This document shows, one piece after another, positions 1 to 64,000 of a stretch of DNA of 64,000 bases. Made by a program: the position numbers and the translations under genes. The DNA is taken from positions 682,001-746,000 of the forward strand of contig JAEHOE010000008.1 in assembly GCA_016858145.1 (NCBI GenBank), written 5' to 3'. This DNA comes from Edaphochlamys debaryana (lineage: Eukaryota > Chlorophyta > Chlorophyceae > Chlamydomonadales). The notes under the pieces were generated by a model. That model was given only the letters and a program-made list of their open reading frames with translations. It had not been told where the DNA came from and did not search any database. Position 1 is the first letter of the stretch, and every line of letters starts with the position of its first letter.

Positions 1-1140
1 TGGAGAGGAGCACGAAAGGGGCAAGGAATGCTGGGGCAAGGTCCTCACTTGCGGCTTCATGTGAGAAGATGTCAAGTAGGTTGTCCTTGTGGTCGTGAGA
101 GGCGGTGACCCCCTGAGAGGGAGAGCCGTTCTTGAGGTCGCCCTTGGCTTCGTAAAGCTGGTTCATCAGCTTTGACTTGTCGTCCGCACGGGGGTCCACG
201 GGGGGCTGCTTGGCGGGGCTCGTTCCTGCTTTCGCGTAGATGAGCGGGCTCAGGTCATCAGCATTGGGCAGGGAGTACCTGCGCTTGCGGTAGGAGCAAG
301 GTGGGGGCAGGCACCGAGAAGGGAGTGCTGGAGAGGGCGGAGCGGGAAGCAAGGGAGGCCAGGGCGTGCGGGCAGGGCGGGCGGGCAGGACGTTGTTGCC
401 TTGCCTAGCACTGCTCACATGTCCTTGGTGCCCGGCGGGGGTTTGGCCTGCACGCCCGGCCTGACCGGGTAGCCCTTAGAGAGGTAGTCGATCATCTTGC
501 CGGCGGGGACGATATTGTAGCCCCACGTGTCCTTGCCCGGATCTTGGCCCAGGTTGTCGTACGTCGCCTGAGGCGGCAGAGGTCGTGGGAGCGGGGGAGG
601 TGGGAGAGGAGATTGGTATTGACGTATGCCCGAGGCCAAGATGTATCGCAAGGAGGTCAGCCCCCGCGCGGAGATGCTGCTGGGCCCGAAGGGGCCCGAG
701 CAACAGCCATTGTCCCCGAGATTCCGGAGCGGGTCCCGGCGCACCTGAGCCATTTGGCCGTAGTGTACCAGCAGTGCTCGCAGGTCATGCGTAAGCTCAT
801 CCGGCTTCGCTTGGTCATAGCCAGCATCTGCGCGGACAGGCGTTGGGTTTTGAGCTGGGCAAGGAGCAGCAACGGAATGGCGGCGACACGGAGAAGGAGT
901 ACGCGCGTTCAGGTGCGTACGCGACAGGCCATAACGACACCAGTTATAAACAGTAAACCGACCCTTCCATCCGTTGGCGCCACGGAGTGTCTGGCCGGGA
1001 GTGCTGGCAGCTGCCTTGACGGTCGCCACCGTTTGGCGCGACACCGGGCGAGACACCGGCCGCGTCCACCGCGACAACAGTGCGGTGCTGCTCAAGAGGC
1101 TATCCTTCTTGAGCAGCGCGACATCACGAGCGAGGCGCAT
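1..1140 (-). CDS. Plastid phospholipase A1-like class-3 lipase, copy A (3' part beyond left edge)
   Basis: Partial gene; only the 5' half lies in the window. Exons read from the minus strand: 963-1140, 745-827, 419-567 and 49-278; bases 1-48 are intron. Phases and exon lengths match copy B (6264-9818), including an identical 83-bp second exon. The start is ATG at 1140 (an in-frame ATG at 1167 is possible). The N-terminus is Arg/Ser-rich with no acidic residues after the first few and ends at TVATVKA, a typical algal chloroplast transit cleavage context. Shared family motifs are HYGQMAQV, ATYDNLG, TWGY, GKMIDYL and LSPLIYA. The catalytic GHSLG exon would lie to the left of the window. The first donor (GTCGGT) is weak. 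Assignment to the plant PLA1-II/DAD1-like class-3 lipases, which hydrolyse sn-1 acyl chains of plastid glycerolipids, rests on similarity to copy B. Confidence 0.75.
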
Positions 1141-1167
1141 TCTAAATGCCGTTGCCACCACAACCAA

Positions 1168-2581
1168 TTGTGAACTGATCTTTCGACCTATCCGTTTGGC
1201 GCCTATCGGGACAAGTTGAGCTCAACTTTGCTCTGCACACTGTGCGCTTGTGGCAGCAAGTCGTAAACGATCTGCTCTTCATCTCGATGCAATGGGCGCG
1301 AATTTGCCGCGTGTCGCGTTTTGCGCGCCAACCGCCGCGTCCCGTACTTGCGGGGCCCCTCCCGAATAACGCGCTCTCCAGCCCTTGAGCAATGACGCAT
1401 ACGTTTTTTTGGAATACTCGTCAGGGCGTTTAGCATCCCAGACCTGTCAAGATCCGCCACCACCAGGGCCCGGCTGGGAACGATGCCAAGACGATCCCGG
1501 CGGCAGGGGTGATCCGCGGGGCCTGGCGAGTTTGCACTCTACTCGAGACTTTTCGCGGCCACTCAGAGGCCTATCTGTGACACCCCGATTCCCCGCCGTC
1601 CGCAGTCACTTACCTCCTTCGCATCGAAGCCGTCAAGGCCCGGTGCTGCCTCTAACCTTGAAGCAGCGGGTCCGTCCACCAGTCGGCCGGGCTTCCTCGA
1701 CTGTTCTGCGCTCTGTCCTAGCCGCCGGGCGCCAAGGCCGGGCGCCCAAGCTGCGGGGCCGGGGCACGGACAGGGAGCTTGGGTGTGGGAGGCTTAGGCC
1801 TCAAGCTTGGTGGGAATGGCCAAAGCCACAGCTTCGCTGCGCAAGCGCAGTGCCCGACACAGGTGGGGCCGGCAGTGGCCTCCCATCCAGAAGTGCCTCA
1901 GGTTGAGCAGTAGCCTGAGCTTACCCTATGCGCAGTATGCTCACCAGCAGGCAACGTGTAAGGCAGGACCTCGGCCGCTGCCCGCGTCGCCAGCTGGTCA
2001 TCCGGGCCCGGCCGGTCAGCCGTGAGAGACTTGCGTGGGCGGGCCCCGCTGGCCTCAGCACGTGCCCGGGACAGCACCGCCGTCAGGGCCGAGGTGGTGG
2101 GCATCCTGGGTGCTGAGGCGAAGGTTGCCGCGTCAGGGCGAGAGGTTTGGGCGGAGGGAGGTGCGGGAGACTGTCGATTGGGAGCGGACAGGCGTGGTAC
2201 GGGCGGCGGGGAGGCTGTTGACCGGGTGGGTTAATTGGGCTTGGCCGGCCCGCTGGGTGCGGCCTTCTGCTTCGGCTCCCCGGCCGCCTTCTTACCTGCC
2301 TCAGGGCCGCCCCCAGAACCGATGTACTCCTTGCCCGGTGGGCCGGACGCTTTCTGCGTGGATGGCTTGGATGGCCGGCCACAACTACGAAACTCCGCAG
2401 CAAAGGCCGCTGCCAGGACTGAGCACTACTACGCGCTACGTGTACGAATAATGGGGCTGCACCGGCCAGAGCTGCTCATGACAGCTGGCATGCGGTCGAG
2501 CAGTGTGTGCATCGCGCTCGGCCTAAAGCGCAGCGAGCTGCTATTCTGCCTTCGGTGTGATGTAATGCGGACGGAGAAGCT
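1168..2581. other. Interval upstream of lipase copy A and of the F-box gene; two weak candidate minus-strand exons
   Basis: No convincing gene. Two open stretches on the minus strand look mildly protein-like. One at about 1613-1797 ends in a strong donor (GAG|GTAAGT) after a reading ending GLDGFDAKE. The other, at about 2231-2400, is Lys/Ala/Pro-rich, uses AAG lysine codons and ends GPAKPN-stop. They could not be joined into one gene, because the second stop lies upstream of the first stretch. The rest presumably holds divergent promoters for the lipase (minus) and F-box (plus) genes; no specific element was recognised. Confidence 0.2.
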
Positions 2582-4870
2582 TTGGAAGCTGTCCTCGAGC
2601 GGCAAACGCCCATGCAAGTCTCGTCCACAGGCGCGATCAGAGCTGACACGCAAGCTCAGTGCTGCACAGACCAAATGTCCACCGAAGCAAGCGAACCTGA
2701 CATGCAACCAGCTTTGAGCCGCATCACTGCGGCCACACCCCTTCACAGGGATGCGACTCCTGCGCCCGACTACGAGGCCAAACAGCCTTCTGCGACCAAC
2801 CGGGCGGACCGCGACACTCGTTCGGGCCGCAGTGGCACTTCGTCGGGCCCACCTCTCGGGGGCCCACCCGCCCCGCCCCCACTGACACCCGCCCGCGAGA
2901 CCTCCATTACTGATGTGCCAGACGCGGTGATACACCTCATCGTAGGCTACATGATGCTTCCCAACCGCTTCGGATGCCTCGACCTGCCCTCGGTAAGGCT
3001 TTCAGCCGACCTGCCCCTCACGAGTCGCCTTCCTAAACCCCTTGACTTACATCTTGTTTCCCCCACTGCCCTCTCCCAGATCTTCTGCGCGGCAAGCACC
3101 TGCAGGGCCCTGAGGCGCGCTGTGCACGCCTCCCTGGAGCACGTGGGGAATCTGGCCATAGCATTTCACGGTCGCGGGGTGAGGCAGGGCCCTGGCCAGC
3201 TGTCAGGGCAAGGGTGGGCCCATGGCTATCACACAGGGGTCCACTACCAACACCCACCCTCTCCTTTCCGCCGAGCAAAACCCGTTGCCCACACTCTCCC
3301 GTACTGTGTTGCATGCCCTTGCCCCCAGGCCTGTGCCGCTGCGCTGGCTGCGGTGTTGCCCCTCCTGGTGCGCTGCCGGGCCCTGGACCTCCGAAGCGCC
3401 TTCCGCTGGATGGGGCCGGGGGCGTGCAGGGGCATCGCGGGGGTGGGCGGTTGAGGGATGAGGGATGAGGGAGGGGGACCGAGGGACTACAGCCAGCTAG
3501 CCGTGAGAGGCGTTCTCAACTCCCGGGGCCGCCTTGCTCGGCTGGTTGGGGTTTTCACACTTTTGAGCCCTTGACTTGCGCGTGTTTGTGGCATGACGTT
3601 GGTGACTGATGGGCGGCATACCGCGCGCATCCCCTGCCCGCAGGCGCTGTGCCACGGGCGCCTCGACCACCTCTCGGTGAGCGCACCGGCAGCGGCATGG
3701 TTTGCTTGCCGTGAAGCGGGGGATGCTATCATGCGGCCAAGCAGTTGTGCATTTGCCTTTGTGCTTACCAGGCCTGGAGGAGGGACTCTCGGACCACCTT
3801 TGTGGGTCACGTGCACCGGGGCTGGCGTCGCAGCACCTTACCTCCTCGCTGAGCACTCGCCTGCTGCCTTCCTCGGGGCAGCTGGCTTTGCAGCGCCTAG
3901 CCCACGCGCTCACCGCTGCCCTCCTCGCCTGCATCCTTCCCCCGCAGCACCTGTCCCTCCGCAGCGCTGGGGACGTGGGTGACGGCTCCGTGCTCTCCCG
4001 GCTGCCGGCGCTGACGTCATTGGACCTCACCTGGTGCCGGAGCGTGCAGGGCAGGGCGGTGGGTGCGGGCGTGGCGGGGGGCGGGATACGCAATGAGAGC
4101 TGCGTGTTCTGCGTTCATGTCAAACCCCCGCTCCCTATGCCCCTCTCCAGCTTGCTCCCTTCGCCGCCCGGCTCAAGTCGCTGTGGGTGCACGGCTGCGA
4201 CCTGGTAGACGACGCGCTGTGCCTGGGTGGGTGGGGCGGGTGGGCGGCAGTAGGGGAGTCTTGAGGGATGGATGGAGCGCAGAGCGGAGTATGGCGGTCG
4301 GGGCGGCCGCCGCAGGAGGACTTGCCGTCAATCGGGTAGCGCTGACCCGTCACCCTCTTCTCCTGTTCCCGCCCCCTCCTTCCGCCCTTTCCTGCAGGCC
4401 TGGCTGCCCCGACGGCTCCCCCGCTCGCACCGAGCTGCTCGACATTACATGGACTCGCGTGGGGGATACGGGTCTCATGGCCATGGCCCTTCCCCGCACC
4501 CAGGCCACGGCCCCGCGTCCTGCACTTGCGGCGGGGCTTGCGCCGCCAACGCAGCCGGATGCACCAGCGGGCGGCGCAGCGGCGGCGGAGCCCGCTGGCG
4601 GCGGCGGGGATGCGGGAGCCGGGGCAGCGGCGGCTGGGGCGGATGCAGGCGGGGCGGGGCACCACGCAGGCGGCACAGCATGGGGGCCGATGCCCCTGCG
4701 CGGCTGTGTGGGTCTCCGGTGCCGCGGCTGCGGAGTCTCATGCTGGGGGGGGGGATCCCTTCGATCCAAAGGACTTCTGGGTCAGTTTGTCGTACACGAC
4801 GGGCATATCGACCGACAGGCTGGAGGAGTTCAAGCGAATGCGGCCGGAGGTGGACATCACGTGCATCTAA
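2582..4870 (+). CDS. F-box / leucine-rich-repeat protein
   Basis: Probably a substrate-recognition subunit of an SCF-type ubiquitin ligase. Proposed exons: 2582-2992, 3080-3178, 3329-3442, 3644-3676, 3948-4058, 4151-4230, then 4398 onward, all in phase. After a disordered Pro/Gly-rich leader, the F-box-like segment runs from ITDVPDAVIHLIVGYMM across the first intron to FCAASTCRALRRAVHASL. It is followed by LRR units: ALDLRSAF, LDHLSHLSLRSAGD, LPALTSLDLTWC, LKSLWVHGCDLVDDAL and LLDITWTRVGDTGLM. The C-terminus is unresolved. The LRR frame is open to a stop at 4887, but a better-looking tail (DPFDPKDFWVSLSYTTG to RPEVDITCI, stop at 4870) is in another frame right after a 10-G run at 4745-4754. 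The start could also be the ATG at 2675. Confidence 0.65.
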
Positions 4871-4981
4871 GAGCTTGGCTAGGTTAGCACGCGCTGACCG
4901 TACTGCATGGTGGCGGGGGGCTTTAGGCTTGCTGGCTTTGGCGGGTTGCGTGCTCGGGCGAAGCGTTCAGTCCCCAGCCCG

Positions 4982-4986
4982 TGTAA
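4982..4986 (+). terminator. TGTAA poly(A) signal of the F-box/LRR gene
   Basis: TGTAA is the usual chlorophyte polyadenylation signal. It lies about 110 nt beyond the stop at 4870. Confidence 0.4.
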
Positions 4987-5022
4987 TCCAAGGTAGAAGA
5001 GAACAACTTGGCGAAGAGCCAT

Positions 5023-5165
5023 TCCAAGGTTGTTCACTGGTTGGCCTAACCAGGGTGCGTGGTTCACTGGTTGACGTGAGCAGGGTGGTTTACAGCAAGC
5101 GCAATGCAGGGTGGTTCACTGGTTGGCCTAAGCAGGGTGGTGTATTCCAGGGTGGTTCATTGGGC
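5023..5165. repeat. Degenerate tandem repeat, unit around GGTTCACTGGTTGGCCTAAG
   Basis: Three to four imperfect copies of a roughly 26-bp unit (TTCACTGGTTGGCCTAA-CAGGGTG type) begin near 5029, 5060, 5112 and 5150, with spacers of variable length. It is minisatellite-like and probably non-coding. Confidence 0.6.
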
Positions 5166-5297
5166 AGGGACGGGTTGACCCTGAATGCCCGATTCCGTGC
5201 GTGAGGGGTCTCTTGGGCCCGGGATATGCAAGCAAGGCGAAAGGTGCGAGATAACTTGAGGGCCAAGGCCTCCCGCGCACCCTGGCTGGAAGCCTAC

Positions 5298-5333
5298 TGC
5301 CGCGGCCACCCGCCACGCCGCGGCCACCCGCCA
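5298..5333. repeat. 18-bp unit, two tandem copies
   Basis: GCCGCGGCCACCCGCCAC occurs twice back to back within intergenic DNA. Confidence 0.6.
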
Positions 5334-6263
5334 TCAGCCTGGGCACTCCCCCATCCACCTCTGCCGCTCACCAGATCGGAGGTGGCTCAGTGGTACCGCA
5401 GCGGGCCAACTGTATTCCTTGTGCTACAACAACAAGGCCCGTCTCTCTAAGTGCTCGCACTGTCCGAGCACGATTTGCTCATACTTGCCTCTGGCATGGC
5501 CACAAACAAAGACAAGTTTGTCTACACTGCCCTGCTAATGATCTCCATCTTGAGGGGATGTGAGGCCTCCCTCCATCAGCGTCCCGCCAGGGCCACGCCA
5601 AAGAACGCTGCGTCAGAGCCCTCGTCCATACATCTTACCTCCAGGTCACGCGCCATGTCCCACCCTCCATCCTTGTGTGATACATGATACGGTAGGTGAC
5701 GCCTCAACCTCCCATGAGCCCCCCCACTAGCCCGCGCCGGCGCCGCCTCAACGTCCTCCACCCTCCGCCACCAAGCGGCTAGCAACTAAACCTTTTGCAA
5801 CTCGTAATGTTCCCGCCATGGTGTTAGGCAAGGCATGATAATGTGTGACGGCCACTGTGATGAGAAACCGGATGAGATCACCACCAAAACTTCTCTCGAA
5901 CCTCCACGCGCCACAATGTGTGGGGTAAGCGCCCATGTCGTACGCGGCCCTCATTCGAACGAGATACCTGGCATCTCCAACGCTGCAATGCATAACGCTG
6001 CGCTGCTATCACGCCTGCAAGTGTCACATGGTATCGACAGCCGATGCGCGTGCTCGCATGCACGATCACCTGATGATGTACAACGAGCCAACGAATGACA
6101 ACAAAATCTTTGCGGCACGAGTGTTGCTGCCGTACAATACGTCCGTGCCTCTCAGCCCTACCTGGGATTACTCTAGCTCTTCCTGATAGCTCTCACCGCT
6201 GCACTAGGCTCTTATCTACAATTTCCATCGCCCTGCATCGTCAGGCCTTGCTCCCCTACCACT

Positions 6264-9200
6264 TTAGACCGGCTTGGCCGGGAACTGCCAGCGGCCGTCG
6301 GCCAGCTGCTGGTAGCCGCGGTCCACGTGGGCACGCCACCAGTCCGCGGGGTACTCCTTGTCCACCAGGATGTCGTCTCCCTTGTTGAGCAGCAGCGGGT
6401 TGCGGTTGGTGGTGAGCGGCTGGCCCTTGGCGTCCACGCCCTTCTTGTCCAGGAAGTGCAGGTACACCTGGGGTACGGAGTGAGGCCAGGGGAGGTAGGG
6501 AGGCTCAGCCCGTGCAGTCGGGCAGAGAGGAGGACCCCTGAACCCGGGCGAGTTGCGGAGGTACGGAAGGCGTTACCCGAGGGTAACGGCACGAAATAGG
6601 GAGGAGCGCTAAGGGGCGGGGTGACCGTGCGGTGTGGCAGCGGGTACACGCACCTCTGCCGCCAGGCATCAAGTGCAAGGGCCTGTGCAGCTAGCCAACC
6701 AGCCGCCCTACGCACAATTCTAGCTCCGTGCACCATTGGCTTACCTCGAGGTTGTGGTGCTTGCCGATGTTGTCGGTGGCGCCCAGGGGCTTGCCGTTGT
6801 GGTCCACGAAGTTCTTGTCCGAATCCACCTGCCGGGGTGGGGGAAGCCAAGGTCAATAGCAAGCCGACCTGAGCCAGTATACCCGCCCATACCCGCCCAC
6901 GTGGAGCGCGCGTATGTGTGGCACATGGAGGATGTAAACAGGGCACAGCGCAAGCTGCTACGCCACGAGGGGCAGACGCACCAGGCACTCCTGCTTGCAA
7001 GCTCACGCTACCGCATGCATGACACGGGCTCCCCCACCTCAGACCCCCTCTCAGACCCCCTCCCAGGCCCCCCTCTCAGCCCCCACCTCGAGGATCTGTC
7101 CCACGTGGAAGTAGCCCCAGCGGCTCCGCCAGTTGAAGGTGTCAGAGCACACGCAGCACACCCAGTTGTAGAACGAGCCGAACGCGCGCTCGGCCGGGGA
7201 GTCCATGTCGTCGAAGACGTTCACGCCGAGCTTGTACAGCACCGAGGTCAGCACCTGAACCCAGCCGCCTGCGGGGTGCGTGGGGCGTACGGCATTAAGT
7301 TGGGATCAGCACATGAGCGGGCGGGAAGGCCAGGCGTTGCGCACAGCAGAGAGTTTAGATTGGTGGCGGGCTTACTGCTGTAGGATCCCCGGTCCCCGGT
7401 CCCCGCCCTAGCCATTAGGATCTCAGTCCACTCACCCGGGATCTTGGGTACGGCATCTTTGACGTTGCAGATGCGCAGCTCCTTGACGTGCAGATTGTCA
7501 CTGAAGTCCTCGAGGAACTTGAAGTTGCCGACGCGGGGCGGCGCGAAGGCGATGGCGCTGACCTTGGGCATGGCCTTGGTCTTCCAGCCCTTGCGCTCCG
7601 ACTCGAGCTTGGGGTCCGCCCACATATCCTTGAGCTGCAGGCCGATGTCGTACGCCGACAGGGTGCTCAGCGCGCCGCCCAGGCTGTGGCCTGTGGGAGT
7701 GGGGAGGCAGCAGGGAGCGGAAGGATAAAGGACTGCCGGCGGCTTTGCAGACTTGTGGGACCGTGCCAGGGTGCCAGCGGAGAAACTCGCTCCCTGACTG
7801 GTTTTCGCACACGTGCTATCCGCGCCCTCGACCCTCACCTGTGGTGGTCACGGTGGTGATGTTGTACTCCTGCTGCAGCTTCTTGAGCCACTGGGTCACC
7901 ACCTGGGGCAGACACAACCGGGAGAACGACGGGTGAGGTCAAGAGATTACGGGTGAGTTGACCACAACCCCCAGGTACTGGTAATGATCTCAACGTGCCA
8001 TACACACCGTGCGCGGCGCGACTTCTTTGGTGCCCTTCTTCGGCAGAGCGGGCACGGCACCGGGGTTGGAGGGGTCCGGCTGACGCGCGTTGCGCATGTA
8101 GAGGTCATGGAAGCCGTCATGCACGCCCGGCTTGTGCGGGTCCGCGGTGGGGCATTCGCCATCCTGGTCGAACTTAGGATCGAACGGGACCTGTGTGCAG
8201 GTGAGCGGGTGGGTTGTGAGGTGGGGCACGGGTGGGGTTAGGAGGGGGCGGTGGGCAGGGCCGGCAGGGTTACCAAACGCGGGCCGGACATGGACAAAGG
8301 TGTGGGCGGGGCGCTGGGCAGGGCAAGGAAGGAAGGCACGCCACCAGGGCGTCGCCTGGTCCGACAACAACCGCAAGCTGAACAGCAGCCCAGCTACACA
8401 CACGCTAGCACGGGGCACGCACCAGCTTGTCCTGTCCGAAGTTGGCGGCCCACTCCTCCTTGAAGATGGTCCCGCGCCACACGAACACGGCATCGCGCTC
8501 GCTGTCGGGTCCCGAGGGCTGCGAGACGGCCACGTAGCCCATGAAGGCCGAGCGGCTGACCAGGCCGCGGCCGGTCTTGGGGTTCTGCTTGAACAGGGGC
8601 CGGGAGCCGCCGATGAGCGCCGTGGGCAGGGCTGTGGGGGCACGAGATGGGGTGCAAGGGGTAGGGTTAAGCTGGGTGGAATGTGCTGAGCAGTGCCGTT
8701 GCCGTAGCGGCAGGGCAGGGCGCCATGTAGGGGAGGGGCAAACAGCACGCGTATGCAGACGGACGCCAAAGGACAGGGCGGTGAACTGGTGATGTCCTTA
8801 CATGCAGCCGCACTGAAGATGCGGTCAAAGAGCTCCGAGCCGGGCAGGGTGTTGACGCCGGGAAGGGCCCCCTTGCCGTCGGTCCCGGCGGGAGCAGGGG
8901 GCAGATCCTCGCTCACACCCGCGCCGGCTTGCGCGTAGATGAGCGGGCTCAGGTCATCAGCTTTGGGCACGAAGTACCTGCGCTTGCGGTTGGAGCATGG
9001 AGGAAGCAGGCCAGAGACGTCAGGGCGTGCCGTAAGCCAGCGGTGGAACACGCGGCAGGTGCCGTACGCCGCGCGCGCGTGGAGTGCAAGCAGCGCTGTG
9101 CCAGTAGGCAATGTCCTTCCGCCAGGGTCGAGACCCTACTGTCGCCCGCCGCGCCCTGCTCACAGCTCGTTGGTGCCCTTGGGGGTGGAGGGCGTGATCT

Positions 9201-9818
9201 GCACGCCCGGCGCAAGCGGGTAGTTCTGAGTGAGGTAGTCGATCATCTTGCCGGGGGCGACGGTGGTGTAGCCCCACGTGGCGTTGCAGGGGTCCAGGCC
9301 CAGGTTATCGTATGTCGCCTGCGGGAAAGAGGGGGGCGCACACGGTGAGTATCAGAGTGGTCCAGGTCAAGGCAAATAGGCGCAGATTGCGGGGGAGCAC
9401 CTGGTCCCGGAAGGTCCCGGCCGCGACGCCATTGAAGCGTCTCAGCGCACCTGGGTGAGCTGGCCGTAGTGCATCAACAGCATCCGCAGCTCAGGGCTGA
9501 GGTGATTGGGGTTCGTGTAGTCCCAGCCAGCATCTGATGAGCGGGACAGGAAAGGCCAGTTGGCGTTTCGGAAATGGGCATCCCAGGAACCCCAGGAGGG
9601 TCATGTCGTGGGACGTGAGCAGATCGAGCACACACCAACTTACCTGTCCAGCCGCGAGCAGCGTGGCCGCGGAGCTTCTGACCCTCCGTAACTTTGGGCG
9701 ATGAGGGGACGAATGCCTTTACCCTTGTCACCGTTCCGCGAGACACCGGCCGGGCCCGCGAAGCCTGGCTCGAGTTGACGCCATTGCTCACGAGGCCAAG
9801 ACCCCGGGAACGGAGCAT
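6264..9818 (-). CDS. Plastid phospholipase A1-II (DAD1-like) class-3 lipase, copy B
   Basis: Complete gene of eleven exons (minus): 9644-9818, 9451-9533, 9164-9318, 8802-8977, 8423-8631, 8008-8190, 7839-7902, 7436-7690, 7087-7268, 6745-6828 and 6264-6467. All phases agree, giving about 589 aa. Expected to hydrolyse acyl esters of membrane glycerolipids in the chloroplast. Residues 1-35 form an Arg/Ser-rich transit peptide ending VTRVKA. The nucleophile Ser351 sits in GHSLGGALS, made by joining exons 7 and 8. The likely acid is Asp427 in KDAVPKIPG and the likely base is His518/519 in KHHNLEVYLH; this order and these contexts are those of plant PLA1-II enzymes. Upstream family motifs include HYGQLTQV, ATYDNLG, TWGYTTVAPGKMIDYL and FVWRGT. 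An upstream in-frame ATG (9959) would add 47 residues; the start at 9818 was chosen because it aligns with copy A and gives a normal transit peptide. Confidence 0.85.
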
Positions 9819-10804
9819 CCTTGGACACGGTTTGGCTCGAAGAGCTCGCTTGACTGGGGCAACACTGTTGCAAGAGAGTAAAGGCAGATTTCGTGTTGTC
9901 GCCGTTAAAGCGATCACCCCACGGCGACGCTTTTTAACTCGTCGTGGCGTCGTGCACACGGGCGCTGCTACGTGCGCATTCTCGACACAATGCGCGGCGG
10001 TGTGCGCAAACTAGCCGCGTGGCCAGTTCCCCGGGCCAACCGCCACTGACCACCAACCGCCGCGAGCTGCCGCGAGCACCCCGCGCCGAACAGCGCGCCC
10101 GAACGGGCCATCGGAAATGCACCAGTGTGGCCCCAGCACACAGTGATACCCACCCTACGCCTACAACGTGTCGCAAATGCGACACCTCGTTCACCTCGAG
10201 TCGAAGTCAGTTAGGATGGGTGACATGGCAACGTGATGGGCGGACCCCCGGAGGGCGGGGGAAGTGCTGCAACTGTCAGCAAAAAGCTATACCGCCACGC
10301 GCACATGGGCCAGATACCGGCAACCGGCATCTACTAATCCCGTGAGCAGGCATGCAACAATAGAAAGGGGGTAGACCCAACCAGCCAAACCGTGCTGACG
10401 AGCACACACAGGCTTCGAACGCCGGATGCAAGCCGGATGATCCGGGCAACACAAACGCATGACTACCCAAACATCAGTTAAGCGCTCACTGCGAGCCGCT
10501 GCTTGGTCAAGGCTCAAGCACCTCTGAGGTGACGCCCGCTCACCGGGCCGCACCTATCCCCCCCTTTGCCCCCCTTCACCGAAACCACCGGCCCCAACAC
10601 TGTATGCAGGGACCGTTCCGCTCGGGCGCGCGCGTGCCCTGGACCCCAGCTAGCCCATTCTTCCACGACTGTGCTCCTCCCTGTCCCCGTCAGAGCAGTG
10701 GGCTACCAGCCCGAGGTCCGGCCCCAGCACCCGCGTCCGCGGCTGGTGGCTCAGTACGCTGCCGCGCTCCTCACACCATCCCCCTCCCTCTGCGGGCCTC
10801 GGCG
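9819..10804. other. Intergenic region between lipase copy B and the 3' end of the giant gene
   Basis: It should contain the lipase 5' UTR and promoter and the giant gene's 3' UTR. No clear TATA box, TGTAA signal, RNA gene or repeat was seen, and open frames on both strands lack recognisable domains. Confidence 0.35.
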
Positions 10805-11200
10805 CTAGCCCGCCATGAGCGCCCTGCAGTCGTACAGCGCCAGGGTGCTGTCCACGGTGCCCACCGCCAGGTAGGAGGTGCCCGAGGGGCCCACGGGGGA
10901 CCAGGCCAGGGACCAGACCTGGGGGGGTGCGGGCAGAGGGGAGAGGAGACACGGCTTGCATGTGTGCCGGCAGCTACACACAACACTTCCCTCCCTGCAT
11001 GCCCTCTTCGCACACATTGAACCCCCCTTCCCCATGCTCACCAGGGAATTGAAGCCCTCCGCCTTCCCCACCAGCTGCCCGCGCACGCCCTCGCCCCCGC
11101 GCGCCCCTCCCGCCGTGTCCAGGCGCCAGATGCGGACCGTCTTGTCGGGGGCGAGCACCGCCAGAACCTCGCCGCCGGGCGCGAAGGCCATGCAACCGAA
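10805..11200 (-). other. C-terminal WD40 units of the giant gene, last two exons
   Basis: Exons 11042-11200 and 10805-10918 (stop TAG). They read MAFAPGGEVLAVLAPDKTVRIW and VWSLAWSPVG...YLAVGTVDSTLALYD. The upstream exon (11514-11577) ends in phase 0 on a donor, and the acceptor at 11201 continues in phase 0, so no gene break is needed. Confidence 0.7.
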
Positions 11201-14200
11201 CTGCAGGGGCGGGGGCAGGGGGACCCGCGGGTGCGCGTGTCATGGCGGGAGGGGAGGCGTCTGCACTACCCGAGCACCCTGGCGGTCGTAAGAGCTTGCT
11301 CCTGCAAGTCGAGGCCCCAACTCGGGGTGGCCGCTGCGTCTGGTTACCCCATCACACCTGCGGCTGCTGCAGACCGGACACGTCCGGGGTCACTTGCGGA
11401 ATGGCTTGCACCTCCTGGGGGCAGATCGTAGAACCAGAAGTCATATGTGGCAGATGGGCGGAGGTCTGCCACTCGAGTGCCTCCCACCCAGTGCCGCCCT
11501 AGGTGCACCGCACCTGCAGATCGTAGCAGCCCTCATGGCCGACTCGGTAGCTGAACTGATCTTCGTTCTCGTCCCACCTGGGCGCACATGCGTGTGGATT
11601 GGTAAGCGAGCACGTAGTCGGCAATGGAAAAGGGGGCCCGGACTTGTACAGACGTACCGGACGCTCGTCCACATGTCGTCTAGCTCCACAATTGTTCCGA
11701 CCTTTCCGGCGCCCCCATCCTGGTCGCTCCACTGTGTCGCGTCAGGGACCCAGGGCCGGAACACTGGTCACTCGGTGAGTTGGTAGGGGTGGAGAGTTTG
11801 CCCTGCAGTCCCACCTTCCAGTCCTTGCCCCGGACGACCTTCATGCCTACTCGAGCGCTCTCCTTCGTAACCCTTCTCCCCTGCTGAAGCTGCACCCGGC
11901 AAGAAACAAAAGCCGCAATGGATCAGAGTGGCTCAAGAGCAAGCATGTGCTGAGACAGATGCAAGACAACGCACCTGGGGCAGAAGCCCCGCCAGCTCCG
12001 GAGGCCGGGGGTCCCCACCGACTTCCTGAGGGTAGGGGCAGGTTGCAGCGCAGAGTTCACGGACGAGGGATGAGCCCCAGCTGAGCCCACAGCCCAATAG
12101 GCACCAGCGGTCCTCAGGACCGGCATCCGGCGTGCCCTCACCCACCGTAAGGTCATAATTCCCGGCCACGCGGTAGTTGTTTGTGCTGCCACTCTTGTCC
12201 CACCTGCGAAATGGAGCATGCACGCGAGCAGGCTTCGCGGCGTGGAACAACGCAACGTCGTGGGAGGCACAGGATCATCTAGAGTGACCCACTTGACGCT
12301 GGTCCACCCGCCGTCTGTGAGCTTATAAATTGTGCCCACGTTGCCCTCGCCGCCGTCCTGGTCGCCCCACTGCAGACATGCAAGGGCACGGGGGAAACCG
12401 ATTGAGCGCGTGTCGAGGGAAGCGAGCTTATGGCAACAGCTTTGGCGTCACTTACATCCCAGTCCGGTCCGCGGACGACCTTCATGCCGACGCGGGCGCT
12501 CTCGCGGGTCACCTTGCCGCCGCTGACGGCCTGCACCTGGGTTTGAGAACAGCTCTTCATCTGCCTCGGCATTAACCTACAGAAAGCCTCAGGCAGTCTG
12601 CGAGACAAGCGTACCGTGGAAGCCGGCGGCCGCCGGGGCTGGGTAGCCGGGGCCGCCGGGGTGCGCACGCTGCTTGTCTGCGTTGCAGCGGTGCAAGACA
12701 ACCACAAGGCGTCAGGAAACACCTGACAGCCCAGCTGAAGCTGAGTGCGCACAGCACGGTCCCGAATGCACATGCTGGGCGCGCAGCCCGCTCGCACCCG
12801 GAAAGCGGCGATGTCGAACTGAAAGGGCTCAGCGCCGAAGTTGGCCTTGATAACAGCGCCCTTGCCAGGTCCAACCGCCGACACGGTCGGGTACAGGCCC
12901 TCCACAAGCTTTACGGGCACATTGTCGTACTTCTCGCCGTTCTTGGTGAAGAAGATCTCGCTCTTGACCAGATCCAGCCCCGCCCCGACAACATCGCCCG
13001 CCCCGTACTTGGAGCCTGCGGGGTGGGAAGCACGCCGGAGGTCAGGATAGGACCTGAGGTGGACACTGGTCGGCTGGGTCAGGACACAGCATGCATAGCA
13101 GCACAACACCTATGGACGCGTGGCAGCCGCCGCACGCACCTCCGAAGGAGTGGCCCTCGCTTTCCTTGTGGTACATCTTGCCATCGTCTCTGTTGAGGGC
13201 CAGGGCACGGGCACGGGGTCAGGGCACGGGCACGGGGTCAGGGTCAGGGCACGGAATGCTGGGCCGAGAAATGCTAGGACCCATGCCCGCCTGCAACCCA
13301 CCCGTGGTACCCGAAGCTGACGCCCTTGGCACGCCCGGGCTGCGGGGTCGAGGCAGGAGGCAAAGCAGTGGTCGTTGCCTCCTGGCATCCACCATCAACA
13401 GTATTAACAGTGCAAAAAGCATACGAGAACCCCATCATAACAAACCCTACCACGCGCTTGAGGTCGTACTCCGCCGGTGTGAATCCAATCGCAACGTAGC
13501 TTTTGTCCCTCTCCATGACTGCCATCTCCTGCGGTTGAGAGCGGAAGGGGGGTCGGATCGGCAGGCCGTCACACAAGACCATGCTAGTACCGGTACAACA
13601 CCAGGTTTCCCTTGGGCACAGCACGGCGGTACGTACGAAGTAGAAGATGCCCTTGTCGAGGAACGCCGCGCTGGGCACCGGTGCGTCCGCTTGCGCGCAG
13701 CACTGCACGCGTCAGCAGGCGGCAGCCCAGAGCAAGGAGCCGTGGCATTAGTGCGTTGAATAGGGGGGCCGGTTGTGAAGGCGGCCTTGCCGGGTAGAGC
13801 CTTCGCAGGACATTGCTACCCCAAACGTCCAGGCCAGTGCACGCAGCGGCATGCCTACCCCTGCGCTGTCGGTGACGGCATGCTTGAAGATGAAGCCGTC
13901 GTCCACGGAGCCGCTTGGCCCTACCCGCTCAGGGTTGAGCCGGCTGGGCAGCGCTGGAGGCGTCGGCTGTGGGGGCATGGAGGGCAAGGCCGGAACCACC
14001 CTCAGACTCCGAAGGAGGGGAAGGGTAGCGCGAGGGCAAGGCCAGGACGACGGCCAGGCTGCAGAGGAAGGGCAGGTTGTGCCGTCCAGGCAGACAGGGC
14101 GCGCACAAACCCGCTAGGGTCTGCCACGACGACGGCGCAGGCTCTCACCTTGAAGCTGGCGACGTCGAAGCGGAACGGCTCTTGGCCAAGGTTGATGCGG

Positions 14201-17200
14201 ACCACCGCCCCGGCCCTGCAGGGCGCAGACCATCATTTGGGTCGTAAGATCGTACCAGACACCAAATTCTTGAAGGCCCTCGCCAGGCCCTCAGCCCAGC
14301 CCCTTGGGCACTTACCCCTCAGCGCTAATGGACGGCACGAGTCTAGAGGGGATGGCTACGTCCACGGTGGCCAGCTGGGTCCCGTTCTTGCTGCAGAGGG
14401 CGAGGGCAGACGCAGGCGCTTACAATCAGCTGTGGACTACATGTCTCCGCGCCGGGGGCTCAGCCCCAAAACTGTAGGACGCGCCCTCTGAGCCGCATCT
14501 TACGTCCAGAAGACCTGCTTGGCGTGGACGTCGAGTCCGGCGCCGACGACGTCCCCAGTGCCGAACGTGGGTCCGTAGAGCGGGCCCCGGCCTGAACTGA
14601 GGAAGCGCCTGCCGTCATCCCCATGGTACCCCATGGAGTCGGACTCCCATCTGCAGGGACAAAGCCGTGAGTGAGTCGGATCGTCGGGCTGATACAGGCG
14701 TAGGGCAAGAGGTCCAGCGAACTTGGGCTACTCAGCCATTGGTCAACCCGCAGAAGCTGCAGAAAGCAGTGCGGTACTTACCCGGGCTATGAGCACCCGT
14801 TGAGCAGAGGCCGCCCGCAAAACGACACGGGACGTCGGCAGCGGGGTGGGTTGGCGGCAAAGTTCAAATGCCATGGAGAGCGCGGGGTTTTGCCCGGAAG
14901 CCCCTGACCCTGCGCCCCCGCCCACCATTTTGCTGAGGTCATAGTCGGGTGGGGCGAAACCGATGGCCGTGAAGCTCTTGGCTCCTGCGTTCACGATTTT
15001 GGCCTCGAAGTAGAACACGCCCTTGGCGCCCCGGCCGTCGAGTGAGGGGATAACTCCGTCGGCTTGCGCGCAGCACTGCGGCAGCGGAGGACACGTGTAC
15101 GGTAGAACATGAGCAAAGAAAGGTAAAACTTCTGAGCCGCCGATATGGTGCTGTGTGTCGCGTCACGACCAGGCAACGCGCAACGCACCGGGCCGTCGTC
15201 GTCGCCCCCGGTGTATTCGAGAGTGAAGGCGTCTGGGCCCAGCCGCCCGGCGGACCCGATTCGCCCCTCATCGAGCTGCTGTGGCGGCTCCAGCTGCACC
15301 TGATGGGCGGGAGCCTACGGCGGCCAGGGTGACAGGTATGCCTCAGTGTGTGCAAGGGCGTCCGCTGCGAGCGACCCCTACATCAGTCAAGGACAGCCCC
15401 TAAGACATTATACTCCTCACCCAGCTGGTGGCGGTTGCAGGCAGCAGCCCGCGGCACACGCCTGTCCCCGTGTCGTACAGGTACACCGCACCATCCGGGC
15501 CCGCGGCCGCTATGAGCGAGGCATTCGGGCTGAAGCGCACGCACGTGGCCGGCGGCGCCCACGCCGGCGGCTGGAGCACGACGGGCGGCGTCGCCAGCGC
15601 TCCTCCCGCGCGCACGCCGTACAGCCGTACGGCACCGTCAGAGAAGCACACCGCCAGCAGGCCGCCCGGCGACCAGTCGAGACTCTGCACAGCGACCGGC
15701 TGCGGGGCAGGCGCGGCCGCCGCTGACGCTGGCGGTGGTGCCGGCGAGCTGGGGACCAGGGTGGCGGTTGCGGACTGGCACGGCACTGCCGCCCCGGTCG
15801 CTGCGCTGCCCCTTGCCGCGGGGCTGGCGACGCCGGCCGCCCCCGAGACGTCGTGCAGGAGCACGGCCCCTCGGCAGCTCCCTGAAGCCACCATGCGGCT
15901 GTCCGGAGACCAGGCCACCGCCATGACCTGCAGCGCGGCCGGTTCAAACATGTTGTCAGATTTGGCCTCGGCAGTGTGAGCTTCAAGGTGCTTCAGTGCG
16001 CACGTACCTGCTCAGCGTGGCCGACCAGGTGCAGGTAGCCGGTGGCCTCCACGGCTCCGCCGCCGCTGCTGGCCTCGCCGCCGCCCGCGGCCAGCAGCCA
16101 CAGCCGCACCGCGTTGCCGCGGCCGCTGGTGGACGCGACCATGCGGCCGTCGGGGCTGTAGCAGACGGCGGTGTTGAAGTGATCCTTCTGAACAGCAGCT
16201 GCCGCAGGCTGGGTGCTGGGCGCCTCATGAGCTGCTGCTTCTGCCGACGGCAGTGAGGCGGCCGCTGTGTGAGGTGCACCGGACTCCGGCGGCGGCTTGT
16301 ACTCGAGCGCCGAGTGCTGGGCGAAGGCGCCGTCTCCGCAGCCGAGCGTCCAGGCCAGCATGGTGCCGTCTCGGCTTGTGCTGAGCATGCGGCCGCCGTC
16401 GGGGCTGAAGCACAGCGACCACACGACGTCGCTGTGGACCCGAAGCCGGAGGGTGCAGTCGAGTGGCAGGCGCAGCTGCAGGGGCACACGCAGCCTCCAG
16501 AACAGCCCCGCAGCCTTGGGCTTGGCGGCGGCTCCTGCCGCTGCCGCCCTGGGATCGCTCTGTGGGGCGTCCTCGTCCTCCTCCTCGTCCACCTCCGTCA
16601 GGGTCTCCAGGTTGAAGACCCGTACCCGGCCATCCCAGCAACCGGTGACCAGCAGCCCTTCGCCGCCGTTTCGGCCCGGCGGCGCCACCGCAAGGGACGT
16701 GACCTGCGCTGGGTGCGGCACGCCTGCCAGCACCCTGCCCGCCTTGAAGTCCCAGATGCGGACGATGCGGTCCTTGCTGGCGTTGTTGCTGCTGCCCGGG
16801 TACTCGCCGTTGGAGGCGGACAGAAGGAAGCGGCCGTCAGGCGTGAAGGCCGTGGGGCCTCCGTAGCTGCAGGGAAGTCAGGGACCACCCCGGCAGTCAG
16901 GCCTACAGCTTCAGCTCTACAGTCCGGGTCCGGCATCTGCGCGCGTGTGGCTCACCTGCCGTAGGGCTCGTGTCCAACGAGCGTGGTGATTAGGCTCTTG
17001 GACGCCACGCTCCACACGCTCACGGCCCGGCCGTCGTCCATGGCCACCACGTGGGTGCCCGAGGGGCTCCATGCCACCGAGTGCACCGGCCTGTCAGCGG
17101 TAAGGCAGAGCGGGTGGTCACGTGTTGGGGTCGGCCAGGTTGCACCCAGAGTGACCCGACACCGACCTGGGGGAGTCGGCTTGAAGCACTGCTTCCGTCT

Positions 17201-20200
17201 TGCCGGTGGCCACCTCCCAGATGCGGACCGACTTGTCCTGTACGGCAGGTCAGGAGGAAACGGGCTCTACGAACTGCCACACCGGAGGGGGTCAGCTAAC
17301 GATCCAGCCTGGTAGCACTCACGTGTGACCCGGTCGCCGCAAAGGCCCCGCCGTCATGCGGAGATGCGTCGATGCACCACACGCAGGTGGAGTGACCCTC
17401 CAGCTTGGCGAAGGAGCCGTCGTCCAGGTTGTGCGACAGCACGTCTCCCGTATTCGATCCAGATAGCTGCGCGCGTCGACGGAAGTGACATGTATGGGGA
17501 TCTCACATTGCTCCGCGTGTATCAACCAAAGCTCGCTGGTAACCCCTTCAGCTAAGGAGGTTCACCACAACCCAAGGGCGGGCACCAGGCAGCTCACCAG
17601 TCGGGTGGCCTCGAGTGCACGGTTGGCGCCGTGGCCCGGGAGCCGCTTGCGGAGACGCCCGGACGGCAGGTCGTGCAGGGACAGGCGGCCGTTGTCCCCA
17701 CCAATCACCGCCGTGGTCCCGTCGGGGGACAGAAGCACGAAGCTGACCACCGCCTGCCCGTCGCTCAGCGCGTTACTGTCCAGGCCGGCGCCGGTATCCG
17801 TGTTGTGCACCCTGCGCTCCGGGCACGTGGGATAAGAAAGCCCTTGTAAGGGTTGCCAGGAGATTCGCTGGCTAGTCAGGAGGTCGACTGCCGCTTAACG
17901 GCAAGAACGGCATGTCGTCTCACCTGGCCAAGCCGTCCTTGGTCGCAGAGGCCAGTAGGCGGCCGTCTGCCGATGCCGCCACTCCGTACAGTCCAGAGGA
18001 GGCCGGCCACAGCACCTCACACAGGGCGTTCGAGTCCGTGAGGCCCTCCTCTAGGCAGCCCACGCCTAGGGCGCCTGGGCCCTCTGCTGACGAGGCCTGG
18101 TTCGCCGCAGCGTCCGCTGCCTCAGCGGCTGCGAGCACGCCTTCGAAGCTCCATTTGTACAGCCACTTGCCGCATGCCACAACCATCAACTGACCGGGGG
18201 GGGGGGGGTAGGTGGGAGGACGTCAGAGTCACTGACCCTGCATGCACAATTGTTCCACGCCTCTTGCTACCCCTTCGCTGCAGACGCACGTACACATGCT
18301 GATAGCCCGTCGCACCTTGCCGTCCCTGAGGAAGTCGATGCCACGGACTTTGAGCTCCTCTCCGACGCCGGGGCTGGGCGGGAGCTTGGCCACCAAGGCC
18401 CCCGTCGCAACGGACCACACGCGCAGCTCAGCCTTGTCGCTGCCGGTGACCAGCACCGAGCCGCCGGGATGGAATCGCAGGCGCATTACCTCGCCGGAGT
18501 GCCCCTTGAGCGTGTGCAGCACCTTGCCCGTCGCAACCTCTATGACCTGACAGAAGGCGCAATGGCGGGGAACAAGGAGGAGGGCGGGAAACGCGTTAGG
18601 GTCAGGAAGCCGTCGGCAGCCGTCGGCGGGCGAGGAACACACCTGGACGGTGCCGTCGCGGTGCCCGCTGGCCACCTGGTGTCCTTGCGGGTGGAAGTCC
18701 ACGCGCCACCCCAGGCTAGAGGTGCCACTGCAGGTGCTGACCACCTTGCCCGTCGCCAGGTCGTGCACGACAACCTGTGATTGCATGCAGTGAAGTCGAG
18801 CACTCCATGATGCAAGCCCAGGCTCGGAGGCCTCCCGCCCGCTGGGAGCCCAACATCAAAAACCCACCTTGCCGTCATCTGCGGTGCTTGCCACCTGCGT
18901 CCCGTCGGCGGACATGGCCATGCTGTTGACGTCATCGTCGTGGCCGATGAACGTTGCTGTGCACTTGTACGTTGTGCTATCGTACACCTGAGGGCGTGAG
19001 ACGGGCGTTTGGCAGCTGGAATGAGGGGAAGGGTTGCGCGCACCATTCCAATCCGCCACCCGGCTTGCACCCGAGCCTACCTTGATGGACTTGTCGAATG
19101 AGCATGACACAATCTGGCTACCATTGGGGCTGTAACGCAGAGGGGGATGATGTGACAATCTGGACCAAAGCCGCAGGCAGCTTTGTGACTGCTAAGCCCC
19201 CTTTCCGGCCCACCTGAACATTGCTGCGTTGCATGTCCTCCGGTGCCCGCTTAGCTTCTGCAGGAGCTTGCCCTCTGCCGCGTCGTACACGTGCACGTCA
19301 CCCGAAGAGCTGCCTGTCACGAGCTTGCTGCAGTCTGCCGTACAGTGAAGAAATATGATGGAGTAGTCTGAGAGACTGGTGCTGAACTTGGCGAGCTGCT
19401 TTCCCGTGTACGGGTCGATGACTGCAATGTTCCGCTCATCGTCGCTCAGAAGCAGCTTAGTGCCACACGGCGCAACGGTACAGCACATGAGGGTGAGAGG
19501 CCACTGCACGCAGGGATTATCGAAGCCGGATATGCGTGATGCCCCTGCAAGGTCATGGCAGGGCCATAAGACATGCACGCGGGCGCACCTCGAGCACCTC
19601 GACAGTTGCTGAGCTGAGACCCCCGTCCTTGCCGCGGTGCCAGCACTTGAGCCCGGCTGGCAGCCTGCAGCCGCCGTCGGCAAGAGGGCACAAGGTTTAC
19701 AAGGCTTGCAAAGAGTCAACGACCTCTCAGCCCATGACGCTGAGCCGAAAGCGCTCGCACCCACGCCCACCTGCCCGTTGCTTTGAGAGCCTTTGCATCC
19801 GCGCTGCCGTCCACAAGGAGCCGCCGCAGCTGGCCTGCCGGGGCCCCCAGCCCAGCCAGAGCGTCTGCAAGTGCTACCACGTCAGGCAGCCCTACGCCGC
19901 CGCCGAGGCGCAGGTCCAGCTGCTGGAGCGTGTGGAGGGCCGGCAGCTCTGTGGCGCACAGCAGCCGCTGTAGCTCTGGCGAGGAGGCGAGCAGCGTCTG
20001 GCCCGCCAGGCTCAGCAGCTTCAGCGTAGAGCCGTGGCGGCCGAGCAGCAGCAGCAGGACCCGAAGGCCTGGGCAGGGTGACATGCACACGCGAGAAGAG
20101 CAGAGGGGGTAAGACGTGGCGCCCACGCAAGTCCCACGCCCCATCCACGTTCCACGCGCCCGCCCAGCTCCGTGTATCCACCCACCTTCCTCCGAGAGGC

Positions 20201-23200
20201 TGAGCGCCGAAAAGTCCAGCCTGTGCTCTCGGCCCAAGCTACCCGGCAGCAGCCCCAGCGCCAGGGCTGCAGCGTCCGCCTCCGTGAGCGCCTCCGGCCG
20301 CACCGGGATGCCGTGCTCCCTCTCCACGCGGCTTGCAGACAGGCGGGTCTGGAAGGCAGCACCTGCTGCTGCTTGAGCCGGCGTTCGGGCCCTGGTGGAT
20401 GGCAGCTGCGCCGGGGCACGCGGAGTGCCCTTGGCAGTCGCCGGCTTGGCCGCCGCCTCCAGATCGTGCCTCTCAAGCTCTGCCTGCAGGATGTCATCTA
20501 TGTCCTCTTGCTCCGCTGCGGCATCGGCCGCCGCCCTGGCCACGAGCAGTGCACCGCATCGCCCGCACGCCCACAGCAGGGCCGCCACAGAGCTAGAGGC
20601 CGCAGACGGCGTCTCGCCAGACGCTGCCGCTCCCTCGCCAGGATCACCACCCGCCGTGGGCGTTGAAGGTCTTATCAGTGCCACACCTTGGTCACGGTGG
20701 GGCAGCAGCAGTGCGGCCATGGGAAGCACGCAGAGGCTTCTCAGGTCTTGGGGTGGCGCCGTGGCAGCTGAGCCGGCGGTCGCGTAGGCCCAGGCCAGGG
20801 CTGCGATGTGGGTCGGCTGTAGCGCTGTTGAGGAGATGCCGGGGACAAGGCCCAGCCTTTCCTCGCCGCCAGCGCCCGTACCGATGGCGGAGCACAGCTC
20901 GTCCACTTGCGCGTTGCCACTTGCCAGGGCTACGAACCAGGTGGGGCTCCTGGGGCTGCTGCCGGGCGTGGAGCAATCCAAGCCGGCCAGAGAGGCGAGG
21001 CGGGACAGAAGCTTGACTGAGGGCTGCAGTGGGCCAAGCCGCAAGCTGTGGGCACCGCCTTCCTCAGGGGCTGCCATGGCCCTTTCGCCGTCTGCCAAGT
21101 CCTCGCACGCCGGCTGCCGCTCTAAGTCATCGGTCCCAGCCGTATTGCAGGCATGCGTAGCAGTGCCCAGCAGAGCAACCTCGGGCGCTGAAGAGCGCGA
21201 GGCGTGGCGCTGTAGGGCAGCTGCTAGGAGCTCGAGCGTGGCTTCGCTTAGCGTGTGAGAGGAACCCGATACATCCAGTGCCGTGAGAGACCTGAGCTGC
21301 GGCAGCACTTGGGCAAGTGCCTCAACTAGGCAATCACCGGCACTGTCCACCACGCCGGCCAGGCGGAGCTCCCTCACGCGGGGCGCCGCTGCGGAGCGGC
21401 GCAAGGCGAAGGCCAGTGCCGCCAGTCCGGTCTCGCCCAGGCCAGAGCTGCCGTTCAGGTCCAAAGTCCGCAGGACGCCGGCTGCGCGAGGCTGCTGCTG
21501 CACCAGCGCCGCCGCCAGGGTGACGGCCTGGGCATCGCCGGCCAGCGGCGCAACGATGCAGTTGGGAGTGACCAGCCCCATTGCCCTCTCGCCCAGGTCC
21601 TGGAAGCGCCAGGTCAGGTCGGCCAGCCCATCCGCCGGTGCGGCCGCCGAGTCAGAGCCTATGGCGGCGGTGGCAGTGAAGGCGTCGCCCAGTAGCTCGT
21701 CCAGCTCAAGGGCAAGGGTCTCCACCTCGTCGGCAAGGCTGGGTGCCTCGAGGCTTGGCGTGTAGGCGCTGAGGAGCTCCAGGAGCTGGATGAGTGCGTT
21801 GAGGAGCTCGGCCAGCTCCGCGGCGTGGCCGGAGGTGGCGTATATTGTCGCCAGAAGCTCAGGAATCAGCTGTGGGTTGGGCGTGCCCGCCGACCGGGCG
21901 AGGCGCTCCACCTGAGAGCACAGAGCGCGTGCTGATGCGTCCATGGGCGGTGGTGCGGTTGCGTTGGCGTCTGGCACCTTTCCCTTGTCCTGCGGCCCCT
22001 GGTTGCCGTTGCTAGTAGCAGCAATGACCAAGGAACGCAAGCTGTTGCCTTTCCCAAGCGCCGCTGCCTCCTCATCGTCGCCGTCACCCCCCGTGTTCTC
22101 ATTCTGGCTGCCATGCCTTTTTTCCAGCTTGTCGGCTGCGTCTTGCTCACTGTTCTTCTGGCCGTCTGGCTGTGCACTTGCGGGGCTGTCCGCAGCAAGC
22201 TCATCGTCTGACAGCGACGGAGACTGCAACTCCACGCGAGGCCTGGGCCGCGGGGCGCGTAGCGGGGCCGGCAGGAGCAGTGCCGTGACGACATCACTGA
22301 GAGCGCCCGCGCTAGACGGCACCAGAACCAGCTGGAGCGGTGGGCGTTGTCGTGAGGCGTGCCGCGCTGCTGCGACAGCCGCCAGGGCACCGAGGGCCTC
22401 CTTGCCGCCAGCGCTGTTCTGCTGAGCAGCGCCCTTGCTGCTCTTGTCGTCGGCGTCCCAAGCACTATTGCTGAAAGCACCGTCGGCTGCATGCTTGGTG
22501 CCGTCGCTGCTGCCCGCTGCATCCCGGCAGCCGGATGCCAGCGCTGCAAGGCCCTCGAGCAGGCGCTCTACCTCGGAGGCTCCGAAGTTGTCTGCCAAGC
22601 GCCCTGACCCAAAGGTGTCGGCGTAGACCTTGAGCCCATGTGGAGATGCGCTGTCGGCAGCGACACACGGTCGTGTGGCCGCGGCAGCCGCGTGCAGCAG
22701 CGGCAGCACGCCCTCCAGCAGCGCTGGGCCCTCGACGCCTGGGTTGTGCTGTAGATCAAGGGCCTCCAGCTCCTCAGCGCAGCCGGTCTCCACAAGCGCC
22801 CTGCAGATGGCCGTGAGGCCGCTGTCGTCCAGCCGGCACCCCACCAGGCCCAAGCGGCGCAAGTGCCGCAGCGCAGGTGTGCGCAGCGCAGCCGCCAGAG
22901 CCGTGGCGCCGACGGTGCCCAGAACACTCCCCTCCAGGTTGAGCGCCATGATGCGGCTTGCGCCTTCGGCGGCTCGTGCAGCCAGCTGCAAGGCTGTCGC
23001 GTGCAGGTGCCCCGATGACAGCTGCCCGAGCTGCTGCGGCGCCGGCGAGGACAGGAGCTGCGGCGGCGCATGGAGCTGTGCCAGGACGAGGGCAAAGGCC
23101 AGGGCTTGGCCCTCCTCGGAGAACACCATGGCCACGTCACTCTCTGCCGGTGCTTGCTGCTCTGGAGCGCCCTGGTCGGCAGGAGAGTCCTTGGCGTGGA

Positions 23201-26200
23201 GCTCCCTGGCCGCCGCCAGCCAGCCATCCTTGTAAGCCGCGGCCGCGGCTTCTGCGGGTCGCTCCACCAACGCAGCCAGGGCGCGGTCGACTGCTGCATC
23301 GCCTGTCCTCAGCAGGAGCACGGCACGGGCATTCCGCGGCTGCTGCGTAAGGGGCGACCTGGGCTTGCCCCGGACCCACAGCTTGGTCGCTGCTTCCAGC
23401 AGCGTTGCCACGGTGCCGGGCTGCAGCAGGGACTCTCCACGCCCTATGCTGGCGGTCACCACCAGCTCCGCGCCGCCGCTGGCCGCCTGCTGCTGCTCAC
23501 GAGCCGCCGCCCATTTGCCATGCTGACGCGCGTCTGAAGCCGCAGACGGCGGCGCAGCGGCGGCCTGAAGCAGCGGCACCACGCCCCGCAGCATGCCGCG
23601 GTCGCAGAGGCCGGGGTTAGCGTGCAGCTCAAGGCGGCGCAAGGCGGCGCAGCCCCCGCGCCTCGCGATGGCGGCGCACAGCATGATGGCAGCGTCATCA
23701 TCCAGGCCGCAACCCGCCAGCCGCAGCTCGCGGAGCGTATTGTTGCGCTCGAGGCCCAGGCACAGGTGCTCCAGGGCGGACACAGCCGTGGCCGCGGCAG
23801 CAGCAGCAGCGGCCGCGGCGCCCGCTGCCGGGCCCATGCTGGGCGTCGTGGGCACGGTGGTGCCCGGTGCTGCGGTGGACACCACAACCTGCGCCCCCGA
23901 TAGATCCAGACAGACGAGGTTGGTCGGGCTGGCGCCAAGAAGGCTGCCGGCAAGCATGCCCAGCACGCAGGCAGCCCCCCGTGGATGCGTGAAGCCCGGG
24001 AGAGTTGTTGCACGCCCCTGCTGCGCATTGCCATTGGTCTTGTCGGCCGTTGAGGAGGCCGTCGCCCATGTGGACAGGCATAGCTCGATGGGGCAGGGCG
24101 TGTGGGCGGCGGTGATGGCCACGGTGACCAGCTGGCCCAGGTCCTGTGCTGCGTCCGCGGGAAGCGCCAGGACCGCAGGAGGCTGCGGAGGAGGCTGGCC
24201 AAGGCGAGGAGGCTCAAGGGCGGCTGCGTCCTCGAGGTCCTTGGCCTCAGGGCCCTCCTCCTCGCCGCTTCGCCCCCAGCCCTTGTGTTTCCCGTGGCCC
24301 TTTGCGTGACCCTTGGGCTTGTCCGTGGACGCGGGAGCGGTTGCTGGCGGGGCTAAGGCAGCGGCTGGCGTCATGGCCATCACTCTTGCACACGCCTGGA
24401 AAGAGATACCACACCGGAGGGTGGGCGGGGGAGGGATTCAGCAGGGTTCGACCAGCTAACAGCGGTGGCCTTGCTGCCTCATAGAATCGCGACGCTCACC
24501 TGCTGCGTCTCACTGCTGGAGCCGAATTGGGGAATGACAGCGCCACCGGCGGCCACCTGCGCGGCGCAAGACCGCCGGCTGAGACTTCCAGTGGTAGATT
24601 GAACGGGCGGGCGACTGTAACAAGGGCGGGCACCACCGTTCCCCCTGTCCAGCCGGGCCCACCTCATTTAGCTCAAGACGTCGCGCGGGAGGGCCTTTGG
24701 CTTGCTTGGCGGTGTGGCGGCTGTACAGGAAGCTCAGCCACTCCATTGCCGGAGTGGAGGACTCAGGCGGATTCTCGTGGAAGTCAAGGTCCTGCAGCTG
24801 AGTTTGTGCCGCCAGGGCCAGCAACTGGCCGGCCACCGCATCTGAACCACGGGTGCCCATACCGCACTTGGCCTGCGGGTCAGGAGGGGCACAGCTGTGG
24901 ATGGCCGGCCAGAATGTGGCCACTCGGTCTCGGGACCGATCCCGGCCCGCGACCCCCGTGGCTCAGACCGTCAAGTGACATCAACTCTCCCTCACATCGC
25001 GGACAGGGTCGGAGGGTCGCCAGCGGGCGCGCGGAGAAAGGTCTGATGGTTACTTGCTGCAGCTTGCGACAGCTTGTGCGATGCATTATCAGTGATGCTT
25101 CAAAAGTTGTTCGGTTACTCAAAGCGGGCAGTCGGATAGCGCCGAGCGCAGGGAAGGTCCGTTGCGACCGAGACATGTATCGAGCTTTTGCAGAGCTCGC
25201 GGGGATGTCTTGCTAGTGTTTTACGTATATGTATAGGAATAGGCTGAGAGCTTCGGTGCACAATTTTCTATACCGCCGCGCCGTGCTTGCGTCGACCCCC
25301 CGTGACCAGCCTCCTCCCATCCTCACAAGCCCGGAAGCCCCCGCCCCCGCACCACCGCTTGTAGGATGACAGCACCCCTTTCACCCAGCTCACCAGGATG
25401 AGGGTTGTCAGGTTAGGTAGGTGTGACAGCACGCCCGCGACCGCCTCCACACCCGCATCGCCGATAGCATTCGCGCTCAGGTCCAGCGAGGTCAGCGTCG
25501 AGTGCACCTTAAAGAGGGCAAGAGGGCAACCAAAAGTGAGAACTCAGGACTATCAGGAACCACCTTACGTCTGCACTCGAGCCTCTGCCGCCTGCACACA
25601 AAGCCCGTCGGCGCGCACCTGGAGCCCGGGTAGCATGTGCGCCAGCGCCTCCACTCCCAGACCCGTCGCCTGCAGCTCCAGCGTCTCGATCGAGCGGTTG
25701 AAGGCGAGGGTGGCGCCGATGCTGGCGCAGTCCTCGGCGTGCAGGTCGCTGTGGCTCAGCACCAGGCGAGACGGGGCCAGCACGGCCGACAGAGCCGAGG
25801 AGAGCATCGACAGGAGCGCAGGGGAGCGCGGGCAGGGCACCAGGAGCACCTGGCAGGAGGGACAGTACGATCAGGGTATAAGCATTGACGGCCAAGATTG
25901 GGCGTCAAACCCAAGCTTCCCGTCCCTGCCGGCTGCAGTTCCTGGAGTCACCTCACCTTAGAGTCAATGTTCATTCCCCTGGGGCGGTAGCTGGGCACCA
26001 AGTGGAGCTCCCGCAGCTCCCCGGAAGCGCCCGGCCGCTGCGCCGCCGGCTTGCGGTCCCCCGCCGCGTGCAGGGGCTGCTGCAGCGCACCGCCGCGCCG
26101 CGCCCGCTCCTCCAGCCGCTTCTCAATCTCGCTGCCGCCCTCCGGATGGACCACCACCAAAAGCCGCGGCCCCGCCGCCTCCCGCAGCCTGGCCAGCGCA

Positions 26201-29200
26201 GCGTACTGCGCGAGGCGCACCAGTCGACCGTCCGGGACGGGAGCGCCCTCCGCCGTCGCGTCCCCAGAAGCCGGCTCCTCCATACCCCGCGCCGCCGCCG
26301 AGGCCCGCATCATGGCCGCCGCGGCCAGCGCCGCCTTCATCACGTCCGGCGCGTGCCGCGCCGACGGCTGCACGGTCGTCTCGTCACCGTCCCCAGAGCC
26401 CTCGCACGCCCCAGCCGCCGCCTCCGCCGCCGCCGCCCGGGCGGCTGCCTCCAGGTCCGCTGCCGTCACGGCCGCCTTGGTCTCCGTAACGGGGGCCCTG
26501 GCCCGGTACTCAGCCTCCGCCTCCAGCTCCTTGTCCAGGGCGTCCAGCATGGCCGGAACGTAGACATCGCACTCGTCCAGGAGCACGCGGCAGAGCTGCG
26601 GCTGCGCGATGAGCACCTGCGCCAGCGCCCAGCCCACGGCCACGCTGTTGGAGTAGGCCTGCAGGCTGCTGCCCGAGGCACTGGACGTGTATTGGCCTGT
26701 GGGGGAGGGGCCAAGGTGGGAAGGTTCTTAAAGGCAGGGGCCAGGTGGGCAGGGCTAGGGCCCGATGCAGGGTGGTCAGGGTGCGAAGAGGAGGGAGCAG
26801 CGAGCCACGCACCCGTCAGCACCAGCTTGCTCAGCTGCAGGTCCAGCATGGGTGCCTCGGGATGCACCTCCAGAGCCGCCTGGGGCAGCACCTGCACCAC
26901 GATCTGCGGACGGCAAGCAGCCAGGGCCGGTGGCAGACCGGTTAAATGCAGGGCCACAACTACACGGTGGCCTTGCCTTGGCTGGTGCCCTTGTCTTGTG
27001 CGCGGTTATCGACCCGGCATTGACCCCAGCATGCACGCTCTGCAACATGCGGGCTTACGTTGTAGAAGGAAGGCGGGATGAGGTTGCCACCGCCGCCGCG
27101 GCGGCCCTGCCCGCCGCCCACCAGCCTCAGGTGCGGCGGCAGCGCCACCACCTTGCGCAGCAGGCGCGAGGCCACGCTGGGGTCCACTTGCTGCATCTGC
27201 AGCGCCCGCAGCGCCGGCAGCCGCACCTTGGAGTAGGAGGACAGCACGTCCATCAGGCTGCGCCGCTGGAAGGCGCTAAGGGAGGAGTAGATGTGGTCCC
27301 CGGCTCCGCCCAGGACGAACACCAGCGAGGGCGGCAGGCCGCGAGCGCGCGCCGCGGCGGCCGCGCTGGGGTCAACCTTCTCCAGAAAGGAGATGGCGCG
27401 CAGCGATCGGTGGCCTGGGGCCTGGTCCGCTCGCTCCCAGGCCTCGTCTTCAATCTCATCCTCCGAGCCGCTGTCGCAGTCTGCGCCCGCCGCGCCGTTT
27501 GGCAGCCCGCTGCCGCTGCCGCGCTTGCGCGACGGCAGAGGTACGAGCGCGCCGCCGCCGCCTGGAGGGCCCGAGTCGCTGCTGCTGCCGCCGCCGGTTC
27601 CGTTGCCGCCCCCGCTGGCCGCGTCCGAGCGCTCCCGCTCCTCCACGCGGCGCACGTGCTCCGCCACGCGCTCCAGCATGGCGTTCTGGGCCTCGATGGG
27701 CACCTTGGTGGAGCCCTGGGGGTGGAAGTTGAGGTGGTGGTAGGAGGCGGGCATGGGGGAGAGGAAGCAGACGGAGGATGTGGAGAAGAGGAATGCGGAT
27801 GGCGGCGGACCAGGGCGGACCTGCCCTCCCAAGCACCTGCCTCGACCCCGAGATAGATGGCATAGCTTCCCTACCTGCAGGCGGATGAGTGGGTCCAGGT
27901 ACTCGAGGAACGTGTCCCCGCTGGAGCGCCAGGCGTTGTACATCTCCCTGCGGCGGGGCGGGAGCGAGGGCGGACTGAGAGAGTGAGGAGGAGGGGAGCG
28001 CGAGAACCACACTGGCTCATCCGGCCCACCATGCCTTGTTTGGCCCTGCCCTCACGGCCTCACCACGATACGAGGATCAGGTTGCAGACGGAGCCCAGCA
28101 GAGAGACCGTCAAGACAACCTGGTCGGAGGAGAGGGCAGTGTCAGGGCAAGGCAGCAGCACGCAGGCGGCGAAAGGGAGAGCCGGAAGTTTGGCTCCTTG
28201 GCGCTCTCCACGGCCCCAACCACCTGCGACACCTCCACAGCGTCCGCGGCGCTACGTACCGTGCAGCGTCAGGTAGTACAGGTACACCTGCGGGTTTATT
28301 GGAGGTGCGGGCCTAGGTGGAGCGATACCCAGAGGCTTGGCCGCTTGGGCGCCGTTCCAAGAAAACCTTACGGCAGCATACCCCGGGCCAGGGAGCGCGG
28401 CTCCCGCTTATGCTGTGCCCGGTCTGCACCTGCCCCGCGGCGCACCTGCAGTGCCGTCTGCGGCAGGCTCTCCAGGAAGCACTCGAGCGGCAGCCGCGCG
28501 CGCTCGTACTGGCGGCAGAAGTCCTCGGCCGTGCGCATGGTGTAGCCTGGGAGGGGGCGGCAGGGCGGGTGGGTGAGTGGAATGGGCCAGCAGCCCGTCG
28601 CTGGACTTCAAATCCCAATGGTGGCCTCCATGCATGCCCGGCCTATGGCAACGGGTAGCTGGCTCACCCGCGTCCCCGTGGTCGACGCTGAGGACGAAGG
28701 CGCTGAGCACCCTGCATGCGCAAGGAGGGCAACAGGCGAACTGCAGTTGGAGCAAGCCCTCCTCCAGGCGCACCACCGCACACGACCCCCGCCCGCCTGC
28801 CTCACATGTACACGTCTATGAAGGGCACCAGCAGCAGCCCGAAGATGACGAGCAGGACGTAGAAGAACAGGTGGATCGCCTCCTGCAGCCTGCAAGTTCC
28901 AGCACAGAACAGAACAGGACAGAACAGCACAAGTGAGGCTTGTACATGTGCTGACCGTTGACCGTGCAAGCCCGCTCGCCTGGCGACGGCGCCGATGGCG
29001 GGCAGCGCAGAGGCCGAGGCGGCTGAGGCAGCGGAGGCGTCGCCGGCAGCACCCGGCGCGGCACCCGCCGTGCTGCCAGACAGCAGCAGCACGTGGGCGG
29101 CGTAAAAGCTTTGGTTGGCGGCGCGGAGTATCATGAACTGCACCGGCGGCGGAGGGCCCGGTGGGGCCGGCGGGGGCGGGACGGGTGGTCACCAGAGGGA

Positions 29201-30161
29201 TGCAGGGGCCGGGGTTTGAGTTGGGACTTGGAGTTCGGGAGTGCTTCCTTCAAACCTCTGAAGCCCCTGTGCAAGCCCCCCTCACGTAAGTGGGCACGTA
29301 GTGGGCCAGCATGAAGACGAGAGTGAGCGTCCCCAGCCGCGTGTAGCCGTTGCCAAACAGGTTCTGAGGGGCAGGAATTCGGTGAGGTGAAGGACCCAGG
29401 GCCTGCCTTACGAGCTATTCTACGAGGGCGGTGTCCAGAGCCCGCTGCTCCCAAACCTCAAAACCGTACCTTTTAGCCCCCTCGCTCCCCCCTTTCCTCC
29501 CTCCTTACTTCCGCCTCCACCCACCCTCCCGCCCTTACATCCCCCGCGCCCTTTCATTCCCGCGCCCCACCTTGGCCAGCACCGCATCTGACACCACGTC
29601 CACCACAAACAGGGTCGCGCCCAGGATGGGCAGGCCGCGCCGGAAGGCCCAGCCGCGGATGCCGGGCAGCTCCTTGGCGTCTCTTAGCTTGGTCCACAGC
29701 TTCTCCTGCAGCCGCATCTTCTCCTCGCCGCCGCGCGCCCGGACGCCACGCCGCTCCGCCGCCCCCGGCCCCCAGGTGTTGGCGCCGACGCTGCCCAGCG
29801 CGCGCGCCTTCTGCTGTCGGCGCAGGGTGCCGGCCATGGCAGAAGCCGCCAGCACGGCGGTGGCGCTGCCGCGGCCGGAGCGGGCGGCGTGCTGGGCGGC
29901 ATGGTGGCCCCTAAACAGGCCCCAACCGCCGCCGGCGCCGGTGCCTTTGCTGGCGGACGCTAGCTTGGCGGATGCGGGTGAGTGAATAACGGGGAGGGGT
30001 GGAGGAGGAGGCTGAGAAGCCCGGGCACCCTCCTTCGGGCCAGGCGCCGGGTCTCGGCTGGAAATTGCAGCTGCCCAGGCAACCCGGGGGCCGCCGTTGG
30101 CGGCAGGCCTCTCGAGGCCCTCCGTTGTACCGGTAACGGACGGGACCACTTTGGAGGCCAT
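10805..30161 (-). CDS. Giant multidomain protein: XK-related membrane module + LRR + WD40 + 2x SPRY + 2x MIB/HERC2 + WD40 (about 4,277 aa)
   Basis: About 52 exons on the minus strand from ATG at 30161 to TAG at 10805. Every domain border is an exon flanked by donor and acceptor sites rather than by a stop or start, and phases agree at all junctions except one (exons 7/8, near 28119-28260). Another junction (15966/16008) requires a 41-nt intron. Approximate residues: 1-170 disordered; 170-404 XK-related membrane module; 405-1104 linkers and LRRs; 1105-2607 long LRR block; 2608-3651 WD40 repeats; 3652-3836 SPRY1; 3873-4022 SPRY2; 4044-4186 two MIB/HERC2 domains; 4187-4277 WD40. I saw no NACHT or NB-ARC P-loop and no protease or kinase motif. 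Function unknown: LRR, WD40, SPRY and MIB/HERC2 are ligand- or ubiquitin-pathway-binding modules, while XK-related proteins include phospholipid scramblases. The alternative is several adjacent genes, but no internal stop/start boundary supports that. Confidence 0.65.
11514..12677 (-). other. Two MIB/HERC2 domains of the giant gene, exons 44-50
   Basis: Exons 12615-12677 (linker), 12456-12536, 12293-12369, 12146-12203, 11815-11889, 11658-11731 and 11514-11577. Each domain is split at the same three places. Domain 1: RVGMKVVRGPDWD, WGDQDGGEGNVGTI, WTSVKWDKSGSTNNYRV, NYDL. Domain 2: RVGMKVVRGKDWK, WSDQDGGAGKVGTI, WTSVRWDENEDQFSYRV, CYDL. This fold recognises ligand tails in the E3 ligases Mind bomb and HERC2; no RING or HECT domain is present here. 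Confidence 0.8.
12798..13966 (-). other. Linker and SPRY domain 2 of the giant gene, exons 38-43
   Basis: Exons 13859-13966 (linker), 13637-13702, 13451-13528, 13302-13339, 13140-13189 and 12798-13015. Core motifs are CCAQADAPVPS, GIFYF, SYVAIGFTPAEYDLKRV, GVSFGYHGDDGKMYHK, YGAGDVVGAGLD, EIFFTKNGEKYDNVPV, LYPTVSAVGPG and EPFQFDIAAF. It is a tandem duplicate of SPRY1, with the shared leader CCAQAD at an equivalent acceptor. Confidence 0.75.
13195..13255. repeat. Intronic short tandem repeat (GGCACGGGGTCAGG-type)
   Basis: Alternating CAGGGCACGGG and CACGGGGTCAGG units in the intron between the exons at 13302-13339 and 13140-13189 of the giant gene. Confidence 0.7.
14149..15299 (-). other. SPRY domain 1 of the giant gene, exons 32-37
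   Basis: Exons 15189-15299, 14926-15075, a proposed 5-nt microexon 14782-14786, 14504-14650, 14316-14390 and 14149-14215. The SPRY core reads GVFYFEAKIVNAGAKSFTAI, GFAPPDYDLSKM, MGYHGDDGRRFLSSG, YGPTFGTGDVVGAGLD, QVFWTKNGTQL and EPFRFDVASFK. The WD40 array connects to it in phase (TSW to VQLEPPQQ). Confidence 0.75.
15421..19664 (-). other. WD40 repeat array of the giant gene, exons 19-31
   Basis: Exons: 19589-19664, 19214-19503, 19081-19129, 18868-18987, 18643-18774, 18316-18546, 17924-18189, 17598-17811, 17323-17466, 17167-17237, 16956-17090, 16008-16866 and 15421-15966. At least a dozen WD40 units can be read, e.g. FSPNGSQIVSCSFDKSIKVY, FHPQGHQVASGHRDGTVQV, FHPGGSVLVTGSDKAELRVW, VHSVAWSPSGTHVV, LCFSPDGGRMLSTSRDGTML, VAWSPDSRMVASGSCRGAVL and CVRFSPNASLIAAAGPDGAV. 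That is enough for two propellers. Many exons equal one repeat. The gap between the last two exons is only 41 nt and is flagged separately. Confidence 0.75.
19771..24395 (-). other. Long LRR block of the giant gene, exons 17-18
   Basis: Exon 17 (20186-24395) is 4.2 kb without a stop, the largest open frame in the window; exon 18 is 19771-20068. It is Ala/Leu-rich with LRRs of ribonuclease-inhibitor type: LRELRLAGCGLDDDAAIML, LRRLGLVGCRLDDSGLTAI, VRELRLAGVVDSAGDCLVEA and LTALDVSGSSHTLSEATLEL. Blocks repeat internally: an LRR followed by LHANPGL or LQHNPGV and then a VPLLQAAAA / VLPLLHAAAA helix occurs twice. Low-complexity acidic and Ser-rich linkers separate the blocks. An internal Met at 24383 is not a start, because a good acceptor (TTTCCAG) precedes it in frame. 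The intron 20069-20185 is required to keep the LRR EEG-LRVLLLLLG continuous. Confidence 0.65.
24500..27715 (-). other. Linker and first LRR section of the giant gene, exons 10-16
   Basis: Exons 27059-27715, 26813-26903, 25957-26696, 25619-25849, 25394-25507, 24663-24872 and 24500-24556, all in phase. The first long exon begins with a charged helix (RVAEHVRRVEERER), then a Gly/Ser-rich stretch, then LRR-like text (LPALRALQMQQVD, LDLQLSKLVLTG). Clear LRRs follow: SRLVLSHSDLHAEDCASIGA, IETLELQATGLGVEALAHM, LTSLDLSANAIGDAGVEAVA and LPNLTTLILAKCGM. These are ribonuclease-inhibitor-type repeats like those of NLR proteins. Exon 16 (IPQFGSSSETQQ) leads directly into the large exon through an acceptor at 24396. 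Confidence 0.6.
27875..30161 (-). other. XK-related (XKR/CED-8-like) membrane module of the giant gene, exons 1-9
   Basis: Exons: 29571-30161, 29286-29363, 28980-29137, 28806-28889, 28668-28711, 28446-28546, about 28260-28287, 28064-28119 and 27875-27947. Hydrophobic segments are LPILGATLFVVDVVSDAVLA, LGTLTLVFMLAHYVPTYV, IHLFFYVLLVIFGLLLVPF, VLSAFVLSV, VYLYYLTL and VVLTVSLLGSVCNLILVS. The diagnostic stretch is RLPLECFLESLPQTALQ, which matches the family pattern of an amphipathic Glu...Glu-x-x-Pro-Gln-x-x-x-Gln segment followed by a membrane span. An early Asp-rich helix (VVDVVSD) also fits XK proteins. In animals some members (XKR8, CED-8) scramble phosphatidylserine at the plasma membrane during apoptosis; scrambling here is inference. 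The exon-3 donor is GC rather than GT, and the exon 7/8 junction is out of phase as read. Confidence 0.55.
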
Positions 30162-31412
30162 GCCTGTGTCTTACTTAGCTTGAGCGCTTTGGCATGCTAG
30201 TTGCTGCTGCTGGAGTGATGGAGGAGGAAGGCACCGTGCTGCTCTGTGAGGGGCAGGGTGGGGGCATCCGGGGGAGACAGGGGGGTCTGCGTGCCGTGCC
30301 GTTGCGTGCTGCAGCGCACGCGAAGCTGCGGACGGAATCTGGCTGCGCCTCTGTGGGCCGGACCCATATGCAGCAAAAGCGAGTGGTCGGAATGCATTTA
30401 TGGCCTGCGGCTTGAAATGGACCTGCCCGCCACTTCCGCACATTTCAACGGCATCGATGCCTAGCTAGGCCACCCGATAAGGGCAGCTGAGGCACCTCCG
30501 ACCCCGCCCCACGCGGAAAGCATTACCCAGAATATACGTACAATTTCCATGCGGGTTCAACGAGTCTCGAGTCGGCGTGCCGGCGGGGGCATGGCGACAC
30601 ACACATGGCGACGCAAGCTACGCGGCCTACGAAGCTACCGGCGCGCCATTACAGCGGTGTCAGACGCTTTTACAATACGCCGCAGCGGTCATATCAGTCT
30701 GTAACGGAGCTCGAGTGGCAATTGAGCGAGTACCTCGACGAGCACTTGCGCATTGCAGTGAAAGCTTTAAGGTGTCCTTAGGGGTGCACTACAGTAGAAG
30801 TAACAGTTGCTACCAACATAGGCGGCCCCAGAGAAGTCAAGGTGAGCTGGGGCGCCGGACGGACCAATTTGCCGGAAAAGCGCCGCCCACTGAACTAATA
30901 ATCGCCGACTTCATCTCTGCGTTCACAACGTTACGTACAGTGCAGCCAGCACTCAAACGGCGACAGCAACGCTGTCGGCCGTGTCGGGATTCTCCCAGAC
31001 GCCGAAACCCGCCCGCCAGCCCCCTTGGGGGGGGGCCAGCCGGGCCTCCCACACACACTGCGGGCGTCTCCGACATGCCTGCACGGTCCCCTGATCTTCG
31101 TCCCCCCCCTACCCCCCCAGCTGGCGTCATCTTCTTCCTCAAAACCCCCAGTCCCCCTGACGCCCCCCATCATGCGACACCATGACCACTCATTCCCGCC
31201 TACTCAGCCATCAACTTGTTCGCCCAGTCCCCTCTCCTCCACCCCAGTCCCAGCCCTTCACCGCTGTGGTAAGCCGCACCGTCTACCACGCACAGGGCCA
31301 AAGACCACCGCTTGGAGGAGGGTCCCCACCCGCCAAGCCCGGCATGTGAAGCTCCAGACCTCAGCCGTGGGTAAAAGCCCTGTGTGAGCCCCTAGCCAGC
31401 TGCTCACGTGCA
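30162..31412. other. Upstream region of the giant gene
   Basis: About 1.25 kb without a recognisable gene. It separates the giant gene's ATG from the 3' end of the next minus-strand gene and presumably holds its promoter. No repeat or RNA gene was seen. Confidence 0.35.
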
Positions 31413-32519
31413 TCACTCGAGGCTCTGCCAGGCTGCGTCCACCAGCTCCTTGTTCCGCTCCCGCAGCTCCTCCGCCAGTGCCTCCCTGCGAGGCCAGAGC
31501 AGGGGACGGGGCGCAGCGTGGGGAGGGCCGAGAGCGGGGGCTTCGCGACACAGACCCGCACGCGGGATGACACGTTCGGTGGAGGGTACTGGCGGGCAGC
31601 TTGACGGAGGACTGATACCTACCCGGGAAGAGCTCAAGAGGAATGACAGGCGCAGGGTAGGCTCCAGCCCCGGGAGCCGGTTGGCACCCATCCCGCGAGG
31701 TAGGGCGGCAGGCGGCGGGTGTCCCCAGTGAAGCCTGAACGGATTTCCCCATTCCTCCATCTAGACACCCTCCCTCCGGGGGCCGCCCGGTGACTGGCGT
31801 GCCCTGGCGCACTGGCACTGCACTTTGCTTCAAGCCCTCCTTCAGGGGTCTTCGTTCATTGATCTTTTTGTAAAACTTACCCCGCCGCCAGACCATGGGC
31901 CCCTACCCATGGGGCGCTGCCTCAATAACCCTCCAAAGCTTACCTGATGAGGTCTTTCCGGACGAGGTCCGCGACCGGCGCATCCAGGGGTGGTACACTG
32001 GCTTGGACTGGCGGCGCTACCTGCGAGGGGGGGAGGCGTGCCATTGCTTGCCGGCATGCTACGCCTGTAAGCGGCATGCAAGGAATCAAAGTACACAAAG
32101 CAGTTCCCCAGAGAGAGTTGCTACATGTGGTGAAAGGGCCTCAGCCGCCCGTACATCGAGCGGGGCAGTGACCGGGGTTGGGCGGGGATGGGGGGCGACC
32201 GTGGGGGGCGGCCCCAATGGCGTGAAGGGAAGAGTCAGGAACTTAGCCCGAAGCAACCTCAGACCATCGCACCTGCTGCTTTAACCTTTCTACAGCGCGC
32301 CTCTCAGCCTCCGCAGCGGGCGTGTAAAGCTGCGTGCATTCCTTCTTGTCCACTCCCGTGTCGTATGGGCCAGGGGTGCTGCACCCTGTTACGGGAAGAA
32401 AAGCTACAACTAGCTCTGGCAGCAGCGCAGTAGGTGGTCGAGGTGTGGGACGCCCGCGATGGCAGCGATGTGCGCGAGGCGCTTCGCGCACAGGTCGCCG
32501 AGCGACCGAGTGCATGGTC
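31413..32519 (-). CDS. Small protein, weak Elongin-A N-terminal resemblance (5' model uncertain)
   Basis: Three 3' exons are well defined and in phase: 32273-32378 (ending AVERLKQQ), 31944-32020 (VAPPVQASVPP...RKDLI) and 31413-31485, which ends in a charged helix (ALAEELRERNKELVDAAW) and a stop. Upstream, around 32430-32515, one minus frame reads SLGDLCAKRLAHIAAIAGVP followed by HLDHLLRCCQS. This resembles the start of Elongin A (RNA polymerase II elongation factor, SIII subunit A; S-L-x-D-L-C ... V-P-x-x-L-L ... C). That frame cannot be spliced to the 32273-32378 exon with a normal-length intron. A continuous frame from ATG 32519 through the same exon is the alternative but looks less protein-like. 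Function therefore unproven. Confidence 0.4.
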
Positions 32520-33103
32520 AGAGGTGGGCCTATTGTGGTAGCAGTAGCCGGGTACAAGGTGGGCAAATTCGAAGGTATTGCAAGGCCCGGCCTTCTCATG
32601 GAGGGGGCACCACACCGCCGTGCATGTCCTTGCACATACACGCCCTGATCTAGCACCGCCCACCGCAGTGCACTCAGCGTCCCGCTGCCGACATAACCTG
32701 CCACTCCTTCATCCTCCTGCCCCCTTTCAGGTCGCCCTCTCTACTGAATACACACGCCCGCGTGTGCCTCGGCCATCCTCGACGCCGCGCCCCAGCGGCC
32801 ATCCCAACCCATCGTCTCCCCCGTGCCTGCGTCTCACCCCTCAGCTCGCCCCACCCGCGCCACATGCTCCTCCTGCCTATCTCGAGACAACAACACCGAA
32901 GTCAAACAACTACCCTCTAAGCCTGTCCTGCTTCGTCTACGTGTGTCAAACAGTGCGGTCCGTCAAGTTGGCGCCCGGCGGCCCTCGCTTGGCGGCGTCG
33001 TTGCCGCGCCGCCGTCTGCGGGTCCCCGCCGGCTTTACAGCTAGGTCAAGTTCAACAGTCGTTCTTTCCCAGGTCCCCAACAGCCGAGCGCTCAGCAGCG
33101 CCC
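32520..33103. other. Interval between the small minus-strand gene and Nop56
   Basis: Pyrimidine- and proline-codon-rich DNA with no convincing gene. It holds the Nop56 3' UTR (signal at 33035) and presumably the promoter of the downstream minus-strand gene. Confidence 0.4.
33035..33039 (-). terminator. TGTAA poly(A) signal of Nop56
   Basis: TTACA on the plus strand, i.e. TGTAA on the coding strand, about 65 nt beyond the stop at 33104. Confidence 0.6.
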
Positions 33104-36100
33104 TTACGCCTTCTCCTTCTTCTTCTTCTTCTTGCCCTCCGCGGGTGCGGGCGCCTCCTCCTCCGCCTCTGCCGCCTTCTTCTTCTTGTCCTTCTTCTCC
33201 TTCTTGGCCGGGGCCTCGGCGGCCGGCGGCTCGTCCTCGTCCTCCTCCTCGGCACGCTTCCGCTTCTCCTTCTGCACAGCGGAACCGGGGCAACAACAGA
33301 GTCAAGGAAACGCCAGTCAGAGTCAGAGCCCTGCCCACGGCCACAACGCGAACGCCAACCAGACCCGTGCTCGCTAGCGACACCCCGAGCACGTGGCAGC
33401 ACCAACAAGCCCCCCCTGGTCGGTCAGCCCCGGCACGCCCGCGTGCTGTCCCACCTTGTCCTTCTTCTTCTTCTTGTCGCCGGCCTCCTCGCTGGCCAGC
33501 TGGCCCTTGACCGCCTCCATGGCCTCGCCCATGACGCTCGCGTTCTTGCGCGGCGCCGTGCCCTCCTCGTAGAAGCGCAGCCGCTCCTCCACCTGGAGCA
33601 CACAGCAGGGAGCAACGAAGGAGCGCGTCAGCACTTGGCTCAGATCAGCCCAGCTCGGGGCCCAGTGTAGCCTCGCTACGCATAGGTCAGAGGGACAGTC
33701 CTGCTAGGTGCAACCGCGTTGCTGCGGGCTCGTCCGCAGTGGCCTCCTCGAGCCGCACGAGGCGCACCAAGGCCCTGCAAGCCACGCACGAGGCTCCCCG
33801 GGATCCCTCCCATAACCGCGGGCGCACCTGCTCCTTCATCTTCTCTCCAAACACGCTGGTGGCCTGGTCCATGAAGCAGTCGATGCGCGAGGCGATCGAG
33901 CACTTGTTGGCCAGGTAGCGGGAGATGCGGCCCTTGTTGCGCTGCTTGGCGCGGCCGATGAAGGACGAGTGGAAGATGAGGCCGTACTTGGGCGTGTTGC
34001 CCTTGGTCTTGAGCGCCCTGGGGGTGGAGGGAGCGGGAGAGGGGGAGGGGCGGAGCGGAAGGTGAGATGGCGGCGCTGCGCGGGGGTGTGAAGAGAGCGC
34101 TAGGGGGCACACGCAGGTACGCTTGCTGGCCTGCAATAAACGTGTGGGCCCACGTTGCAGGGGTGCGTGGGAGCGAGCTGGAGGGTGCGTCGAGTGTGCG
34201 GCAGTGGCTCTCAGTCCCGAAAGATGATATTCAAGTTCATCAAAGCGGGGGTACCGACCAAGATGTCCCCTTCAGAACCTGTTGAGTCCATAAAGTGTCA
34301 TCACCGAGCCGTGTGTGCCGTGCAGCTTTTGCGCGCGTGCCAGGCCCCCGACCCCTTCCCCCCGCCAGTCCCCGCACCCGCACCCAGTAACCCTCCCAAC
34401 CGCCGCTCTAGCTCTTCCCATCCCCTGCGCCTTCATCCCCGTTCCCCGCCATCCCCAGCCTGCCCACCTGAACAGGGCCTTCTCCGCTCCCAGGATCTGC
34501 ACCGTGGAGGCGGGGTACTTGGCCAGGTTGGTGAGCGAGCCGGCGTGCGAGATGAGGCGCGCGCCCACGACCTCGCCGATCAGCGCCGACAGGTTGGGCG
34601 CCACGGCGTGCATCTTGTCGTTGAGGTACGCGTGCAGCTTCTGGCGGTACTCGGCCAGCTTGATCACGCGCAGCGCAAACACCTCGATGTTGAGCAGGTC
34701 GATGGGCGAGATGTCCTGGCCCATGGACGCACGCGCGGCGTCCAGAATCTGGAGGGAAGGAAAAAGAGGAGCGGGGGGGGGGGAGGGGGAGGAAGGGTTG
34801 GGTTGGAGACAGGGCGGGGCCAGGTTGGTACTCAGGGCAAGGTGCAAGGGGGCAGGCGGGAGTATAATTGCCGCGGCGGGCAGCCCGAAGTGCAAACACA
34901 CCCCAGCAGCAGCAGCCCAGAATTGCTGCCTCACCTCCTTGGACTTGGCCTCGTCCGCCAGGATCTCAGTCATGGCGGGCAGCTTCTCCTCCGACAGCGT
35001 CGACTTGTCCTTGATGATGAGCGCCAGGCGGGCGTACTGGTAGTTGTCGTTAACGATCTTCACCAGCTCCGGGAAGTGCCACGAGTACCACTCGCGCACG
35101 CGCATCACGAACGTGTTCACGTCCTTGTCTAGCGTGTCGAGCAGCGCGATGGCCTGGATGATCATGTTGTCCACCTTGTTGACATTGAACTTCACCTTGG
35201 CGCGCGAGTACGAGTGCGCCAGACCCAGCTGCGCGCGCTTCATGTCCGCCTCCGCCACGCTCACGAAGCGGGAGAGGTTGGCGCGGATGCCACGGATAAC
35301 CTCGCCCACGATGTCGTTCGAGACACAGGGCACCGAGGTGGTCTCCTGAATGATCGAGCCCAGCTTCGGCTCAAACACGCCCAGCTTGAACTTGGCCTTC
35401 TTGCCATCCTTGACCTGTTGGGAGGCATCCCGGGGCCGCAAAGCGGGTGAGCTGGAGCCCAAGGCGGTGGGCCGCTAGGACGAGGGACCCCGGCGGCACC
35501 GGGCGGCACCGGGCTCCACCGCAGTGCCTGACACCCCAAGCCCCAGCCCAGGTCGCCCAGCCACGCGCCACCAAAGGCCTGGCCCCAGAGCGAGGAGCCC
35601 CGGCTCGTTGCGGCCAACGAGTAGGGCCGCACTGGGCCCGGCCCCTGCCACCCTCCGCCACGCTGGCAGCCGTGACGGCGACCGGCACCCCCGCCGGCGC
35701 ACCTTGGGTAGGTTGAGCTCCAGGAAGTTCTTCAGCTCGTCCGTGAGGTTCGCCTCCGAGATAGCGTTAATCTGCTCCAGCGAGTCCGCCGCCGACGGGA
35801 ACGGCTTGAAGGCCGTGAGCTTGACAATGCGGCCGAACCGGGCCATGTCGCTGCGAGCCCATACATGCACATCCCCGTCAGGCGAGCGCGTTCAGTTGTC
35901 GACAGCGACAGTATTGCACGCGGAAACATGCGCACCTGACGGCCTGCTGCACCGTCTCGACGGACTGCCCAATCTGGTCGAACTCGGTCACCTCAAAGAG
36001 GCCATAGCCCACCGCCGACTCAAACAGCACGAATGTCGCCTTTGAGGCAAAAGGGGGGAAGGGCCGCCGTCAGCCGTCCTGCCGGCGGAGGCGCCTGCCA

Positions 36101-36125
36101 AACCCGGCGGCTGCCTACGCACCAT
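33104..36125 (-). CDS. NOP56: Nop56, core protein of box C/D snoRNPs
   Basis: Eight in-phase exons (minus): 36123-36125, 35936-36039, 35703-35850, 34935-35414, 34468-34748, 33828-34017, 33455-33592 and 33104-33271; 503 aa. Nop56 pairs with Nop58, fibrillarin and 15.5K/Snu13 in the nucleolus to guide 2'-O-methylation and pre-rRNA processing. The N-terminal NOP5 domain reads [14 protein letters not shown] to NFLELNLPK. The coiled-coil region holds the hallmark [12 protein letters not shown]. The Nop domain reads [55 protein letters not shown] and [28 protein letters not shown] and the [10 protein letters not shown] context favour Nop56 over Nop58. The C-terminus is the usual Lys/Glu tail (KKKKKKEKA). 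Exon 1 contributes only the ATG, immediately followed by a GTGCGT donor in an ACACCATG context. Confidence 0.93.
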
Positions 36126-36567
36126 GGTGTCGGCTGCGCGCCTCCACGCGCCCAAGCCGAGCCTCCAGGCACTGCTAAGCTAATTTGATGCGAGCTGCAA
36201 CGGCAGCCCCTGGCGTATATGTCCCGCGAGGTCTCGCGTGCAATTGAGAGAGGGTCGCCAAGGCGAACCTTGTAAGCAGCTATACCGAGTCGAGTGGAGG
36301 TGAGACACAGACACTTGTTCCGAGGAGCGGCGAGGGCGTTTGGGCTTGGCCGAAGCGCCGAACCCGGCAGCCCCCATGCAGCCGTGCCCCCATGTCGAGG
36401 TCGTGGCCGAGCCGCCTCCGAGACACGCGCGAGGCAGTAGAACTCGTTCGCTTTAACCCCAGATACCTCGGAGGCCACCGCACCTTACCTGGACTCTCGA
36501 TTGCTTGCGACCTGTTGCTGCAAAGCCTCTTTCTTGTCCGGGCCTAGCGCCCGCTGAGCGTGCCACC
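36126..36567. promoter_or_regulatory. Bidirectional promoter region between Nop56 and the coiled-coil gene
   Basis: The two genes diverge, with 442 bp between start codons. This interval must hold both 5' UTRs and promoters. No TATA-like element was identified with confidence. Confidence 0.4.
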
Positions 36568-39500
36568 ATGCCGCTCGGGTGCTTTGGCCCTGGGCCGGAG
36601 GTGATCGCTGAGAAGGAGAAGCTTGCTAAGGACCTGAACGCCGCGCAGAACCAGCTCGTCAGCCTGCGGCAAGAGGCTGCCGACTATAAGAAGCGTTATG
36701 AGGAGGCTGCGAAGGAGGCGCAGCAGGCGAAGGACCAGGCTGCCGCTGCCGCGGGGAATGCCGCGACAGCTGCAAGCGATGCCGCTGATGGCTTGCGCCG
36801 GGAGCTAGAGGGGGCCAACAAGGCCGCGGCGGAAGCAGCCAAGGAGGCCGCCGACAAGCTCACAGCGGCCGAAGCGGACGCAGCACAGGCGAAGGCGGAC
36901 CTTGCGAAGGCGCAGGCCGACGTCAAGGCGCGGTCCTCGTCGGTGGCGGAGGCGGAGGCAGCTAGGGCAGCGGACCAGGCGCGCCTGGCTGAGGATGACC
37001 AGAAGCTCAGCGCGCTATCCAAGGACCTGGACACGGCTCGCGCGGAGGCCTCTGCAGCCCGTGAGGAGGCAGAGACGCTGCGCAAGGAGCTCGACACGCT
37101 CCGCAGCGAGACCGCAGCCGCACTCGCCCAAGCCGAAGCCGCCCGCGAGGAGGCTTCCCGGGCCGCCGAGGAGCTCAGCACCGCAACGGCAGAGCACGCC
37201 AAGGCCATCGCGGAAGCGGAGAGCCGCGCTGCCGAGATGGCCGAGGCGGCTGCCGCCACCACGGTGCGCACCGCCGCGGAGCAGTCGGAGAAGGCTGCGG
37301 CCGCAAGCCGCCAGCAGATTGACGCCCTCAACGCCGAGCTGGCGGAGCTCAAGGCCCGGGCCGAGGCGGCCGAGGCCACTGTCGCCAAGGAGGGCAAGGA
37401 GCTGGCGGCGCTGCGGCAGCAGGTCCGCGACGCGCAGACGCAGCAGGCGGCGGCGCTGGCGGAGCTGGCGGCCGTCAAGGAGCTGCGGCGGGACGGCACG
37501 GACCGGCTCACCGAGGTGCAGGCGGAGCTGGATCACGCCAACATGGTCCGCGCCAGCCTGGAGGCGGAACGGACCATGCTGGAGGGGCAGGTGGAGGACC
37601 TCACTTCGGACCGCACCCGCCTCGAGGCGCAGGTGGCGGAGCTGGAGGCAGAGCTCGCGGCGGCCACAGCCGCCGCCGAGGCCGCAACGCAAGCCGCCAA
37701 CGTCGCTGCTGCCGCCGCCGCTGTCAGCGCCGAGCCGGCGGTTGCGGAGCGGCTGGCGGCGGCAGCGAGCGTCAGCTCCAACTCCGCCGAGCCGGAGCTC
37801 GAGCCGTCGGCCTCCATCACCTCGCGGTCCCGCTCCGTCGGCGGCGCCGCGGGGGCCGTGGAGCCGACGCCGGCGCAGCTGGCGGCGCTGGGTCCCAAGG
37901 TGCTCGCGGCGCAGCTGCTGGAGGCACAGAAGGAGGTGCGGGAGCTGAAGAAGGAGCTGGAGCGGACCATTGTGGCGGACGCGGAGGAGGGCGAGCGTGT
38001 GCTGGCGGAGAACGAGACGCTCAAGGGCTCCATCAAGGAGCTCACAGCGGAGCTGGAGGCGGCTACCGCCAAGCTCAATGACATGCAGATCGCCATGGTG
38101 CGCCATGGGGGCGGGCCCGGGCGGCGCGTAGGCAAGGAAGGGCAGGGCGGGACGCATTGGGCTGGTCAAGGGGGGTCCCCGAGTCAGGGCACGGGCGTAG
38201 GGTTGAGCAGGGCGGTCAATGCTTCTTCCCTCCCGCCTGCCCCACTTGCCGTGTGCCTGCCCCACTGCAGTCGCTCAAGGAGCAGCTGTCCGCGCAGCTG
38301 GGCAACACGCAGTTCGCTCTGGAGGAGGCGCGCACCAGCATCGAGTCGCTGCGGGAGGAGATGGCGGCGCTGCAGGAGGTGGGGCGCGTGCGGGGGAAGA
38401 GCGAGAGCGGAAGGCGGATAGGCTGAGGCCGCCAAGCGGGGCCTGGAGGGCTTGAGACGAAGGACAGAGATGCATGCAAGGAAGGGGTGTGTCCGTGTGG
38501 CCGGTGGAAGAGGGGGAGGCCGAAGGGGCGTCTCTCCTCAAAGTGGAGGGACTCCCGGCCGGCCTTCCTGGGACCTGGGCGTCTCCCCCACGCCCCGTCC
38601 TTACGGTAATCCTCCTCCTTCTCTGGTCCCCGCAGGAGCGGCGGGCGCTGCAGACCCGTGAGGATGAGGCCCGTGACCAGCTGGCGGCTGTGCATGTGCG
38701 TCGGCGGGAGTCAACCGTGGGCTGCCGAAGGCTGGCTGGGCACTCAGGGGTTAAGGGCTACGCCAGCGGCAGGCTATAAGCAATCGGTCGGCCAACGAGG
38801 TTGTCTGAGTGGTTGCTGCCCCGCGCCCTACCCGGTCCGCAGGCCCAGCTGGTGGAGGCCCAGCAGCGGTCGGTGGAGCTGGTCAACACGGTGGCGGACC
38901 AGCAGGTGGAGCTCACCAAGGTAGGGTGGGGGTGAAGGGTGGGGCCGGAGCGGAGGACGCATGCTGGTGTTGAAGCGCGCCTTGTGGCGGGGTTAAGAGA
39001 CTGGAATGAGAAGAAGGATAGCGGTTGGTTGGTTCTGACGTCCCCATCCTCGCCCACCCGCTCCCCACCATGCTTACCCCTCCCTCCTTTCCCTGGCCTC
39101 CTCCCGCCCCCGTCCCCCTCCCGCCCCCTCCCCAGCTGCGCACCGAGGCGATGTCCGCGGGCCTGCTCTCCGACTCCAACGCCGACATGACCTCCCGCCT
39201 GCTGTCCGACTACCAGAAGCTCAAGGCGGAGCACGCCAAGCTGCGGGGCGAGCTGCACAACAAGGACGAGGTGCGATGGGCGTTGTTGGCCTGGAAGGGG
39301 CGGAAGGGGCTCAGGAGGGCGGGCGCGAGGCGCAGGAGCGGCAGCCTGTGCAAGAGAACGGAGCAGAGGTAGTTCGCTTGCCAGCGGCAGTGTGGGGATG
39401 GACAGTGTTTAAGGGCCATGTTGCTCTGCCGCGCCCCCCTTACGGTACTCTCTGTCGGTATCTTCAGGTCATGGGCCTTCTCCAGGAGCAGCTGTCCAGT

Positions 39501-39904
39501 CTGACCGAGATCGACCTCGACGCCATGCTCAAGCAGATCGACCACGTGCAGGCGAGCAGGGGGTGCAGGGGGTGATGCAGCGTGTGGTCTGTGGTGCAGA
39601 GCCGGGCGTTTGCGTGCTGCCGGACCGCTTGCCGGACCGTCGCTGAAGGCGACAGGCATAGGGGCTGTGGCCTTACTGCTATATGCACAGGACTGTGCCC
39701 CTGATCGCCCGACCTGCTGATCATCTCCTGGTGGTCCCTGATGGCTTGCAGGCGCGCACGGGAGCTGGCAAGGGGAGCATCTCCAAATCAGCGGCGCCGG
39801 TGGAGGCCATGCGGGCGGCGGCAGGGCTGGGGCCCAAGCCCAGCCCGATCCGGCCGGCGAGCGGGACCCCCGCGGTCGCCAACGGGGCAGCGGCGCCTAG
39901 CTGA
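36568..39904 (+). CDS. Long coiled-coil protein, function unknown
   Basis: Seven in-phase exons: 36568-38097, 38271-38378, 38636-38695, 38843-38920, 39136-39270, 39468-39551 and 39752-39904; 715 aa. The last intron uses a GC donor (CAG|GCGAGC). The protein starts MPLGCFGPGPEVIAEKEKL and is then almost entirely Ala/Glu/Lys/Gln heptad coiled coil to about residue 420. A Ser/Ala-rich break follows (about 395-440), then more coiled coil, then a Pro/Ala-rich tail. No enzymatic domain was seen. Such proteins are usually structural (cytoskeleton, basal body, membrane tethers), but nothing here decides. It is divergent from Nop56, with about 440 bp between start codons. Confidence 0.8.
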
Positions 39905-40338
39905 TTTTGTTTCGGTGATATGGCAGCGCAGGCAACTAGGGATGGGCTTGCAGATGGGTGGCAGGGTCGGGTAGCGGCAGGGGTTAACGGTACAGGATGT
40001 AGGGCTTGAGCGGTGAGCAACCCGGGACGGCTTCGCAACTGTACATGCTTGCTGAGGGGGTGTGTGGATGCAACTGCACATGTCGAGAGAAACTTTTAGG
40101 CACGCTTGGTGCTAGGAATAGAGGATTAGGTGAAGCAGGAGTGCATAAATAGGCTGGATTGCAGTGCGGTGGTGCGGTCCTGAGGACAGCATGCGCAACG
40201 GGAAGCAATGAGAGTATGAGGCGCGAGAGAGAGCCTGCAGACAGGCCAGCGCGGCGCAAGGAGACGTATAGGACCCACGGCGGGCAGGTGGCGCTTCGGT
40301 TGTAGGCGAGGCGGAATGTACACGCCCTGCTGCGCAAC

Positions 40339-40343
40339 TGTAA
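40339..40343 (+). terminator. Candidate TGTAA poly(A) signal of the coiled-coil gene
   Basis: TGTAA in AACTGTAAAGC, about 435 nt beyond the stop at 39904; no earlier plus-strand copy was seen. Confidence 0.4.
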
Positions 40344-40575
40344 AGCGCGAAGGATCACGGGGCCAGGCCAGGCTAGCTGCACATTTCATTGACCCGTCCC
40401 AGCACCTGAGGCATCAGGCATCAGGCAACCCAGACAGCAACGCGCACGGCGCACGAGACAGGTTATGACACCTACAGATTACAGGTCACTTCAGCCACTC
40501 ATGCCAAGGGCCATCCCAGCGGCCAGCGCAACAAACACGTCATGAACCCCTGCCGGGAAATCATAACAACAGTGC

Positions 40576-40580
40576 TTACA
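40576..40580 (-). terminator. Candidate TGTAA poly(A) signal of SMC6 copy A
   Basis: TTACA on the plus strand, about 295 nt past the stop at 40874. A second copy is at 40479-40483. Confidence 0.35.
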
Positions 40581-40873
40581 AAGGGTCAAAGTCAACGTCC
40601 TTGATACAGGGTCACTGTCTCCGCCATCTGCGAGACCGCCGAAAGCAAACAGCATCGTCCAAGCATACAACCTGGCGCAGCGTATGGCCACCACTCCACC
40701 GCAACCCACCACAACCGGCACCCACCCCGAATGGCGCGAATGCCTCCACAACCAGGGCCCCGCAAGCCTGCAGCGGTCCACATCTGGCCGCTTGGGTGTG
40801 GCTCCCCACCCATCGCCTTCACCTCCGGGCTCCCACCCCTGCCAGCTTGCCCAGGTCCCAAGCTCGCAGCCCC

Positions 40874-43800
40874 TCAGCGCTGGCGGTGGCGGGGGTCGGG
40901 CATCTGGAAGACCACCTTGAAGCCCTCGCCCGGCTCGGGCTCCTTCTTGCGGCGGCACACAGCCACCAGCTTCTCGTGCGCCTCGTCCAGCGTCTTGACG
41001 TCCTGCCGGGGCGGTCGGAGCAGGGCAAAGGCAGCCTAGTGCAGTCAGGGGCTGCCCTTGCAAGCCAGGGAAACAGAAAAGCGACCGAGTGCGTGCCCAC
41101 ATTGGGCTGCCAGGATCACTCGCACAGCTCGAAACTCTCGCCCCACAGTTGCCCATCTAACACCAAGACACCCACCTGCGGGCTGAGCAGGATGAGCTGG
41201 CTGTTGGGTTGTAAGTACCACGCGAACTCCAGCAGGGCCATGGTCACCTTCATGCGGGCTGCGAGGGTGCGGGTATGGGAACGGCAAGGAGCCGAGCCGT
41301 CAATTGCGGCACGGCCCAGTCCAAGGTATCGACCCACCACAGGTCTCGCTATGAACTACTAATGCGTCTCACAGCTACCGGTATGCGGCTTATCAAGAGC
41401 CGTCTCAGGATAGCACCGGTAGCTTGCGCTATCAACAGCTTGGGCGCAGCTTTCTCTGCCCTGCTGCCTCTGGGCTGGGCTCCGAGTCGTGCTGCACGCA
41501 GTGCCGTACGTGCATGAGTCATCACGCACCCGCGTTGTCCATGAATACGTCGTACTCGTCCATGGCGCGGAAGGGCGCGTCGATGACCTCGCCCATGGCC
41601 AGCAGGAAGGAGGCGGTGGTGAAGGAGCGCTCGCCGCCTTCGGGGTTTCGGGAGAGGCGGGGACAGGCCAGCGCTCAGCTCCATTGCGCGCTGCCCCTGC
41701 TCCTCGCCCTACCGCCCTTTCTTCTGGCCTCTAAACCCCTGAGCCTCTCCCGCCCTGTCCCACCGCTGAGCTGCATGAGCGAGCTGGCCTTGTGCTGCTC
41801 GTTGTTCTTCCGCACGGACAGCTCCAGCCGCTCCTCGGCGTGGTCGATCTTCAGGAGCGCGGTCATGTTGCGGGCCGACATGCGGTGGTTGAACTTCTTG
41901 GCCGCCTGCCAGTCCGTCTGGGGTCCGAATGAGGGTCGAGAGGACGGGCGGGAGCACGGCACGCAGTAATGCGGAGGGCATGGGCCAGGAAAGGACAGCG
42001 GAGGGGCGCGCCCGGTGGCATGGCTGGGACGCCCGCGGGGAGGCGCGTGACCGCGGCGTTGTGGGGCGCGAGTCATGCTGCTCTCCCACTGTTGCCGCGT
42101 CCCGCCCTTGCGTGTTGCTCCCGCGCCCGTCCGCACCTTGTCCCTGATTTCGATGTACTTGCTGTCGCGAATCTCCTGCGCCTCCTGCGTGACCTTGACC
42201 TTCTTGCGCACCGACTCCACCGCCTCAAGCAGCCGCACGACATCGTGCCGAGCCCGCTGCGCCGCCACCTGCGGAGGAGTGCAGGACCGAAGGCGGGAGG
42301 GACGAAAGAGGGGTGACGGTGGCAGTGGTAAGGATAGATGCAACACAGCACCTACAAAGTATGGTGCTGGAAGAAGAAGTGCACGTCCCAGGCTCTCTGC
42401 AGGTCGACGCCGAGCGTACTCACCTGGATGGCGCCCATGTCCCCTCCCGCCGCCTCCTCGGCCTTGGCGATGGTGTGGGCGAGCGCGGTCACCTTGTGCT
42501 GAAGGGCCTGCAAGGCAAGCGCGAGATGCGACGCGACTCCTTGGACGCTCGCTCCGGGGTTGAGGAGTCTCGCCTCACCACTAGCCTCCTCCCGGCCCGG
42601 CGCAACCCCGTTACCCTTACCCCCCACCACCACACCACACCACACGCCCCATGCGCCACGCCCAACACCGCTTCCTGCTCCTATCAATCCAGCGAGCTCG
42701 CTTCTCTTCTACCTCTTCTACCTCAGGGCCCGCTTCTCCCAGCCCCCGAGCCACAGCCGCTTCCCACCTTGGCCGTCATCGCGTGCTCCAGCATGGCCTC
42801 CCGCTCCTCGGCGGTCTTGCGCCGGTGCCGCTCCAGCAGCTCTGCCGCCAGGACCTCCCGCACAGCCTCCAGCGCCTCAAAGCCCTCGGCCCGGCTGCAC
42901 GCCTGCACGGGTTCAGGGTTGTGCGTCTGGGCGCCATGCCGATGCGGGCACTGTCGTATGAATGAATGGTGCTACCGCCGCAGCCGGCCCAAGTACGCTG
43001 TGGTGCGTGACTTGGCTGCATCAACAGCAAGCCCGAGTTGACGTTTGCTTCGCAACGCACCTGCAGTGCCTGCGCCTCTGCGGCCTGCGCCTGCGCCTCT
43101 GCTCCCTGCAGCGCCTCCAGCCCCCTGCGCGTCTCCTCCTGCACCGCCGCCAGCCGCTGCTGAGCGGCCTTGAGCGCCCGGCCCGCCTCCGCCTTGTTCG
43201 GCGCCAGGTTGTTGACCTGCAAGCGGCACGGCGAGAGCCCGGGGAGCCCATCACACGGGTCCAGCCAACATGTAGCTGGAAAGATGGAGAGGGAAGGGGA
43301 TACCCAACCGAGGCAAGGGGTGCATGCACATGCTGTCAGTACCCACCTCCGCTATCAGCTCTTGCCGGCGCTGCCGGTACTGAGCGGACTCGGCATTCAG
43401 CCTGGCCAGCCTGGCATAAGCAGACGGGGGATGAGGATTGGCGGTGAAGCCGAGGGCAAGAGCAAAGCATCAACTCGTCTCCATGCACACCCTTGCAACC
43501 CCGCTCTCGCCCATGCTCACAGCCGAGCACCACCCCTGGCCCCTCGTCCCAGCCCAGCCCGCACTCACTCCGCCGCTGCCGCCTGCTCCTCCCCCACGGC
43601 GTTGTTGTAGGCCTCCTGCGAGGCCTGCAGGCTGGCGCTGGCGCGGGCGGCCGCGGCCTGGCTCTGCTGCAGAGCGTTCATGAGCTCGGCGCTGGCGGCC
43701 TCGTGCGCGACCGAGGGCGTGCGGTCGTTCAGCTGCTCCAGCTCGTAGGCGATGCGGCTCTGGGCGGTTGGGTGCAGCGGGGGGTGTGGGGCGCAAAAAG

Positions 43801-46800
43801 GGAGGCAGCAGGTTGAGCGAGGGCAGGCGTTGGAGTACAAGCGCAAGACGTATGCCCCGCACGCGCGGGCTTGACACTGCACTCAAGGGACACCGGCAGG
43901 TCTGGGCTGCTTGCAGAGGCGGGCGGGAATATCCACGTTGCACACCACTCAGCGGCGTAGCCCCGCCCACCCACCCCCTGGCGTGCGGCGCTGGTCTCCT
44001 CCCGGTTCAGCTCCTGCCGCCGCCGCCGCAGCGCCGCCACGGCCTCCGCAGCGCGCACCAGCGCCTCCCCCGCCTGCTGGTGCCGCGCCTCCGCGTCGCG
44101 GACCGCCCGCTGGGCCTCGTCCATCTCCGCCCGGTTGTCGGCGGCCAGGCAGATGACGCTGCGAAGGACGGGGCACAATTGAGAAGATGGCAGTGTGAGT
44201 CCGGCAAAGGCGCGACGGCAGTGCAGGGCCTGTTCTTCATATGCTTCGCAGCCCGCCGCGCTGGGCGCACCTCTTGTTGGACTTGTCGAGCTTGGTGAGG
44301 ATCGTCGAGCCGCGGCTCTCGTACATGGTGCCTGTGAGGAGTGCAGATGCGCGTGAGCACGAGTACAGCCTTCACTTAGAAGCCAGCCGCAAGACTGCAT
44401 TAGCAACCTGCGAGTGGCATCCGAGGAGTCTAACTGTTTACTGCCGTACGCACCGTCCGGGTCGTACGCCGAGAACACGTCCCGAAACGTCAGCCCCCCT
44501 TCAGCGACCCAGTGCGCCTGCTCCCGGTCGTCCACCACCACCGTCGTGCCCGCCGCCGCCCTGTCCAACAGCGTGTTGATCAGCGTCGCACGCGTCTGCG
44601 GAGGGGCGCATGTGACGTTGTGACGTTCAGTCCCAGCAACACTCTTTGCGAAGTATGGAAGCATGGGGTATCACGGTCTCTGTCCCTCACGTCCTTAGAT
44701 CCCTCACATACCGTCGGGTCCACGTCATCAACGACCGAGACCAGGTCGATCACGCGCCACCAGCGCTGCCCGTCGGACGTGACCACGGGCTGGGCACCGT
44801 AGTTGTGGACCTCGTCGGTGAAGGGCACCTGGGCGGCGGTGAGGCCCTCCGAAGAGCCAAAGCGCTGCTCGGCCAGGGCCTCGAACTTCTTCTGGTCATC
44901 GTGGACATTGATCACGAAGGCCTGCGGGAGCATCAGACGCGAAAGAGCAAGGACTGGGAACCACTGCAGAGGAGGGAGACTGCAGGAGCTCACAGGGGCC
45001 GGGCTCCAACGTGCGCCCCGCAGGACCCCACACGGCCACAGCCCCCATCCCACCACTCTCCAGCTCCCTCCAATCAACCCGCCGGCAACTCCGACCCCGG
45101 CCCACTCCACCACCCTCCGCTTACGCGCATGATGTTCTCAAGCACCGACTCCAGCGCGCGGGCGTACTTGGCGTCCACTCCCGGCGCCCGGCGGATGTAC
45201 ATCCCCACGGGCCCGAACGGCCGCTGCGTGAAGTACCCGTGCGGCACAGTCCGCAGCACCTCCCGCATCTGCATCGCCTTGACGCCCCAGCGCTGTCGCA
45301 ACAGCTCTTCGTTGTTACCGCCGCCGGCCTCCTGCAGCGCCGCCAGCAGCCGCCGCGCCACGCCGAGCTCGTTGGCGGCGGTGTCACGTGCGGCCGTGGC
45401 GTCGGCTTGGTCGGCCTCGGCAGCGTCGAGCTGGGCGATCAGGTTGAGGCGCTGGTTGGCGAGCTCGGTGGCTCGCTGCTGGTTGAGGCGCTGCTCCTCC
45501 TTCTTGGCGTCAACCTGGGCGCGGTGGGAGGGCAGACGGCACAGGGTTACTGTTTGTTGTGGGAATTTCGGGGATGGACAGCGGCGTGGGCGGGCATTGC
45601 GCTGCACGGGCACGGGCACCTTCCGGCCGCGCCACCCCGCCTGGCCCCGCGCTCCCTCCTGTGCTCCCCTCACGCCAGCGCCGTACACGCAGGCAAGGAT
45701 CGCACGGCGGGGATGGCCCGATCGGACCTACCCCACGGCCCGGGCACCCCAGTGGCTTTACCCCAAGCGGTTCCCCCAAAGCGAGGGCACCCACCTGCTC
45801 CTGGTGCGCCCGCATGGCCGCCACCATGTCTGCCCCGTTCCTGTGGGCCTCCAGCGCCTTCTCGTCCTCCTCCACCTGCTCCTCAGCCTGGCTGCGGCGG
45901 GACTGCGGGGCAGCATTGAAGGCAGGGGAGGGGGGCCGGGCAACGTGCGGGGCGTCAGTTGGTCAGACGCGTTTCTGCGACATGTCTAAGTGCAAGGGAT
46001 AGAATGCTTACCTGCAGCTGCGTGATCTGGCGGGCGGCGGTCCGTGCGCGGTCGCGCGCCCGAGTGCGGGCCCGCTGCAGCTCGTCCAGGCTCTGGGCGA
46101 GGTTGGGGATCTCGGTTCGGTCCATCTCGGCTTGCTGCGCGGGGAGGAAGGGCAGGGGCGACAGGGGCGAGCCGAGTAACTAGATGATGGGGAGCGCGGC
46201 AAGGGAGCTGGAGAGCTGCGGGGATGATGATTGGGAAAGGATATGAGGGGACACGTGGGGCCGAGGCTAGGCGCGAGGGTGGCTTACGACTCTCAGGAAG
46301 CCAACTCACCAGCTCCCGCTCCCTGCCCTCGAGCTCCTTGAACGCGGCATCCGCCTGCGCCACCACCGCCTGCGCCGCCGCCTCCAGCTCCGGCCGCACG
46401 GACAGCGCCCGCCGGAGCTTCACCAGCGCCGCATCCCAGTCCCGCACCACCGCGTACGCGGCCGCGCACTCAAAGTCCCCCAGATGCCGCTTCATGCTGC
46501 GGTGAAGGGAGGGGCGAGGGTTGCGTGCTTGACGTTGGGTCAGCAGAAGCTCCACAACTCCCCAACCTCCCCCCAATCTCCCCCGATCTCCCCTGATTGC
46601 ATGTCGGGTAAAGGGTGGGCAAGGGCAATTGCAACGGCAGGACAAAGCCCCACCCTGACGTGGCCTCCCGCCCCAGACCCACACTGTCTCCTGGCCCCCA
46701 TCGTGCTCGCTGTCCGCCGTCCTCCTTTCATGCTCTACCGAGTCGACCCGTGGATGGTAAGCCCAAGCCCAGACCCTCCTCTCAGGGCCCCCCTCCCATG

Positions 46801-49749
46801 GCCCCCCGCCGCTGAATCCCCCTCCCCGCCCCCCTCACGTGGCCACACGCTCCAGCTCCACCAGCTTGGTCTCAAGCTCCTGCAGCTCCGCCTTGCGACC
46901 CTGCAGTCGCTGGGAGGCTTCCTGCTGGTTCTGGCGGGCGGCCAGAACCTGCACCAGACGGGAAGACAGAGGGCAGGCGGATTGCTTACTAGCTGACGGA
47001 GCCAGCGTGTACACGCTGCGCAAGCGTTGTCCCGTCGTGGTGGGAGCACGTGCGCATGCTTGCCTTGCCCGCCGCGCGCGCCAGGTCGTCCCGTGTGGCC
47101 GAGAGGCAGGTGCCATCCATGTACATGCGGTACTTGGAGCAGGAGGCGGCGCCGGACTTGTGGACTGGGGTAGGAGGGCGGGGCGGGAGAGGGGCAGGCA
47201 GGGCCCACGCAAGCTGAGGTTGCTTGATGAGACGGCCGTCCATGTTGAGAGGCGGAAGCGGGTGCTATGCTGCTGGCGACGAAGAAGCTGGGACTGATGA
47301 GGCAACGCTCGTCAGCCCTGGCAGCGCGTCCCCGGGGGTGTTGCCTCTCCACACGTAAGACCTCTCGCTGTCCCCGCGCCAAGTTCGGTATTGATCCCAA
47401 ACGTAGCCGAGAGCCGGTCCATCCGTAATCCCGGTGTTTCACACACAACCCGCAGCTCACCCTGGTGGAAGCCTCGCACCCCGTCCTGCGTGATGACGAC
47501 GAGGGGGTTGGAAGTGTCGATGTTGAAGTGAGCCACCAGCGCGGACAGCTGCGGAGGCGCCAAGGAAAAGGGGGTGGCGATGGGGTCACTGAGTAGGAGG
47601 GAACCGGTGGCCGACCCATGGACCAGGACAGTCGCAGCACAGCCAAGTACCGGTACTGCAAACAAAGTCAGCGCCGGGCGCCCACCTCCTGCGCGGCTGT
47701 GTGCGGCCGCGTGAACTTGATCTCCTTGCCCTCGGCGTTGTACAGGTGGTACTGCGAGGCCGCCGACACCCGCCCCCCCGCGCCCCGGTTCAGCGTGATG
47801 CGCCGCATGATCTTGATCTTGGGACCATAGCTGCGGCAAGGGCACGTGGCATCAGGGGAGGATCAGGTGGTCAACAAGGAGGCCGAGGAGACAGGCACGG
47901 TATGGCGCGGGGAATTTTTGCGCTGCAGCCGTGACGCATCCCCGGGCTGCCCCACTCCATCCCCCGCCGCAGCCGTCTCCTCACGTTGCGTAGCAGAAGG
48001 GCGGCATGCGCTGCTCCGCCACCTGCGGTCCCGGGCCCAGGGTCAAGAGCCAGGGAGACTGAGACACAGGCAGTTCAGGCAGAATGGCTGCGCATGACTT
48101 ACCACCTCTCCTCAACCTCATCAGGGCACGAGCTCTCAGCTTCCGCAAAGGCCTCGCATATCCAGAGGACCGCACCACCCCACCTACTCGGCACACAGCC
48201 GTTATATGGTTACGGAGGCAAGAGCGCTCCCCGCACCCTCCCCAGCGCCATGCCCCCACCTGCTCCGCGCTGGTGTTCCACAGCTCCAGGGTGACCGAGG
48301 CCCGGTCCCTGCCCGTCATCACCCAGCCAGCCAGGTTGGTGCCGCGGCCCGTCTCGCGCGCGCTGGCGCCCAGGCAGGCCTGCGGGGCGAGTGAGGGCGA
48401 GTGTAAGAGGGGCAAGGGCGCATTGAGATTTCTGGCGCATGACACAGCTATCAGCAGGCCCGTGCAGTGAAGGGCCCACCTGCAGGCACTGCAGGACGGC
48501 GCTCTTGCCGCTGCCGTTGTGGCCGGTGATGAACGTGACGTGGCGCCTGTGGGAAAGCGAGGCCACAGAGGTCGTGCGGCAGAGGTTGTGCGAATCGGTA
48601 GCACCGTGACGTGCGTGATCCCCTGCATTTTATTGGGCCTTGTCCGTGTGTCCACAAGCCATTGTCACGTTCCCTACTTCCGCCCCTGTGAGGCCTCACC
48701 CGAACTCGCACTCCATGTTGGCGTGGCACATGAAGTTGACGAGCTGGATGCGGTGCAGGTGCCCGGCCTGACCCATGGGCCCGCGGTGGCCCTGCAGGGC
48801 GGGGGCCCGCGCGGGCGCCAGGGCGGGGCCCGCGCTGGGCCCCGGCCCGCCGTGCGCCGGAGCCGTGCCCAAGTCCAGGCGCCGCCGCACGGGCGGCCTG
48901 GCGGCTGCATGGGCGTCCTCCTCCTCCTCCCCCTCCTCCTCCCCCTCCTCCCCCTCCTCCTCCTCCTCCTCCCCTGCAGCGTCCGCACGGCCCTCTCTGC
49001 TGTGGGGTCGGCGCACGGTGGCGGGGGTGCCGCCAGCGCTGGGCCGGCGCTGGCGTACCGGGGTGGGAGACTCGGGCTCGGCACGCGCAGCTTCGTCCCG
49101 AACCGCCGCCTTGCGCTTGCGCGGCGCTGCGCCCGTGCCCTCATGCGGCGGCGCCGAATGGGCAGCGGCGTGCGGTGCATGCGGCGCAGCCGCAGATGCA
49201 CGGACCTCGGCAGGTGTGTGGGGCGCCTGGCCTGTGCCAGCGCCAGGGGCTGCTGGCGCTGCGGCGCCTGCTGTGGCTGCCGCCGCCTCCGCCTCCGCCC
49301 TCGCTATGGCCGCCTCCATGGCCGCCGCCTCCTCCTCCGACACGGCGTAGCGCCGGAAGTCGCTCCACCAGAACTCCTCCGTGTCGCCGTCGTGGTAGGT
49401 CACCTGGGGGGTGGGGGTGGGGGCGCGTGGGGTGGCGGTGTAATACGTCTGGTGGGACAGCGGATGAGGCTGGGGTGGGTTGACCCAAGGTATATGCCCC
49501 TCCCGAGTGCATCGAGTGCCCAGCCCTGCGCCGAGTGGCTCCCCCCTTCGGCCCCCAGGGCCCCACCCGCACCTGCAGGTACGCGACGCCCCCCTCGATG
49601 ACGACGTCTCTCACGGTGCCCACGAAGGGCTTCAGGCCCTTTCCATCCACGTCAAACTCCTTAATGAGCTTGAAGCCGACATACCGGCGCGCATCCTCGG
49701 GCGCCTCGAGCTTCACTGGGAGTCCTAGAGCCCGTGGCAGCATGCGCAC
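40874..49749 (-). CDS. SMC6: SMC6, copy A, with N-terminal Tudor-like domain
   Basis: 27 in-phase exons; 1,396 aa. SMC6 pairs with SMC5 in the SMC5/6 complex for recombinational repair and replication-fork stability. Exons (minus): 49573-49749, 48700-49403, 48480-48546, 48260-48379, 47985-48022, 47686-47830, 47461-47548, 47064-47164 (GC donor), 46839-46948, 46310-46496, 46012-46134, 45795-45902, 45125-45514, 44712-44921, 44454-44595, 44271-44331, 43975-44158, 43569-43759, 43347-43410, 43061-43216, 42768-42902, 42424-42507, 42137-42268, 41764-41917, 41530-41637, 41176-41258 and 40874-41002. Residues 20-80 are Tudor-like ([15 protein letters not shown]...[15 protein letters not shown]). A poly-Glu linker follows, then [12 protein letters not shown], Walker A GHNGSGKS (302-309), long coiled coils around a hinge, ABC signature LSGGERSF (1289-1296) and Walker [11 protein letters not shown] (Asp1317, Glu1318). 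[13 protein letters not shown] and MDEYDVFMD identify SMC6 rather than SMC5. Confidence 0.9.
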
Positions 49750-50247
49750 TGGCCACGATGTTACGCAGAATCAGCTATACGTCTGCGAAACGCCAGCGGG
49801 CTAGGCTTTCACGACGAGGTGGGTCGAGCAGCATGCGGGCCCACCAGCCCTAACTGCATTGAGCGGCTTCCACAAGATGCGCGAAGCAGGCTCGATGCAA
49901 GTGACACGCAAGCAAGCCGGTTCGAGCGCAGTGCTGTCAGTTATCGAGGTTGCGCTCGCCCGGAGCAGTCCCGGGTCTATGCATTGCGGCAGTGACGGTA
50001 TGGAAACCGGTAGGTCTGCAGCAAGTGGCCTCGCAGTGTCGGGCGGCCAACCCAAGTTCGCGTGCGGCGCGTGACCCGGTCTCGGTCTGGTCTCGGTTGC
50101 GCGACCAGCCCCGTAGAAGACTCCATTCTTGACACACCTGACGTTACCAGCACTACATTACTGACCTCCCGCCCAGCGCTGAGCGCCCGACCTCAGCCCA
50201 GCTCGAATCCTGCGCGGCCTCGGCGCTAAAGCGCCTGGAGCCCAGGC
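49750..50247. promoter_or_regulatory. Shared promoter region of the two divergent SMC6 genes
   Basis: 498 bp separate the two start codons, so both promoters and 5' UTRs overlap here, which would favour co-expression. No individual element was recognised. Confidence 0.45.
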
Positions 50248-53200
50248 ATGCTGGGCCCAGAGCCAGCCTCCGCAAGGGAGGGCCAACACCTCGTAGGTGT
50301 GCAGGTCAAGAAGAAGTTTGGGCGCAAGGCTTTCACCGGCGAGTGCATCAAGGTGCACTGCGTCAAAGGCGAGATATGCTACCTCATCAGTAAGCGCATT
50401 AGGGGAATCCTGCGCCAAGAAAGGCTGAAGCGGGGTTAGTTGCGCGAAACAAGCGGCGACAGCCACTTCAAACACTTGCGTTCGCGCCTTCGCCGCGGTG
50501 CGTCGGGCCCGCTGCCCCGCTGCTAACGCCGCGTTCTCGCTTGAGTCATCTGGCCTGCGTCAGAGTTGAGCGGGCAGGGCTCGGCTGACCTCATTCGTCT
50601 CGAGCAAGGCCCTCACGGCCCGGCCCCGCCCTCCCGCCCACGCAGAATACGATGACGACGACGAAGAGGACTTGGGCTGGGAGGACTTCCAGAAGCATGC
50701 CGTGTCCGCTCCGCGACCGGCCACGACAGGTGAGCACGGGTGGGCGGGCTGGTGGCAGTCTCGCCTCCTGCTGTGAGGCCCCTCCCGCCCTCTCGATACT
50801 GTTGCCACCTGCCGACAGTACTTATGAGCGTATCCGGGTGTATGAACTCCACAGGCGGCGGCTTGACAGATGCGACGAATGGTCAGCGGGCCCGGCAGGC
50901 GGCCAGCGTCCAGGACACGGCCGGTGAGCAGAGTGGCCCCCCGACCGCGCCCAGATGTCGGGGGGCCCAGGGACAATGCCCAGTGCCCGGTACCCTGATT
51001 ACCCAAGCATCCCCCGTCTCTTGCGTCCCATACCTCAGCACACGAGGGCAAGCGCAAGCGGGTCAAGCGGGTCAGCCCTGCTGGTGCGGGCGATGAAGCT
51101 GGTGAGCGCTACGAGGGTCTGCTGGTCCTGCTCAATCCCAGTCCCAGGCTTCAGGGACGCATTGGTTACCGTGCCAACTTGCTGCATCGACCCACCCTGC
51201 CTGCTACAACCCCCCGCCTTACGCCACGCTAAACACACTCTGCAGGCGAGGACCCCGGCACAACGGCCGGCGCTGCCCGGCGTCCGGAACCAGTGGACGA
51301 GGAGATGGAGGACGCGGGGGCGGGGGCCCAGGCCCAAGAGCCCGAGCCGGAGCAAGAACCCGAGCCGGAGCCGGAGGAAGAGCTGGAGCAGGAGCCCGCG
51401 GAGGAGGAGGAGGAGGTGGAGCTCGAGTCAGAGCTGGAGGAGGAGCCGGACCCCGAGCAGGAGCCGGAGCCGGCCCGGCCTGCGCACCGGCCGGCGGCCC
51501 GCATCGCCGCGCCCTTCGTGCCGCGGGACCTGGGCGTGGCGGGGCACGTGAAGCGCATCTACGTGGAGAACTTCATGTGCCACGTGCGCTTCGAGATCGA
51601 CTTCGGGTGAGGCGGGGCCGGCAGTGGGTGGCCGGGCGTCGGGCGTTGCCAAGAGGGCGGTGGTCGCGACAATGGGGTCCGGGCTTGCTGCGTTGGGCAG
51701 TGCGGCCCATCCAGACTTGCAGGCTGTACGTAAGTATTGTACTGTGCCATCCCAGGTGTCACGTGACGCTCGTCAACGGCGTCAACGGCAGCGGCAAGTC
51801 CGCCATCGTGCAGGCGCTGCAGATCTGCCTCGGAGCCACCGCCAGGGAGGTACGTGATTGGGGCACGGCAGGACCGTGAGCGTGTGACGAAAAGCTTGTG
51901 GCGTTCTGGCATTGGTACACGTTAGCGTCTGCCGGGAGGGTCCCTTGCGTACTAAAGCCTCAACGCACCTCTGTCCCGCAGACTGCTCGCGGTAACAACC
52001 TCGCGCTCCTGATCAAAGAGCACGAGGATTACGCAAAGGTGCAGCTGACGCTGTGGAACCTGGGAGACGACGCCTTCAGGCCCGACCTGTGAGCGGGCTG
52101 AGCGCGTGGGCTCTCCACCTGCCCCTTGCTGCCTCTTTCTGAAAGCTTTGTAAACCCTCCCTTCACCTGGACCTGCCCACAGCTTCCCCGAGACCATCAC
52201 CATCGAGCGGCGCATCACCAAGGCCTCGTCCACGTATAACGTCCTGGATAAGCAGGGCCGCAAGGTAGGAAATCGCTGCTCTTCTTGCGCGCATGCGCCT
52301 TTGCTTGACCTCACACACGGCTCGCTTCTACACCCCAGCAGCTATCCGACAACGCCAAACCCTTCCCGTGTGTCCGCTGACGCCCCTGCTCACCCTAACC
52401 CGCCTCAGGTTACCCTGGACCGCCACGAGAAGCCCAGGGCGCTCCTGGAGGCAATGCTGGACCACTTCTGCCTCGACGCCACCAACCCCCTCAGCATCAT
52501 CACGCAGGAGGGAGCCAAGAAGTTCCTGCACGGTGGTGGGTGGTGGCGGGCGAGGCGTGAAGCAGGGGTTTGTGTGTACGCAGCTCGGGGCTGGGACGGC
52601 GGGGGGCTCTCGCTGCGCTGACGGCCCACGTGCGCCTGGTGTGCAGTCTCTGGCGTTCAGGGTTTGGGTGTAGGAATGCCCTATGGACTGACAAGGCGAC
52701 CCTGTCGGCCTTGCCGTATCTTGCAGACACCGATGTTGCCTGCAACAAGTACCGCATGTACATGGAGGGTGAGTGCAGGCACAGAGCCCGGCACGGGACC
52801 ACACTCCCAATGCGCTTGCATCCCCAGCAAGCGAGCTTCCGCTTGCGCCTTTGCCTACTCTGCAACCAGCACTCCAACCCCTTGTGTTTAACCAGCCATC
52901 ACTCATCACAGGCATCTCTGTGCCAAGCGCTGTACTCACCCAATCCCCGTTGACGATGTTTCCTCTTCCACTTGCACAAACGGCGCGCTGCTCCCTTCTG
53001 CCGCTGCAGGCACGCTACTGGAGAAGACGGCGCTGGAGCTGCGCGTCTCCAACGCCAACCTGGAGACCACGCGGCAGCAGGTGGAGGCGCACAAGGACAA
53101 GCTGCGGGAGAAGCGGCAGGAGGAGGCGCAGCTGGCGGACAGGCTGCGCAAGCTCCGAGACGCCAACGCGTAGGTCCCCACGCTAACTCCTTAGCACCGA

Positions 53201-56200
53201 GGTGTCTCTCGCCAAAGTCCTCATGTAGCCGTAACGCCCTTCCGGGCTTGGGTTGAAAGGCGCTCCTCTAGTCACGCCACGCCTTGACGTGCTCGAAGGA
53301 GCTGGGCCCCATGCCGCTCGCAAAAGCGTTCGACTCCCGCCGACCCGAATCTTCCTCCTCCCCGCGCAGGAGCTTTGACTTGCGCGACAAGCTGGAGAAG
53401 GCCCGCGTGTGGCGGCAGGTGCAGCTGGCGGAGGAGGCTGTGGAGGAGTCGCGGCACGCGGCGGAGTTCGGGGGGCCGGAGCTGCTGGGGCTGTACGACC
53501 GGCAGGTCGACACGTACAAGCAGGTCATCAAGCAGCTGGTCGAGGAGAGGGAGGCCCTGGTGCGTGCATTGCTGTGTGGGGTTGGGTCGCATGGCTGGTC
53601 GTGACGTGTGATCGCCAGACATACTTAACTTGCAGTCCAGATTAATGCGGGGCTTAGCGGTGGCCGATCCACATCGAGGGCTACTATGCTTTATCGCCTG
53701 TTGTTGACTGGGGTGCTGGGGTGCTGGGCACCGCGTGTCGCTTGTCCTGCAGGACACCGAGGTGGCCCGCCTCAACGAGCTGAGCAACAGCTTCGATGCG
53801 CGCATGGGGGCCCTACACAAGGCGAAGATTTCGGCCAACAACGAGCTGCTGCGAGCCCAACGCCTCAAGGGCACGGCGCAGAGGGAGCTGGAGCGGCTGC
53901 AGAAGGACAAGGAGGTAAGTCTGTCGGGTGGGGATTTGCTAACGCGGAGGCCTTGACATGGGGTGCGCTCGGAGACCCGAGTCGCCTCTGCTGCTTCGCC
54001 TCATTTCACCTGCCTCCGAGTGCTATGGCAGACACGCTATGGGCATCCTCCGGGTTTCCTCCCCTCCCCGCACCCCCGCAGGACCTGGACCTGCAGCTGC
54101 AGGAGGACACCAGCGGCAAGGCGGCCGAGGCGCGGCGGCAGCTGGAGGAGTGGCAGCGCCAGGTGGGGCCGATGGGTTTCCCCTAGGCACTCAGCACCCC
54201 AGTCAGCACCCAGGCCCGTCCATGCCTCTCCTGTACAGACGTCCCCCCTTCAGCACGCCCCGGAACACCCCTACACCCGCCCTCCTCGGGCGCTGGCAAG
54301 GCCTGTCGTTACCGTTCCTCCTTGCACAAACACCCCGGGACACACGCCCTACCTCCTGCTGCCCCGCAGTGCACGGAGAAGAAGGCCGCCAAGGAGGCCG
54401 CTGCGGAGGCCTGGGCCGCTGCCAAGGCCGCCTTCGAGTGAGCTGGGTCGTGCGCTCGCGTGGCTTGCCATTACTTGTCTCACTGCTAATGGAGAACGTG
54501 TCTGATGTTGCACGTGCGCCTCCGGGGCAAGATAAAGCCCCTGACGGTGTCGACCAACCCCCCTGCCTGCAGCGCCATCCGCACCGACGTGGAGGAGCTG
54601 CAGCGCCGGGAGATGGCCGCGCGCAACAGCGTGCGCGACAAGGACCAGCAGGTGCGCAGCCGCACGTGTTTCCGATCGCCGCCCTGCCTCCGCCTCAGTA
54701 GCCAGGCTATCCAGTACCTACTCTTTTCAGTCTAACTGCCTATTCAAACTTCGTCCCGCCTCTACACTGCATCCCCAGGTCGGCAACCTGAAGGAGCGCA
54801 TCCGCAGGATGGCGGCTGCGGGGTCCGGCAACCGCCTCGGCCTCTTCGGCGCCGACCACCTGGACCTGGCCATCACCCAGAACATCGGCCGCTTCCGGCA
54901 GCGCCCCATCGGGCCCATCGGCGCGCTGCTGAACGCCACGGACGAACGGTGGGTGACACCACACGGGCTCCTCCTCGCCGCGCGTCCGAATCTAGACGAC
55001 CTCCGCGTTATTACGACAAGCGGGGCGCCCCCATGGGGGCGGAAAAGGGCTGCGCATCCGCGTTATTACGAAAACTCCTGCTGCTTGCCCCTGGCGGTAT
55101 CCCGTAAACGCAATCCCGAGAGCTGTCACCCGAACCAGGCCCCATGAGCCGCGCCCCGTTGCCGTGCCCTCTGTTGCCCCATTCCCCACGGCCCTGTTGT
55201 GCAGGTGGCTGCTGGCAATCGAGGTGGCGGTGGGCAGCTCCTTCTCGGACTACCTGGTCTGCTGCCACGAGGACGCCCACGTGCTGAGGCAGCTCATGCG
55301 CCACACCAACTACCGCCGCGCCGCCGTCATCACCACCAACTTTGCCGCGCCGCCGCACCCCGTGCCGCCCGCGCGCATGCCGGCCAACGGCTTCACGGCG
55401 CTGCTGCAGGTGTGGCCAAGGGCGGCTGCATTGCGGGTGGTGCGGTCTCCATGCCCTCCAAGCCGGGACGGATGTCGTTCTTGCTGGACCCCGGGCCCAG
55501 GGATTCGCATTACCATTACGGGCGAAACAAGCAGTGGCTGATGCCCGTGTCGCCTCCACCCTGTAAATCTGTCGATGCCGCTGCCGCCTCCTTAGGTCCT
55601 GGTGGTCAAGGACGACGACGCCCGCAACCCCCTGCTCAACTTCCTCATCGACAAGTGAGCAGCCTGCTGAGCTTGGGCAGTGGGATACAGAGTTTGCCGC
55701 CGCTGCAACTTGCCCGTCATCCTTGTCCGCCGTCTGGCAAGGGTGTCGGTCCAGGCCGGCTGGCCTGCTCCAGGACCGGGGCAAGACCAACTGACGCCTG
55801 CCATCCAGCCCCGATACCTATCTGCCGGAGCCCCGGCCATGGCCTGCTCCCTCACCTGATGCGTTGGACACCTGAGGCCCGCGCACCTCCACGGCCGCTG
55901 CCCCCAGGTTCCATGTGGAGAGCATGGCGCTGGTGCCGGACCAGCTGCAGGGCCGCGACACCATGTACCACCGGGCGGCGGGGGACGTCGTGCAGGTCGC
56001 CATCGACCCCGACGGCCACCAGTACCGCCGCAAGGGCGACGGCATGGCCTACGTGGAGCGCAACGGCAAGCTGTGAGCTGGGTGCAGGGCTGTGCGCAGC
56101 AGAGGTGTACGTTTTCCAGAAGGCTAGTCCCTCGGTTCACAAGACTCACAAGACTCGTGCATCTCTGCCCCCGTGCTCGTGACTCCGTGCTTGCAGGCGG

Positions 56201-59200
56201 AAGAACCAGTGCCGCCTGACGGCCGACATCTCCCAGTTCGTATCGCAGCTGAGCAAGGAGCTGGAGCAGGCGGAGGCGGAGCTGGAGGCCAACCTGGAGG
56301 ACCAGCGGGCGTTGGCGCAGAAGCTGACCGACGTCAAGCAGCACGCCAACGAGCTATCGCTGAAGGAGCAGGCCGCCACACGGGACAAGGTGGGCGGGCA
56401 AAGGCGCAGCGGCAACATGTAGCATCACTCTGGCTGGGCTGCGCTGCGTTGGGGTTTGCCGGCAAGCACACTGCTTGCCCGTCCTTCACCCCGCGCACGA
56501 CCCTTGCGGCTGAGCCACAGCTAACAGCCTTCTGAGAGTTCTGACGCACCGGTCCTTCGGCCTGCCCTTGTGTGTGTGTAACCTCCAGGGGCGCACCGCC
56601 ACGGACCTGAACCGCTTCATGCTGCAACAGCCGGAGCCGCTGCCGAGCAGCCAGGACGAGGACGAGCACATGACCCAGGTCATGACGCAGGTACGAACCG
56701 GGGTCCGGCGTTCGGGTAGCGCGCCCGGCACCCCACATGCGACAAGAGACTGCCCTCAATCCCTTGGGCCTCTAGCACGGACCGCCCGCGCTACCGATGC
56801 TTGACTGCGTTGGTGGCGGTGGCGGTTTTCCTTGCCGCGCAGGTCCAGATCACCGCCCAGCAGCTGGAGGCCTCACAGCAGGCGCTGCAGGGCGCGGAGG
56901 ACTCCCTGGCGCTCCAGCAGCAGGTGAGCGGCAGCGGCGGCGGGACAAGGTCATGGGCCGGGGCGAAACACAGGGCTTGATACCGTACAGCACCGGGGCT
57001 AAGCCTGACGCGGCCAGTGCCTGTTGAGCGCTGTCCGCGCCTTAACGGCGCAGCTCCTGGCCTTAACCCTGCGCTTGCCCCTTCCCTTCGCAGGCCTTCA
57101 ACATGGCCTCTCAGCAGATGGAGGAGGAGCGCACGCGGTTCCAGGAGGCGCAGGGGCAGACGTCGGGCGTGCGCGAGAAGCTGGAGGCGGTCAAGGCCGA
57201 GCTGGAGCAGCAGCGGCGGTGCAAGGACAACTTCGCGGCCCGGCGCGACAAGGTCCGCTCCAAGCTCGAGGTGCTGCAGGCGATGCTCCAGGGCCGCGAG
57301 ATGCACCTGCAGCAGAGCCTGGACGCGGCCATGCAGGCAAGCAAGGCGGGCTGTACAACGTGAGGGCTTCAGCACCCGCAGGCTAGGGCTGTCACGGCAC
57401 AGCAGGGAGGGCGGCTGCGAGGGCCCACGGGAGGGCGGCCGCGTTCTTGCCTCATTCAAGCCTCGGTCATACCCGCCCGAACTGGTCTTCCCAAACCTTT
57501 CACCCTTACACCCACCCACCCGCCCGTCCGTCCGTGACCGCGCAGGTGTGCAGCCGCGAGGAGGGCGATGAGGCTCTGAAGGCGGTGCGGGAGTGCGTGC
57601 GCGCCCAGGCAGCCGACCACCTGCGCAAGAACAAGGCGCGGAACCCGGCTCTGGCGCACCTGGACGACGAGGCGTCGCGCAAGTGGGTGGACGACACTAC
57701 GGAGACCAACATGGAGCTCAAGGTGCGGGCAGGGACGAGCGGTTTTGCGTTTTAAGGAAGGAGTAGGGTGTGGTGTTCGGTTTCTGAGTTCGTAATCACG
57801 CAGGGCAGAAGACCTTGTCAGGCTTTGTCCCGAGCAGGTCAAAGAGGCTCGGACAAGCTGTCGCTTCCGCTTTCCGTCTGTCCCCCGGCATCCCTCAACC
57901 GGCATCCCTCAACCTCATGCTCCCTCTCCCATCCCCCGCCTGACCGCTACCTTCTGTCCTCCCTCCCTCCTCCAGGGCCTGGACGTGCTGCTGGCCAACA
58001 CCAACCGCGCCATCGCCCGGGCGGAGCAGGAGGCGGGCGAGAACGTGGACGCCCTGACCATGCGCCTGGGCGCCAAGAGCAAGGAGGTGCGCGGGTCAGG
58101 GAACGGAGCCGGCGGGGCTGCCAGAGTGGCGACTGCAAGTGCTGTGGATACCTGAAATGTGAGGTCAAATGCCGCATGCTGGCATCCATCATTACCCCTC
58201 CATCTGTCACCAGCTTCCGCTCACGCCACCCGCGCCACCCCGCCCCCGTCGGCCCGTCCCCGGCCACAGGTGGAGCTGGAGAGGCGGCGGCACGCCTCGG
58301 TCCGCAGCGCCTTCTCGCGCCTGGCCAAGCTGGCGGCGGAGCAGCAGGCGCAGTACGAGCGGCTGCGGCGCATGACGGACGAGCTCACGCGGCTCAAGTT
58401 CTCCAAGTACATGGCGCGCCGGGGCCACCTGGCCACGCTCACGTTCGACCACCAGGCCCAGAAGGTCCACGTGCAGGTGCCAAGAGGGGAGCGAGGGGGT
58501 GATTTTCGGAGCATTGGAGAGCGGAGGAAGAGATAGAGCGGCAGCCAGCGAGCCCGATGCGCACCGAGGTCCAGGGGAGCGAGGGGGGAGGGCATGGCGC
58601 GCAGGGGCTGCGGTGCTGAAGGGAAGGGGAGGTGGTGGGTTGATGTGGAGGTAGGAGCGATGTGAGGTAGGACAGGGAGGGAAGGGAAGCAGCGGTGTAG
58701 AGTAGTGGGATGAGGGCAGGGGCGACGCGTGGAAGGCAGGCAAGGGTGAATTGTGAGGGCCAGGAGTCTAGTGCAGGTGGGCGGGGATTGCGGTATGACA
58801 GGACCTGGCCCCTACGCGCCTGCCCCTCTCCGCGCCCCTCTGCCCCAGGTCAAGCCCCGCGCCAAGGCCAACGGCGGCAGGCAGGAGGCCGCCCGGGACC
58901 TGCGCACGCTGTCGGGTGCGATGTGGGGGGTGGCAGGGGCAGCATGGACCATGCCGATACCGCTCACGCTCACGTGGTTCTCCCCAAGGATCTGAACTGG
59001 CCCCGCCCAACCCGTCCGGCCCCAGGTGGCGAGCGCTCCTTCACCACCGTCTGCCTCCTGCTGGCCATGGGGGCGCAGGTGCGGCGTAGGATTGGCGGCA
59101 CGGACCCTCGATCAGATGGAGCTGCCCGTTTCTTCCCGCACTGTGCGTGCTTTCCGTATGAGCCTCAATCACTGAATGTTCGGGACCCCAACACGTGGAC

Positions 59201-59602
59201 CCCGATTGCAGAGCGAGTCGCCGTTCCGGATGCTGGACGAGTACGACGTGTTCATGGACAGCACGCACCGCATCTTCGCCACGGAGGCGTTGCTCGAGTT
59301 CGCGTACGACAACCCCAACTTCCAGTACATCCTCGTCACGCCAAATGTGCGGCAGGCGCGCCCGAGAGGCAAAGAACTTTGCGCTGCGTTGTGTGACCTG
59401 AAGATCCCGGGACTGACTGCCTACCACTCGCCCCCGTGTTTCAAACCTCGTCTGGCTCCGGACCCGACCCCTGCAGGACCTGGAGACCATCGAGAAGGCC
59501 AAGCAAAACGTGGCGCGCAAGAAGGGCCACGCGGAGCTGCCGCCGCCCTTCGTGAAGGTCGTGGTCATGAAGCCGCCGCGCGACAACGCCACGCGCGCGT
59601 GA
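50248..59602 (+). CDS. SMC6: SMC6, copy B, with N-terminal Tudor-like domain
   Basis: 31 in-phase exons; 1,345 aa: 50248-50389, 50646-50729, 50819-50923, 51039-51101, 51246-51606, 51756-51849, 51982-52088, 52183-52264, 52409-52532, 52727-52768, 53010-53169, 53370-53559, 53753-53914, 54082-54162, 54370-54437, 54573-54651, 54779-54948, 55205-55409, 55596-55654, 55908-56072, 56197-56389, 56589-56690, 56843-56923, 57094-57336 (GC donor), 57546-57722, 57976-58086, 58270-58476, 58849-58915, 59026-59078, 59212-59346 and 59477-59602. Residues 15-70 are the same Tudor-like domain as copy A (VGVQVKKKFGRKAFTG...YDDDDEEDLGWEDF). A basic GKRKRVKRV (possible nuclear signal) and a Pro/Glu linker follow, then IYVENFMCHVRF, Walker A GVNGSGKS (260-267), coiled coils, a hinge region (ADHLDLAITQNIG...FSDYLVC), LSGGERSF (about 1240-1247) and Walker [11 protein letters not shown] (Asp1268, Glu1269). 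All catalytic motifs are intact. Confidence 0.92.
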
Positions 59603-60813
59603 GGCGCACCGCTGGCCTGGGCGGCCGCGGGCCTGCGAGGTTGCCGAGGGCGGCCCGCCTGCAGGCTTGGCGCGGCCCCGGCTCAGCGGCCCATGCACTT
59701 GGTCCGCTACCTGGCGGTGCAGGTGCTGCGCCGGCCGGCAGCGGCTGAGGTCACGGGCTGGTCGCGGCCGCCAGGAGCCCGTGTACGGGCAGCGTGGGCG
59801 GAACTGGGCGTTGGAGCAGCCGCAGCCTGAGGAGGAGGCCCGCTTGGGCACGGAGCTGCGCTGCTGGACACGATGCTTGCATCGAGTTACGTGACGCTAG
59901 CCGGGCGCAACAGGGAGGGATCCTACCCCGGCTTCGGGCGGCCGTGGGGCACGGCGAGGTGCGTTTGCTGGCCGGTGGCTGTGGCGTTGAGGGGGGGCAT
60001 GTGGTGGGCTCCTGTCGGGTTGGCGGCCAGGGCAGAGCTGGGGACAGGGTGCACTCAGGGCGCATGCTGCTTGAGGGCGGCGCGCATGAGCTCGGTGTTG
60101 GTGACAACGGAGAGTTTGGACAGACTGCACACATGGCCAAGGCCATGAACAAAGCAGCGGCATGACGGGGATGACGGGGTCTCGGGCCACCGCCGTGGGC
60201 ACTGGTAAACAGTAACGGTGTATAAGCGCTTTGCGGTATAGTATGGGTGTACAGCAAGGCGACGGCATTTCTGTGTTCTTGCGCGCGCCCAATGGCGTGC
60301 GTATGTTGTCTTCTTGGTGGTGACAAGAGGGCGTGCGTGACTTTGGCAGGATGGCTGGAGACTGTGAAGAGCATCGACCGGTAGGTGCCCGCCTGGTCTG
60401 GGCCGTGACACTACCGGTGTTGTAGGCTGTTCGAGACAATGACTGTGCTGTGAGTTCCACAGGGGCGATAGGCCCTCTGGCCTGAGTCAGGAGTTGGGCG
60501 GTTCATCAGCAGTCTGAGCGCTGGGGATGCGAAGCAAGGACCTGGGGGAAGCAGGGACAGAGGCGGCGGCCAGATGCGAGACATTTAAGGTATGGCACAT
60601 GGCCCGTGGTGCATGGCAGGAGGTTGGGAGGTCAAGGTCGAGATGCCGCTGTGGGCAGCCGGCACGACTGAAATAGGAGACCCTTGCAAGCCCCAACCGT
60701 GACGCGGCGCTAGCCCAGTACGCGGCGGCAGAGCAGCTAATCACCCGCGCTTGGCATCGGGTAAGTGTAGCCCACCGTGACGTTCCAGCCATCCCCAGCC
60801 TGAACGCCAGTCC
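59603..60813. other. Interval between SMC6 copy B and the tRNA inverted repeat
   Basis: Includes the SMC6-B 3' UTR. No clear TGTAA was found, and no gene or repeat was recognised; open frames here have no domain or splice support. Confidence 0.35.
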
Positions 60814-61318
60814 GCCCTCAGCACTGATCTCACCGCCCCTCAACAGCCTGCCGCGCCTCAGCAGCCTTGCCCCTCCTTGCCGGGCCCCGTCCGTGAGTTC
60901 TCGCTGAGGGCACAGGCCACGATTCCCACGAAGCCTGCCCCAGCGGCCTTCACTGAGCCAGGGCGGTTACCGTGACCAGTGGCCCGGCGCGTAGAGTGCA
61001 GTGCGCTCCTTTCTGGTCCGCCTTGGCGTACGTGCCTTATTTGACATCTTGCGACTCTGCGTTCCCCCTGAGCCGGTCGACTCGCTCGGGTGTAATGCTT
61101 CGCAGGGTGGCGAAAACCTTTCAGTTTGAAGACGGCGGCTGTACTACGAACGGTTAGACGTGCCTATCGTATAGTGGTTAGTACATCACGTTGTGGCCGT
61201 GCAGACCCCAGCTCGAACCTGGGTAGGCACATACGCACGGCCCCTGGGTCCCCAACGGGCCAGGGGTCAGATTTTGTCCCGCCCCAAGTAAGGCGGCTCG
61301 GGTGGCGGGGCGGCGGGG
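60814..61318 (+). repeat. Inverted repeat, left arm (505 bp)
   Basis: Near-identical in reverse complement to 61691-62195. The arms match through GCACTGATCTCACCGCCCC, the tRNA-His gene and CAGATTTTGTCCCGCCC, with only scattered substitutions. The 372-bp spacer between arms shows no gene. Confidence 0.9.
61160..61230 (+). tRNA. tRNA-His (GUG), copy 1
   Basis: 71-nt cloverleaf without intron. The acceptor stem GTGCCTA/TAGGCAC is fully paired, the D arm is GTAT-AGTGGTTA-GTAC, the anticodon loop is TTGTGGC with anticodon GTG at 61193-61195, and the T arm is CCCAG-CTCGAAC-CTGGG. The first anticodon-stem pair is a T-C mismatch because position 61202 is C where copy 2 has A. It may still fold, or may be a decaying copy. 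Confidence 0.85.
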
Positions 61319-61690
61319 ATGGGAAAGGGAGGAGGGTGGAGGCAGCTGTCGTCAGACGCCTGGCTGGCTGTGGGGCTTATGGCAGCAGTGCCGGGCCGGC
61401 GGGGCATGGGATTGAATGTGCCGTAGTGCCGTAGTGGTCTCCACTGTCCTGTCACGCCGTGCACTTGTCCCAGCACTGCCGCCGGCTGCCATGGCCTGCC
61501 CGGTGCCTCGGTCCCTCCCCCGGCGTAAGCCACCTGGCTTGATGGGCACTGCTTCACTGCTTGCAAGAGCAGGGTTGCAAATAGAACCTCGCCAGTGTTA
61601 TAGGCCATTGCTGGCCTTGCTTTTCTCGTAACCTCGTCCCCGTTTCCCATTCCCTCCCCCTCTGAGGACTGATGCGTCGACCTTTAACAC

Positions 61691-62195
61691 CCCCGCCGCC
61701 CCGCCACCCCAGCCGCCTTACTTAGGGCGGGACAAAATCTGACCCCTGGCCCGTTGGGGACCCAGGGGCCGTGCGTATGTGCCTACCCAGGTTCGAGCTG
61801 GGGTCTTCACGGCCACAACGTGATGTACTAACCACTATACGATAGGCACGTCTAACCGTTCGTAGTACAGCCGCCGTCTTCAAACTGAAAGGTTTTCGCC
61901 ACCCTGCGAAGCATTACACCCGAGCGAGCCGACCGGCTCAGGGGGAACGCAGAGTCGCAAGATGTCAAATAAGGCACGTACGCCAACCCGGACCAGAAAG
62001 GAGCGCACTGCACTCTACGCGCCGGGCCGCTGGTCACGGTAACCGCCCTGGCTCAGTGAAGGCCGCTGGGGCAGGCTTCGTGGGAATCGTGGCCTGTGCC
62101 CTCAGCGAGAACTCACGGACGGGGCCCGGCAAGGAGGGGCAAGGCTGCTGAGGCGCGGCAGGCTGTTGAGGGGCGGTGAGATCAGTGCTGAGGGC
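61691..62195 (-). repeat. Inverted repeat, right arm (505 bp)
   Basis: Reverse-complement partner of 60814-61318; it carries the second tRNA-His. No terminal target-site duplication or transposase was seen, so a local inverted duplication is more likely than a mobile element. Confidence 0.9.
61779..61849 (-). tRNA. tRNA-His (GUG), copy 2
   Basis: Same 71-nt tRNA on the opposite strand in the right arm. Here the anticodon stem TCACG/CGTGA is fully paired, so this is the better candidate for the functional gene. Internal A and B box regions (D arm AGTGGTTAGTAC and T arm GCTCGAACCT) are intact. Confidence 0.9.
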
Positions 62196-62946
62196 GGCGG
62201 ACCTTGAGCTCGGGCCAAGGAAAGCTGGAATGTCAGGCGTGCGCCTGTGCTTGCAACGTTGCAAGCGTCCCGCTCCGCCTGCGTGCACTCGACCTACAGC
62301 GGCAGCCCCGCTCTCCCCAAGCAGGTCGGCAGGAAGGGGGTCGCCGTGCACCAGGGGAGCAGCAAGCGTAGTACAGCCTGGATCGGTTTCAGCGCGACGG
62401 CCCACGCAGCGAGAAATCCATGCTGATGCCCATAGCGACAGGCACAAGAAGTTACAAGCAAGAAGCAAGGCTCTGGCTCTAGCTTTTGGTCACGCTGAGC
62501 GGGCTGGGACTTGAGAGATGGCGGGACACCTGTCGACCTGTGCCTCAGACCCGTTCCCGCACACTGGCGGACGACAAGCCTGCCCTGCCTTCCTCACATA
62601 ATGTGTTCCTCAGCGCCTGCGGACCACCCCTTCCCTGCTCCAGCCCTCAGGTCGTGGAGCGCGGCGAGCCTTATCCTCAGCACAACCGAGGTCGCATGCC
62701 CACACACGCAGCCCGCCAGTTCCACCGCGCACGACCCCATACGTACCCCTGCTGCCAGTGTCTCCTCAGCCCCACACCGCTCTCGCTCCTCTCTCGCCAG
62801 CGTCCCGGTCCCACCCTCGACCCCATGCATGCATCAAGTCTTCACCACCCTGCATCGACCCCTCCCTCTCGAGTCTCGACCCCTTCCTCCGCCTTCCGCT
62901 TCAACCCCTTACCAACCCCTGCCCACCTCCGCAGCGCTTCCGCCCC
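62196..62946. other. Interval between the inverted repeat and the hydrolase gene
   Basis: Proline-codon-rich open frames on the plus strand lack any domain. Nothing supported; it contains the hydrolase 3' UTR. Confidence 0.35.
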
Positions 62947-64000
62947 TCACTCCTTGCCCAGCAGGTGCTTCCTCAGGAACCGCACCATGGCTCCAGAGCC
63001 CTGCTCCAGGTACACCCCCCGGTAGGCATCGAAGTGGCTGCACTTCAGCTCCTTATACTCAGCCCCGGGCACGGCCGCCGCCGCTGCCCGCACCGCCTCT
63101 ATCGGGCACAGACCGTCCTTGGACGCCGCCACAAAGAGGATCGGAACCGGTTGCGGCGTTGGCGGGGTGGCGGGGGAGCCCGGGCTGGAGGTGTCGGTTG
63201 TTTCCGTGGTGTCTGATGCGGCGGGTGAGAGCAGGTCGGGGGGGAGAGGCTTGCCGGCGGTGGCCAGGCGGTGGAGGGAGGTGATGGGGCGGTAAGAGGA
63301 GGACTCGAGGGCGAAGCGGGCGAGAATCAACGGCCGCCAACCGCCCTCGTACACCTGCGGCGTACGACACGGAGGTGACGGTTGCGCGCAAGAAGTGCGA
63401 GGAGTGTGGCCAGGGAGGGGATGTGCGCAGGTGTGGGTGTCAGGGCGCGCTGGACAGTGAAGTGCTGCCGGAGATGCGAGACGTGGCCCCAGATCATGCA
63501 GGGCCGGGCCTCGCGATGGGCATTGCGCCGTGGCGGGGGCACAGCAGGGACAGCCAACAGCCAGCGGGCTATGCTGCGCAGTATTGCCCATCTGGCTCGC
63601 TGCGCTCTTTTCCCTGGCCAGCGCAGCACGGGGCATGCAGGGCCACACAGGCCTGGCTGCCTTTGCAGGACCCCCTGCGGGACCGTACGTCCGTACCTTG
63701 GGGTGCTTGGAGAAGTAGGCCTGCAGCTCGTGGTCGCTGAGCTGCATGATGGCCAGCTCGCTGGGGGTGCCCACCAGCTGGGGGGCGGGGGGGCGGGGCG
63801 GGGGAATGGGATGGGATGAGCAGGAGCGGGGCTGCCAAGGCCATGGATGGAGAAAGGAAATAGCCGGCAGATGGAGCAGCGCGGGGCCTGGAGGCAGCCT
63901 GCCGAGAGAGGAGCCCTCGAGGCGCTTGTGGCGCAACCACACTGACTTTCCGTAATCGACAATCACCTTCCCATTACTTCTAGGTGCCCCAAGGCTGTAC
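62947..64000 (-). CDS. Alpha/beta hydrolase family protein (3' part; 5' end beyond right edge)
   Basis: Two exons are clear: 63697-63777 (LVGTPSELAIMQLSDHELQAYF) and 62947-63354, which ends in a stop after LRKHLLGKE. A third coding stretch around 63945-63990 (KVIVDYGK) probably lies upstream, but its donor is uncertain. The last exon has the late alpha/beta-hydrolase pattern: a beta strand PILFVAASKDGLCP with a candidate catalytic Asp, then ELKCSHFDAYRG with a candidate catalytic His, and a final helix. The nucleophile elbow must lie outside the window, so substrate and sub-family cannot be given. Confidence 0.6.
   Translation of the reverse strand, partial: YSLGAPRSNGKVIVDYGKSVWLRHKRLEGSSLGRLPPGPALLHLPAISFLHPWPWQPRSCSSHPIPPPRPPAPQLVGTPSELAIMQLSDHELQAYFSKHPKVRTYGPAGGPAKAARPVWPCMPRAALAREKSAASQMGNTAQHSPLAVGCPCCAPATAQCPSRGPALHDLGPRLASPAALHCPARPDTHTCAHPLPGHTPRTSCAQPSPPCRTPQVYEGGWRPLILARFALESSSYRPITSLHRLATAGKPLPPDLLSPAASDTTETTDTSSPGSPATPPTPQPVPILFVAASKDGLCPIEAVRAAAAAVPGAEYKELKCSHFDAYRGVYLEQGSGAMVRFLRKHLLGKE

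Follow-up and report, generated by a model that had tools for sequence, protein, structure and literature searches.

A probable single giant gene of Edaphochlamys debaryana that would join half of an XK-related domain to LRR, WD40, SPRY and MIB_HERC2 modules

The window, as we call the whole stretch of 64,000 nucleotides analysed here (C8:682001-746000), belongs to the genome of Edaphochlamys debaryana, which was searched as 141.89 Mb in 502 contigs; the GC content of its 2-kb stretches ranges from 62% to 72%. The region under study lies on the minus strand between two same-strand neighbours, a NOP56/58-like gene above, reaching to 33.1 kb, and a class 3 lipase below, with models running from 10.1 or 9.5 to 6.3 kb. 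What appears to be an array of class 3 lipase genes in tandem, with DNA pieces 69-95% alike and the lipase identity taken from Pfam for one piece, extends over window positions 404-9321 and over C8:667041-681974. Within this array, outside the window and about 17 kb downstream, is found an orphan copy (C8:675045-675506, L036), 96% identical, of the last two exons, the intron and the stop of the region studied (window 10783-11240). At the other end, window 60812-62197 is an inverted repeat of 517 bp, 98% identical, with a tRNA gene in each arm.

The exon set was obtained from a simple dynamic-programming gene finder and then curated by hand: no introns were placed in the long open frame 24395-20186, nor in the frames 16866-16008 and 15927-15421, SPRY 2 gained the exon 13702-13637, and a 9-nt exon, 11366-11358, was dropped. 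The curated chain is open from 30161 to 10805, which bears out the stop-free run through all modules claimed in an earlier note on this DNA; the single protein of about 4,277 residues that it had announced is recovered as one open chain, with a length of 4,238 amino acids instead. The 49 introns (48 GT-AG and one GC-AG, at 28979) have a median length of 112 nt and a maximum of 521 nt. The features discussed below are the following.

10805..30161, minus: entire proposed coding region of 50 exons, from ATG 30161 (there may be another start) to a stop that ends at 10805
27875..29633, minus: XK-related N-terminal half, with TM1, TM2, an IH1-like element, TM3 with ESLPQ, and TM4 (PF09815; helices by eye)
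28260..28287, minus: micro-exon candidate VYLYYLTLHG, end of TM3, no in-phase GT-AG join to 28119-28064
25957..27715, minus: linker, exons 27715-27059, 26903-26813 and 26696-25957 (coding bias)
24500..25849, minus: first LRR block, exons 25849-25619, 25507-25394, 24872-24663 and 24556-24500 (LRR_6, 32.8 bits, one stretch)
19771..24395, minus: further LRR blocks, exons 24395-20186 and 20068-19771 (LRR_6, 33.8 bits, two stretches)
19697..19701, minus: TGTAA within the LRR/WD40 border intron, 17 nt beyond the stop met on intron read-through
15421..19664, minus: WD40 blades preceding the SPRY/MIB block (19 counted by eye; the profile gives 17, of which one scores negative)
14149..15299, minus: SPRY 1 (Pfam; RanBP9/10-like)
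12798..13966, minus: SPRY 2, exons 13966-13859, 13702-13637, 13528-13451, 13339-13302, 13189-13140 and 13015-12798 (Pfam)
12146..12536, minus: MIB_HERC2 domain 1 (Pfam; MIB1-like; alignment to relative)
11514..11889, minus: MIB_HERC2 domain 2 (Pfam; HECTD1-like; alignment to relative)
10805..11200, minus: last two WD40 blades and stop (profile; alignment to relative)

All five borders proposed earlier between modules (27875/27715, 24500/24395, 19771/19664, 15421/15299 and 11514/11200) do carry a GT donor and an AG acceptor. Automatic models use 27875/27715, 19771/19664 and 15421/15299 in five settings out of five, join donor 24500 to 24182, not 24395, in all five, and never join 11514/11200 directly; acceptor 24395 was used in a separate gene-finder run. 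Under stricter settings the whole-gene models start at 30443 (2/5) or 29837 (3/5), not at 30161.

The module list of the earlier note stands for LRR, WD40, SPRY and MIB_HERC2, and has to be amended in that SPRY and MIB are each doubled, that the XK-related part is an N-terminal half, and that the final WD40 module consists of two blades and is no independent domain. Tandem WD40 repeats are above the Pfam cut-off (261.2 bits, 13 stretches), SPRY (PF00622) scores 125.1 bits over two stretches (cut-off 26.3) in the shorter piece with the added SPRY 2 exon and 114 bits in the automatic model, and MIB_HERC2 (PF06701) scores 116.5 bits, also over two stretches (cut-off 33.5). The best solved-structure match of SPRY 1 is to RanBP9/RanBP10, at 105 bits; RanBP9 carries CTLH parts, which were not found within the SPRY/MIB stretch here. 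While the paired MIB_HERC2 domains recall the ubiquitin ligases MIB1, HERC2 and HECTD1, the present protein differs from these in having WD40 propellers and SPRY, and no HECT or RING in its SPRY/MIB stretch. The full family lists for that stretch, for the first 1,009 aa of the automatic model and for the long LRR frame contain neither HECT nor RING, and neither appears among the best 25 of 57 families for the 1,518-aa WD40-SPRY-MIB part. Other paired MIB_HERC2-like domains, 31-40% identical to these, are present in the same genome at L001:8225-9238 and L005:4783-5477.

With the SPRY/MIB region as query, 42 proteins were retrieved. Among these a hypothetical protein of Astrephomene gubernaculifera, Agub_g14313 (1,921 aa), is alone in combining WD40, SPRY and MIB_HERC2 among the Pfam matches listed, and is, of the six that were read, the only one with the same domain order. 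It is colinear with the window from 20.4 kb to the stop, with 41% identity over 1,570 positions, in an alignment that crosses three of the five borders (19771/19664, 15421/15299 and 11514/11200), the LRR/WD40 junction being aligned as ALKATGR-LPAGLKC versus ALKETGR-LPPGSKC. Both proteins have the last LRR-like block, about 21 WD40 blades, SPRY, two MIB_HERC2 domains and two final blades, but there is one SPRY in Agub_g14313 and two here. Counted by eye, 19 blades precede the SPRY/MIB block and 2 follow it in either protein; a profile made from the blades of the relative recovers 17 + 2 here, one of them scoring negative, against 19 + 2 in the relative, the latter count being circular. By the relative's annotation, the stretch from 20.4 to 10.8 kb is confirmed as coding for one predicted protein.

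This homology covers Agub_g14313 from about residue 245 to the shared C-terminus. As annotated, the relative lacks the XK part and the earlier LRR blocks, and has no segment above the hydropathy threshold. Because its first ~160 residues, rich in Cys and Arg, have no convincing match in the window, it speaks neither for nor against the N-terminal half; an out-of-frame reading of its N-terminus against the window also gave nothing convincing. M199 could be its true start, the annotated one being doubtful. The domain order is shared, in Agub_g14313, from the last LRR-like block to the C-terminus, and no relative sharing it was found for the XK part, the linker and the first LRRs. A search for full-length homologues (3,713-aa query) found none, and was insensitive, since SPRY proteins of its length range surfaced in the SPRY/MIB search only; no relative was found with the XK-to-LRR half, and no match of the long LRR frame to plasmid records in a DNA search. 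When 18 stretches of the genome, taken from XK, MIB and SPRY family matches, were compared with five query pieces, the SPRY/MIB piece alone matched, weakly, at 5 of the 18 loci, and therefore no paralogue of the whole architecture was seen. Strict combinations of the domain names retrieved no paper on such architectures among open-licence PubMed Central full texts.

Further upstream, exon 24395-20186 (4,210 nt) stays open over 1,403 codons where the remaining two forward frames contain 21 and 32 stops, and links the last LRR-like block, shared with Astrephomene, to earlier LRRs with no intervening stop. The LRR repeat register carries on, as judged by eye, across the 521-nt intron 25393-24873, the largest gap of the model. 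No Pfam family is above cut-off in the linker, and the 159-nt intron of border 27875/27715 sits within one stop-free frame, 28051-26963. Codon bias, trained on exons 20068-10805 alone and applied to the 16 exons upstream, is positive in frame for every one of them and negative in all 32 shifted forward frames; in a single exon (29137-28980) the antisense frame scores slightly above the in-frame one. The best-frame bias does not exceed 0.04 per codon in any of the 16 introns examined. It is this coding bias, together with the short gaps and the stop-free frame across 27875/27715, that would make the XK part, the linker and the first LRR block continuous. The one-gene claim of the earlier note is thus sustained from 20.4 to 10.8 kb, where the relative's single protein matches it, while for the membrane end the evidence comes from the present sequence.

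According to an excerpt of the literature on XKR9 (PMC8298096), that protein is built of two related repeats of four helices each, with TM3 kinked at a PQL motif. Here PF09815 scores 24.0 bits (cut-off 24.8) over profile positions 4-149 of 337 in the phase-correct model, and 30.8 bits over positions 4-173 once the micro-exon 28287-28260 is joined out of phase; the match stopping at position 149 or 173, the second XK repeat (of two, making eight helices) was not found. Hydropathy is above threshold at residues 177-195, 274-305 and 351-369, and past residue 369 there are three weak hydrophobic segments (1.65-1.72), all within the LRR part. The protein resembles XKR8 and XKR9 in its acidic TM1 (D..SD) and its hydrophilic TM3 with E...E..PQ, and departs from them in having PQT for PQL, no second repeat found, a score near the Pfam cut-off and an XK part fused to a very large cytosolic part; its match to the XKR9 sequence is not significant (E 0.61). 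The weakest place of the chain is inside this domain: the micro-exon makes up the second half of TM3, its phase failure was judged from the reading frames by eye, and skipping it preserves the frame and shortens TM3. The misfit (window 28063-28445), which we counted against one gene, would be explained by any of three causes: a splice site of unusual type, an error in the sequence, or decay of the domain. A second frame resembling half an XK protein (523 aa, minus strand, C150:87346-88917, or L009:7346-8917) scores 18.1 bits, below cut-off; its first helix carries D..SD, and a later helix ESCPQ.

The statement of the earlier note that no poly(A) signal separates the modules proved wrong for the green-algal TGTAA, of which the minus strand has four copies in the interval (29539, 19701, 14424 and 12456), a density equal to that of the minus strand overall (16 copies in 64 kb). 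There is none between 29539 and 19701, and none in 10830-9480, beyond the gene's own stop. Since about 40% of green-algal 3' ends are without UGUAA, according to an excerpt of PMC1868727, its absence is weak evidence, and we rejected it as a test of gene borders.

The same program, run with weak penalties, turns the entire minus strand of the 64 kb into a single gene of 217 exons. Same-phase splice sites, which the earlier note had taken as a sign of one gene, are therefore no evidence by themselves, and after this control we rejected them as such. The same behaviour favours the view that the chain is an artefact: where genes lie compactly on one strand, any of them could be chained in phase with the next. 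Against it, stricter control runs (ten settings, genes of more than 300 coding bases shown) separated the lipase neighbour in all ten and kept the stretch down to 10805 whole in five, these same five cutting off both neighbours; moreover, the relative's protein spans three borders, which largely refutes an artefact for 20.4-10.8 kb, and we regard this view as very improbable. The five settings in which the chain is broken were counted against one gene; four of them have a break between 29.5 and 27.75 kb, and the two harshest start a gene at 24380. Other breaks made by the gene finder lie within the propellers (17118/17041) or within SPRY (14500/13176), at places without a border in the relative's protein. 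Also counted against the one-gene reading is the length of the model introns, shorter than the median of 198 bp given for E. debaryana in an excerpt of PMC8226300.

Were the strand to hold two adjacent genes here, one for an XK-LRR membrane protein (about 30.2-24.5 kb) and the other for an LRR-WD40-SPRY-MIB protein with its start near 24380, this would fit with Agub_g14313 covering the second half only, with the in-frame ATG 24380 directly after acceptor 24395, with the gene start found there in two of ten settings, with the skipping of that acceptor by all five automatic models, and with the stop reached 19 nt into a read-through of donor 24500. Yet the coding parts would then be 104 nt apart, scant room for a 3' UTR, a promoter and a 5' UTR, and short of the median intergenic distance of 555 bp (measuring procedure not checked) published for E. 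debaryana in the excerpt of PMC8226300; furthermore, the gap holds no TGTAA and LRR_6 is present on both of its sides, and we deem such a split unlikely. It is quite improbable, too, that the XK exons 30161-28446 form a separate short gene, the giant one starting near 27.9 kb. Four of the ten settings do break the chain in this area, three of them at 28.37-28.25/27.94-27.75 kb, the micro-exon does not join in phase, and there is a gap of 326 nt; but with the micro-exon the XK profile match continues into exons 28119-28064 and 27947-27875, so that the split would cut the domain before TM4, and the linker and exon 27947-27875 lie in the same stop-free frame.

We therefore return to a single gene. 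As read from the sequence, the whole stretch is very probably one gene, and the best explanation as a whole, which we hold to be likely, would be one gene whose product, made of these modules and about 4,240 aa long, is anchored in a membrane. The first XK-related repeat, of about four helices, would anchor the N-terminus in the membrane, and the cytosolic remainder would comprise the linker and several LRR blocks, then about 21 WD40 blades that probably form three seven-bladed propellers, with the SPRY-SPRY-MIB-MIB block inserted before the last two blades. That 21 equals 3 x 7 suggests that these two blades close the third propeller around the insertion, and they probably do complete a propeller into which the SPRY/MIB block has been set. 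That blades 7 and 14 are followed by long linkers was rejected as proof of three propellers, blades 15 and 17 being followed by long linkers too. Exons, coding bias and domains are seen directly; what we infer is that the 30.2-24.5 kb half belongs to the same mRNA, how many propellers there are, and the function. As to the latter, we tentatively suggest that the protein may be a membrane-tethered scaffold or substrate adaptor, bringing partners together by way of peptide-binding modules typical of ubiquitin-ligase receptors and without a catalytic domain of its own. Rather unlikely, in our estimate, is a more daring view in which the half XK fold, one four-helix repeat with its acidic TM1/TM3 residues kept, would be a stand-alone green-algal module placed on a giant receptor, where ligand binding would gate putative lipid scrambling or local ubiquitination.

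We are probably dealing with known modules in an unusual order. Should RNA confirm the gene, it would specify a membrane-anchored giant scaffold pairing half a scramblase fold with ubiquitin-ligase-receptor modules, and it would raise the question of whether a single XK repeat can function by itself. A further suggestion is that a relative's annotation may leave out the N-terminal half of giant genes of this kind.
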